A DNA stretch of 48,186 bases from a virus, in IMG/VR virus record IMGVR_UViG_3300025151_000062, positions 1 through 48,186 of that record. One strand, written 5' to 3'. The notes under the pieces were generated by a model. It was not told where the DNA came from and searched no databases. It worked only from the letters and a program-made list of their open reading frames with translations. Numbering within the stretch: the stretch's first letter is position 1; the number at the start of each line of letters is the position of its first letter. Of the stretch, positions 1 to 48,186 are shown in pieces. The position numbers were made by a program, and so were the translations under genes.

Positions 1-1
1 C

Positions 2-280
2 ATTGATAAACTAGAAAAATGGAACACAGATGATCCACATAGTGTATATCGTTTTATGGTCATGTTGAATGATTGGGAACCTGGACATTTTATACAGTAC
101 GGAAACTTTGTTCACACCGGCTATCGTGCAGGAGAAATTTACAGTTTTGATTGGTACAATGTGCCTCATTGCACAGCCAACGCTGGATTGAATCCAAGAT
201 GTACTATGCTAATTACTGGAGTTGCATCTGACGAAACTCTAAAATTGTTCAGCACTTACAACAACAAAATAGATATTTGA
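2..280 (+). CDS. 2OG-Fe(II) oxygenase-like protein, C-terminal part (cut by window edge)
   Basis: The reading frame is open to the left edge, so only the last 92 codons are present. The visible part has an Asp-Trp-(x3)-Pro-His stretch followed ten residues after the His by an Arg (PHCTANAGLNPR) and then a beta strand MLITG. A distal His followed by an Arg about ten residues later is the usual iron and 2-oxoglutarate binding end of the double-stranded beta-helix oxygenases. The proximal HxD motif would lie at or beyond the left edge, so the call rests on half the active site. A cupin without oxygenase activity is the alternative. The stop overlaps the next gene's ATG by one base, so the two are probably translated together. 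Confidence 0.5.
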   Translation: MDKLEKWNTDDPHSVYRFMVMLNDWEPGHFIQYGNFVHTGYRAGEIYSFDWYNVPHCTANAGLNPRCTMLITGVASDETLKLFSTYNNKIDI

Positions 281-888
281 TGTCATACATTATTTTTACA
301 GGAGCACCAGGATCAAAATGGAGTTCTGTGGTCAAAAACATCTATTGGTCAGCTGACATTGATCAGTCTGATTACACTACAGATAGACTGTATTATCACG
401 ATGCAGATACACCTGGACAAAAACAATTGATGCATTTAGGCGCATACTGGGATCCGGGCATGGAGTTTGAACCTACAGAATGGAACGAACCTTTTACTCT
501 TAAAAAAATAAATTGGGAACAACTGGATTTAAAAAGGATAATCAAAAGTCATGTGTTTGCTTATGAGTTAAACAGATTTAAAGATCAATATCCTATTGTG
601 ATGGTGTATAGGAATGATGTAGACTGTCTTGAGTGGTGGAAAAAATGCGGGCATTTTAATATAACTTATCCGCTGTATGCATCATACTATAAAGACCTAA
701 ATAACATGTGGCACGAAATACAAAAGCAAAATAAATCAATAATGCAATTTGTAAAAAGCAATTATGAAAAAATAACGCAACCAAAAAACAATGTTGAACT
801 TTGCCAAACACTAGAAATAGAGTTACCAGAAGATTTGCAAGTTCACAACTACACAGAAAAAGATATTAAAGTATATGTCTACAAATAA
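280..888 (+). CDS. Sulfotransferase-like P-loop protein
   Basis: A 202-residue protein starting at the ATG that overlaps the previous stop by one base. A TTG three bases upstream is a less likely start. The N-terminus IIFTGAPGSKWSSV is a beta strand plus phosphate-binding loop of the kind sulfotransferases use for PAPS. A later strand IVMVYRNDVDCLEWW resembles the second PAPS-contacting segment (strand then R-N/D) of that fold. The two motifs and the length fit small phage sulfotransferase-like proteins, which would transfer sulfate to a sugar or protein. A nucleotide kinase is less likely because the loop lacks a classic GxxGxGK[ST]. It shares a transcript with the 2OG-oxygenase-like gene and ends before a terminator. 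Confidence 0.45.
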   Translation: MSYIIFTGAPGSKWSSVVKNIYWSADIDQSDYTTDRLYYHDADTPGQKQLMHLGAYWDPGMEFEPTEWNEPFTLKKINWEQLDLKRIIKSHVFAYELNRFKDQYPIVMVYRNDVDCLEWWKKCGHFNITYPLYASYYKDLNNMWHEIQKQNKSIMQFVKSNYEKITQPKNNVELCQTLEIELPEDLQVHNYTEKDIKVYVYK

Positions 889-960
889 CTAGCATTTCAG
901 TAAGCAAAACGCACAATCTATTTTTAGGAAAACAAAAGAAAATCTTGATAAATAAAATTG

Positions 961-1005
961 ACACGCAGAACGAATCTTAAAGAATAAGAACTGTGTGTTT
1001 TTTTT
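961..1005 (+). terminator. Rho-independent terminator
   Basis: ACACGCAG (961-968) pairs with CTGTGTGT (991-998) as an 8-bp stem with one G-U pair, and an inner CTTA/TAAG pairing can extend it. Eight T residues follow (998-1005). It sits between two convergent genes and overlaps the last codons of the minus-strand methyltransferase gene. The rest of 889-960 shows no gene. Confidence 0.7.
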
Positions 1006-1648
1006 ATGACTTTGCTAAAACAAAGTATATTCTATCATTCCAATCATGTCTTAGATCCAACACGCTGAGATGTAATTTTTTTGCAAGTTCGGTTATGTTG
1101 TACACATTCCATGGATAAAATTCAATGTATTCAGATTCTTTATTGTCGTGTGGCTTACCTGGATTTACTCTGAAAAACATTTTACCATCAGGTGCTAATA
1201 AGTCTGCACACTTTTTTGTTTCTTTGTAGATTTTTTCATCATCACCAAAATTGATAGAACCTAAACACAGTATTACATCAAATTTGTCTACAGTGGTGTA
1301 TTCAGATATGCCAACCTGTATATCTGCATGTTTGTTGTATGGATCTATACCGATCAAGTTTTTTATTTTGCCTTTGAACTCATTGTATCCACAGCCAACA
1401 TCTAACACAGCACGAGGCTGTAGATTGTTCACATTGTCGATTAGTTTCAACCCACTGTATTTGAACTTTTTTAAACGAGGTTGCCAAATTTCAGAAAAAT
1501 ATTTGTGCATGATGCACTCGTTTATTTCATGTGTTAATTCACTCACACTTTTGTTAGTTTGATCAATATCACAGCCAAATTCTTGACTCAGTTCTTTGTT
1601 ACTGCAAGGCAACATCTCATTCAATCTATTGTATATTTTTTTATTCAT
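1004..1648 (-). CDS. Class I SAM-dependent methyltransferase
   Basis: A 214-residue protein. The motif VLDVGCGYNEFKGKI (about residues 81-95) is the glycine-rich SAM loop, followed by IGIDPYN with the acidic residue that binds the ribose, and VILCLGSINFG as the motif after strand 4. This is the Rossmann-fold small-molecule or biopolymer methyltransferase pattern. Nothing shows the substrate; the catalytic [DN]PPY motif of DNA amino-methyltransferases is absent. The start ATG overlaps the gp46 stop by one base (TAATG on the minus strand), so it is the last gene of the gp47-gp46 operon. The N-terminal 60 residues are helical and may contact the substrate. Confidence 0.75.
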   Translation of the reverse strand: MNKKIYNRLNEMLPCSNKELSQEFGCDIDQTNKSVSELTHEINECIMHKYFSEIWQPRLKKFKYSGLKLIDNVNNLQPRAVLDVGCGYNEFKGKIKNLIGIDPYNKHADIQVGISEYTTVDKFDVILCLGSINFGDDEKIYKETKKCADLLAPDGKMFFRVNPGKPHDNKESEYIEFYPWNVYNITELAKKLHLSVLDLRHDWNDRIYFVLAKS

Positions 1649-3411
1649 TATTCCACCATATCAGTAAATGCATACGAAGTAAAGCCATTTTCTTTGGTTA
1701 CTTTCAGCACGTTGTTGACCCTTCCTTGTAGTTCATCTCTGTGCGATATGAGATATATGTTTTTATGGCGTTCACGTGCAATTTGTTTTAGAATACCAAT
1801 AGCATTTTCTACACCTGCTGTATCCATACCAGAGTCTACTAGTTCATCTATAAACAGCACATTGATATTGTGATACAACATTTCCCACACATCTCTAAAT
1901 GCCCAACATAAACTTAATATTAACCTATTGCGTTCGCCACGTGACAAATTATCAAAGTCTAAATCTCTACCAAGCTCTGTAATTTCAACTGTAAGATCTG
2001 ATTGAAATTTTACTTCATGTGGTAGTCCAGTTGCGTCCAAATAAAATGCAAGTCGCGAATTCAAATAGGTCAAGTTTTGGTCAATTACTTTTTTACGCAC
2101 AAACGAATCTTTTGAAGTCAGCAGTTTGTACAAAAATTCTTGATGATCTAAAAGTTTTCTCAAATTGTTCATTTTTTCATATGACAGTTCTTGCACTGCA
2201 CTGGTACGCAATTCTTTGATCTGTTCAGCGTATGGGTCAGCTTCTTTTGTTTTGGCTTCAAGTTGTTGTCCTAAATACTCCACAGTTGTTTCGTGTTTGT
2301 AGGCCTCTTGTGCTGTTTCGTAATATGTGTCTGGTTGATCTAAGTCACCAATTGATGCAATTTTGGTTGTTAGGTTTGTTTCTTGTGTGACTAATTCTTC
2401 AATGTATGTTTCAAACTGTTTGCGATCGTCTTGCATTTTAGATAGCATTGATTGGTGTTTGTCATCTTCCATTGTGCCACCACATGTTGGACATGTTTTG
2501 TTTTCAGTTTTTTTGATTGATTCTAAAATATCTGTGAGTTGCTTGGTGCTTTGTTTAACAGCAGTTTGCACAGTTGCAAGTTCACGTTCGTATGTGCGTT
2601 TCTTTTCATAGTTTTCGTTGTAAGAATCTAATTTTTTGTGTCGTTCTATTTCATCTTGTATATCAACTTTCATTAGCTCTTCTAATGAAGTTGTAAGTTT
2701 ACTGATATCTTCTTGTTTTTGGTTGTTCCATGCACTTTGCCTCAGTTCCAGTGCATCTATAGATGATTGTATTTTTTCATTGTTGCGTTCTACTTCGTCT
2801 AGCCTGATTTCTTCTTCTTTGATAATTTCTTTTGTGCTTTTTGTTTCTTCTTTTAGTACTTCAGCTTTTTCACTCAATATTGTAATACCCAACAGTTGTT
2901 CTATGATGTCTTTTTGCTCACTTGCTTTCAACCCAAAAAATGGTGGTGCATATGTGTGCAACGCAACAATGTTTTGAAACATGATGTGCGACATGCCAAT
3001 AATACGTGTGATGTCTTTTTGTGTTTCACGTGAATCACCTTGTGCTTCGTCATCAGTGTCTTCTACGCCATCTACATAAAATTTTATCAGAGCTGGTTTA
3101 CGTCCACGTTCAATTTTGTATTTTTTGTTGTCTATCTCGAACTCACATGAAACAAGCATGTTGCGTTCATTTGTTTTGTTCACTAGGTTGTCACGTTTAA
3201 TATTAGTAAGTGCATCACCAAACAGTGCAAATGACAAGGCATTTAGTATAGTGGTTTTGCCTGTGCCATTTCTTGATCCTGCATCATCACCGCCAAGGTC
3301 AATGTTTTGTCCAAGCACTAGTGTAAGATCATGTCCTTCAAAATTGATTGCTTGGGTCACATTGCCTACGCTCATAAAATTTTTAACAGTTAATGTTTTA
3401 AGTTTGATCAT
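1648..3411 (-). CDS. 46: gp46 recombination endonuclease, ATPase subunit (Rad50/SbcC type)
   Basis: A 587-residue SMC-family ATPase close in length to T4 gp46 (560). Walker A is GSRNGTGKT (residues 45-53). Long coiled-coil arms flank a zinc hook CPTC (about 307-310). Near the C-terminus come the signature NLSRGERNR, a Walker B LFIDELVDSGMD and the switch histidine region LISHRDE. With gp47 it forms the nuclease that resects DNA ends for phage recombination and recombination-dependent replication and helps degrade host DNA. Its ATG overlaps the gp47 stop by four bases (ATGA), giving the equimolar coupling expected for a complex. Confidence 0.95.
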   Translation of the reverse strand: MIKLKTLTVKNFMSVGNVTQAINFEGHDLTLVLGQNIDLGGDDAGSRNGTGKTTILNALSFALFGDALTNIKRDNLVNKTNERNMLVSCEFEIDNKKYKIERGRKPALIKFYVDGVEDTDDEAQGDSRETQKDITRIIGMSHIMFQNIVALHTYAPPFFGLKASEQKDIIEQLLGITILSEKAEVLKEETKSTKEIIKEEEIRLDEVERNNEKIQSSIDALELRQSAWNNQKQEDISKLTTSLEELMKVDIQDEIERHKKLDSYNENYEKKRTYERELATVQTAVKQSTKQLTDILESIKKTENKTCPTCGGTMEDDKHQSMLSKMQDDRKQFETYIEELVTQETNLTTKIASIGDLDQPDTYYETAQEAYKHETTVEYLGQQLEAKTKEADPYAEQIKELRTSAVQELSYEKMNNLRKLLDHQEFLYKLLTSKDSFVRKKVIDQNLTYLNSRLAFYLDATGLPHEVKFQSDLTVEITELGRDLDFDNLSRGERNRLILSLCWAFRDVWEMLYHNINVLFIDELVDSGMDTAGVENAIGILKQIARERHKNIYLISHRDELQGRVNNVLKVTKENGFTSYAFTDMVE

Positions 3412-4418
3412 AAATTTTTGTAAATTTCTACCAATAAGTTTTTGTCATAGTGATCTGAATCTACAGCTAGTATTTGATTGTGTACAATTTCATCTACAGA
3501 TTCAAACGCTTTTGCAACTTCTGTTGAGTCATACTGTGTGATATCTCGTTGCTGTATAAATGTCATTTCACGTAATTTGTATTGTCCAATAAATGTGTCT
3601 TTGATAAAGTTTGATTCTTCGTAAGTGATCTCTGTATCAATATCAACTTTTACATAACCGCGTTTTTTTAATATTGATGTGTTGTGCAGTATTTCGCTCA
3701 ACAATAAGTTTTGATACACTGGCATATCTGGCCAATCATGATACACCGGATCACCACCATGTTCTATTTCCATGTATCCACGTTTGAAATCATTTGCATC
3801 TGAATAGTTGTGTGGAAAAGCGTTGCCTATGTAGTGTATGTTGCCTTTGACTTGCCTTCTGTGAAAGTGTCCAGAAAACACATAGCCATGATGATGCAAA
3901 TCCTCAGCTTTGATTTCGTTAGTATCCGGCATACTGACCATTGCGTTCATCAAGAAGTAAGGCAACTCAAAGTGACCAAACACGTACGGCTTTGCTGGTA
4001 ATTCTTTGAGTTGCTTCCATTCATCTGAAACCAACCACGGTATAAACGCACAATCGTCTGTGTAGTACGGTTCCAGAATAACGTTTAAATTTTTTATGTG
4101 CTTTGCAAATTCAATCGAATTTACTGTTCTTGAATCTTTGTAGTATAAGTCATGGTTGCCAACAATGAAATGATTTTGCTCAAATGCATTGGCAATTTTT
4201 TCTAAATTTTTTAATGAGTGTTGCAGTGTTGTAATATTAATAGTAGCACGTTGATGGTGCCAGTCACCTAGGAATATACATGTTTCACAGCCTTGTTGTT
4301 GAGCATGGTCAATGAACCAGTCTACATATCTATCGCAGTCTTCGTTAAACTGTCTTGAGTTGCCTTTGTTGCCAAAGTGTATATCTCCAAACACTGCCGC
4401 ACGTTTAAATGTTTGCAT
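3408..4418 (-). CDS. 47: gp47 recombination endonuclease, nuclease subunit (Mre11/SbcD type)
   Basis: A 336-residue calcineurin-like phosphoesterase, matching T4 gp47 (339). The metal ligands appear in order: GDIHFG (residues 11-16), FLGDWHHQ, VGNHD, FGHFE and SGHFHRR. The two-metal centre cuts DNA ends in complex with gp46. It is the first gene of the minus-strand operon gp47-gp46-methyltransferase. The ATG at 4418 lies 10 nt after a good -10 box, so the transcript would have only a few untranslated bases; no Shine-Dalgarno sequence is present. Confidence 0.95.
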   Translation of the reverse strand: MQTFKRAAVFGDIHFGNKGNSRQFNEDCDRYVDWFIDHAQQQGCETCIFLGDWHHQRATINITTLQHSLKNLEKIANAFEQNHFIVGNHDLYYKDSRTVNSIEFAKHIKNLNVILEPYYTDDCAFIPWLVSDEWKQLKELPAKPYVFGHFELPYFLMNAMVSMPDTNEIKAEDLHHHGYVFSGHFHRRQVKGNIHYIGNAFPHNYSDANDFKRGYMEIEHGGDPVYHDWPDMPVYQNLLLSEILHNTSILKKRGYVKVDIDTEITYEESNFIKDTFIGQYKLREMTFIQQRDITQYDSTEVAKAFESVDEIVHNQILAVDSDHYDKNLLVEIYKNL

Positions 4419-4428
4419 ATTGTCTTTT

Positions 4429-4457
4429 ATTGTACTATAATTATTTTAATAATGCAA
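4429..4457 (-). promoter_or_regulatory. Sigma70-type promoter of the gp47-gp46 operon
   Basis: On the minus strand TTGCAT (4457-4452), a 17-nt spacer and TACAAT (4434-4429) lie just upstream of the gp47 ATG at 4418. The -10 matches the consensus at 5 of 6 positions and the -35 at 4 of 6. The predicted start near 4422 leaves a leader of about four bases. The gp55 promoter has the same -35 hexamer and spacer, which supports both. Confidence 0.6.
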
Positions 4458-4496
4458 CATGGATTTAATCAAGATACAATCATAACCATTCAGCCC

Positions 4497-4515
4497 AAAT
4501 TATTTTTGATAATTT
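4497..4515. other. AT-only stem-loop behind gp55
   Basis: AAATTAT (4497-4503) and ATAATTT (4509-4515) form a perfect 7-bp inverted repeat with a 5-nt loop, just after the gp55 stop. The stem is entirely A/T and no T run follows on the minus strand, so it would be a poor terminator. It may be an RNA 3'-end or processing structure, or chance in AT-rich DNA. The rest of 4419-4521 holds only the gp47 promoter. Confidence 0.25.
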
Positions 4516-4521
4516 AAAACC

Positions 4522-5301
4522 TTAACCTTTTTTTTCAGCGGCTTCACGTTCTGCTTTTTGCTGTATTTCCCATTCAAGCTGTCTTGTGTGTGAAGGAGCC
4601 ATACCATTTTCTTGCAGGATATCATCTCTCAGTGATTGATTTTTCTTTTCAACATTTAGTATTCTTGTGAATGAATTTGTGATTGCGGCAGTGTAATATG
4701 CAAATGGATTTTCAGATTTTGATTCGTCAAACTGTAAACCAATCTGTGATAGTTGCATAAGAGCTTGTCCTTGCATCTCGTCGTTGTAAGTGTAGCCACG
4801 CCAGTTGCCTCTAGTGCCATATCGTTGTGTCAGTAACAAAAACATCTTTGCAAGGTCGTTAGTCATCCGGCCATGATCGATTGAAAACTTTCCATTTTGC
4901 AATCCGCCCTTCCAGTGCGATTTGGCTACACATATAAGTTCATTGTTTTCGGTATATTTCCAATGTTGGAATGGTGGAAAATTACATTTTGCTTTAGATT
5001 CTGCTATGTTTTTTGGTTTTGCTTTTCTATTTGAATTGGGAATATGATCGAACGTCATTATGCGGAAAATAACTTCATGTTTGAGTATTTTTTTAGGATC
5101 GTGTTTTTCGCCAGTCAGTTTCTCCAAACGTTTTGCTCTCAATCTTTTGCCTTCGGCTGTGGTACGCATGTTAATTTTGCTCACAGAAGGCAATATTATA
5201 TCATGATCTCTGTCTTCTTTGCTGATATATTCACAGTATGTTGCTTTGCTCAGGTGAATTTGTTTGAGCATGTCTCTGTTGTTAAGGTATTTTGTCGCCA
5301 T
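4522..5301 (-). CDS. 55: gp55 late-transcription sigma factor
   Basis: A 259-residue protein, longer than T4 gp55 (185). The stretch GYTYNDEMQGQALMQLSQ, then FDESKSENPFAYYTAAITNSF and ending RILNVEKKNQ, is the sigma region 2-like core (about residues 172-226) typical of marine T4-like gp55: it binds RNA polymerase core and reads the late -10 motif. The N-terminal 130 residues are basic and the tail ends in a charged helix (QQKAEREAAEKKG). The start is placed at ATG 5301. An in-frame GTG at 5322 would lie inside the promoter, upstream of the predicted transcription start. It is a single-gene unit divergent from the first structural gene. Confidence 0.85.
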   Translation of the reverse strand: MATKYLNNRDMLKQIHLSKATYCEYISKEDRDHDIILPSVSKINMRTTAEGKRLRAKRLEKLTGEKHDPKKILKHEVIFRIMTFDHIPNSNRKAKPKNIAESKAKCNFPPFQHWKYTENNELICVAKSHWKGGLQNGKFSIDHGRMTNDLAKMFLLLTQRYGTRGNWRGYTYNDEMQGQALMQLSQIGLQFDESKSENPFAYYTAAITNSFTRILNVEKKNQSLRDDILQENGMAPSHTRQLEWEIQQKAEREAAEKKG

Positions 5302-5307
5302 AATCTT

Positions 5308-5336
5308 ATTATAAACTATCACGTTAATTTATGCAA
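5308..5336 (-). promoter_or_regulatory. Sigma70-type promoter of gp55
   Basis: On the minus strand TTGCAT (5336-5331), a 17-nt spacer and a perfect TATAAT (5313-5308) stand six bases before the gp55 ATG (5301). The expected +1 falls on the A of the ATG, predicting a leaderless mRNA. The -35 shares bases 5335-5336 with the plus-strand late promoter. Confidence 0.65.
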
Positions 5337-5342
5337 TAAATA
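5335..5342 (+). promoter_or_regulatory. T4-type late promoter for the baseplate operon
   Basis: AATAAATA resembles the T4 late -10 element TATAAATA recognised by gp55-RNA polymerase. Transcription should start near 5348, at a good ribosome binding site AGGAGA (5348-5353), five bases before the ATG at 5359. This late unit, unlike most here, has a Shine-Dalgarno. Confidence 0.65.
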
Positions 5343-5358
5343 TTATTAGGAGACCTTC

Positions 5359-6315
5359 ATGGCAATAAATTACGATCCAAATACTGGCCAAATTACAAAA
5401 GGAGCCAACACTAGTGGCAGTGCTAAACAGGGCAATTCAAACAGTTCAAACAGTGGTAATGCTAAATCAGGGTCTGATTTCGTAAATGGCGCCACAGGTG
5501 CAGTAGCAACACGATTATCTCAAGCAGGACTGCCAATTGGCGGCATCATATCTGGTGGAGGATCATCATTAGCGTCAAACGTAGGAGCCCCGGGAGCATC
5601 TGAAGATTGGCGTGTGAAATTAACACTGTCTGGCGCTGTGTTTAGTCAATTGTTTGCAGGCTCGCCTGGAGCAAGTTTGTCTATAATGCAAAACAAAGGC
5701 ATAGTTTGGCCTGTGACACCTTTTATTAATATGTCACACTCTGCAAATTATGACAGCAGAGGCGTGATACACAACAACTATCCATATTATGCATATCAAA
5801 ATTCCCAAGTAGATCAAATTACAATTTCGGGGTCTTTTCCAGTATCTGATCAAGATTCAGGACACAATTGGTTAGGCACGTTGCATTTTCTACGCACAGT
5901 AACTAAAATGTATTATGGTAAAGGTGCTAATCAAGGCAATCCGCCGCCTATATGCAGATTAAACGGATATGGAGATTTTGTATACAAAGATGTCCCAGTT
6001 GTAGTAACCAACTTTAACGTTGAACTAAGAGAAGCTGTGGATTATATAAGTGTGGCTGTGCCAACAGCATCAGGTGGAGGTAAGACATCAAAATCATCCA
6101 AGCGTAAAGGTAAAGGACCAAGCAGGAGTCAGCAAAGGGTAAAAGGCGGTCAAGCTGACGGCGATGGTGGTGGTGGAGGATCTATCAACTATGTGCCAAC
6201 TGACTCTCTAATTGCAGTTACATGTTTACCAGTTTACTCAAGAAACAAAATTTCAAACAAATTCAATTTAAAATCGTTTGCCGCAGGCAAATTAACCAAG
6301 GACGGATTCATATAA
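5359..6315 (+). CDS. 48: Baseplate tail-tube cap/initiator protein (gp48-like)
   Basis: A 318-residue protein, in the size range of T4 gp48 (364) and gp54 (320), which sit between the baseplate hub and the tail tube. After a Gly/Ser-rich N-terminus (1-75), the region from EDWRVKLTLSG onward has the segments WLGTLHFLRTVTKMYYG, PPICRLNGYGDFVYKDVPVV and NFNVELREAVDYISV, the pattern I know from marine T4-like gp48; the last part (YSRNKISNKFNLKSFAAG) also fits. A Lys/Ser- and Gly-rich insert (about 238-275) splits the C-terminal domain. The choice of gp48 over gp54 is from memory of marine relatives and could be wrong. Stop and gp53 start overlap by one base. Confidence 0.6.
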   Translation: MAINYDPNTGQITKGANTSGSAKQGNSNSSNSGNAKSGSDFVNGATGAVATRLSQAGLPIGGIISGGGSSLASNVGAPGASEDWRVKLTLSGAVFSQLFAGSPGASLSIMQNKGIVWPVTPFINMSHSANYDSRGVIHNNYPYYAYQNSQVDQITISGSFPVSDQDSGHNWLGTLHFLRTVTKMYYGKGANQGNPPPICRLNGYGDFVYKDVPVVVTNFNVELREAVDYISVAVPTASGGGKTSKSSKRKGKGPSRSQQRVKGGQADGDGGGGGSINYVPTDSLIAVTCLPVYSRNKISNKFNLKSFAAGKLTKDGFI

Positions 6316-6620
6316 TGGCTGAAGTAATATATCAAAGCACGTCACCATATTCGTCCACAGCACAAGGGCAGGAATCATTAGATATCTTAAACAAGAAATT
6401 ATTTGCGTTTGAGCCAGATGATTTGTTGTATGAAATAGACAGCTTTTATGCATTTAGGCCTGACCTACTGGCACATGATTTGTATGGATCATCTAAGCTA
6501 TGGTGGGTGTTTATGCACAGAAACATGGACACTATCACTGACCCAATCTATTCATTCACAGCAGGAACTGAAATAAGGATTCCAAAAAAGCCCACACTAG
6601 AAAAATATTTAGGAGTATAA
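6315..6620 (+). CDS. 53: gp53 baseplate wedge protein
   Basis: A 101-residue protein starting at the ATG overlapping the previous stop (TAATG). An upstream in-frame start at 6222 lies deep inside the gp48-like gene and was rejected. The C-terminal pattern LWWVFMHRNMDTITDP, then IYSFTAGTEIRIP, is the LysM-like end of the phage gp53 family. It is about half the length of T4 gp53 (196), as in other marine relatives. In T4, gp53 is the last wedge subunit and lets wedges join around the hub. It lies between the tube-cap and hub genes, as expected. Confidence 0.8.
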   Translation: MAEVIYQSTSPYSSTAQGQESLDILNKKLFAFEPDDLLYEIDSFYAFRPDLLAHDLYGSSKLWWVFMHRNMDTITDPIYSFTAGTEIRIPKKPTLEKYLGV

Positions 6621-6621
6621 C

Positions 6622-9084
6622 ATGTCCGGCAAACAAAAAATGGGGCTATGGGGACATGCTAAAGACGAGTGGGGTAGATTCAAATCACAACTCAACCAAG
6701 CCAATGCAGGCATGGACAAAGAGCTGAAGAAAAACTACAACACCGATGCCAACACAGTTAAAGAAACTAAAGGAGATGATCAGCCCAAAGGTAATGCTAC
6801 TAACAAGGCAGAAACACCAGAAGAAGTAAAATCTCAAAACGAAGCTACTACTGAAAAAGAATCTGGCGGTGATGGTACAAAAAGTGAATCCAGCAAAACC
6901 ACTAGCAACGTTGATTCGCAAAAAGAAAAAGAAATAGATCTGTACAAAAATCAGTTGCATGATTATGAGCCATACAACTACAACATTACGTTGGCTTGTG
7001 TGTCTCCTTCTATGTTTAACATAGGCAGACAGTTTGCAGGTGGTGAAGTAATTTTAAAAAGTGGCGGTAAACCTAAACAAGGAACCGGCAACTTAGCTAA
7101 TGATTACTACATCAACAACTTGGTTATTAGGAACACTATATCTCCAACCAGACAAGCAGGGCTCGGCACAGTGTATCAGGTATTGTTTGATGTAGTGGAA
7201 CCTTACGGTACAGACTTTGTTGATGCACTATTAGAAGCCGCAGGAAAAATGGGGTACACTAATCATTTGAAAGCAGTGTATAGATTAGACATCGAATTCA
7301 AAGGCTATGATGATGATGGCAAACCATCAGCAAGTACAATTCCGGGAACAGGCAGATCAATCTTTCTACATTTTTACTCAGTAGAATTAAATGTAGAAGC
7401 TGGAGTCACTACGTATCAAGTACAGGCAGTGCCTGCTCAACAGCTAGCGGCTACAGAAGTACACAGCATATTGCAAGAATCAGTGACATGCAGAGGAAAG
7501 ACTGTGCAAGAAGTTGTTGAAAGTTTTTTCGATGAATACAACCTAGTTCTTAAACAACAACAACAATTAACTAAAGTCTTGCAACCTGATGAACATGTAT
7601 TGAAAGTGATAGATTCAACAGAAAAACTGTTGAAGTCACCTATCAATTATGATATTAACGAATCAGAAACACGCACCATCTTAAATTTTTCACACACAAA
7701 TTTGCCAGATGTACCAGTGGTGAATGTGAGACAGATCACAGTGCCTAAAGGCACTGCTATTCAGCAGTTTCTTGAAGAAGTAATTCGTGCAAGTGAATTT
7801 TATCAAGATCAATTTGATCAGGATGGAGAGCCCAAAGATGCAAATGGATTTTTGCAGATAGGTAGAATATTCAACAGAATGCGAATCCTGTTGGCTGATA
7901 ATGGCAACAATCGTCCTTGTTATCAATTCATGTATGTTTTGCGTACTCAAGATGTGTCGGCATCTTATTTTGATAAACAGCCGGTCGAAGCTGGCATTAT
8001 TGCACCTACTAGAGTGTACAATTATATTCACACAGGTGCAAATAGTGATGTGTTGGATTTTAATCTAAATTACAAATTTGCATACTATCAAGCCATACCA
8101 TATATGGCAGATGCATCTTCTAATGATTCAGGTTTTTACATAGGATCAGACAGGCCAGACGGTAATCCAGCTGGATACAGTGCACCACCAAGTCATGCGA
8201 ACAATGCCAAAGAAGATATTTCACAAATTACAAGAGAAGTGCAAGACATGGACACTGATGATGTGATTGTGCAAAACAAACACGAACACAAAGAATTCAG
8301 CAGAATATTTGAGGACCTTATTAAAGATCCTTCAGCGGATTTGATTGCTGTTAATATGGAAATTCTAGGTGACCCGTGTTGGATACAGCACAAAGGAGCC
8401 AGCAACAAATCCTTTAAAAATACTTTTGTGCCTGAAACACGTAACATTGACAAATATGGATCAGTGCAACCAGATGAATATGAACAGTACATTGTGCTGA
8501 ACTACAATCCGCCTGTAGACATAGTGGACAATTTGGGTCTGTTCAAATTGAAAGGTAGAGGGGCATCGTGGTTCTCGGGTAGATACAAAGTGTTTTTAGC
8601 TGAAAACAGATTTGCTGATGGAGTCTACACTACAGTGTTAGAAATGGTTCGTGCAAGATATCAACCCACAGACAAACGATCTATCCAAGGAAGAAGTAAC
8701 CAAGGACAAATAGAAAGTGCTAATGCAACTGAAGTCCTGCCATTAATATCAATTGAATTTGACGGCAATAATAGTAGTAACGAATCTGATGCTGAATACA
8801 ACATCAAAGAAAAAGAATTTGAAGGGGAAATGAAACAAAAAGAACCAAAATCAGTCACACAAAAGCCTGAAGTAGATATGACATCTAGCAATGTTAAAAA
8901 AGGCAACACTTTTAATATTTTTGCATCAGCAAACAACGCCTTTGCTGATCTAGGACCCGGCAACGGAAAATACAATCCTGATTCACCAAACTATGTTGAA
9001 CCAAAAGCCGGCATAGTGAGAAACAAAAAAGGTGAAGCAATCAAGGACAGCAACGGGAATACCATAAGGTCAGGCACGGCATAA
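6622..9084 (+). CDS. Large baseplate hub-region structural protein (gp27-like position)
   Basis: An 820-residue protein with ribosome site AGGAG (6611-6615) inside the end of gp53. Residues 1-110 are charged and low in complexity (Lys, Glu, Thr). From YNYNITLACVSPSMFN onward the protein is a beta-rich folded body, with FLHFYSVELNVEAGVTTYQVQAVPA and later ADLIAVNMEILGDPCWI; the latter style of strand pair is common in hub proteins of the gp27/VgrG type. It directly precedes gp5, and in T4 gp27 and gp5 form one complex, so a hub role is inferred from position and fold style, not from a recognised gp27 signature. The last 130 residues are again charged and probably disordered. Confidence 0.5.
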   Translation: MSGKQKMGLWGHAKDEWGRFKSQLNQANAGMDKELKKNYNTDANTVKETKGDDQPKGNATNKAETPEEVKSQNEATTEKESGGDGTKSESSKTTSNVDSQKEKEIDLYKNQLHDYEPYNYNITLACVSPSMFNIGRQFAGGEVILKSGGKPKQGTGNLANDYYINNLVIRNTISPTRQAGLGTVYQVLFDVVEPYGTDFVDALLEAAGKMGYTNHLKAVYRLDIEFKGYDDDGKPSASTIPGTGRSIFLHFYSVELNVEAGVTTYQVQAVPAQQLAATEVHSILQESVTCRGKTVQEVVESFFDEYNLVLKQQQQLTKVLQPDEHVLKVIDSTEKLLKSPINYDINESETRTILNFSHTNLPDVPVVNVRQITVPKGTAIQQFLEEVIRASEFYQDQFDQDGEPKDANGFLQIGRIFNRMRILLADNGNNRPCYQFMYVLRTQDVSASYFDKQPVEAGIIAPTRVYNYIHTGANSDVLDFNLNYKFAYYQAIPYMADASSNDSGFYIGSDRPDGNPAGYSAPPSHANNAKEDISQITREVQDMDTDDVIVQNKHEHKEFSRIFEDLIKDPSADLIAVNMEILGDPCWIQHKGASNKSFKNTFVPETRNIDKYGSVQPDEYEQYIVLNYNPPVDIVDNLGLFKLKGRGASWFSGRYKVFLAENRFADGVYTTVLEMVRARYQPTDKRSIQGRSNQGQIESANATEVLPLISIEFDGNNSSNESDAEYNIKEKEFEGEMKQKEPKSVTQKPEVDMTSSNVKKGNTFNIFASANNAFADLGPGNGKYNPDSPNYVEPKAGIVRNKKGEAIKDSNGNTIRSGTA

Positions 9085-9105
9085 CGGATAAACATAAAAT
9101 AAAAT

Positions 9106-10773
9106 ATGGCTATAAACAAAAACGCACAAAGTCAAACAATCATTGACAAAGTCAAAGCAAATCCAGGGCCGTACATTGGTTATATCAAAAGTGCAACTGA
9201 TGTAAATCGCAACGGACGATTGTTTGTGTTCATACCCGACCTACACGGAAACTTTGATCCAAGAAGACGTAATTTTTATGACCAAGCTATTGCTGTAAGC
9301 TATTGTTCACCATTCGCAGGACAAACACCATTGTCTGAAACATCATTGTCACAGCCACAGTACAAATTCACTCAAAAATCATATGGATTTTGGATGGTAC
9401 CGCCAGATATTGATACCAAAGTATTGGTGATGTTTGCAAACGGTCAGATCAACCAGGGATATTGGCTTGGCTGTATTCCAGAAGAAAACATGAATCAAAT
9501 GGTGCCTGGCATAGCATCAGGTGAAAAGTTTGTTGGGTCACCAGAAGAAGAAGCAAAATACAAAGATTTAGCACTCACAAGTGTGCCTACTGCTGAAGCA
9601 CAGAGAAGAGCAAAACTGAATCCGATTGTTGCTAACACCAATCCACGTGAAGACAAAGTAAACACAATCAAACCTATTCATGTGCCAATGACAGACACAC
9701 TGGTTAATCAAGGATTGATCAAAGACAATATTCGTGGGCTGACATCATCTAGTGCAAGGAGAGAAACACCATCGCAGGTGTTTGGTATATCAACACCAGG
9801 ACCTATAGATTTCGAAGGACAACAAGTATTTGAAAAACGTGAATCCATCAACAGGCATGGCAAAATTTATGATGATGCTGGTGATGAATTTGCATGGAAA
9901 AAAGCGGCACATTCAAGATTAGGTGGCCACCAATTTGTAATGGATGACGGAACGCCAGTAAAACGTGAAGGCACAAAAGATGTGGGCACTATTGAAAATG
10001 AATTGATCAGATTGCGTACACGTTCTGGTGCACAATTATTATTACACAATTCAGAAAGTTTAGTGTACATCACAAACAGTTCAGGCACTGCTTGGATTGA
10101 ATTTACTGCTGATGGCAAAATAGATATTCATGCAGATGATTCTGTAAGCATACACACCAACAGTGATTTTAATATGAGAGCAGAACGTGATATCAACATG
10201 GAAGCAGGTCGTAATATTAATATTAAAGCTATAGGAAATAATGAAAACGAAATTAAAAATTCAGACCCATCACTTACATCTGGAAGGTTGCATTTGGATG
10301 GTGTAAACATCGAAATGTATGCTCACAAAGATACAGATGATGCAGGTGGAGATATTAAAATCAAAGCAGAAAATGATCATTCTTTGTATGCAACAAATAA
10401 TTTTCATGTAGAAGCTGGTGCAGATGTTAAAGTATATGCAACAGCAAATGGACTGATTGAAACTGGCACAAACTTCAAAATGTTTGGAACATCATCTATA
10501 TCACTAGACAGTGATGGTGATATTAATTTTAATTCTGGCATAGTGTCTGCAAATGTAGTAGGAGCATCATTGTCTGAGGTAATTGCACAGCTGGACACAT
10601 ACGATAATGAACGTATTCCAAATGGCAGTGAAACTGAGCCCGATCCAAAATCAATAGTTAAAAGACTTCCAACACGAGAACCGTATGCAAATCATGAAAA
10701 CAAAAGGCAAAAATTTGCCACAGCAGAAATGACAGATAGAGAAAGACCAGACAAAAGGAAAGAAGAGGAATAA
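9106..10773 (+). CDS. 5: gp5-like baseplate spike, apparently without a lysozyme domain
   Basis: A 555-residue protein. Residues about 20-125 form the OB-fold (PYIGYIKSATD, GRLFVFIPDLHG, then VPPDIDTKVLVMFANGQINQGYWLGCIP), the gp5/VgrG domain that sits on the hub. From about 280 there is HQFVMDDGTP and LIRLRTRSGAQLLLHNSES, then short repeats IDIHADDSVSIHTNSDFNMRAERDINMEAGRNINIKA, which build the triple-stranded spike helix. In T4 gp5 (575 residues) a lysozyme domain lies between these parts; here the linker (about 130-280) shows no lysozyme-like E-D-T motif. It is followed by the PAAR tip gene, which caps the spike. Confidence 0.8.
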   Translation: MAINKNAQSQTIIDKVKANPGPYIGYIKSATDVNRNGRLFVFIPDLHGNFDPRRRNFYDQAIAVSYCSPFAGQTPLSETSLSQPQYKFTQKSYGFWMVPPDIDTKVLVMFANGQINQGYWLGCIPEENMNQMVPGIASGEKFVGSPEEEAKYKDLALTSVPTAEAQRRAKLNPIVANTNPREDKVNTIKPIHVPMTDTLVNQGLIKDNIRGLTSSSARRETPSQVFGISTPGPIDFEGQQVFEKRESINRHGKIYDDAGDEFAWKKAAHSRLGGHQFVMDDGTPVKREGTKDVGTIENELIRLRTRSGAQLLLHNSESLVYITNSSGTAWIEFTADGKIDIHADDSVSIHTNSDFNMRAERDINMEAGRNINIKAIGNNENEIKNSDPSLTSGRLHLDGVNIEMYAHKDTDDAGGDIKIKAENDHSLYATNNFHVEAGADVKVYATANGLIETGTNFKMFGTSSISLDSDGDINFNSGIVSANVVGASLSEVIAQLDTYDNERIPNGSETEPDPKSIVKRLPTREPYANHENKRQKFATAEMTDRERPDKRKEEE

Positions 10774-10774
10774 T

Positions 10775-11071
10775 ATGCCAGGAATAGTTAGAGTAGGAAC
10801 AGATAAACACGTTGGACACGCTTCGCCAACTCCTAACCCATTTCATAAGACTCCTTATGCAACAGGAGCCGCAACAGTTTTTACTAATGGCGCTAAAACA
10901 GTTAGAATAGGAGATACAACAGCTTGTGGCGATCCTGCCACAGCAGGTTCTCCCAATGTGTTTGCAGAAGGCAAAGCTGTTCATCGTCAAGGTGATGCCA
11001 CAGGCGGCCACACTTCGTGGGTACCAAATCGTGCTGAGACTGGATCAGGAGATGTAATAGCAAATGGCTAA
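10775..11071 (+). CDS. PAAR-domain spike tip protein (gp5.4-like)
   Basis: A 98-residue PAAR-type protein, the length of T4 gp5.4 (97). The first half has GHASPTPNPFHKTPYATGA, the second VRIGDTTACGDPATAGS and VFAEGKAVHRQGDATGGH. His and Cys residues in these loops would hold the metal ion at the cone tip. It sharpens the gp5 spike that pierces the outer membrane. It starts two bases after the gp5 stop, with a purine-rich ribosome site (AAGAGGA), and overlaps the next gene by eight bases. Confidence 0.85.
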   Translation: MPGIVRVGTDKHVGHASPTPNPFHKTPYATGAATVFTNGAKTVRIGDTTACGDPATAGSPNVFAEGKAVHRQGDATGGHTSWVPNRAETGSGDVIANG

Positions 11072-11324
11072 TCCCGATTATGCAACACTGTTGGCACAGA
11101 TAGCCGCTGAAAGTGATTCAACTGCCAAACAGGCATTGATTGATCAGTGCTATGTGTTTGAAACCACACCCAGTGAATCAGAACAAAATTTATTCAACTA
11201 TATGGCTTTGGATTATGTAGAAGACAATCCAGCCAATGTAGATGACTCATCTACAGCTGACTCATCTACTATATTTTCTGCGTATGCAGGAGTTTATTTT
11301 AACAATGATGGAGCAACAACATGA
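11064..11324 (+). CDS. Small acidic protein of unknown function
   Basis: An 86-residue acidic protein that I do not recognise. The first half (DYATLLAQIAAESDSTAKQALIDQC) looks helical, followed by an acidic Ser/Thr-rich stretch (ENPANVDDSSTADSST in outline) and an aromatic end. It overlaps the PAAR gene by eight bases and the next gene by four (ATGA), so it belongs to the baseplate operon. A role in baseplate assembly or as a minor virion part is inferred only from this position. It has no signal peptide or membrane segment. Confidence 0.6.
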   Translation: MANPDYATLLAQIAAESDSTAKQALIDQCYVFETTPSESEQNLFNYMALDYVEDNPANVDDSSTADSSTIFSAYAGVYFNNDGATT

Positions 11325-11689
11325 CAATAACCAAAAGAGAAACTAAAGGATCGGCACTGACCTATGCAGAACTAGATGCCAATTTCACACATGCAGATTT
11401 ATATAAAAGTGTACAAAATATCTCTGGTCCAGGCGCAATCAGTACAACCACAGGAGTTACATTCATTTCAACGACTGGAACAGATGATTATTCATTGGCA
11501 GATGGTGTAGAAGGACAAATGAAAGTAATCATAATGAAGGCTCGTGTTGGCAATGCAACTATCACCCCAGACAACCTTGTGGGATGGACAAGTGTGAGAT
11601 TTAGTGGTGTAAATAACAATGTCCACTTGTGTTATGGATCCACTGGCTGGAATATAATAGCACTTCAACAGGCAACAAGAATCTCTTAA
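11321..11689 (+). CDS. Putative virion protein with fibre-like N-terminus
   Basis: A 122-residue protein. The start TITKRETKGSALTYAELDANF is a phrase often found at the N-terminus of tail-fibre and other appendage proteins of marine phages. The remainder is beta-rich and ends in a SGVNNNVHLCYGSTGWNII segment like a small beta-sandwich decoration domain. The ATG overlaps the previous stop (ATGA), with GGAG seven bases upstream. It may be a short fibre or a baseplate decoration; no enzyme motif is seen. Confidence 0.55.
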   Translation: MTITKRETKGSALTYAELDANFTHADLYKSVQNISGPGAISTTTGVTFISTTGTDDYSLADGVEGQMKVIIMKARVGNATITPDNLVGWTSVRFSGVNNNVHLCYGSTGWNIIALQQATRIS

Positions 11690-11697
11690 TATTAGAG

Positions 11698-11705
11698 AAT
11701 AAATA
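11698..11705 (+). promoter_or_regulatory. T4-type late promoter before gp25
   Basis: AATAAATA ends eight bases before the gp25 ATG (11714). With +1 about six bases after the motif the leader would be roughly three bases, and no ribosome binding site is present. Confidence 0.6.
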
Positions 11706-11713
11706 TTGGTGCA

Positions 11714-12172
11714 ATGGCGCTGGTAACTTACAAAGATAAAAAAACTTCTGGGAAAAAATTGCGAAGCCAAGTATTTTCTGGTTTTTCCACGCAAGGACGT
11801 GATTTTAAAGATCCAAAAGTGTATGACATTGAGCTTGTAAAACAAGATTTGCTCAACCATTTCAACATACGCAAAGGCGAAAAATTAGAAAATCCTGACT
11901 TTGGAGTTGATATATGGTCCCATTTGTTTGATCCACTAGACGATGAGACCAAAAATTTAATCATAGCTGATGTTGAGAATGTGGTCAATTACGACCCTCG
12001 AGTAGAGTTAGATTCGTTGTCAGTGGACGAATATGAGCATGGATTACAAATACGTGTTGGTTTGATATATGTTTATTATGGCATAGGCGAAACATTGGAT
12101 CTATTATTTGATGATAATCAAGGGCTACTTACAAGTGGCTCAACTTTTTATTCTGCAAACCAGATCAATTAA
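11714..12172 (+). CDS. 25: gp25 baseplate wedge protein
   Basis: A 152-residue protein close to T4 gp25 (132). The core YDIELVKQDLLNHFNIRKGEKLENPDFGVDIWSHL contains the conserved Glu-(x)-Pro-Arg-type loop region of the gp25-like family (RKGEKLENPDFG, about 53-64). A ferredoxin-like body follows (DPRVELDSLSVDEYEHGLQIRVGLIY). In T4, gp25 forms the sheath-initiating corner of the wedge with gp6 and gp53. The next gene is gp6, as in other T4-like phages. The gene has its own late promoter and no Shine-Dalgarno. Confidence 0.9.
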   Translation: MALVTYKDKKTSGKKLRSQVFSGFSTQGRDFKDPKVYDIELVKQDLLNHFNIRKGEKLENPDFGVDIWSHLFDPLDDETKNLIIADVENVVNYDPRVELDSLSVDEYEHGLQIRVGLIYVYYGIGETLDLLFDDNQGLLTSGSTFYSANQIN

Positions 12173-12191
12173 CATACCACATAATATAATC

Positions 12192-12199
12192 AATAAATA
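12192..12199 (+). promoter_or_regulatory. T4-type late promoter before gp6
   Basis: AATAAATA ends six bases before the gp6 ATG (12206), so the predicted +1 (about 12205) is at the start codon. No Shine-Dalgarno sequence lies between. Confidence 0.6.
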
Positions 12200-12205
12200 C
12201 GATTA

Positions 12206-15200
12206 ATGGCATCAACCAATCGACAAAACTCATTACTTGCCAATCGTACATGGCAAAGAATTTACAGGACTTTCACACAGTCTGATTTCAAGTCTTATGA
12301 TTTTGACACCATAAGACGTACAATGATCGATTACATCAAACTTAACTATGCAGAATCTTTCAATGATTTCATAGAATCATCAGAATATGTTGCGTTAATT
12401 GACTTAATAGCCTACATAGCACAGTCAATTTCATACAGAGTTGATTTAAATGCAAGAGAAAACTTTATTGATCTAGCAGAAAGAAAAGAATCTGTTTTGC
12501 GTTTAGCAAGACTGATATCATATCAACCAAAACGTAATGTTGCTGGATCTGGATTTTTAAAAATAGACTCAATCACAACCACTGAATCAGTGTTTGACTC
12601 AGCTGGACAAGATTTAGCAAATACTCCGATACTGTGGAATGATATCACAAACGACAATTGGTTAGAACAATTTAACACAGTGCTGAATGCTTCTATGCCA
12701 AAAGAACAATTTGTAGGAAAGCCACTTGCACAAGACACCATTGCAGGCATTGTCACAGAAATGTACAGATTGAATGCAACCAATCTAGATGCGCCAGTGT
12801 ATCCTTTTTCGAGAAATATCAACGGCATTAGCATGGAATTTGAGATAGTGCCTAGTTCATTCATTGGCGAGTCATTCTTATACGAAGAACCACCAATACC
12901 AGGAAATTCTATGAGTTTAATTTACAAAAATGATAGTAGAGGTTTTGGCTCAAGCAACACAGGTTACTTCATGCACTTCAAACAAGGTAGTTTAGCTCAA
13001 CAAGATTTTAGTGTGACAAACACAGCACCAAACACAGTGGTAACCATTGATCAAAACGGCATCAACAATGATGATGTATTTTTATACAAGCTAGATGAAG
13101 CGGGAGTAATTGACCAAAGATGGCAAAAAGTACCTGCTATCACAGGGAACAATGTAATTTATAATTCATTAGAAAATAATATCAACAATCAATTTGCTGT
13201 AGTGACTAAAACTAATGATCAAATTGACTTAGTATTTTCCGATGGCGTGTATGGCACATTACCACAAGGCAATTTTAGATGTGCGTTTAGACAAAGCAAT
13301 GGTTTAACATACTTTATACAACCAACTAACATGCAAAACGTTGCTATTGATGTTGAGTATCTTTCAGCTAATGGACAAGTCAACACCATAACAATCACTG
13401 GTAGTTTACAAACCACTATAACAAATGCATCTGCTTCAGAAACACTTCGAGATATCAGAACTAATGCGCCACAATCTTATTATACAAACAATAGAATGAT
13501 TACAGCAGAAGATTATCAAATTGTTCCAAAGCTACAAAATCCATCTATTGCAAAATTAAAAGCACAAGCTCGTGCAGGCAGTGGCATTTCAAGATTTTTA
13601 GATATTCAAGATCCTACTGGAGTATATTCAGCAACTGATATAGTGTCAGATGATGGCATGCTGTACGTAGACACCACAACAGAATCATTTGATTTTCAAT
13701 TCACAACTAGAGATGACGTAAGGAAAGTAATTGTTGGTGATTTGTTAGATAAAATGAAATCATCAGCAGTGAGACAGTTCTTTTACGACAATGGTAGCAG
13801 ACAGCTGGGCGGTAGTGGCAGAACTTGGAACAAAACAACTTTCACTACCAACCAAACCACAGGCTATTTCCAAGAAACAAATGCACTCAGCGTAGGAACT
13901 TCAGCAACATCAAATTTAAGATACATCACTGAAGATGCTTTGATTAAATTTACACCGCCTTCAGGACAGTTTATACACAAAACAAATGGCACACTGACTA
14001 GTACATCTGGCCCTGACACAACTGATGTGTTATGGACCAAAGTTGTATCTGTAGAAGGAGATGGTAGCAATGGCGGCCTAGGCAACTTAGCAGATGGCAC
14101 TGGGCCAATTGTGTTAAATGATCTAGTACCTGACACAGCAGTATTAAGTGAAATCATACCACAGTATGATGTTACTATTACCACAGCTTTAGAGAAATTA
14201 ATAATTGATGAAGTTGAGGCGTTTAACAATTTTGGGCTTGGCTACAACTACGACACTAGAACTTGGTATATCATCAAACAAGATGATTTGAACACTGGTG
14301 CATACAGCCTATCAAATCAATTGGATACAACCAGTAGCGGTAAAGACGCAAGTTGGTTGCTAAGGTTTGAGACCAACGGCATTTCTTACACTGTAAATTA
14401 CAGAGTAACAAGATATACTTTTGAATCAATGTCAAGGAACAAATTTTATTTTGATGAATCAGTTAAAATTAATGATCCCGCAACAGGTTCTACAATCAAA
14501 GACAGAATCAGAGTGTTGAAATCCAACACCAAACCTGATTTTGTATCTAACTTAACATATGATTATGATTGGGCTATTGTAAAAAATATTCTGTCATCTG
14601 ATGGATATGTAGACAGTAGAAAAGTTCAAGTAGGATTTTTTGATGTAGATGACGATGGAGTTGTAGACAATCCAGACTTGTTTGAAATGATAGTTGCACC
14701 AGATACAGATGTAGCTAACAAATTTATTTTCTTTCAAGAAGTTACAGAGAACAATATCACACAAGACAATCCAATATCTAACAGCAACTTTATTGTAGTG
14801 CAGTATGAAGGTGATATCACAGACAAAACAATTTATCCTGATGGGCAACTGTTTTACTTTTACGATCTAGGACTATCAACTGGTACGTTTAAAAAGTACA
14901 CTGAAAGCACTGGGCTATTGACTGCTGTAACTGGATACACAGCAAAAAAAGGTAGGCAAGATCTAATATACAATTACAAACATGGTGCACCTAGATCAAG
15001 AAGAATAGATCCTGCTGTAAGCAATATCATTGATGTGTATGTGATGACCAAAGCATATGACATTGCACTAAGACAGTGGCTGTCCAAAAGCCAAGCAACT
15101 ACCAAGCCAACAGCTCCTACAATATTTGATTTAGAAACATCATACTTGGCGTCGTTAGACGAATATAAAAGTGTGTCAGACGAAATGGTTATTAATCCTG

Positions 15201-15727
15201 GTGAATACAGGTTATTGTTTGGACCAGGAGCAGAAGATGAACTACAAGCACAGTTTAAAGTTGTTAAAAACCCACAAGCAAATATTTCTGACAACCAAAT
15301 TAAGTCACAAGTTGTTGAAGCTATAGATACGTATTTTTCTTTAGAGCTTTGGGATTTTGGTGATACATTTTACTTTACTGAATTGGCGGCATACATTCAT
15401 AACTCTTTAGCACCAGATTTACTGAGTGTGATTCTTGTTCCTGCACAATCTACTAATGCTTTTGGTTCTTTGTTTCAGATTAATTCAGAAGACAATGAAA
15501 TATTAATTTCGTCTGCTACAGTAGATAATATAGAAATTATATCTTCGGTATCAGCTGACAAACTTAAATCTACAGGCACAGTAGTGACATCAGCAACACC
15601 AACAAGTACAACATCCACTGTTGCAACTGTGTCTAGTACAAGTAACACTAGCACAAGTTCTAGTACAAGTTCCAGCTCCAGCTCAAGCTCCAGCAGTTCT
15701 AGTAGTAGCAGTGGAGGTTATTACTAA
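12206..15727 (+). CDS. 6: gp6 baseplate wedge protein with poly-serine tail
   Basis: A 1173-residue protein, much longer than T4 gp6 (660). The N-terminus has the gp6/J-like pattern ([56 protein letters not shown]). [25 protein letters not shown] (about 426-450) is the conserved gp6 core joint, and [16 protein letters not shown] and [15 protein letters not shown] (about 1030-1065) are the C-terminal dimerisation region. Gp6 dimers form the ring that triggers sheath contraction. The last 45 residues are Ser/Thr-rich and end in 15 serines plus GGYY, an unusual tail. The gene lies between gp25 and the giant gp7-like gene. Confidence 0.88.
15668..15712 (+). repeat. Poly-serine codon run at the end of gp6
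   Basis: Fifteen consecutive serine codons using AGT, AGC, TCC, TCA and TCT. The mix of codons argues against simple recent slippage of one triplet and for selection on the protein, although AGY/TCN phasing can still slip. It is followed by GGAGGT (15713-15718), which encodes Gly-Gly and serves as the ribosome site of the giant gene eight bases later. Confidence 0.85.
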
Positions 15728-18700
15728 TGGCAAAATCTACCCGTAAGTCAGTAAATTTACTTCCACAAGTTTTTCAAACTGAAAAAAACAAAAAGTTTTT
15801 ATCATCAACTATTGACCAACTAATTGAACCTACACAATTAGAAAAACTTTCCGGATATGCAGGAATAAAAACTGCACCATCATACAAATCAAGTGATGTG
15901 TTTATAGAAGAAGCTACTGCTGACCGAAACAATTATCAATTAGAACCAACAGTGACATACAAGTCCAACGGAGAAAACGTTGATTTTGCATCGCAGTACA
16001 TTGACTTTGTTAATTTGCTAGATGCAGAAGGTGGCACAAAATCAAAACATGATAGATTGTTTGAACAAGAAAGTTATTCTTATGCACCACCAATAGACGC
16101 AGACAAGTTTGTAAACTATAGGCAATATTACTGGTTACCAGCTGGTGTAAGCACAATTCCTTTGCACCCAGGAACTCCTGGTGCTACTGTAACTTTCAGT
16201 GTTACAAATGATGGATTTGGTGCATACAAATTTGGACACAAAGCAGATGGTAATCCTGATATTATTGTGTACAAAGGAAATGATTATAATTTTAACATAG
16301 ATGCACAAGGTCATCCATTCCATATAAAAACACAGCCAGGCACTGGCGGTGATGATTTATTTGATTCTGTATATGTAAGCAACAGTGGCACAGATAAAGG
16401 TGTTGTAACACTGCATGTACCGGCGGCAGATTCATCAACAACACAAGATACTGTGCTTTGGTATCAATGTGAAAATCATGTAAACATGGTTGGTAAAATA
16501 ATAATCAAAGATCTTGCTGATGAAAAATTTGATCCAGAAGAAAATTTAATTGGAGTTGTTGCGTTTACTGATTACAAAGGATTGACATTGTCTAATTCTA
16601 TGAGAATTACATTACAATCTGATGTTACATCTGTGTATGCAAACAGAACATATTTTGTTGAAGAAGTTGGGGAACATATTTCTTTGATTGCTAATGAAGA
16701 TTTAGTAGTGCCAGAAGGATTTTCCAGTGAACAAGGCGCAATTTGGGACGAAGATGGCACAGAAGGATTTGATGTTACTGGTTTTGATAATTCAACAGGT
16801 TTAGTTTTAAAACAAGATTATTGGACCATCAATAGAGCCAGTCCAGATCTCAATGCATGGTCAAGATCAAACAGGTGGGTACACAAATCGGTAATTGACA
16901 AAGCTGATGAATTGAATAACACAATTACAATCACATCTGAAAACGCTCGTGCAAAAAGACCAATTGTTGAATTTGTAAGTGGTTTAGCACTGTACAATCA
17001 TGGCACCATAGGTACTGTAGTAGATGTTATAGACACAGCCACCACAGATGCATTGAGCGATATCCAAGGACAAACAGGTGCAACATTGGATGGCACTAAG
17101 CTACGCAATGGAGATAAAATTGTTTTCACTAAAGACCCAGATGTAAAAGATAAAATTTTCACAGTTAGTTTTACTACAATATCTGCCAGTGTTGTGATAC
17201 ATTTAGTGGATGATTCAACCACAGTGCCTGCAGGACAATCTATTGTGGCAAAACGTGGCTCAAGTAATAAAGGCAAAACGTTTCAATATACAAAAGACAG
17301 CACCTGGACAGAATCACAACAAAAAACTAAAGTTCAGCAAAAGCCTTTGTTTGACTTATTTGATGCAGACCATGTGAGTATTGCAGATAATGACACTTAC
17401 GTTTCTTCTAGTTTTGAAGGCACAACTGGGTTTGAAATAGCAACATCAGATCAAGGCACGCCAGATACAGTGTACGGAACAAATGTTCTTTATCAACGTG
17501 TTGGTTTAATCAACGACTTACAAATAAATGACACACTGAATTCAAGCACATTTACCTATGTTGCAAACAATGAAATTGTTACAACTGCCGCAAGACAGTT
17601 CCACTTTCACAGAGAAAGAAAAGGTGACTTTGAGCATCTGCACATTAACAACTGGAGGAAAAATCAAATAGCATCTCCACAAAAAGTTGTAAAAACTTAC
17701 ACAGCAATTGAAGATGAAACACATTTTATAGTTGATCATTATTTGAATGCAGATGTACTGACAGACTTGAACATTGCAGTGTTAGTGAATGGTGTGCATA
17801 CCACAGCTTGGACTAAAATTATTAAAAATAGCAATGTCTATATCAGACTATCAACAGCAAGTGCAGTCAATGACATAGTCACGGTGAAAGCCCATTCTAC
17901 AACTGGTACACCATCCGGCCAAGGACATTTTGAAGTGCCTTTGTCCGCACAACGCAATCCACTGAATCAAAATCTAACTACATTAACACTTGGAGATTTC
18001 ACCAAACATTATTCCTCTGCAACAGAAGAAGTAGACAACTTTACTGGAATAGCAGTTGGTGATAACACGTCACGTGATATCCCATTTGTACTTGAGTACG
18101 GATCCATAATTATGCAACATTCTGGTTCACATCCTTTGGCATCTGTATTTTTGAAAGACTCGGTTATGAATTTGCCAAAAGCAATGAGATTTTCTGCAAG
18201 GGAATATGAAAAGTTTAAACGTGGCATAATTGATCAAACAAAAGGCTTATCATTGGACGGGTTTGATGATGCTAATTTAGACACAGTAATAAGACAAATC
18301 AATAAAAACAAAAGTTCATCTATGGCGTTTTATGATACTGACATGTTGGCTCATGGAGATGATCACAATACATTAAGTTACACAGTGGTTGACCCGTCAG
18401 TGGTATATTATCCAATCACAAATGCTTTTGATTTGGTGACTCTTAGCACCAAAGCTGTGTATGTGTATTTGAATAATGTTCAACTAATACATGGCAAAGA
18501 TTATGGATTCACAAAAGCTGAAGATTCATCCAACCAAATAGGAATAGAAATCTTCAGCACTATTGCAGTAGATGATGTACTTAAAGTTGTAGAACACAAT
18601 TCTACTAAAGGATCTTATGTTCCAGCAACACCTGCCAAGTTAGGATTAGCGCCAGCATATGAACCATTAAAGTTCTTTGATAAAACTTATCAATCAGATG

Positions 18701-21700
18701 ATTCGTCAGTTGTAGGTGTTGAAGTAGTAAGAGGGCATGATGGTAGTATCACAATAGCCTACGGCGATTTTAGAGACAATCTATTGTTAGAATTTGAAAA
18801 AAGAATATACAACAATATCAAAGTAAAATACAATCCAAATTTGTGTAATGCTGATTATGGCTATTTTAGAGATAATGAGTACACCATAAACGAAATCAAC
18901 AAAACTTTTTCACGTGATTTTTATTATTGGACTGGTGCTAATGCTGTTGATTACACAACAAATTCTACATATGATTCTGGCAATGATTTTACATTCAACT
19001 ATAGCAAGTATGTAAATTCTATTGACGGTTCACTGTTGCAAGGCTATTGGAGAAACATTTATAAACAATGGTTTGATACAGACCAGCCACATTTTGCACC
19101 GTGGGAAATGGTTGGCTTCAGTGTAAAACCAGACTACTGGGATGCAGTTTATGGACCAGCACCTTACACTAAAGGTAACACAATTTTATGGAAAGACATG
19201 GCAGACGGTTTTGTTGCTGGTGGGGACAGAAAAGGATACTACACTAGGTACAAAAGAAGCCCGGACATAATTGATTTAATTCCTGTTACTACTTCTGGAG
19301 GCATAGCACCACCTACCAATGCTGGGATAGTTGGACCAAGCACAGTAACACAAGGCAATCAACAAGAAAACTTTGCATTTGGTGATCAAGGCCCGGCAGA
19401 AACGGCATGGAGAAGATCTTCAGGTTTTAGATTTGCAGAGCAAGTGTCTAAATTTTTATTAAAGCCAGCCAAATATGCAGGTCTATATTTTGATTATTCG
19501 CGATACAGCATCAATGCAACAGGACAAGTAGTTTACAATAACACTTATAGAACATCGCCATCAGATTTGTTTTTACCATCAGGTACAACTTTGACTGCAG
19601 GATTTATAAACACTGTATTTGATTATGCCAAAAGTTTAGGTTACTCAGCTGACACATACATTGCTAATAGACTAGATAATTTAGATGTGCAGATGAGTTA
19701 TAAATTGGCTGGCTTTAGCAATAAAGATAATTTGCAAGTGATGATAGGCGCTGTATCACCTACATCCCAAAATAGGAGTGTGTTTACACCTAAAGAAAAT
19801 TATGATTTGTTAGTTCACACATCTGCTCCTGTGGTTACTGCAAACTACTCAGGTGTGATTGTAGAAAAAATTACTGATGGATTCAAAGTAAGTGGATACT
19901 CAAACTTTGACAGGACTTTTAATTACTATCCTGTTAAAAAAAGTGATACAGATTTTGTAGACATTATAGTAGGAGCAGTTACAGAAAACTTTACTATTTG
20001 GCAGGCAGGTGGATTCTATGCAAAAGGATACATTGTTAAAAATGGCAGTACATTTTACAGAGCAAGTAAAAATTTAACAAGTGGACAAACATTTGATGAA
20101 ACTGACTGGACAACAATAGGGCAGGTGTTACCATTACAAGGTGGTGTAAGAGTTAGGAAATACAAACAGTATTTGCAAAACGCACAAAAACTCACATATG
20201 GATCAACACTAAAAACTAAACAAGATGTTGCTGATTTCTTGTATGGATATGCAGAATTTCTTAGAAGGCAAGGATTTGTGTTTGATGATTTCAGTAAAGA
20301 ACTTAGCCAACCACTAAACTGGGATTTGTCTACTAAAGAATTTTTGTTTTGGACAACTCAAAATTGGGCAGTTGGGTCAGTAGTGACACTATCACCTGCA
20401 TCTACAAGTTTACGCTTTGTGAGAGACAACACAGTAGGTGACGATCTAACCAATTATGACGAATATTACACTGTGCTACAGCAAGATGGACTTCCTATTT
20501 CGCCAAAAACTTTATCCACTAATAGATTAGACGGTGAATTTGTAATCAACACAGATCCAAATGAAAATGGCATTTACAATGCAGATATTCGTGCTGTCCA
20601 AAAAGAGCATTTGTTATTGTTAGACAATAAAACAGCATTTGCTGACATAGTGTATGATCCTATCATTGGAAATAGACAAGATCGTGTGAAACTGGTTGGC
20701 TTTAGAACAGCAGGCTGGAATGGAGACATTTATACGCCTGGTAGTATACTTGACCGAGCTGAAGTTTTTGAATGGACTGTGAATACGGATTATAAAATTG
20801 GCAACATAGTTAGACATCAAAACAAAATATATGCAGTCATTAAAAATCATAATGCAGGTACAACTTTTGATGGCAAAAATTATAGAGTAAAGGAAGAAGC
20901 ACCAGGATATGATTTATTGCCAAACTGGGATGCCAAAGCAGAGTCATTTAGAGATTTTTACGACTTAGACAGTGACAATTTTAATGCAGATCAACAACGA
21001 TTTGCACAACATTTAATTGGGTATCAGCGTAGATCTTATTTTGATGATTTGGGTATTGATGAACTTACACAATACAAGTTTTATCAAGGTATGATACGTG
21101 ACAAAGGTACAGCTAGTCCTATTTTAAGGTTTAAAAGTAACCCACAAAAATTACAAACAAACACCTATGATATATTTGAAGAATATGCATTTAGAGTAGG
21201 CGAATATGGCGGTCATCGTACATCAAAGGAATATGAATTTGCTTTATCTGAAAGTAAACACAAAGAAAGTAGACAGATATATGAGATCACTGATGGCATA
21301 GAAGATGACACTCAGCAAATTATTAACGTAGCATCATCGGAACTGTTAAAAAGCCCAACTGATTTTTCAACTGATATATTCGACACAATTACCTATAGCA
21401 CTACTGGGCAGTATCCAAGTGCTATATTTCAATATCCAATGGCAGGATATGTACAGCCCAACACAGTAGACGCAAGTGTTTGGTCTGAAGATGAATTGTT
21501 AAACATAGATCCAGGCGTGTTAAAAGAAGGGTACAGAGTTTGGATTGCAAACACAGCCACTGGAGATTGGGATGTAAAAAGATTCAACACTCTTAAACTT
21601 GATATCACAGACTACGAACATTTTGATAACAAATTGCAATTCACTACATCATCACCGCATGGTTTAGTTGAAGGCGATGTAATTGGAGTGTATGGCTTTA

Positions 21701-24700
21701 GTTCGTTGGCTGACGGCATCTACAAAATACAGCCAACTGTAGACAGCACAGATTCGAATATTAAATTTACAGTGCCATTCATAGGTACACCTGACAGTAC
21801 AACAAGCCAAGGTTTATTAGGTGTGTTTAAAACTGTGAGAGTGAATGACTTTGATGACCTTGATACAATTGAGCCAGTCAAGCGTTGGCAATTTGGAGAC
21901 GTTGTGTATGTTGATAATGATTACACAACAAATGAAGGCTTATGGAAAATATATCAAAAGTCAACACTTCCAAATGCGTACACATATAAACCAGATAGTG
22001 TTTTTGATAAAGTAATCACAGCATCCGGAGAGTTTGGTAAGAAGTTAGCAGTGTCGTCGGATGGGTTGACATTGGCTGTTGGTGCACCAGGTGCCAATGA
22101 TTTGCATGTATACAGAAGATCAAACACTGCAGACTCGTTTGCACTAAGAAATACTATAAGTGCTACCCAAAACAATGATGCTGATGATGACCAATTTGGT
22201 TCAGCCGTGGCAATGACCAAAGATGGGCTACGAGTATTTGTTGGTTCTCCGTTTACAAGTGATGTTGTTAAATTAACTGTATCAGCAACAGCAGAAAACT
22301 TTCCTAGGACCACAGTATTATCTGGAGGCACGTCATCTGCCACAGGCACTGTGTTATACAATGATCCTAATGATGATATAATTTACGTTAAGATGACAAG
22401 CACAGCTGACTTTGTAGGTGGTGAACTTCTTGGCACTGCTGATTCAAGTTCACTAGTCACAGTTACAAAGGTACAAGGAGCCAACGGTGTCAATCAAGGA
22501 GTTGTTCACGTAATCAAAGCAGATGCATCATTCCAGTTTGGACTGACCCAAATAATTACAGCACCAGATGTAGGACCAGGAGAAAAATTTGGTTCAGCCA
22601 TTGCTACAAGTGATGACGGAACATTTTTAGTCATTGGTGCATCAAGCGGACCAAATGATTCATCTCTGCAAAATCAAGGAACAGTGTATGTTTACAAGTA
22701 CGAAGCAGATGGATCTTCTGCAATTTACACACTATGGCAAACATTGACACCCAACAATAGAGAAATTGGAGAAAAATATGGAGAAGCATTGTCAATATCA
22801 GGAGATGGCAAAACTATTGTTGTAGGAGCTCCTGAACACACTGATTCAACAACTGCAACTGCTGGTAAAGTATATGTGTTCAGACTACACAATGGCTACT
22901 TTATAGAAAACGAATCTTTGACTAGTGGTATAGTGTATGCAGATGCACAGTTTGGTTCAAGTGTGGCAATCAGTGAAGATGGTACAGATGTAATGGTAGG
23001 TGCACCAAATGAAAATTTAGTAGGTGCTGTAACACACTTTATCAACAACACGTCGACACACAACACAGATGGTTCTACAAGTTCCTTCACAGCAAGTTTT
23101 GATATTTTACAAGACGGAACGGAATTATATGTAAGCGATGGCACTGTGGTTTATTATCCGTCTGCAAATGATTCAACAACACCAAATTATACGTTGGATG
23201 GATCATCCAACACTGTGGTGTTAAGCACAATACCAGAAGCAGGCAAAACACTTACTATTCAACAGTACAAGCCACACAAAAAAATAAAAGAGTTAGATAC
23301 AAATACAAGCACTGGATTTGGTACTAATATTACATTGAGAAATGATACTATGGCAGTGTATGCTCTCAAAGGCGACAACAAACGTGCTACTACGTTTGAT
23401 ACGTTAGCAGATGATAGTTCAACTGTACTTGCTGGCACAACATTTGATGACCAAGCAACAGCATTTAAAGATCTTATTGCTGATACAGGAAGTGTGCAAG
23501 TGTTTAGCAAATATGATCAAGCATTTATATTTGATCAAACTATAGCATTAGGTGGATCATTATTGAGTGATGCAGATCAGTTTGGTAATGGTCTTGCTAT
23601 CAGTGGCAATTTCATTTACGTTGGTGCACCTCAAAGTGATGTTACAGCCACTAATGGTGGTGCAGTATACAAATTTGAAAAATCAACAAACGACAAAATT
23701 TGGAACACAGTATCGACTCAACCAAATTTAATAGACATAAAGAATGTGAAAAAACTGTTTGGGTATGATGATTATACCAAACAGCAACTTACTGGATTTG
23801 AATTTATTGATCCAGCAAAAGGCAGACTGTTTTCTGAAGTAGAAAAAAATATATCATACAAAACACCATATAGACCAGACTCAGACGACTGGGATCACAA
23901 GCAGGTTGGTCAAATTTGGTTTGATACAAGCAAAATTAAATTTCAATGGTACGAGCAAGATGATTTATCATACAAATACACTAATTGGGGGAAATTGCAT
24001 CCTGGCTCTATAGTGGAAATGTCAGAATGGACTGAAAGTGATCTTACTCCTGCAGATTGGAATGCACAGGCGTCCAGCACAGATGGAGTGGCTAGAGGCA
24101 TAACTGGCAGAGCTGACACAACCTTCATTCAAAAAGCAACTTATGATGATAACAAAAATGTTTTTGTAGACAAATATTATTATTGGGTAACAAATCCAAC
24201 AGTGTTGCCTGCTGTTAGTTTTAGAACAATGACAGCTGTCCAAATGGCAAACGCAATAGAAGATCCAAAAAACTTTACAGAAAACTTTGCGGCTATAATT
24301 GGCACTAATGCTTTGTTAATCAATTTAAGAAAATCTTTACTTAATGAAGATGATTTTATTTTACATTTTGAAACAACCACAGACGACAATCAATTGAATT
24401 TGCACACTGAACATGTGTTGGTTGCAAAAGGTGATACTAATTCTAACATTCCGTCATCGTTGTCAACAAAATTTCATGATTCGATTGTAGGGCGTGATTT
24501 GATGGGTAAAAAAGTTCCAGATACCAGTTTACCAGTAAAAATGAGATATGGTAATTTGAATCGACCTAGACAGTCATGGTATACAAATACAGTTGAGGTT
24601 GTTCAAGCATTGACTCAATTTATCAATGATAAGTTAGCTAATAAGCCATATGCAACACTGTACAATTTGGATCGCCTTAGCTTAGTCGACCCTATTCCAA

Positions 24701-27700
24701 ATGCAAAACTTAATGAATATGACATCACAGTAGATACATTTACTGACTTAGGCTTTTTGAATACCAGTACAATATCGTCGGGATACAAAGTTCTTGTTGA
24801 AACAGATGTTAATGCACAGGACAACTGGAGAATTTATACATGGAACGGTAGTACTTGGGATGGCACAAAGAGTCAAAGCTATGACACTACCAAGTATTGG
24901 GCTTTAGCAGATTGGTATGCAGACGGTTATGACGAAACTCTTACTCCGACTTATATTGTTGCCGATGAAAAAACAAGAAAATCAACTGAGTATGACACAG
25001 GCACCATTGTTAAAGTGCAAACATCATATGATGGAAATTTCCGTGTATACATTAAAACATTTAATGACTGGGAAATTATCGGTATAGGAAAAGGCACAGT
25101 TGAATTAGACACTGCTTTGTATGATTTTACTGGATCAAATTTAGGGTTTGGTGGCGATGCTTATGATTATAATGCGTATGATCAGCAAGCAAGTGTAGAA
25201 CTAAGATATATTTTGGAATGGGTACGTGATACAGTGGCTGGTGATGACACTTTAAAATACAATGATGTATTTTTCTTAGGTATAAGGTTGGCACAATTAC
25301 AAAACAAAGATATTGATTGGGCATTCAAGTCTTCATTTGTAAAAGTTACTAATACTTTCTCAACACTAAGTCAATTACCAGAGTATCAAATTGAAACTTC
25401 GGATGCTGTGCGTGAATTTTTAGAAGAAGTGTTACCTTTCAGCACTAGCATCAGGGAAGAAAACACAGTTTATCAAAATTTAGAAAGTTTTGCAGGCGAT
25501 GTAACAGATTTTGATAATAAAACTTATTATGATTTTGATGCAAAAAGTTATGTAAATCCAAGGACATTTGCAGATGATTCGACATATTTTAAAGTGTATA
25601 ATGACAATCCTTGGAAACAGTATTCAGACAATTACAAATACAACATTGGTTCGATAATTGTTACTAACGCAGGACAAGGTTATACCACTGTGCCTGTAGT
25701 TACAATAACAGGCGGTGGCGGGTCAGGAGCAACTGCAACAGCACTTTTAGGTAATGGCAAAATCACAAGTATTAGAGTTACCAATGCAGGATCAGGTTAC
25801 ACATCTACACCTACAGTTACAATAACAGGAGGCGGAGGTGCATCAGTTACTACGCCGGCAACAGCATATGCACAGTTGACCAATAATAAAATTAGATCAT
25901 TAGACACAGCAATTAAGTTTGATAGAATTAACAGTTTGAGACAAACAAGCACTAACACTATTACTGATTGGACAGCATTCACACAATACACAGCAGGATC
26001 CAACATAAGAAATGGAAATGAAATATATTATGTAGAAGCTACATTCACTTCAGGAAACACCTTTGATGACAACGTATTGCTTGAAGATTCTTCTTCAGTT
26101 AGTTCACTTGCTCCACTTGTAAAATGGTCAGCCACTGATAGGATACATGCATATTATGATCCTGGCGTGGGCATGGCAGGGCTGATAGGAGATGGCTCAA
26201 CAAGTTATAATGCTTATGCACAATTAATGACAGGCTTAGAATACAAAGGCGTACGTGTTTTGTCAGACGGATTTTCGACTGGTGCTACATATGATGTTGC
26301 ATCTTATGATAATACAGAATACGATTTAGAAGAAGTTACTGATGCTAGTAATGTTGCAGACATTACTAACTTTGATCAGTTGCTAGATTCTAAAACGTTT
26401 ACAACTCAACTGGGGCAACGAGCAGAAGATATCAATGTGGTTGGTGATGCTTTCATTTCTGAATATTCTGCAAATGCTCCAGAAGAGGTTGTACCAGGTG
26501 GTGTATATGATACAGTTGATATCAAAGTTTATACACAGCCATCAGATGGTGCTTCTGTGATACAAAGGCGTAATCACACTGGAGACGGGAGCACCACTGT
26601 ATTTTCAATACCGTCGCCAAGAGAACAACATGGCGTAAGAGTATTTGTTAACAATCAATTCAGAGCCAATGGTGCAGATTACTCAATTGATTATGCAAAC
26701 AGCACAATTACTTTTAGCACAGCGCCGCTAGACATGTCGGTGATATCAATAGTGGTGATAAAAGTTTCAGTGGACAATTTGATTGCTGAATTCAGCAAAA
26801 CTGGAGATGGGTCCACAGTATCATTTAACGTGCCTGTTTCTTTTGACACTATTAAACAACACTATGTTTTATCAAATGGACAAAAAGTAGGAGTTACCCT
26901 TACTCCGGGTACAGATTCAGCTTCAACTAATGTAGTGTTTCCAACTGCGCCGATTGACAACGCATCAATCAGCATATATTTGTTTGATCTTGATTCAAGT
27001 GAAAAAGCATTTTCAGAAGTTGTGTCCACCACATACTCAAGGATGGATGATGATTCATCCACAGTTATTAGTTTTGCATCTGAGCAACCAGCGTTAGCAT
27101 CAACTTCGGTACTGACCGCAGACAATGCCGGTGTTAGAGCAGACGCAGAAAGATTAGTTACATTTGAAGATAGCAGTGGACTTGGCACAGGTATTTTGAA
27201 TATTCAACTTACTGAACTTCCTTCAGCAGTGGGACCATATCATCATAAAGCTATTGTAGAAGGTGTTGCAGGGTCGACTGATACAAACAGATATAGATTG
27301 GCTCCACCACAGATTAGATTCCATCAAGGGGATGGCACGTCTACGTTGTTCATCATACCTGATGAACCAATTTCAAACGATTTTGCAGATATCACAAATG
27401 TTGAAGTTTGGAGAAACGGCAACAGAGTTGACACAGCTGAATATACAATCAGTGTAGATGGCACTGGAGAAAAAGGCGTGTTGTTTGCAAGTGCACCATT
27501 CTCAACAGATAGTATTGCTATAGTTTTAAAATTAGGGCATGACTATGAGATAGATGAAAATGGAATATTATCTTTACAATCAGGATTTTCAGATGGGTCT
27601 ACTATTAACAATGACAAAGTTGTAGTGACAACATTTACTAATCATGATAAAATGGGCATGAGAACAGAAACATTCTTAGGCTCCACTGGGGCGTTGAATG

Positions 27701-28806
27701 TGTTAGGAGAGGGATATGGAGATGTAACAGATGCACATACAGCCACTAGAGATTATGGCTCACTTAGCCCTGCAGATGCAGTTGCTATTGATTTTGGGGC
27801 TGTTGGTACAAGTGCATTTTCTATTGCAGATATTTCTGAAAGAAAATATGAATTACATCAAACGCCAGTAAATGGTGACTATGTGTTTGTAAGTGTAAAC
27901 AAACAATATCTTACTAGCAATGTTGATTACATTTTATCAGGCAAAACTGTCACAATTCCTAGACGTAATCTTACGCTAACAGATTCTGTTGTTATTTCAT
28001 ACATTACAGCGGCATCAAGTGAACCAGCTATAGGTTATAGAATATTCAAAGACATACTCAACAGATATCATTATAGAAGAATGAGTGTTAATCATGCAAC
28101 TACACTGGCCAAAGATGTTTCAGTGGATTCCACAACAATACAAGTGGTTGATGGCAGTGTTTTACCTACACCATCCACCACAGCTAACGTGCCTGGCATC
28201 ATATCTATCGGCAGTGAAAGGATAGGATACTTTACCAAAGAAGGTAACATACTGTCTAACTTGTTTAGAGGTACACTTGGTACTGGTGTACAAGATCACA
28301 GCATGCATGCCACTGTGGTTGACGCATCCATGAATCAAAAGATACCATATGACGATGTTGAAACCACAACAGAACGCACAGGTGATGGGTCAACAGTGAC
28401 TTATCAAATTGATCCTGTTGAATTTACAGTGGTAGAACAAGACAGCTCGACAGTCACTAGAGTAATGCCTCCTGTTACATCGAAGGATGAAGTAGTTGTG
28501 TTGTTGGGTGGAGAAAAAACAACTGCATTTACACTGGGTGTTGACTCAGCAAGAACAATTACATTTGATACGGCACCAGCTTCAGGCATCAAAATTAGAA
28601 TTACAACCAAGCATGGCGAAATGTGGCTCAACAGAAGTTCACAATTCATCAGTGCGGACAGTGATGTACACACAGTTGACACAACCAATCCAACAGCAGA
28701 TGCAACAACTTTCCCAACTACAGGAGAAGGACTGCAGAAATCATTGTCTCAACCAGTACAGTTCTTGCAAGATGCACCAACTGATTTAACTTTGTTTAAT
28801 TTATAA
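15727..28806 (+). CDS. 7: Giant gp7-like baseplate wedge/receptor-contact protein, 4359 residues
   Basis: This protein is four times the size of T4 gp7 (1032). The N-terminus ([39 protein letters not shown]) matches the large wedge protein after gp6 in marine T4-like phages; its position supports gp7. Visible modules are: cupredoxin-like (about 158-262), with H196/H199, C248, H251 and M254; CBM5/12-like at 1425, 1683 and 3415; a seven-repeat FG-GAP propeller (about 2100-2650); a GxGYTxxP duplication (about 3310-3382); GDGST beta-modules at 3619, 3693, 3868 and 4219; and a GSERIGYF...RGTLGT module (about 4160). It probably links the wedge to surface-binding appendages. The ATG overlaps the gp6 stop by one base and has a GGAGGT site. 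It ends two bases from a convergent fibre gene with no terminator. Module names are by eye. Confidence 0.75.
16198..16515 (+). other. Cupredoxin-like domain inside the giant wedge protein
   Basis: Encodes about residues 158-263. The order of strands ([55 protein letters not shown]) is that of plastocyanin-like folds. C248-x2-H251-x2-M254 followed by VGKI has the ligand spacing of amicyanin, and H196 or H199 would be the fourth ligand. Confidence 0.6.
22033..23670 (+). repeat. Seven FG-GAP-type repeats (predicted beta-propeller)
   Basis: Seven repeats of the form FG.x3.S.DG.x3.VGAP lie in the giant protein: [55 protein letters not shown], a degenerate [10 protein letters not shown], and [10 protein letters not shown]. 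Five end in VGAP or VGSP, one in IGAS, and the sixth is degenerate. Seven such repeats are what a closed integrin-alpha-type propeller needs. Confidence 0.75.
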
Positions 28807-28808
28807 GA

Positions 28809-31322
28809 TTATAGTCGACCAACTACTACTTCAATCACGCCTTGAGTAGTTGAATCATAATTTTCTAAGGCTTTGCCAATAACACACCCTGGTGTATATT
28901 TTGTTGGATCAACTTTACATGCAACACCTGGTATGTCTGATGATGTAACTAAATCACCTTTTGCAATTGGTCCAATTACTTTGCATGGCACACGTCCAGT
29001 GAGTGCAAGTTCTGTGCTGTTTTCTAATTCATTGTTCATGATAAATCCAGGTTGTGTGGATACCACGCCTGCAATTTTTGAATCATGTGACACAGTAGAT
29101 TGTGTAATTTCATTATCACCGCCAAACACCATTACGTGACCAGGATGGTACAGAATATCTGCAACATATCTTTCCGCCAAATCCGCATATTGTGCCGCAG
29201 TAACAGTACCTGTGATTGTTCCTGTTACTCGCATTGCATCACGCACTGTAATTTGTGTTGAATCATGTGCTACCAACGTATCAGTTCTGATGTTCAGTAT
29301 TTCTACTTCTGATGATGATTGTGATTCAATTGAATCTACAGTAATATTGGCATCTAAAGCAACTGTTAAAACTTGCGTACTGGATGTGTCAGTTGTAATT
29401 GAGTTACCACCAGATACTTGTAGCGTATTTGTACCAACCACAACTTCCATTTTGGTTGAGTCATCACCTACAATTTCTAGTACGGAAGATAGTGCCCCAA
29501 CTTCTGTGTCAACATATGCTTTGATTGATTGTTGTGTTGCTAATTTAACAGCTGAATCTGATGACATGTCATCCTCATCTAATATTCCTGTTACTACAAC
29601 TGAATTGCCAACTTCTAATGATGTTTCGGCATTCAATGCACCTGAAATATTCACGTTGTCTGCTACCTGAATTGCTGTGGAATCACTGGATGATATGTCA
29701 TTTACCGTTAATGAGTCAGCCAGTAATGCACCCATCACATTCAGGTTATCCCTTACTGTGATTTGTGCAGAATCGTGTGCAACCAGTGTGTCAGTTCTGA
29801 TGTTTAATATTTCAACTTCAGTCGAATCCAATGATGATACTGAGTTGACTGTGATATCAGCATCCATGCTCACTGTCAAAGTTCTTGTTGAAGTGGTGCT
29901 TGTTGATAAACTGTTGCCGCCGGAAAACTGTAATGGTGAGTTTGTGTCAACGTTGAATTGGACACCAACTGAGTCATCGCCTGACAGTACCATTTGTGGT
30001 GTTGCACCTGAATTGGCATCCACATATGCTTTGACTGATTGTTGTGTTACTAGATGCACGCCTGAATCTGATGTCATATCATCTTCATCAAGAATACCTA
30101 CTACAACGACTGAATTGTTAATTTCCAATGATGTTTCAGTGTTGAGAGCACCACTGATATTCATTGCATCTTCTACTTGTATAGCTGTAGAGCCATCTCC
30201 AATGAGTGCCTGTGTTCTCAATCTGTCTATTGTGATTTCTGTTGAGTCTGCACTTGTGATTGATGTAACTGATAATTGTTCTGCTAAACTTATTTTTACG
30301 TTACCAGCTGATGTTGTTGATGTTGTAATTGAAGTGCCACCTTCGAAGTGCAGTGTTGCTGGTGTGTCTTTTGCAAAAATTAAATCAACATTAGTTGAAT
30401 CATCGCCTGATATTTTTAAACTTTGTCCTAATGCTGTGGCTGTGTTTTGATCATCGACATATTTTTTAATTGATTGTTGTGAAGCAAGTGCTGTTGCACT
30501 GTCTGATGACATGTCGTCTTCATCAACTATTGTTGAAACAACAATGCCTTCGTTGAAACCAAAATTTCCGTTTACTTGTAAGCCGTCATCAATGGTAACT
30601 GCTGTGGAATCACTGGATGATATTGTGTTGGACACAATAGTTGCGGCAGTCAGTGTGTCTGCAAAAGATCCTGTGCCACTTGCACTCAAGTCTGTTAGCG
30701 TAGCATTGCCACTGATGTTCACTGAATCATTCAGCTGTATTGCAGTTGAATCCCCTGAAGATAATTGATTTGTTTCTAGTGTAGGAATATTTGCAGTGCC
30801 GGTGACTCTAAAGCCATCGTCTATCACTACTTCTGTTGAATCATTTGATGAAATTGTGTTAATGTCTAGTGTTTCTGCAGAAATATTGCCAGCTACTGTG
30901 ATGCCGTTTTCTACAACAACTTCACTTGACCCTTGAGTTTGTATGTTACCAGCAAGTATTAAGTTATCGTTGATAAGCACACCTGTGGAATTGGCTGAAG
31001 CAATAGAATCAGCATTGATATCTGAGGCTAGTGATCCTGTGATTGTGTCACCAGTAATTGTAAAGGATATACCACCAGATCCAACCAGTTTAACATCAGT
31101 TGTGCCTGGTGTTACTGTTAATGATGTAGAGCTTTCGTCTGAAAATGTATGGGTATGAGCGGCAATATCTGAGTATTTTGCAATTCTAACACCGCCAGTT
31201 GTGCTACCGTCATGTACTTTTAATGTTTTTAAATCAGTATCTACTGTAACTTCACCTACGGCACCGGTGAAACTGCTGTGTGCAGAAGTGGTGCCTCGTC
31301 TAAACTGTACTTGAGTTGTCAT
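28809..31322 (-). CDS. Repetitive tail-fibre protein on the opposite strand
   Basis: An 837-residue protein. The N-terminus MTTQVQFRRGTTSAHSSFTGAVGEVTVDTD is a common fibre start. The body is made of short beta repeats (SSDSTAIQV.DNVNISG) within three longer tandem modules, each beginning with [IV]xDEDDM[ST]SDS and QQSxKxYVD. The C-terminal 130 residues (AAQYADLAERYVADILYHPGHVM ... ALTGRVPCKVIGPIAKGDLV) form a compact domain also found at the end of the fibre at 36197-37750. It is the only structural gene here on the minus strand, divergent from the virion gene at 31385 and convergent with the giant gene. It has its own late promoter seven bases before the ATG. Confidence 0.8.
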   Translation of the reverse strand: MTTQVQFRRGTTSAHSSFTGAVGEVTVDTDLKTLKVHDGSTTGGVRIAKYSDIAAHTHTFSDESSTSLTVTPGTTDVKLVGSGGISFTITGDTITGSLASDINADSIASANSTGVLINDNLILAGNIQTQGSSEVVVENGITVAGNISAETLDINTISSNDSTEVVIDDGFRVTGTANIPTLETNQLSSGDSTAIQLNDSVNISGNATLTDLSASGTGSFADTLTAATIVSNTISSSDSTAVTIDDGLQVNGNFGFNEGIVVSTIVDEDDMSSDSATALASQQSIKKYVDDQNTATALGQSLKISGDDSTNVDLIFAKDTPATLHFEGGTSITTSTTSAGNVKISLAEQLSVTSITSADSTEITIDRLRTQALIGDGSTAIQVEDAMNISGALNTETSLEINNSVVVVGILDEDDMTSDSGVHLVTQQSVKAYVDANSGATPQMVLSGDDSVGVQFNVDTNSPLQFSGGNSLSTSTTSTRTLTVSMDADITVNSVSSLDSTEVEILNIRTDTLVAHDSAQITVRDNLNVMGALLADSLTVNDISSSDSTAIQVADNVNISGALNAETSLEVGNSVVVTGILDEDDMSSDSAVKLATQQSIKAYVDTEVGALSSVLEIVGDDSTKMEVVVGTNTLQVSGGNSITTDTSSTQVLTVALDANITVDSIESQSSSEVEILNIRTDTLVAHDSTQITVRDAMRVTGTITGTVTAAQYADLAERYVADILYHPGHVMVFGGDNEITQSTVSHDSKIAGVVSTQPGFIMNNELENSTELALTGRVPCKVIGPIAKGDLVTSSDIPGVACKVDPTKYTPGCVIGKALENYDSTTQGVIEVVVGRL

Positions 31323-31329
31323 GTAATGT

Positions 31330-31337
31330 TATTTATT
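31330..31337 (-). promoter_or_regulatory. T4-type late promoter for the minus-strand fibre
   Basis: On the minus strand AATAAATA (31337-31330) ends seven bases before the fibre ATG (31322). The predicted +1 leaves about two untranslated bases. It stands back to back with the plus-strand late promoter at 31371. Confidence 0.6.
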
Positions 31338-31370
31338 GCCACCTTTCCCATGCATGCGTTTTTTTGTTGT

Positions 31371-31378
31371 TATAAATA
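31371..31378 (+). promoter_or_regulatory. T4-type late promoter (perfect TATAAATA)
   Basis: A perfect match to the T4 late consensus. It ends six bases before ATG 31385, so the predicted +1 is at about 31384. This places the transcription start downstream of the alternative ATG at 31379 and decides the gene start. Confidence 0.7.
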
Positions 31379-31384
31379 ATGCAA

Positions 31385-32038
31385 ATGACAGATTCCACAG
31401 CACAGTCAAAAGACGACAAAATCATTAAAACACCTGACGAGAATCAGGGTCTTGATATTCAAGGGCATATAAAGATATTTGACCCAGAAACACAAGAAGT
31501 GTACGTTGATAAACACAATGCAATACACTACGAAAACTTTTCAAAATCTTTAGCAAATTCTATGGCCAACAAAACCACAGGATATGTTGAAGAAATGCAC
31601 TTTGGCAATGGTGGTACATCTGTAGATGCAACTGGTATTATCACATACTTAACACCAAACAGCTCAGGTGATAATGCTAATTTGTACAATCGCACATATT
31701 TTAAAAGTATTAACGATCAATCATCACTTAACACTGACACAACAAGAAACAAAATTACAATAGCACACACTAGTGGCACAACATATTCTGATATGATTGT
31801 TTCTTGCTTGCTAGATTTTGGTGAGCCAGCTGGGCAATCAGCATTTGACAACACCACAACAGTCAATGACACTTATGTATTTGATGAAATTGGTTTATTT
31901 TCATGGGAAGGCACAGCAGGTTCCGGAAACCTATTAACACATGTAATTTTTCACCCTGTACAAAAATCGTTAAACAGGCTTATACAGATTGATTACACAA
32001 TAAGGATACAAAGTTTAACTAACTTTGTTGATGTATAA
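31385..32038 (+). CDS. Virion structural protein
   Basis: A 217-residue protein. Segments HIKIFDPETQEVYVDKHNAIHYENFS, then MHFGNGGTSVDATGIITYL and HVIFHPVQKSLNRLIQIDYTIRIQSL match, from memory, a structural protein conserved downstream of the giant wedge gene in marine T4-like phages. Its exact virion location is unknown to me; baseplate or fibre attachment fits the neighbourhood. The ATG two codons upstream (31379) touches the late promoter and is rejected. No Shine-Dalgarno is present. Confidence 0.75.
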   Translation: MTDSTAQSKDDKIIKTPDENQGLDIQGHIKIFDPETQEVYVDKHNAIHYENFSKSLANSMANKTTGYVEEMHFGNGGTSVDATGIITYLTPNSSGDNANLYNRTYFKSINDQSSLNTDTTRNKITIAHTSGTTYSDMIVSCLLDFGEPAGQSAFDNTTTVNDTYVFDEIGLFSWEGTAGSGNLLTHVIFHPVQKSLNRLIQIDYTIRIQSLTNFVDV

Positions 32039-32043
32039 AAGGC

Positions 32044-32051
32044 GGTAAATA
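32044..32051 (+). promoter_or_regulatory. Late-promoter-like motif before fibre 1
   Basis: GGTAAATA, a weaker match to TATAAATA, ends six bases before ATG 32058, the same spacing as at gp6 and 31385. The fixed distance is the main support. Confidence 0.45.
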
Positions 32052-32057
32052 CAGCAC

Positions 32058-33743
32058 ATGGCATACACAATTAATAAAACAGACGGAACAATAGTTGCAA
32101 CAGTAGAAGATGGTGTACTAGATAATACAACATCAGTCAGTTTGATTGGTAGAAACTATCAATCATATGGTGAACCATTCAATGAAAATTTAATAAAATT
32201 ATTAGAGAATTCAGCATCATCAACAGCTCCATCGTCTCCTATTAAAGGTGAACTATGGTTCGATTCATCAGCATCACAACTAAACGTGTACGATGGGTCA
32301 AATTTTAATGCAGTAGGAGTAAGAAGCTCTGGAACTGCGCCAACAACTAGCCTAAGTTCCGGTACTTTATGGAACGATACCACTAATGATCAACTTTACA
32401 TGTATGACGGATCAGCATTTGATTTGATTGGCCCAATTTATAAGACAGGTGACGGTAAATCAGGTTGGTTAGTTGATGAAGAAAGTCTATCCGGCGGTGG
32501 AACGGCAAATGTTGTTTCATTGTATCAGGATGGAACCAGAGTAGCAATATTGACTGCAACTCAAAGAGCACTTTCGGCAGTACCATCAGGATTTGGCTCA
32601 GCAACAATTAACGCTGGACTTACATTTTACGAAGCAGGCGATTCAACAACGTTTAGATTGCATGGCACGGCTCAAAATGCTTTAGAACTTGGTGGTAGAC
32701 CACAGTCTGTATATTTGGTAAATGATCAAAATCAAACCACATCAGGAACATTTGGTGTTTTAAATGATACAGGATTAACCATTGGTGAGGACAGTGATGC
32801 AACTCTGTCTATCAGTTCAAACAATTTAGTAATCACGCAAAACAATGCCGATGAGGCAATTTTATTTAGAATTAACAAAGCATCAACAGTGACAACAGCA
32901 CTAGAAGTGACAGACTTAGCAAACGTAAGAGTATATGGTGACCTGCAAGTTGATGGTAGTTTAACAACAACAGGTTCTTCTTCCACATTTGAAGACAACA
33001 CTTTAGTATTAAACAACGACTCTCCAGCTGATTCAAATGATCAGTCAGGATTAGATATCAGAGGATCATCATCACCAAACAATGTTACATTTTTTATACA
33101 AGGTGATGGAGGACCATTTAGATCATCTTCAGGGTTATCAGTTGCTACAGGCAAAGGCTATGATGTTGCTGGCACCAGTGTGTTGAATGCAACAACATTA
33201 GGATCGTCAGTGGTAAGTTCATCATTGACATCAGTAGGAGTTTTAAATTCAGGTTCAATCAATTCAGGCTTTGGCGACATACACATTGGATCCAGCACAC
33301 TAACTTGCGGTTCTATTGTGATGTCATCGGATGCGAACGATGATTCATCAACAGTTGCAACAATTAGTAACTTCTCAAATGATGGAAGATTAGAGTCTTC
33401 ATCACCTGATGCAACAATACTAAGTGAAACTGCAATAAAAAATCATGTGTCGCAGTCGATTGCAGGAACTGATCTTGTTTTTGAATTGGACACAACAGGT
33501 TTATCAAATTCAGATATTACTACTATACTTGGAACAGCGGCTCCGTCTTCATCTTTTCCAAACGGAAAAGTAGCAAGAATTATTTCGTTGACACTTACAG
33601 CAACTTCATCATCTTCATTAGTGTCTGGATCAATTGGCAATCCATCTTCTGTTTCAACCACAACTACTTTGAACAGAACTAGAGCTAATGATTTAATTTT
33701 TACATTAACTAACGGTACATGGTCTTACACTTCAGGAGGTTAA
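32058..33743 (+). CDS. Tail fibre paralogue 1
   Basis: A 561-residue protein and the first of three paralogues sharing the start MA[YF]TINK.DGT, then L[IL]G..Y..YGE..NEN..KLLENF.. and a W/F-F-D/N repeat block (GELWFDSSASQLNVYDGS; GTLWNDTTNDQLYMYDGS). These short LWFD...YDGS repeats build the fibre shaft, followed by beta-rich sequence (LQVDGSLTTTGSSSTFEDNTLVL is a shared fold-back motif). The C-terminus differs from the other two paralogues and ends in a Ser/Thr-rich domain, so it probably has a different target or partner. The final codons GGA GGT double as the ribosome site of the next gene. Confidence 0.8.
   Translation: MAYTINKTDGTIVATVEDGVLDNTTSVSLIGRNYQSYGEPFNENLIKLLENSASSTAPSSPIKGELWFDSSASQLNVYDGSNFNAVGVRSSGTAPTTSLSSGTLWNDTTNDQLYMYDGSAFDLIGPIYKTGDGKSGWLVDEESLSGGGTANVVSLYQDGTRVAILTATQRALSAVPSGFGSATINAGLTFYEAGDSTTFRLHGTAQNALELGGRPQSVYLVNDQNQTTSGTFGVLNDTGLTIGEDSDATLSISSNNLVITQNNADEAILFRINKASTVTTALEVTDLANVRVYGDLQVDGSLTTTGSSSTFEDNTLVLNNDSPADSNDQSGLDIRGSSSPNNVTFFIQGDGGPFRSSSGLSVATGKGYDVAGTSVLNATTLGSSVVSSSLTSVGVLNSGSINSGFGDIHIGSSTLTCGSIVMSSDANDDSSTVATISNFSNDGRLESSSPDATILSETAIKNHVSQSIAGTDLVFELDTTGLSNSDITTILGTAAPSSSFPNGKVARIISLTLTATSSSSLVSGSIGNPSSVSTTTTLNRTRANDLIFTLTNGTWSYTSGG
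33734..33740 (+). promoter_or_regulatory. Shine-Dalgarno that fixes a GTG start
   Basis: AGGAGGT lies seven bases before the GTG at 33748 and within the last codons of the fibre gene. It is among the strongest ribosome sites in the window and supports the non-ATG start of the 2OG oxygenase. Confidence 0.8.
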
Positions 33744-33747
33744 TCCT

Positions 33748-34245
33748 GTGCTTAATTTTTCACCGGAAGTAATTCCAAACTACGTTTCTAACGTAGACGA
33801 AATAATACATCACATACAACAGTTTGGCAAGTTTACTAGAAGATATCCTGGTGATGCCACACAACACAAGGCTAAAATTAACGGTCCTGTCAGTAGATTC
33901 AGCACATGGTACAGCAAGGACATGTCACAGGACACTATAGAAACTATATGGAAAACTATTCCTAATGACAAAAAACATTGCACACAAATGGTCATTAACA
34001 GATACGAGCCTGGGGATTACCTAGTCAAACACTGTGATGCACAGGGTGGATATTGGAAGTTCAAACTCATCTTTTTAACAGATGGTAATCCGCATTTTTG
34101 TTGGTACAATGAGCAGGATCAGCCACAAATGGTACAAGAAAGCAAAGGAGCACTGTTCAACATGGACATAGGACTGTATCATGAAGTGACTGAACTTCGA
34201 TCTAATGAGCCAAACAAGTATTCCCTGTGTCTAATATATGAATAA
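33748..34245 (+). CDS. 2OG-Fe(II) oxygenase
   Basis: A 165-residue protein beginning with GTG, supported by AGGAGGT seven bases upstream. The iron triad is visible as H95-x-D97 (NRYEPGDYLVKHCD) and H145 (GLYHEV), with K157 in place of the 2-oxoglutarate-binding Arg/Lys 12 residues later. The fold pattern is that of prolyl-4-hydroxylase-like small phage oxygenases. It would hydroxylate a protein side chain or other substrate using O2 and 2-oxoglutarate. It lies between fibre genes and is translated with the upstream fibre, so a fibre residue is one possible substrate; this is inference. Confidence 0.75.
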   Translation: MLNFSPEVIPNYVSNVDEIIHHIQQFGKFTRRYPGDATQHKAKINGPVSRFSTWYSKDMSQDTIETIWKTIPNDKKHCTQMVINRYEPGDYLVKHCDAQGGYWKFKLIFLTDGNPHFCWYNEQDQPQMVQESKGALFNMDIGLYHEVTELRSNEPNKYSLCLIYE

Positions 34246-34248
34246 ATA
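34241..34248 (+). promoter_or_regulatory. T4-type late promoter overlapping the oxygenase stop
   Basis: AATAAATA begins inside the last codons of the 2OG oxygenase gene and ends nine bases before ATG 34258, predicting a leader of about four bases. Confidence 0.5.
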
Positions 34249-34257
34249 AGTATTGTT

Positions 34258-34719
34258 ATGCAAAAAATCAAAAAAACACTGATGTTCAATGCAAAAACTG
34301 GCGTGCTTATAGGTGCTTTACCTAATGAGACTCCAACTGCAAACCTAGACCTTACAAAATTCAAATTCAAAGAAGTTGAAACTGATCCTATCAATGAATT
34401 TTGGGATGGTGACTATGACACAGGCAAACTTAAATCACTAGATGAAAAACCAAGATATTCAGAAGTAGGTGTTGACGGTGCAACTGCATTTGCAATAGAA
34501 TCTAAATATCCTATACACAAACAACTTAATATCATAATTGACATGATCAACAAAAGTGACATGCCTAATACACCAGAATTTACAGCCATGATGGAGCATA
34601 TCGCAGATACTATTAAACTTGGAAAAGAAAAAAAGCAAACTTTCAAAGATTCTGATGCATTTGATTATGTTTCCGAAGAAGATATTCAAGAATTTGCCAA
34701 AAAAGCTATAGATCTATAA
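34258..34719 (+). CDS. Fibre-associated protein, possible assembly factor
   Basis: A 153-residue protein that I do not recognise with certainty. The N-terminus (KTLMFNAKTGVLIGALP) is beta-rich, the middle carries FWDGDYDTGKL, and the C-terminal half is helical (SKYPIHKQLNIIIDMINKSD). The KYP...Q.NI motif recurs in phage fibre-assembly and fibre-cap proteins, so a chaperone or connector role for the neighbouring fibres is possible. It has its own late motif and lies between fibres 1 and 2. Confidence 0.6.
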   Translation: MQKIKKTLMFNAKTGVLIGALPNETPTANLDLTKFKFKEVETDPINEFWDGDYDTGKLKSLDEKPRYSEVGVDGATAFAIESKYPIHKQLNIIIDMINKSDMPNTPEFTAMMEHIADTIKLGKEKKQTFKDSDAFDYVSEEDIQEFAKKAIDL

Positions 34720-34758
34720 TAACTATTCACCATACTGATTCGGGTGCTTTGTGTAAAG

Positions 34759-34766
34759 TATAAATA
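34759..34766 (+). promoter_or_regulatory. T4-type late promoter before fibre 2
   Basis: A perfect TATAAATA with 15 bases to ATG 34782. The leader of about ten bases contains no clear Shine-Dalgarno. Confidence 0.65.
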
Positions 34767-34781
34767 TTGCGTAGAACAGAT

Positions 34782-36197
34782 ATGGCTTACACAATAAACA
34801 AATCAGACGGTACGGTACTAACCACCATAATAGACGGCACAGTAGATACCACTACGGATTTGTCACTAATTGGCAAAAAATATTCAGGATACGGCGAAGC
34901 ACAAAATGAAAATTTTGTAAAGTTGTTGGAAAATTTTTCAAACACAACAGCAAACGCACCAGCTTCTCCGGTTAAAGGCCAATTATTTTTCGATACTACT
35001 CTAGGACAAGTACAAGTTTACAACGGATCAGTATTCAAAGCTATTGCAAGTTCAATAATTTCAACCAGTGCTCCAGCATCAGGTGTGCAAGGCGACACTT
35101 GGTATGATTCTGCTAACGATCAATTAAAAGTTTACTCAGGATCTGCATGGTTATTGGTTGGCCCTACAGCATCAAGCACCACAGGCGGTGTATCCGACAC
35201 TATCACAGATTCAACTGGAGCATCAAGGCCAGTTGTAAGATTGAAATCAAACAATGAAACAGTTGGCATCGTTTCAAATGTTACATTTACGCCAGCTACT
35301 GCAATAGCTGGGTTTGCCACTATCTCAGCAGGTGTTACTTTATCGACAAACATCACAGGTATAAAATTAACAGGCACAGCAACAGACTCCGATGCTTTAG
35401 GTGGTGTTGCCGCGGCAAACTTTTTGAGATCTGATACAGCAGATACCATGGCAGGCACACTAACAATTAGTGCTGATACTTCTTTAACATTAGGCGCAGA
35501 TGGTGATGTTACAATGTCACAAGACGGTGCAACGTTTACAATAAGAAATGCAACACAAGATGGGGATTTAAAATTGAATGTCAATGATGGCGGAGTAAAC
35601 ACTGCGGCACTGACCTGTACAGGTTCAGATGGATCAGTCACTATTGCTAATAATCTAACTGTGTCAGGTAACCATACAGTGTCAGGTACATTCACAGCAT
35701 CAAGTGGCACAGCAACGGTTAACAATTTGACAGTGAATGGTAACCTACAAGTTGATGGAACAACAACCACAGTTAACACATCAACAGTACAAGTTGAAGA
35801 TAATATTTTAACACTCAATTCAGGTGTCAGTGGAGCACCATCAAGCAATTCAGGTATAGAAGTAGAAAGAGGTACAGGCACCAATGTAACTTTTTTATGG
35901 GATGAAACTGCTGACAAATGGACAATAGGTACTGAAACATTGGTGGCAGGCACTGTTGAAGGTGACTTAACAGGAGACGTAACAGGTAATGTAACAGGTA
36001 ATGTAACAGGTAATGTTACAGCTACCACCGTTTCTGTAGCAACAATAAATTCAGATGATTCAACTCAGGTTACAGTGGAAGATGGTTTGACAGTGACTGG
36101 CACAGTGATCATGATGGCCAATTTACCCACATCTGATCCAGGCAATGCCGGTCAACTTTACAATGATTCAGGCACAGTGAAAGTGAGTACAGGATAA
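34782..36197 (+). CDS. Tail fibre paralogue 2
   Basis: A 471-residue protein; the TTG at 34767 abuts the promoter and is rejected in favour of ATG 34782 (MAYTINKSDG). The N-terminal 130 residues follow the same plan as fibres 1 and 3 (GQLFFDTTLGQVQVYNGS; GDTWYDSANDQLKVYSGS). The middle has DALGGVAAANFLRSDTADTMAGTLTIS, a phrase typical of phage fibres. Then come NLQVDGTTTTVNTSTVQVEDNILTL and a TGNV tandem repeat near the end. It is the shortest of the three and lacks the YADLAERY domain. Its stop overlaps the start of fibre 3 by one base. Confidence 0.8.
   Translation: MAYTINKSDGTVLTTIIDGTVDTTTDLSLIGKKYSGYGEAQNENFVKLLENFSNTTANAPASPVKGQLFFDTTLGQVQVYNGSVFKAIASSIISTSAPASGVQGDTWYDSANDQLKVYSGSAWLLVGPTASSTTGGVSDTITDSTGASRPVVRLKSNNETVGIVSNVTFTPATAIAGFATISAGVTLSTNITGIKLTGTATDSDALGGVAAANFLRSDTADTMAGTLTISADTSLTLGADGDVTMSQDGATFTIRNATQDGDLKLNVNDGGVNTAALTCTGSDGSVTIANNLTVSGNHTVSGTFTASSGTATVNNLTVNGNLQVDGTTTTVNTSTVQVEDNILTLNSGVSGAPSSNSGIEVERGTGTNVTFLWDETADKWTIGTETLVAGTVEGDLTGDVTGNVTGNVTGNVTATTVSVATINSDDSTQVTVEDGLTVTGTVIMMANLPTSDPGNAGQLYNDSGTVKVSTG
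35961..36020 (+). repeat. 12-bp tandem repeat encoding TGNV units
   Basis: About five tandem copies of a 12-bp unit (consensus ACAGGTAATGTA, the first two diverged) encode TGDV/TGNV repeats in fibre 2. Near-identical later copies could expand or contract by slippage and alter fibre length. Confidence 0.8.
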
Positions 36198-37750
36198 TGG
36201 CATTTACAATTAACAAAACAGACGGAACAGTATTAACAACCATTTCAGATGGTACAGTTGATAACACCACAGAATTAGCACTCATTGGTAAAAACTATGC
36301 AGGCTATGGCGAACTGCTGAATGAAAACCAAGTAAAACTTTTAGAAAATTTTGCTGATACAGAAGCTAATGCACCAACTAAAGCTATTGCTGGGCAACTA
36401 TTTTACAATACCACAGCATCACAACTACAAGTTTATGATGGCAGTGCATTTAAAACTGTATCAGGCTCTATTGTAAATCCAACACAGCCAGCTTCAGCTG
36501 TGCAAGGTGATATTTGGTTTGATTCTACAAACAACCAATTGTATGCTTACAATGGAACAACATGGGTATTGATTGGTCCAGCGGCGGCATCAGGCGAAGG
36601 ACAATCAGGTGCCATAGTAACCACCCTTACTGACACTGGTGGCACACTTAGACCTGTGGTGCAATTTACAACATCAGATGTTGTGGTAGCAATAGCATCA
36701 AACGAAACTTTTACTCCGGCATCAACAGTAACAGGATTCAGTCAAATCAAAAAAGGTGTTACTTTATCTACAAATATTTCAGACAACAAGTTCCAAGGCA
36801 CAGCAACTGATTCAGATTCACTTGGTGGCATTGCGGCCGCTAACTATTTGCGTTCCAATGCGGACGATACATCAGTTGGTACATTAACAATACAGAATGA
36901 TACATCATTGGTATTAGGTGCAGATGGTGACTTTACAATTACACAATCTGGAAACAACACCACACTCAAAAATGTAACTGAGGATGGTGATATTTTATTC
37001 AATGTTAATGATGGTGGTTCAGATCTCACAGCACTTACAATTACAGGTTCAAATCGTCAAGTTACAGTGGCAACCGATCTAACTGTTACTGGAGATTTAG
37101 TGGTATTAGGTACCACTCAAACAATCACAGCTACCCAAACAACTATTGCTGATCCATTTATTGTGCTGAACCAAGGTGCTTCATCGCCTGATAATGATAT
37201 TGGTTTGATGTTTGACAGAGGTGGTGCAAATGTGGCAATTATTTGGGACGAATCAGCTGATGAATTTGCAATGATTAACACTAGTGACAGTGGTGGTACT
37301 TATGGTGACATAGGCATTGATTCTTATGCAACCTTGCGTGTTACAGCAACAACGGCACAGTATGCGGACTTGGCAGAGAGATATGAAGCAGACGAGCCAA
37401 TGGAATATGGCGATGTGGTTAAAATAGGTGGCGATAAAGAAATTACCAAAACAACTGAGAATCAGGATCCAGATGTGTTTGGTGTAGTTTCTCAAAATCC
37501 AGCTTACAAAATGAATGCTGGAGCGGGCAGTGACGAAACTCATCCTTATGTGGCATTGACTGGGCGTGCTCCAATTAAATTAGTAGGGCCAGTGAAAAAA
37601 GGACAATATGTTGTTGCATCAAGTGAGCCTGGTGTTGCAATAGCCATTGACAGCAGACCTGAAAACGTGTATAGTGTAATAGGCCGTTCATTGCAAGATA
37701 ACAATGATGAAGGAATTAAATACGTAGAAATAACAGTAGGAAAGTTTTAG
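36197..37750 (+). CDS. Tail fibre paralogue 3 with YADLAERY C-terminal domain
   Basis: A 517-residue protein, paralogous to fibres 1 and 2 through the N-terminal half (MAFTINKTDG, GQLFYNTTASQLQVYDGS, DSLGGIAAANYLRSNADDTSVGTLTI). The C-terminal 130 residues begin TAQYADLAERYEADEPMEYGDVV and continue ALTGRAPIKLVGPVKKGQYVV. This domain is homologous to the end of the minus-strand fibre (28809-31322). It may be a trimerising tip or assembly domain; no protease residues were identified. The start overlaps the previous stop (TAATG). Confidence 0.8.
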   Translation: MAFTINKTDGTVLTTISDGTVDNTTELALIGKNYAGYGELLNENQVKLLENFADTEANAPTKAIAGQLFYNTTASQLQVYDGSAFKTVSGSIVNPTQPASAVQGDIWFDSTNNQLYAYNGTTWVLIGPAAASGEGQSGAIVTTLTDTGGTLRPVVQFTTSDVVVAIASNETFTPASTVTGFSQIKKGVTLSTNISDNKFQGTATDSDSLGGIAAANYLRSNADDTSVGTLTIQNDTSLVLGADGDFTITQSGNNTTLKNVTEDGDILFNVNDGGSDLTALTITGSNRQVTVATDLTVTGDLVVLGTTQTITATQTTIADPFIVLNQGASSPDNDIGLMFDRGGANVAIIWDESADEFAMINTSDSGGTYGDIGIDSYATLRVTATTAQYADLAERYEADEPMEYGDVVKIGGDKEITKTTENQDPDVFGVVSQNPAYKMNAGAGSDETHPYVALTGRAPIKLVGPVKKGQYVVASSEPGVAIAIDSRPENVYSVIGRSLQDNNDEGIKYVEITVGKF

Positions 37751-38707
37751 ATGGCATATCAAACTGGAGATAATATTTTAGATGATCACTATAATGCATT
37801 TGCAAATAGTAACACAAACAACATCAACAAAATATGGGGCCAAGGTACAGGCAACTATGGATATGGACAATCCAACACTATTGACACTGTGGATGTAGGA
37901 GACACAGTACAAGCATCGCAATGGAATACTCTTTTGTCAAGAATGAGAAGTATTGCTGATCATCAAGAGACTGGCATCACTACAGCAGATTCGGGACAAT
38001 TAGCCACAGGTGATATTATTGCGGCTATATCAACAATTGATGCTGATATCACAACACTGGGTAATGCAAGAACAACTGCGGCAAGTGGTAACCTTAGTGT
38101 ATCAAGTGACGTCACTGGCACAAGAACTTTCACAGGTTCATGGACGTCGTCAACTGTGCAAGAATGGAAAATTACATTTGCTGGTGGTGACGAAGCAAGA
38201 TATTTTTTTAACGCAGGTGGCTACGTTCAGTGGGCAGGCACACTAGCAAGTTTTACAGATAGAGAAAAAACTAAAGACTGGGAAAACCTGTTAGAAACAC
38301 GATTTGGTACGTTTAAAATGTTTGCAGATACATCATCAGAAAGTGGAAACGCCACTCCTGCTACAAATAATACGTCAACTGGATACTATGACTTAGGCAC
38401 TGGTTATTCAACAATTTTTAAAATGTTTGGTGGACAATTAACATACGATTATTATGATGATAACTTTGTTCAAATTGAAGCCAAAGCAAATGGCGAACAT
38501 GGTGATGCTCGTGGCAACGTGGGCGAACAGGTTACTTTAAAAGTTACACTGAGTGATGTAGCGGCAGACGATGGTGCAAGTAACACAGACCAAGTAGATG
38601 GAAACTTAAAATTTGCCTGGGCATATGCTAAACCAAACACAAATTTCTTGAACAATGATGCAGTTGGTTCGATCACAACTGCTGAAGTTTCACAATCACA
38701 ATCTTAG
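37751..38707 (+). CDS. Virion structural or fibre protein
   Basis: A 318-residue protein starting immediately after the fibre 3 stop, with AGGA nine bases upstream. The N-terminal part contains INKIWGQGTGNYGYGQ, DVGDTVQASQWNTLLSRM and SIADHQ, a pattern I know from structural proteins of marine phages. The rest is beta-rich and aromatic, with no enzyme motif. It is the last gene of the structural block; only 36 bases separate it from the next operon and no terminator is visible there. Confidence 0.7.
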   Translation: MAYQTGDNILDDHYNAFANSNTNNINKIWGQGTGNYGYGQSNTIDTVDVGDTVQASQWNTLLSRMRSIADHQETGITTADSGQLATGDIIAAISTIDADITTLGNARTTAASGNLSVSSDVTGTRTFTGSWTSSTVQEWKITFAGGDEARYFFNAGGYVQWAGTLASFTDREKTKDWENLLETRFGTFKMFADTSSESGNATPATNNTSTGYYDLGTGYSTIFKMFGGQLTYDYYDDNFVQIEAKANGEHGDARGNVGEQVTLKVTLSDVAADDGASNTDQVDGNLKFAWAYAKPNTNFLNNDAVGSITTAEVSQSQS

Positions 38708-38736
38708 TAGACAAGTTGGTTTAAGTATGCTATAAT
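38708..38736 (+). promoter_or_regulatory. Sigma70-type promoter of the glycosyltransferase/radical SAM operon
   Basis: TAGACA (38708-38713; 5 of 6 to consensus), a 17-nt spacer and a perfect TATAAT (38731-38736). The predicted +1 is one base before ATG 38744. The host-type form differs from the late motifs of the structural genes and suggests early or middle expression. A perfect inverted repeat overlaps it. Confidence 0.65.
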
Positions 38737-38744
38737 CTAGCATA
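38726..38744. promoter_or_regulatory. Operator-like perfect inverted repeat
   Basis: TATGCTA (38726-38732) and TAGCATA (38738-38744) are exact reverse complements with a 5-base centre. The repeat covers the -10 box, the expected +1 and the A of the start codon. It could be a repressor site or, in a longer RNA, a hairpin hiding the start. Confidence 0.5.
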
Positions 38745-39019
38745 TGAACAAACGTATTTTTATAGCCAAAAGAGATATAAATTTATTAAAACAACGTCTA
38801 GCAACTGCTGGACATTTTGTCTATGAAGGTGGTTTGTTTTCAGCTGACAAAAATTTTGTAGCATATATCAATGCATTGACAGAGTCAAGCTGTGTTGAAG
38901 ATCTCAATGGAGCTCCTGTGTGGGTAGAAAAAATTGAAGAATTCAAATCTTTAGTTAAAGCAAAACATCAAGAAGTAATGAATGAATTACACCATGAATA
39001 CAAAAAACTTACAACATGA
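38744..39019 (+). CDS. Small protein of unknown function heading the modification operon
   Basis: A 91-residue protein that I do not recognise. The middle FVYEGGLFSADKNFVAYINAL looks like a small alpha/beta domain, and the C-terminal half (VEKIEEFKSLVKAKHQEVMNELHHEYKKL) is a long charged helix, possibly coiled coil. There is one Cys. It lies directly behind the sigma70-type promoter with a leaderless start and overlaps the next gene. It is not an obvious RiPP precursor: it has no leader/core division and no Cys-, Ser- or Thr-rich tail. Confidence 0.6.
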   Translation: MNKRIFIAKRDINLLKQRLATAGHFVYEGGLFSADKNFVAYINALTESSCVEDLNGAPVWVEKIEEFKSLVKAKHQEVMNELHHEYKKLTT

Positions 39020-39779
39020 CCGTGGATTTTTAATTTACAATTTTAATACTGACAGTGTAAATTATTCTAAAATCACTAGCATTTGTATAAAACATTTGAA
39101 ACACTACATGCCGGATATTCCAGTGGCAGTGTGCGGTGATCACGTGGAAGGATGTGACATACACATTTCAAAACAAGACGTAAAACACAATCAAAGAACT
39201 TATATTCATAAAGGAAAAAGGCAGGAAGAAACATGGCTTAATTTGACTAGAGATTTGTCTTTGGATATTACACCATTTGATTCAACAGTGCTATTAGATT
39301 CAGATTTTTTTGTGTTGTCTAATCAATTAGCCTTATTGTTTGACAGCGATTCGCCTATATTGTTGCATGACAGTGTGTACAATATCAAAGAAGACCATAT
39401 TAGTAAATCTTATTTAGGTAAAACTACTATAATGAAAAAATGGGCAACTATTGTTAAATTTGATCATAGTAAAGTAGCGGAAAATTTTTTTAATCTTTGG
39501 CAACAAACACTAAAAAATTATGAATACTATATGAAATTGTATGGATGGAAAAATGATGGCACTGTGTGGAATGACAATGCAGTGTCAGTAGTGCATAGTC
39601 AAATAACAAATTATGATAGCATGTCTAAACAATTTATCATTCCATGGCCGCAGTGCTTTGCAAACTTTCAATGTGATATAGAATCTGTTGATATGGATTG
39701 TATCAAAATCAAAGATCAAAAATCAACAATGCACATCAAACAAGACGTGCATGTGTTAAACAAACAAGAACTGCTATGA
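38982..39779 (+). CDS. GT-A-like glycosyltransferase 1
   Basis: A 265-residue protein. The segment STVLLDSDFFVLSNQL (about residues 102-117) is a GT-A style strand followed by D-S-D, the metal- and nucleotide-sugar-binding DxD motif. GKTTIMKKWATIV and GTVWNDNAVSVVHSQI are later acceptor-side parts (WNDN). It would transfer a sugar from a nucleotide sugar to an unknown acceptor. The start is ambiguous between ATG 38982 (AGAAG six bases upstream) and ATG 38994; both overlap the previous gene by more than 20 bases. Confidence 0.6.
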   Translation: MNYTMNTKNLQHDRGFLIYNFNTDSVNYSKITSICIKHLKHYMPDIPVAVCGDHVEGCDIHISKQDVKHNQRTYIHKGKRQEETWLNLTRDLSLDITPFDSTVLLDSDFFVLSNQLALLFDSDSPILLHDSVYNIKEDHISKSYLGKTTIMKKWATIVKFDHSKVAENFFNLWQQTLKNYEYYMKLYGWKNDGTVWNDNAVSVVHSQITNYDSMSKQFIIPWPQCFANFQCDIESVDMDCIKIKDQKSTMHIKQDVHVLNKQELL

Positions 39780-40681
39780 CAGATAATCCAAAATCAAAAA
39801 CCAAACTGGGAATAGGCATTTTAACATATGCTCTAAATTCACCTGATACTGATTATGAAAAATTGGCCTACTTGATGGCGCTAAGTTATATTGCAACTAA
39901 CAAACATCAGTTAAAACTGTGTGTGATAGTAAATGATAGAAAGAATTGTAGGCCAGAATTATATGATGTGTATGACTTTGTATTGGATAAACCAGATCTT
40001 ACAAAATTTAAGAAATCACAAGATGAGGCCATTCATCCTATGCATTATGAAGCTCATTTATTTCGAATTACACCTTTTGCAGAAACAATAAAAGTTGAGT
40101 GTGATATGCTTTTTACTAGCGACATATCTAATTGGATAAAACACATGAGGCAATATCCTATTTGTTTTACTAATCAAGTGTACAATTTTAACAACGAACC
40201 AGCAGATGATTCATATTACAGGAAATATATCCATCAAAATTTATTGCCTAATGTTTATAATGGATTTATGTACGTTAGATTTCTTAGAACCACTGCAATG
40301 TTTTTCAAGTGTGTTGATCAAATATTTAGAAATTGGGACTACAATATTAAAAAATTTCGTTTATGGGAAAAATGGAAACCTTCAACTGATTTTGCTATGG
40401 CTATGGCTTGTCATTACATGAATGATTTAACATTTGGTATCAATCCAACAGGCATTCCGGGGTTTATACATGCAAAACCTTATATCACACACAAATCAAA
40501 AAAGCATTGGCATGAAGAAATGAACTGGTCTATTGTAAATCCAAGCACTGTAATCGTAAATGGCGTTAAAGCATCTTGGCCAATACACTATTATGACAAA
40601 AACTTTGCAACAGATGAAATTCTAAAAAAATATGAAGTATTTTTACAAAACAAAAATTTTAACAAACACTTCCTTTTTTAA
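39776..40681 (+). CDS. GT-A-like glycosyltransferase 2
   Basis: A 301-residue protein starting at the ATG that overlaps the previous stop (ATGA); a longer in-frame start at 39698 is inside the upstream gene and rejected. LGIGILTYALNSPDTDYEKLAYLMALSY and LKLCVIVNDRK are the first strands. HLFRITPFAETIKVECDMLFTSDI carries C-D-M-L-F with a following Asp, a variant DxD site like that of GT8-like enzymes. The C-terminus has IHYYDKNFATDEIL. Its differences from glycosyltransferase 1 suggest another linkage or sugar. The acceptor is unknown. Confidence 0.6.
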   Translation: MTDNPKSKTKLGIGILTYALNSPDTDYEKLAYLMALSYIATNKHQLKLCVIVNDRKNCRPELYDVYDFVLDKPDLTKFKKSQDEAIHPMHYEAHLFRITPFAETIKVECDMLFTSDISNWIKHMRQYPICFTNQVYNFNNEPADDSYYRKYIHQNLLPNVYNGFMYVRFLRTTAMFFKCVDQIFRNWDYNIKKFRLWEKWKPSTDFAMAMACHYMNDLTFGINPTGIPGFIHAKPYITHKSKKHWHEEMNWSIVNPSTVIVNGVKASWPIHYYDKNFATDEILKKYEVFLQNKNFNKHFLF

Positions 40682-40684
40682 CCT

Positions 40685-41026
40685 ATGGACTTAGTTTTTA
40701 AAATTTACTATGATGAAGGAGGCATTATTAAAAGCCTTACAACAGAATCACTACCTGGTAAACACGTTGTAGTATCCAAAAAGGATTTTGCTATAATATC
40801 AGACAATCCGTCAAAATACTTTGTACAAGATGGCAAGATAGAGGAAATTAAAAAGATCAAATATCCAGCTCCTACAATAAAATTTAGTGACACATTTAAG
40901 TTAGGAAAAGATGGTAAGTGTTATGTAGTACACAAAAATAACTTGTTTTATTGCGTAGACAGTGTTACAATTAAACCAAGCTGGTTTGACCCAGATAAAC
41001 ATAGTTGGGCGGTGTATGATAGTTGA
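40685..41026 (+). CDS. Small protein of unknown function
   Basis: A 113-residue beta-rich protein that I do not recognise with confidence. It begins MDLVFKIYYDEGGIIKSLT and contains VVVSKKDFAIISDNPSKYFVQDGKIEEIKK, a pattern seen in short proteins of marine T4-like phages, and ends in a Cys-containing beta region. No catalytic motif is apparent. It lies three bases after glycosyltransferase 2 and overlaps glycosyltransferase 3 by eleven bases, so it is part of the operon. Confidence 0.6.
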   Translation: MDLVFKIYYDEGGIIKSLTTESLPGKHVVVSKKDFAIISDNPSKYFVQDGKIEEIKKIKYPAPTIKFSDTFKLGKDGKCYVVHKNNLFYCVDSVTIKPSWFDPDKHSWAVYDS

Positions 41027-41876
41027 TATTGCTGAGTTAGACGTAATTTTTTTAAGTTACAAAGAACCAAACAAAGAACACAATTGGTTAGATCTAAAGT
41101 CTAAATGCCCATGGGCAAAAAGAGTAGATGGGGTTGAAGGTTCAGATGCGGCACACAAAGCGGCCGGCGAAGCATCTAGCACAGAACGATTTATTTTAGT
41201 GGATGGTGATAACATTGTTGATCCATCATTATTTGATCAACAAATTGATCTCACTAACCATAAACCTAACATAGCCATTAGATGGAGAGGATACAACAAC
41301 ATTAATGGACTAAAATATGGCAATGGTGGTGTGTCTTGTTGGACAAAAACATTTGTTCGCAACATGAAAACACACGAAAACACAGATGGGTCAGATCAAT
41401 CTTTGGTTGAATTTTGTTATGAAGATGGATATTTGCCATTCCAAGATGTATATTCAACCACAGTAATCAATCATACAGAGCAACAGGCATGGCAGGCAGG
41501 ATTTAGAGAAGGTGTAAAAATGTCTTTAGATAGAGGAACAAAAAAATCGCCATCTGAATTTTTATCATCAATACACAAACAAAACTTGCATTGTCTTTTA
41601 ACTTGGATGGGCATAGGTGCTGATGTAAAAAATGGTCTATGGGCAATGTATGGAGCATGTGAAGGCTGTTATAAAACCATGGTTGAAGAATGGGACTATG
41701 TTAATGTGCGTGATTTTGGATATTTGAGTCAATATTGGCAAGACAAAGATACAGACAGCATTGACCTTACAAGCAAAATAGATGAATATCATCAAGAACT
41801 TAACTACACATTAGGTATATCAGCGGCAAGATTAGAAGACACTCAGTCTAAGTTCTTTAAATATCTTAATAAATGA
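41016..41876 (+). CDS. GT-A-like glycosyltransferase 3
   Basis: A 286-residue protein, start at ATG 41016 (an upstream start at 40962 would lie deep in the previous gene). The N-terminus LDVIFLSYKEPNKEHNWLDL, then CPWAKRVDGVEGSDAAHKAAGEA and RFILVDGDNIVDPSLF, is a fold known to me from marine phages, with D-G-D-N as the DxD site of GT-A enzymes. GNGGVSCWTKTFVRNM is the acceptor-side loop. The C-terminal third is helical. It ends in an ATGA overlap with the first radical SAM gene, the tightest link between the glycosyltransferase and radical SAM parts. Confidence 0.65.
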   Translation: MIVDIAELDVIFLSYKEPNKEHNWLDLKSKCPWAKRVDGVEGSDAAHKAAGEASSTERFILVDGDNIVDPSLFDQQIDLTNHKPNIAIRWRGYNNINGLKYGNGGVSCWTKTFVRNMKTHENTDGSDQSLVEFCYEDGYLPFQDVYSTTVINHTEQQAWQAGFREGVKMSLDRGTKKSPSEFLSSIHKQNLHCLLTWMGIGADVKNGLWAMYGACEGCYKTMVEEWDYVNVRDFGYLSQYWQDKDTDSIDLTSKIDEYHQELNYTLGISAARLEDTQSKFFKYLNK

Positions 41877-43234
41877 CCAGCGAGTATCAATCAGCGGCCA
41901 ATAAAGCAAGGCTGAAATTAGACCAAGCTTCTCCAACTTTATGTTTAGCAAAGTGGATGCAAACCTCTTTGCATCTTACTACAGGGCTTACAAATTCTTG
42001 CTACCATCCACCTTTACACAAAATTGATAAGGAGCAAATAAAGGTTAGTCCAGCAAAGTTGCACAACACAGACGAAAAAAAACAACAACGAAAATTAATG
42101 ATAGATGGCAAACGCCCAGACGGGTGTTCATACTGTTGGAAAATAGAAGACAATAATAAAATGAGTGATAGACATTATCGTTCAGGTGAGCCATGGGCCA
42201 TGGATCATTACACAAACATTTTAGAAAATCCACAAGCAGACATAGTTCCTACTTACGTTGAAGTTGATTTCAGCAATGCATGTAATTTTAAATGTTCATA
42301 TTGTTCGCCACAGTTTTCAACAGCATGGGCTCAAGAAATAGAAGAACATGGTTCCTTTCCAACACAACCAGTTCATAACGACCCAACACATTTTACAGGC
42401 AAAAATAAAGTATTACCTCAAAAAGATAATCCATTTGTTGAAGCATTTTGGAAATGGTGGCCAGACTTATATCCTAAATTAAAACATTTTAGAATGACAG
42501 GTGGCGAACCAATGATGGATAAAAATACGTTTAAAGTATTTGAGTATGTAATTGATAATCCAAAAAAAGATTTACACTTAAACGTTACGTCTAATTTTTG
42601 TCCACCAGCCCCCGCATTAGGTGACAAATATTTTAACATGGTTAAAACAATGTGTGATGGTGCAATGATAGAACATTTTATGCAATTTGTATCATTAGAT
42701 GCTTGGGGCAAAAAAGCAGAGTATATTAGAAATGGTATGGACTTTGATACTGTATGGTATAATGTTAATAGATACTTGACTGATATTGCTGGGTACAATT
42801 CTATTACATTTATTATTACAATGAATAATTTAAGTGTGTCTAGTTTAAAAACATTAATGGTACACATACTTGAATTAAGAAAACGATATTCAAGTACATA
42901 TCAACGTGTTTGGTTTGACACACCAATTCTTAGACAACCAATTTGGCAACACATAGGATTATTAGATCAATCATTTAACTATTATTTTGAAGAAGCTATA
43001 GAATACATGAAAGAACATCAACATAGTTCTGATATGGCGGCATTTAGAGATTATGAAATAGCAAAATTAGAACGTACATATGAAGTTATGCAACAAGGAA
43101 TCGAAGGTCGTGATCAACAGTTGTTTAACTTTTGGAAATTTTTTAGAACACATGATGCTAGGCGCGACACTGATATGATTGAAACTTTTCCTGAGTATAG
43201 TAATTTTTTTCAGGAGTGTAGAAATGCAAAATAG
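41873..43234 (+). CDS. Radical SAM protein 1, twitch type (class A)
   Basis: A 453-residue enzyme. The radical SAM triad C137-x3-C141-x2-C144 (CNFKCSYC) holds the SAM-binding 4Fe-4S cluster, and TGGEP (G210) binds the SAM amino group. In front of the core, C24, C43, C85 and C88 (CLAKW, SCYHP, GCSYC) form a candidate auxiliary cluster domain. The same four, with identical spacing, occur in the gene at 44268. It ends in a TFPE motif (IETFPEYSNFF). The substrate is unknown. It overlaps the glycosyltransferase (ATGA), and its last codons carry the ribosome site of the next gene. Confidence 0.85.
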   Translation: MTSEYQSAANKARLKLDQASPTLCLAKWMQTSLHLTTGLTNSCYHPPLHKIDKEQIKVSPAKLHNTDEKKQQRKLMIDGKRPDGCSYCWKIEDNNKMSDRHYRSGEPWAMDHYTNILENPQADIVPTYVEVDFSNACNFKCSYCSPQFSTAWAQEIEEHGSFPTQPVHNDPTHFTGKNKVLPQKDNPFVEAFWKWWPDLYPKLKHFRMTGGEPMMDKNTFKVFEYVIDNPKKDLHLNVTSNFCPPAPALGDKYFNMVKTMCDGAMIEHFMQFVSLDAWGKKAEYIRNGMDFDTVWYNVNRYLTDIAGYNSITFIITMNNLSVSSLKTLMVHILELRKRYSSTYQRVWFDTPILRQPIWQHIGLLDQSFNYYFEEAIEYMKEHQHSSDMAAFRDYEIAKLERTYEVMQQGIEGRDQQLFNFWKFFRTHDARRDTDMIETFPEYSNFFQECRNAK

Positions 43235-44264
43235 ATTTAATTGGCCTTTATGGCATTGGCACGTTGAGGTTTCCAGCATATGCACTCTCAAATGTCCAAG
43301 GTGTCCTCGACAAGAAGTGCCAGATACTTTAATCCAAGATCAATTACGGCTAGACTTTTTTAAAAATAGTTTTACAGTGGAAGTAATACAACAAATAGAA
43401 CGTATTAGTTTTTGTGGAGATGATGGTGATCCAATATATGCAAAAGAATTTTTACAAATTATTCAATATTTGAAGTCAGTTAAACCAACAATGAACATAC
43501 TAATAATAACAAATGGTAGTTACAAAAAAGTTGAATGGTGGAAACAATTAGTAAGTTATTTGAATGAACATGATGAAATACATTTTTCTATAGATGGATG
43601 GGACCAAGAAAGTAATGAAAAGTATAGAGTCAATTGTGATTGGCCTAGTATAATCGAAGGTATAAAAGCAGTAGTTGGTCATGCACCAACAATTACATGG
43701 GCTGGAATTGTGTTTGCTTTTAATGAACACAATATCAATTACATGAAAGGCATGGCAACAGGGCTTGGCATGGACAAGTTTCAAATTACAAACAGCACTA
43801 AATTTGGTTACAATTATCAACACTACAATGACAGTGCAGGAAAAGACGTATTGGAGCCATCGGTAGATTACATATCACAGCAAGGCAGGTTTGATAGGAA
43901 AATTTTTAACTTAACACACAAACGAGTGCAACAAGACAAAGCAATTAATACAAACATTGAACATTTTAATAATGTGTCAGCAACAGATACAGGCATTGTG
44001 CCATTGTGTATGATAGGAACTAAAGGGTTATACATTAATTCACAGGGATATTTTTTACCATGTTGTTGGGTTGGTAATAGATACAATTACAAAACGTATT
44101 CACAATTTTTAATTGACGATTTAAACATTTACAAACATGGTATCGAACACGTATTAAACAGCGACTACTGGGAAGAATTTTTTGATAATTTTCATAATAT
44201 TGCAGAATGCAAAATGAAATGTTCAGCTCATTTAGTAAACAAAGAATATGCAACAAATTGGTAA
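43224..44264 (+). CDS. Radical SAM protein 2, C-terminal SPASM/twitch-like (class C)
   Basis: A 346-residue enzyme. Start chosen at ATG 43224 because AGGAG (43212-43216) lies seven bases upstream; an ATG at 43179 would lie within the previous gene. The triad is C20-x3-C24-x2-C27 (CTLKCPRC), and the loop after strand 2 is FCGDDGDPIYA, the G-D-P version of GGEP. After the barrel comes CMIGTKGLYINSQGYFLPCCWV and a C-x3-C (CKMKC) near the end, a SPASM/twitch-like auxiliary cluster at the C-terminus. This is the standard domain order and differs from the five other radical SAM proteins here. Confidence 0.85.
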   Translation: MQNRFNWPLWHWHVEVSSICTLKCPRCPRQEVPDTLIQDQLRLDFFKNSFTVEVIQQIERISFCGDDGDPIYAKEFLQIIQYLKSVKPTMNILIITNGSYKKVEWWKQLVSYLNEHDEIHFSIDGWDQESNEKYRVNCDWPSIIEGIKAVVGHAPTITWAGIVFAFNEHNINYMKGMATGLGMDKFQITNSTKFGYNYQHYNDSAGKDVLEPSVDYISQQGRFDRKIFNLTHKRVQQDKAINTNIEHFNNVSATDTGIVPLCMIGTKGLYINSQGYFLPCCWVGNRYNYKTYSQFLIDDLNIYKHGIEHVLNSDYWEEFFDNFHNIAECKMKCSAHLVNKEYATNW

Positions 44265-44267
44265 GGT

Positions 44268-45605
44268 ATGAATAAAGATTTAGAATTTAAAAAACAGCAA
44301 TTAGATACTAAATCATCATCTTTCTGTGCGGCTAAATGGTACAACGCAACAATATGGTTAGGGTCAGGACAAACAACTTCTTGCCATCATCCGTTGCCAC
44401 ATCAAATTGATCTCGAAGAAATCAAAACAAATCCAAAAGCAATACACAATACAAGACAAAAAAAATTAGAAAGAGAAATGATGCAAGTTGGCGAAAGACC
44501 AAAAGGCTGTGAGTATTGTTGGAAAGCTGAAGACATAGGCCCGACAGTGGTATCAGATAGGATATACAAATCAAAAATTTATACCAATGATGCTTTGGAT
44601 CAAGCATTCCAAACACCATGCCAAAAAGATGTGGACCTTAAAACTTTAGAAATATCTTTTGATAGAACTTGTAATTTTGCGTGTTCTTATTGTAATCCTG
44701 CATTCTCTACAACTTGGGTCAAAGACATTAAAAATAATGGACCATATGAAAATCTTAAGTCAGATGGTAGAAATCATTTTACACATCCACATGATGCTTC
44801 ACAAAAATATGGATATCAAGAGTACAATCCTTACATTGAAGCGTTTTGGAAATGGTGGGAATCTGATTTGCACAAGACTTTGCAGGAATTGAGAGTTACT
44901 GGCGGTGAACCAATGATGAGTGCAGACATGTGGAAACTGTTAGATTGGTTCAAAGATAATCATGGTAAGTCGGAAACAAGATTAGCTATCAATTCAAATT
45001 TATGTCCTAAAGATGCATTAATGGACAGACTTATCAAAGCTTCACATCACATAAAAAACTTTGAAGTGTACACATCAGCTGAAGCTATGTTCAGTCAATC
45101 AGAATATATCAGAGATGGAATGAACTTCAAACAATGGCACAATAATATGATAAGATTAATTGAAGAAGGAAACTTGACTGGACTTCATGTTATGTGTACA
45201 ATAAATGCATTGTGTTTAGATTCATTACCACAGTTTATTGATATGTTAGTTAATATGAAAAGAAAATACGGCAGAGATTATCCTAACTTTACCCTTAATA
45301 TTTTGAGATTTCCTTCTTTCCAATCAGCAGTAGTTTTGCCTAAGGATATTAAACAAAAGGCAATTGGATTACTAAATGAAAAGGCAACATTATACAAGGA
45401 TGAGTTGCATGAACACGAATATAATCAAATGAATAGATTAATAAATTATCTCGAGTCAGTAGATTCGCCACATGCAGGTGCTGACACATTGGAAAGATTA
45501 CAGCAAGACTTCAAAAACTTTTATTCACAATATGACAAAAGACGTGGAAAAACTTTTGAAAAAACTTTTAGTCCAGAAATGGTAGAGTGGTATGTCGGAT
45601 TATAA
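44268..45605 (+). CDS. Radical SAM protein 3, twitch type (class A)
   Basis: A 445-residue paralogue of the protein at 41873, with the same plan. Auxiliary cysteines are C20, C39, C81 and C84 (CAAKW, SCHHP, GCEYC), with the spacing 19/42/3 exactly as in protein 1. The core triad is C135-x3-C139-x2-C142 (CNFACSYC) and GGEP is at G212. A conserved phrase between domains is WK.ED (YCWKAED). The C-terminus has a diverged TFSPE ending. The two class A copies are separated by the class C gene, so the duplication is not tandem. The stop overlaps the next gene by 14 bases. Confidence 0.85.
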   Translation: MNKDLEFKKQQLDTKSSSFCAAKWYNATIWLGSGQTTSCHHPLPHQIDLEEIKTNPKAIHNTRQKKLEREMMQVGERPKGCEYCWKAEDIGPTVVSDRIYKSKIYTNDALDQAFQTPCQKDVDLKTLEISFDRTCNFACSYCNPAFSTTWVKDIKNNGPYENLKSDGRNHFTHPHDASQKYGYQEYNPYIEAFWKWWESDLHKTLQELRVTGGEPMMSADMWKLLDWFKDNHGKSETRLAINSNLCPKDALMDRLIKASHHIKNFEVYTSAEAMFSQSEYIRDGMNFKQWHNNMIRLIEEGNLTGLHVMCTINALCLDSLPQFIDMLVNMKRKYGRDYPNFTLNILRFPSFQSAVVLPKDIKQKAIGLLNEKATLYKDELHEHEYNQMNRLINYLESVDSPHAGADTLERLQQDFKNFYSQYDKRRGKTFEKTFSPEMVEWYVGL

Positions 45606-46872
45606 AAATAAAATGCCAACAAAAGTAGACAAGGCAAAGTTGTCTAGTCATGAAAAGTTTTTGTTAGAAGATAGCAAATACTATTGCACTTTACCTTGGA
45701 CACATTTACATGCATATCCAAATGGCAAAGCATACCCTTGTTGTTTAGCAGAACATAAATTTCCAATTGGCGACTTGAAGCAAAACACATTGAAAGAATT
45801 ATGGAACAATGATAAGCAGAAAAAAATTAGAAAAAACATGATGGAAGAGAAACCATCTCGAGAATGTGCAAAATGTTATGAGCAAGAAAAACATGGATGG
45901 ACTTCTATGCGGCAATCTTCAAATATACATTTTGGTCATCATGTTGATAAAGTAAAGCGAACAAAAGAAGATGGTCATTATGACGATGTAAACATGGTGT
46001 ACTGGGACATAAGGTTTTCCAATCTGTGTAATCTGTCTTGTAGGTCTTGTGGTACTACGTTTTCATCAAATTGGTATGATGATCAAGTAGCACTATGGGG
46101 CAAACCTGATCACGCCAAAGTGACATGGGCTGGCAAAACAAAAATGGATGCCTATGAGCAACTAGTTGAATATTTGCCTATGGTTGAAAGAGTTTATTTT
46201 GCAGGAGGCGAACCATTAATTATGGAAGAGCACTATAAAATACTCAAAGAATTAATTAAACTGGGCAAAGCAGATTCTGTAAGACTGCAATACAACACCA
46301 ACTTTACTAGAATGGCATACAAAGATCTTAATGTGTTAGATATTTGGCCAGAGTTTGCAGACGTATCTGTGGGTGCTTCTTTGGATGCAATGGGTCCACG
46401 TGCCGAGCTCATGCGTAATGGCACAGTGTGGGCAGACATTGAAAGGAACAGAGCTGAAATGTTGAAAAAATGCCCAGATGTTGATTTCTTTATTTCGCCA
46501 ACAGTCAGTATTTTTAATGTTGATCATATACCAGATTTTCACTGGGATTGGTTACAAAAAGGGCTAATAAAAGGTCAAGATCTCAATGTAAATGTGTTAC
46601 AAGATCCCATGCATTATAGAGTAGACATTTTACCAACTCATATGAAAAGCAAAGTTCGGGAAAAACTAGAAAAACACATTGAACGCATCAAACCATATGA
46701 TCATTTGGGTAGAGCAACAGACGGCTTCAAAGCTACTATCAGCATGATGATGGCAGACGATAAAAGTCATATACTACCTCAGTTTGTGGAAAATACTAAT
46801 AGGTTAGATGAATTAAGGAAACAAAATACAGCACAAGTGTTTCCAGAGCTAGGAGGTATATTAAATGCCTAA
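45592..46872 (+). CDS. Radical SAM protein 4, twitch type (class B)
   Basis: A 426-residue protein. An N-terminal Cys module (C32, C50, C51, C92, C95: CTLPWTHLHAYPNGKAYPCCLAE and ECAKC) has the layout usually seen at the C-terminus of SPASM enzymes. The core triad is C146-x3-C150-x2-C153 (CNLSCRSC) and GGEP at G205. Between the modules are a KELWNN segment and K..R..M, typical of twitch domains (GDLKQNTLKELWNNDKQKKIRK). It ends VFPELGGILNA, whose codons include the AGGAGGT ribosome site of the next gene. An alternative start is ATG 45613. Confidence 0.85.
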   Translation: MSDYKNKMPTKVDKAKLSSHEKFLLEDSKYYCTLPWTHLHAYPNGKAYPCCLAEHKFPIGDLKQNTLKELWNNDKQKKIRKNMMEEKPSRECAKCYEQEKHGWTSMRQSSNIHFGHHVDKVKRTKEDGHYDDVNMVYWDIRFSNLCNLSCRSCGTTFSSNWYDDQVALWGKPDHAKVTWAGKTKMDAYEQLVEYLPMVERVYFAGGEPLIMEEHYKILKELIKLGKADSVRLQYNTNFTRMAYKDLNVLDIWPEFADVSVGASLDAMGPRAELMRNGTVWADIERNRAEMLKKCPDVDFFISPTVSIFNVDHIPDFHWDWLQKGLIKGQDLNVNVLQDPMHYRVDILPTHMKSKVREKLEKHIERIKPYDHLGRATDGFKATISMMMADDKSHILPQFVENTNRLDELRKQNTAQVFPELGGILNA

Positions 46873-48037
46873 TTCATTGTGTATATTACCTTGGATGTCA
46901 TTAGAAGCAACACCTACAGGAAACTTTAGGCCTTGTTGTCTAGCAGAAGATTTGATTGTTGATAAAGATGGCACTGCATATGATATTGCAAACAGTGGTA
47001 CACTTGAACAAGCATTTAATTCAGAGTATATGGAAAATTTGCGTGAACAATTTCTTAATGGTAAAAAGCCAACAACTTGTAAAAAGTGTTGGGCTTTAGA
47101 GGCAAGTGGTGGCGAAAGCAAAAGACTTATCTCTAACAAAAAGTTTGGACAAAATATAGACAATAAAAAATTATCTTTTCTTGATCTTAAGCTAGGCAAT
47201 ATTTGTAATTTGAAATGTAGAATATGTGGTACTTGGTCGTCATCAAAATGGGCTCAAGAGGAAATAGCACTTGGAAATGATGATGCAAAACGTGTGTTGA
47301 AGTTAGGTGCATGGCCCCGCAAAGAAAACAAGTTGTGGGATGAAGTAGTTGGTATGTTACAAGATGTAAAATATTTTGAATTTACAGGAGGAGAACCTTT
47401 TTTGATTCAAGAGCATTTTGATTTATTAGAAAAAAGTGCTGAACTAGGACATGCAAAACATCAGCAAGTACATTATAATACTAATGGCACAACTTTTCCG
47501 CAAAAAGCAGTTGAACATATATGGCCGCATTTTGGTGAAGTTGAAATTGCTTTTTCAATTGATGATATTGGTAAAAGATTTGAATACCAAAGATATGGTG
47601 CAAAATGGGATCAAGTTGCACAAAATATACAAAAATTTAATGATTTGAAACAAACACATAAGAACATTAAAACACAGATTTGTTGCACCATTAATATTCA
47701 AAACATTTACAATTTAGATGCAGTAGCAGACTGGATCAGAACACAGGACTTTGATTATGTCTACTATAACTATTTGCATGAGTCCAAAGAATGGAATGTA
47801 CAGTATTTGCCTACCAGTATTAAAAATAGAATACAGTATAAGTTAGGAACATACAGCAATGACGTATTTCACAAAGAACAATTACAAGGTGCAATTAATT
47901 TTATGATGGATAAAGATTTAGATTGTTTGGAAATGAGGAAAATGCGTAATCAAAAAATACAAGGCAGTGATAAATTTAGGAATGAATCTTTTGCAGATAC
48001 TTTTCCAGAGCTAAAGGAGTTGTTGTGGCAAAAATAA
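46865..48037 (+). CDS. Radical SAM protein 5, twitch type (class B)
   Basis: A 390-residue paralogue of protein 4. N-terminal cysteines are C6, C24, C25, C72 and C75 (CILPW, PCCLAE, TCKKC); C6 to C24 keeps the 18-residue spacing of protein 4. The core triad is C114-x3-C118-x2-C121 (CNLKCRIC) and TGGEP at G175. The C-terminus ends TFPELKELLWQK. Ribosome site AGGAGGT (46851-46857) is seven bases before the ATG. The start overlaps the previous stop by eight bases. The reaction is unknown. Confidence 0.85.
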   Translation: MPNSLCILPWMSLEATPTGNFRPCCLAEDLIVDKDGTAYDIANSGTLEQAFNSEYMENLREQFLNGKKPTTCKKCWALEASGGESKRLISNKKFGQNIDNKKLSFLDLKLGNICNLKCRICGTWSSSKWAQEEIALGNDDAKRVLKLGAWPRKENKLWDEVVGMLQDVKYFEFTGGEPFLIQEHFDLLEKSAELGHAKHQQVHYNTNGTTFPQKAVEHIWPHFGEVEIAFSIDDIGKRFEYQRYGAKWDQVAQNIQKFNDLKQTHKNIKTQICCTINIQNIYNLDAVADWIRTQDFDYVYYNYLHESKEWNVQYLPTSIKNRIQYKLGTYSNDVFHKEQLQGAINFMMDKDLDCLEMRKMRNQKIQGSDKFRNESFADTFPELKELLWQK

Positions 48038-48186
48038 AACCAAACGAAGGTAATAAGACATTTTGTATGGCTCCATGGGTACACACTTATTTGAGTCCAC
48101 AATCAGAAAGAAGGATATGTTGTGCTTCAACAGAGCCTGCACAAAATTTTACACAATACATTGACACAGCTGAAGGATCAGGTAAT
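48025..48186 (+). CDS. Radical SAM protein 6, N-terminal part (cut by window edge)
   Basis: The first 54 residues of another class B protein, starting with GTG at 48025, with AAGGAG (48014-48019) five bases upstream, and overlapping the previous stop by 13 bases. C14, C32 and C33 (FCMAPWVHT and RICCAS) reproduce the C-x3-W and CC elements and the 18-residue spacing of proteins 4 and 5. The core should follow beyond the edge, so radical SAM membership is inferred from this module. Confidence 0.7.
   Translation, partial: MAKIKPNEGNKTFCMAPWVHTYLSPQSERRICCASTEPAQNFTQYIDTAEGSGN

Follow-up and report, generated by a model that had tools for sequence, protein, structure and literature searches.

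The radical SAM (rSAM) genes at the right end of the window (the whole stretch of DNA analyzed, the 48,186-nt IMG/VR record IMGVR_UViG_3300025151_000062, positions 1 to 48,186) belong to a module that is common to hundreds of uncultured giant T4-like phages, in which five rSAM enzymes are nearly always all kept. T4-like phages rich in rSAM genes are already known; no description of the fixed five-rSAM module was found in the literature searched. We tentatively prefer the view, which falls somewhat short of probable, that the operon is a glycoconjugate-tailoring line, separately promoted and located, in jumbo T4-like phages, in the host-recognition region. A radical SAM enzyme is costly and oxygen-sensitive, and it usually acts single-handed on one substrate. 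As five distinct enzymes are kept in nearly every locus examined, the lineage must gain something specific from their product.

Radical SAM genes of the window

As listed in Table 1, the stretch 41873-48186 consists of five intact rSAM ORFs followed by the beginning of a sixth, all arranged head to tail, with successive junctions of -11, +3, -14, -8, and -13 bases. These coordinates and junctions agree with the original prediction of six consecutive genes. All six are present; however, the set really consists of five core N-twitch rSAMs and an accessory class C cargo gene. The cut-off of the NCBIfam model NF033640 (N_Twi_rSAM, N-terminal twitch rSAM) is 170 bits. A1, A2, B1, and B2 exceed this value and match across the model (310-411 bits), whereas the class C gene remains below it at 43.7 bits and carries a C-terminal SPASM domain instead. 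The B3 fragment aligns to the first 37 positions of the model with a score below the cut-off; it is orthologous to complete B3 enzymes in relatives, and the full orthologues pass.

The four core enzymes that are complete in the window have the arrangement C-x17/18-C ... CxxC, giving four N-terminal cysteines ahead of the triad, as in NF033640. No substrate is named in that model, and its members here fall into five subfamilies that make up one fixed operon. GGEP is found in every complete rSAM of the window except the class C gene, which has GDDGDP instead. Both the Cys triad and GGE/GDP were kept by 345/345 phage members checked. The predicted CxxxCxxC with GGEP or GDP in each complete enzyme was thus borne out, and by these superfamily motifs the window enzymes and the 345 members are active-looking. 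For A1, no match was obtained in a PDB sequence-profile search. The best structural matches of its model are the RiPP maturases SkfB and SuiB, plus viperin; the modelled fold fits a radical SAM/SPASM enzyme and does not tell a peptide substrate from a sugar one.

Table 1. Features of the module in the window
Feature	Coordinates	Strand	Remarks
Sigma70-type promoter TAGACA-17-TATAAT	38708..38736	+	TG before -10; -10 ends 7 nt before s105 start
s105, first module gene	38744..39019	+	~100 aa; family in 68/70 loci
GT1, putative sugar transferase	38982..39779	+	LLDSDFF, DxD-like motif; family in 66/70 loci
GT2, putative GT8-like sugar transferase	39776..40681	+	in 70/70 loci
s100 slot, small fast-evolving protein	40685..41026	+	27-31% identity to five nearest relatives
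GT3, putative GT-A-fold glycosyltransferase	41016..41876	+	DGDN motif; 70/70 loci; just upstream of A1
A1, N-twitch rSAM	41873..43234	+	453 aa; NF033640 318 bits; C24, C43, C85, C88, CxxxCxxC at 137
Class C rSAM, C-terminal SPASM, accessory	43224..44264	+	346 aa; A1-A2 cargo slot; CxxxCxxC at 20
A2, N-twitch rSAM	44268..45605	+	445 aa; NF033640 310 bits; CxxxCxxC at 135
B1, N-twitch rSAM	45592..46872	+	426 aa; NF033640 411 bits; CxxxCxxC at 146
B2, N-twitch rSAM	46865..48037	+	390 aa; NF033640 344 bits; CxxxCxxC at 114
B3, N-twitch rSAM, first 54 codons	48025..48186	+	GTG start; runs off contig end; NF033640 32.7 bits

Conservation of the module in related phages

The A1 alignment matched 235 viral contigs and the B3 alignment at least 595. 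From each search the 80 best contigs were read; the two samples overlap in some contigs and include near-duplicates. Among loci with enough sequence, all five core rSAMs were present in 52/52 found via A1 and 66/68 found via B3. The order s105-GT1-GT2-s100-GT3-A1-[cargo]-A2-B1-B2/B3 is nearly fixed, with extra inserts in some loci; the conserved gene order that the original prediction had proposed looking for therefore exists. The cargo slot between A1 and A2 is empty or holds an SGNH-like gene, other genes, or, as in the window, a class C rSAM. In relatives, SGNH-like, carbamoyltransferase, NAD epimerase, and DegT aminotransferase genes (the latter three by Pfam) often follow downstream, and the window ends before the region that holds the carbamoyltransferase, epimerase, and DegT genes. 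Dozens of independent contigs carry the same five-rSAM block, and for many of them identity is 45-80%. Together with the motifs and the omega values, this conserved block supports the earlier proposal of one phage operon of active-looking enzymes.

In a tree of 104 proteins, A1, A2, B1, B2, B3, and C each fall on one side of one branch, with support of 92-100. The division into classes A, B, and C made beforehand agrees with these clades (A1+A2, B1, B2, B3, and C). Because each slot has its own clade, the slots are not interchangeable copies, and redundant duplication was rejected. The tree also indicates that the paralogues are older than the sampled phage lineages. Target-specific roles of the paralogues, as had been suggested, accord with enzymes that are non-redundant and retained all five together. 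For pairs with unsaturated dS, omega of the rSAMs is about 0.03-0.11.

Rates of divergence differ along the module. For pairs whose A1 proteins are 85-95% identical, A1, A2, and B2 stand at 87-88%, and the medians of TF2, s105, GT1, GT2, and s100 are 44-63%. It can be seen that the divergence of s105, GT1, GT2, and s100 keeps pace with that of the neighbouring fiber gene TF2, and that A1, A2, B1, and B2 are more conserved. B3 is the exception to rSAM conservation among close pairs.

Two further observations concern the edges of this pattern. A family of about 368 aa (f36; 16446-17552 in locus L075, and relatives), with no Pfam match, is the next gene after B3 in most second-set loci. In one variant contig (L096), which has a B2-like gene and an A1 that is divergent, the usual order is absent.

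Upstream genes and promoter

Tail-fiber-like genes end at 38707, and the module begins directly after them with s105, GT1, GT2, s100, and GT3, followed by the rSAMs. The operon starts at about 38708 and is larger than the 41873-48186 of the original prediction. The accompanying statement that no substrate gene was obvious is only half right, since the three sugar-transferase-like genes upstream had been omitted. GT1 to GT3 are putative sugar transferases. GT1 has no match in a PDB sequence-profile search, and GT2 matches glycogenin-1 weakly by profile (E 0.056). The AlphaFold model of GT3 (pLDDT 85.7) gives top Foldseek matches that are mostly GT-A enzymes and sugar nucleotidyltransferases, including hyaluronan synthase, SunS, RmlT, and HddC, with E down to 1e-4 and low TM scores of only about 0.2-0.4; no match was found for GT3 in the PDB sequence-profile search. 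The s105 protein has no PHROG match, and s100 of the window has no Pfam or PHROG match. By eye, s100 looks like a folded protein and not a leader-core precursor.

A sigma70-type site was defined by at least 9 of 12 matches. Such a -10 ends 4-7 nt ahead of the s105 start in 55/58 distinct upstream regions, and the other named slots have 0 to 6 sites at such spacing. In a second locus set the site was found in 11/19 regions versus 1/19 shuffled, a partial replication. This spacing places the start of transcription at about the start codon, from which we infer a leaderless s105 message. The sigma70-like site also suggests, but is not proof of, early expression of the module. In 1.47 Mb of plus strand there are 16 occurrences of the T4-type late motif TATAAATA, and 15 of these lie just before an ORF, mostly structural. 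Over the whole window the motif is not enriched (2 found versus 3.6 expected), and it is informative only through its positions across loci.

Cellular relatives in Bdellovibrionota

Genomes found by the A1 profile are nearly all Bdellovibrionota, and a few matches are phage contigs binned in MAGs. Five contigs (L107, L108, L109, L115, and L165) belong to the phage lineage of the window and carry the MAG labels Betaproteobacteria, Rickettsiales, Pelagibacter, Verrucomicrobia, and Flavobacterium. In a FastTree phylogeny, the A1 and the A2 enzymes of the phages lie apart from each other, each inside the corresponding A1-like or A2-like sequences of cells, within Bdellovibrionota. The phage operon is similar to gene clusters with which Bdellovibrio-like bacteria build their envelope.

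The cellular survey covered 52 loci, nearly all from Bdellovibrionota, with representatives of the neighbours checked by Pfam. The neighbours include GT4 family (17 loci), ABC transporter (16), ABC-2 transporter (14), carbamoyltransferase (12), and GT2 family (10) genes; the transporter genes are Wzm/Wzt-like. In one locus (L120), a GT3-A1 pair lies inside a GT2/DegT/epimerase cluster. PqqD-like proteins and small Peptidase_S74 proteins are found at seven loci each, and PqqD was confirmed only beside cellular homologues. A cluster in Bacteriovoracaceae (L111) holds eight N-twitch rSAMs within 12 kb. As in the phages, homologues of A1, A2, B1, B2, and B3 occur together, being among these eight; unlike the phage module, it has extra copies and no adjacent s105/GT1-3 block or tail fibers. 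N-twitch rSAM members were present in 22/38 sampled genomes of the class of Bacteriovoracaceae, with up to 12 in each. In the literature searched, nothing relevant linked rSAM enzymes to Bdellovibrio or Bacteriovorax. The cluster link to Bdellovibrionota provides a route to the substrate of NF033640, a family without an assigned one.

The S74 proteins of Bacteriovoracia (L144, L149, L154, L155, L156, L162, and L164; 142-169 aa, with the Peptidase_S74 domain confirmed by Pfam in L149) share FGGI..FNLEEIE..VLNDS.YLDVFAGSD.RFK, and several adjoin PqqD-like proteins and a class B rSAM. They are a possible candidate precursor peptide. Another family, with proteins of about 320 aa that bear an SDxDLT motif and look nucleotidyltransferase-like by eye, occurs in 18 cellular loci (including L110, L111, L116, L134-L138, L141, L144, L146, L149, L152, and L154); three members tested had no Pfam match.

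Comparison with known phages

Two accounts describe multiple rSAM genes in likewise marine T4-like phages: TARA_ERS488813_N000010, with 12 radical SAM genes (PMC5332604), and pelagimyophages, with radical SAM cassettes in the host-recognition cluster, a tail-fiber region with glycosyltransferases (PMC7029224). In contrast to the module here, what is available of these accounts mentions neither a set order of five genes nor a promoter or a source in cells. CP220 and CPt10, phages of Campylobacter, have 11-12 rSAM genes and an interchangeable module of five rSAM genes, which also has an amidinotransferase (PMC2853527); they match only the class C gene, at about 25% identity, and none of A1, B1, and GT3. 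Vibrio phages K566 and K567 have three annotated neighbouring radical SAM genes; identity is 21-25%, with no GT3 match. In K566 (L168) these genes lie at 11962-16364, and a PagP (lipid A acylation) gene is found about 5.6 kb further.

When isolate phages were searched by tblastn, GT3, s105, and GT2 had no match, and A1 and B1 matched only distant Vibrio and single-cell records. As only distant rSAM matches were found, the module has probably escaped experiment. The open-licence literature searched yielded no description of the operon with its five slots, of its promoter, or of its kin in Bdellovibrionota.

Possible function of the module

If the operon tailors a glycoconjugate, the three sugar transferases would assemble or lengthen a glycan of the surface, or a peptide linked to a glycan, on which the five non-redundant N-twitch rSAMs may make one C-H modification each, in turn, such as dehydrogenation, epimerization, or cross-linking. 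The product could be varied by the cargo (class C rSAM, SGNH-like) and by the downstream carbamoyltransferase, epimerase, and aminotransferase genes. The likely effect would be a remodelled envelope of the infected host, e.g., with receptors hidden from competing phages. The retention of all five enzymes, the slot clades, the motifs, the low omega, the GT-like genes, the cellular neighbours, and the module's own promoter argue for this function. The low TM scores of GT3 count against it; the likeness of A1 to SkfB, SuiB, and viperin and the cellular PqqD-like neighbours favour a peptide. Sugar, peptide, and virion protein were all considered as the target. The mixed cellular neighbours (GT and transporter genes with PqqD and S74 proteins) make an envelope glycan or a glycan-linked peptide the preferred one, ahead of a pure peptide product, and the context leans in that direction. 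A fuller proposition is possible but doubtful: that the module is a widespread phage-encoded pathway of five radical tailoring steps, which was acquired from the envelope clusters of predatory Bdellovibrionota and placed under a leaderless-type promoter of its own, giving the surface of the infected cell or virion a chemistry not yet described in any phage.

It is also conceivable, though rather unlikely, that the operon glycosylates and radically modifies the tail-fiber or adhesin proteins encoded just upstream. The fixed adjacency of the module to the fiber genes, directly after which it begins, and the divergence from s105 to s100 at the rate of TF2 (medians of 44-63%, versus 87-88% for A1, A2, and B2) fit this, and SPASM/twitch rSAMs such as SkfB and SuiB commonly act on peptides. 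However, the sigma70-type promoter differs from the late motif ahead of the fiber genes, and the cellular rSAM set of L111 exists without tail fibers. Moreover, the rSAMs are conserved and the fibers variable, which implies a constant substrate.

A RiPP-like system is improbable; in it, a small peptide (s100 or s105, perhaps) would first be matured by the rSAMs and glycosylated afterwards. The structural closeness of A1 to SkfB and SuiB, the PqqD-like and small Peptidase_S74 proteins adjoining cellular homologues, and the small variable proteins within the phage operon speak for it. On the other hand, s100 appears folded, and even among close relatives its conservation is only about 30%; a motif search found no S74-type protein among the phage-locus ORFs, and a single peptide with five maturases would be an unusual case.

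General auxiliary metabolism, in which the genes would serve Fe-S or low-oxygen fitness and make no dedicated product, was suggested earlier for CP220/CPt10 (PMC2853527) and for Fe-S-rich marine T4-like phages (PMC5332604); it is very unlikely here, as the near-fixed order, the retention of all five enzymes, and the transferase-like linkage point to one pathway. Assembly artefact or decaying duplication, which the original prediction had named as its possible undoing, has a negligible chance, since the same block recurs in many independent assemblies with intact frames, and decay was rejected on the kept triad and GGE/GDP motifs and the low dN/dS, a sign of purifying selection.

Phage lineage and the rest of the window

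Leftward genes of the window match phage late sigma factor, SbcCD-like, and baseplate families. The baseplate wedge is nearest to jumbo T4-like phages, e.g., Agrobacterium phage Atu_ph07 (34% identity), and for this reason an identity as a pelagimyophage was dropped. The lineage is thus nearer to jumbo phages such as Atu_ph07 than to TARA_ERS488813_N000010 or pelagimyophages. Directly after the baseplate wedge gene, a single ORF of 4359 aa occupies 15727-28806. It is followed on the minus strand, at 28809-31322, by a protein whose N-terminal domain is of the Major tropism determinant type (Mtd_N, E 1e-14); its neighbours lie on the opposite strand.
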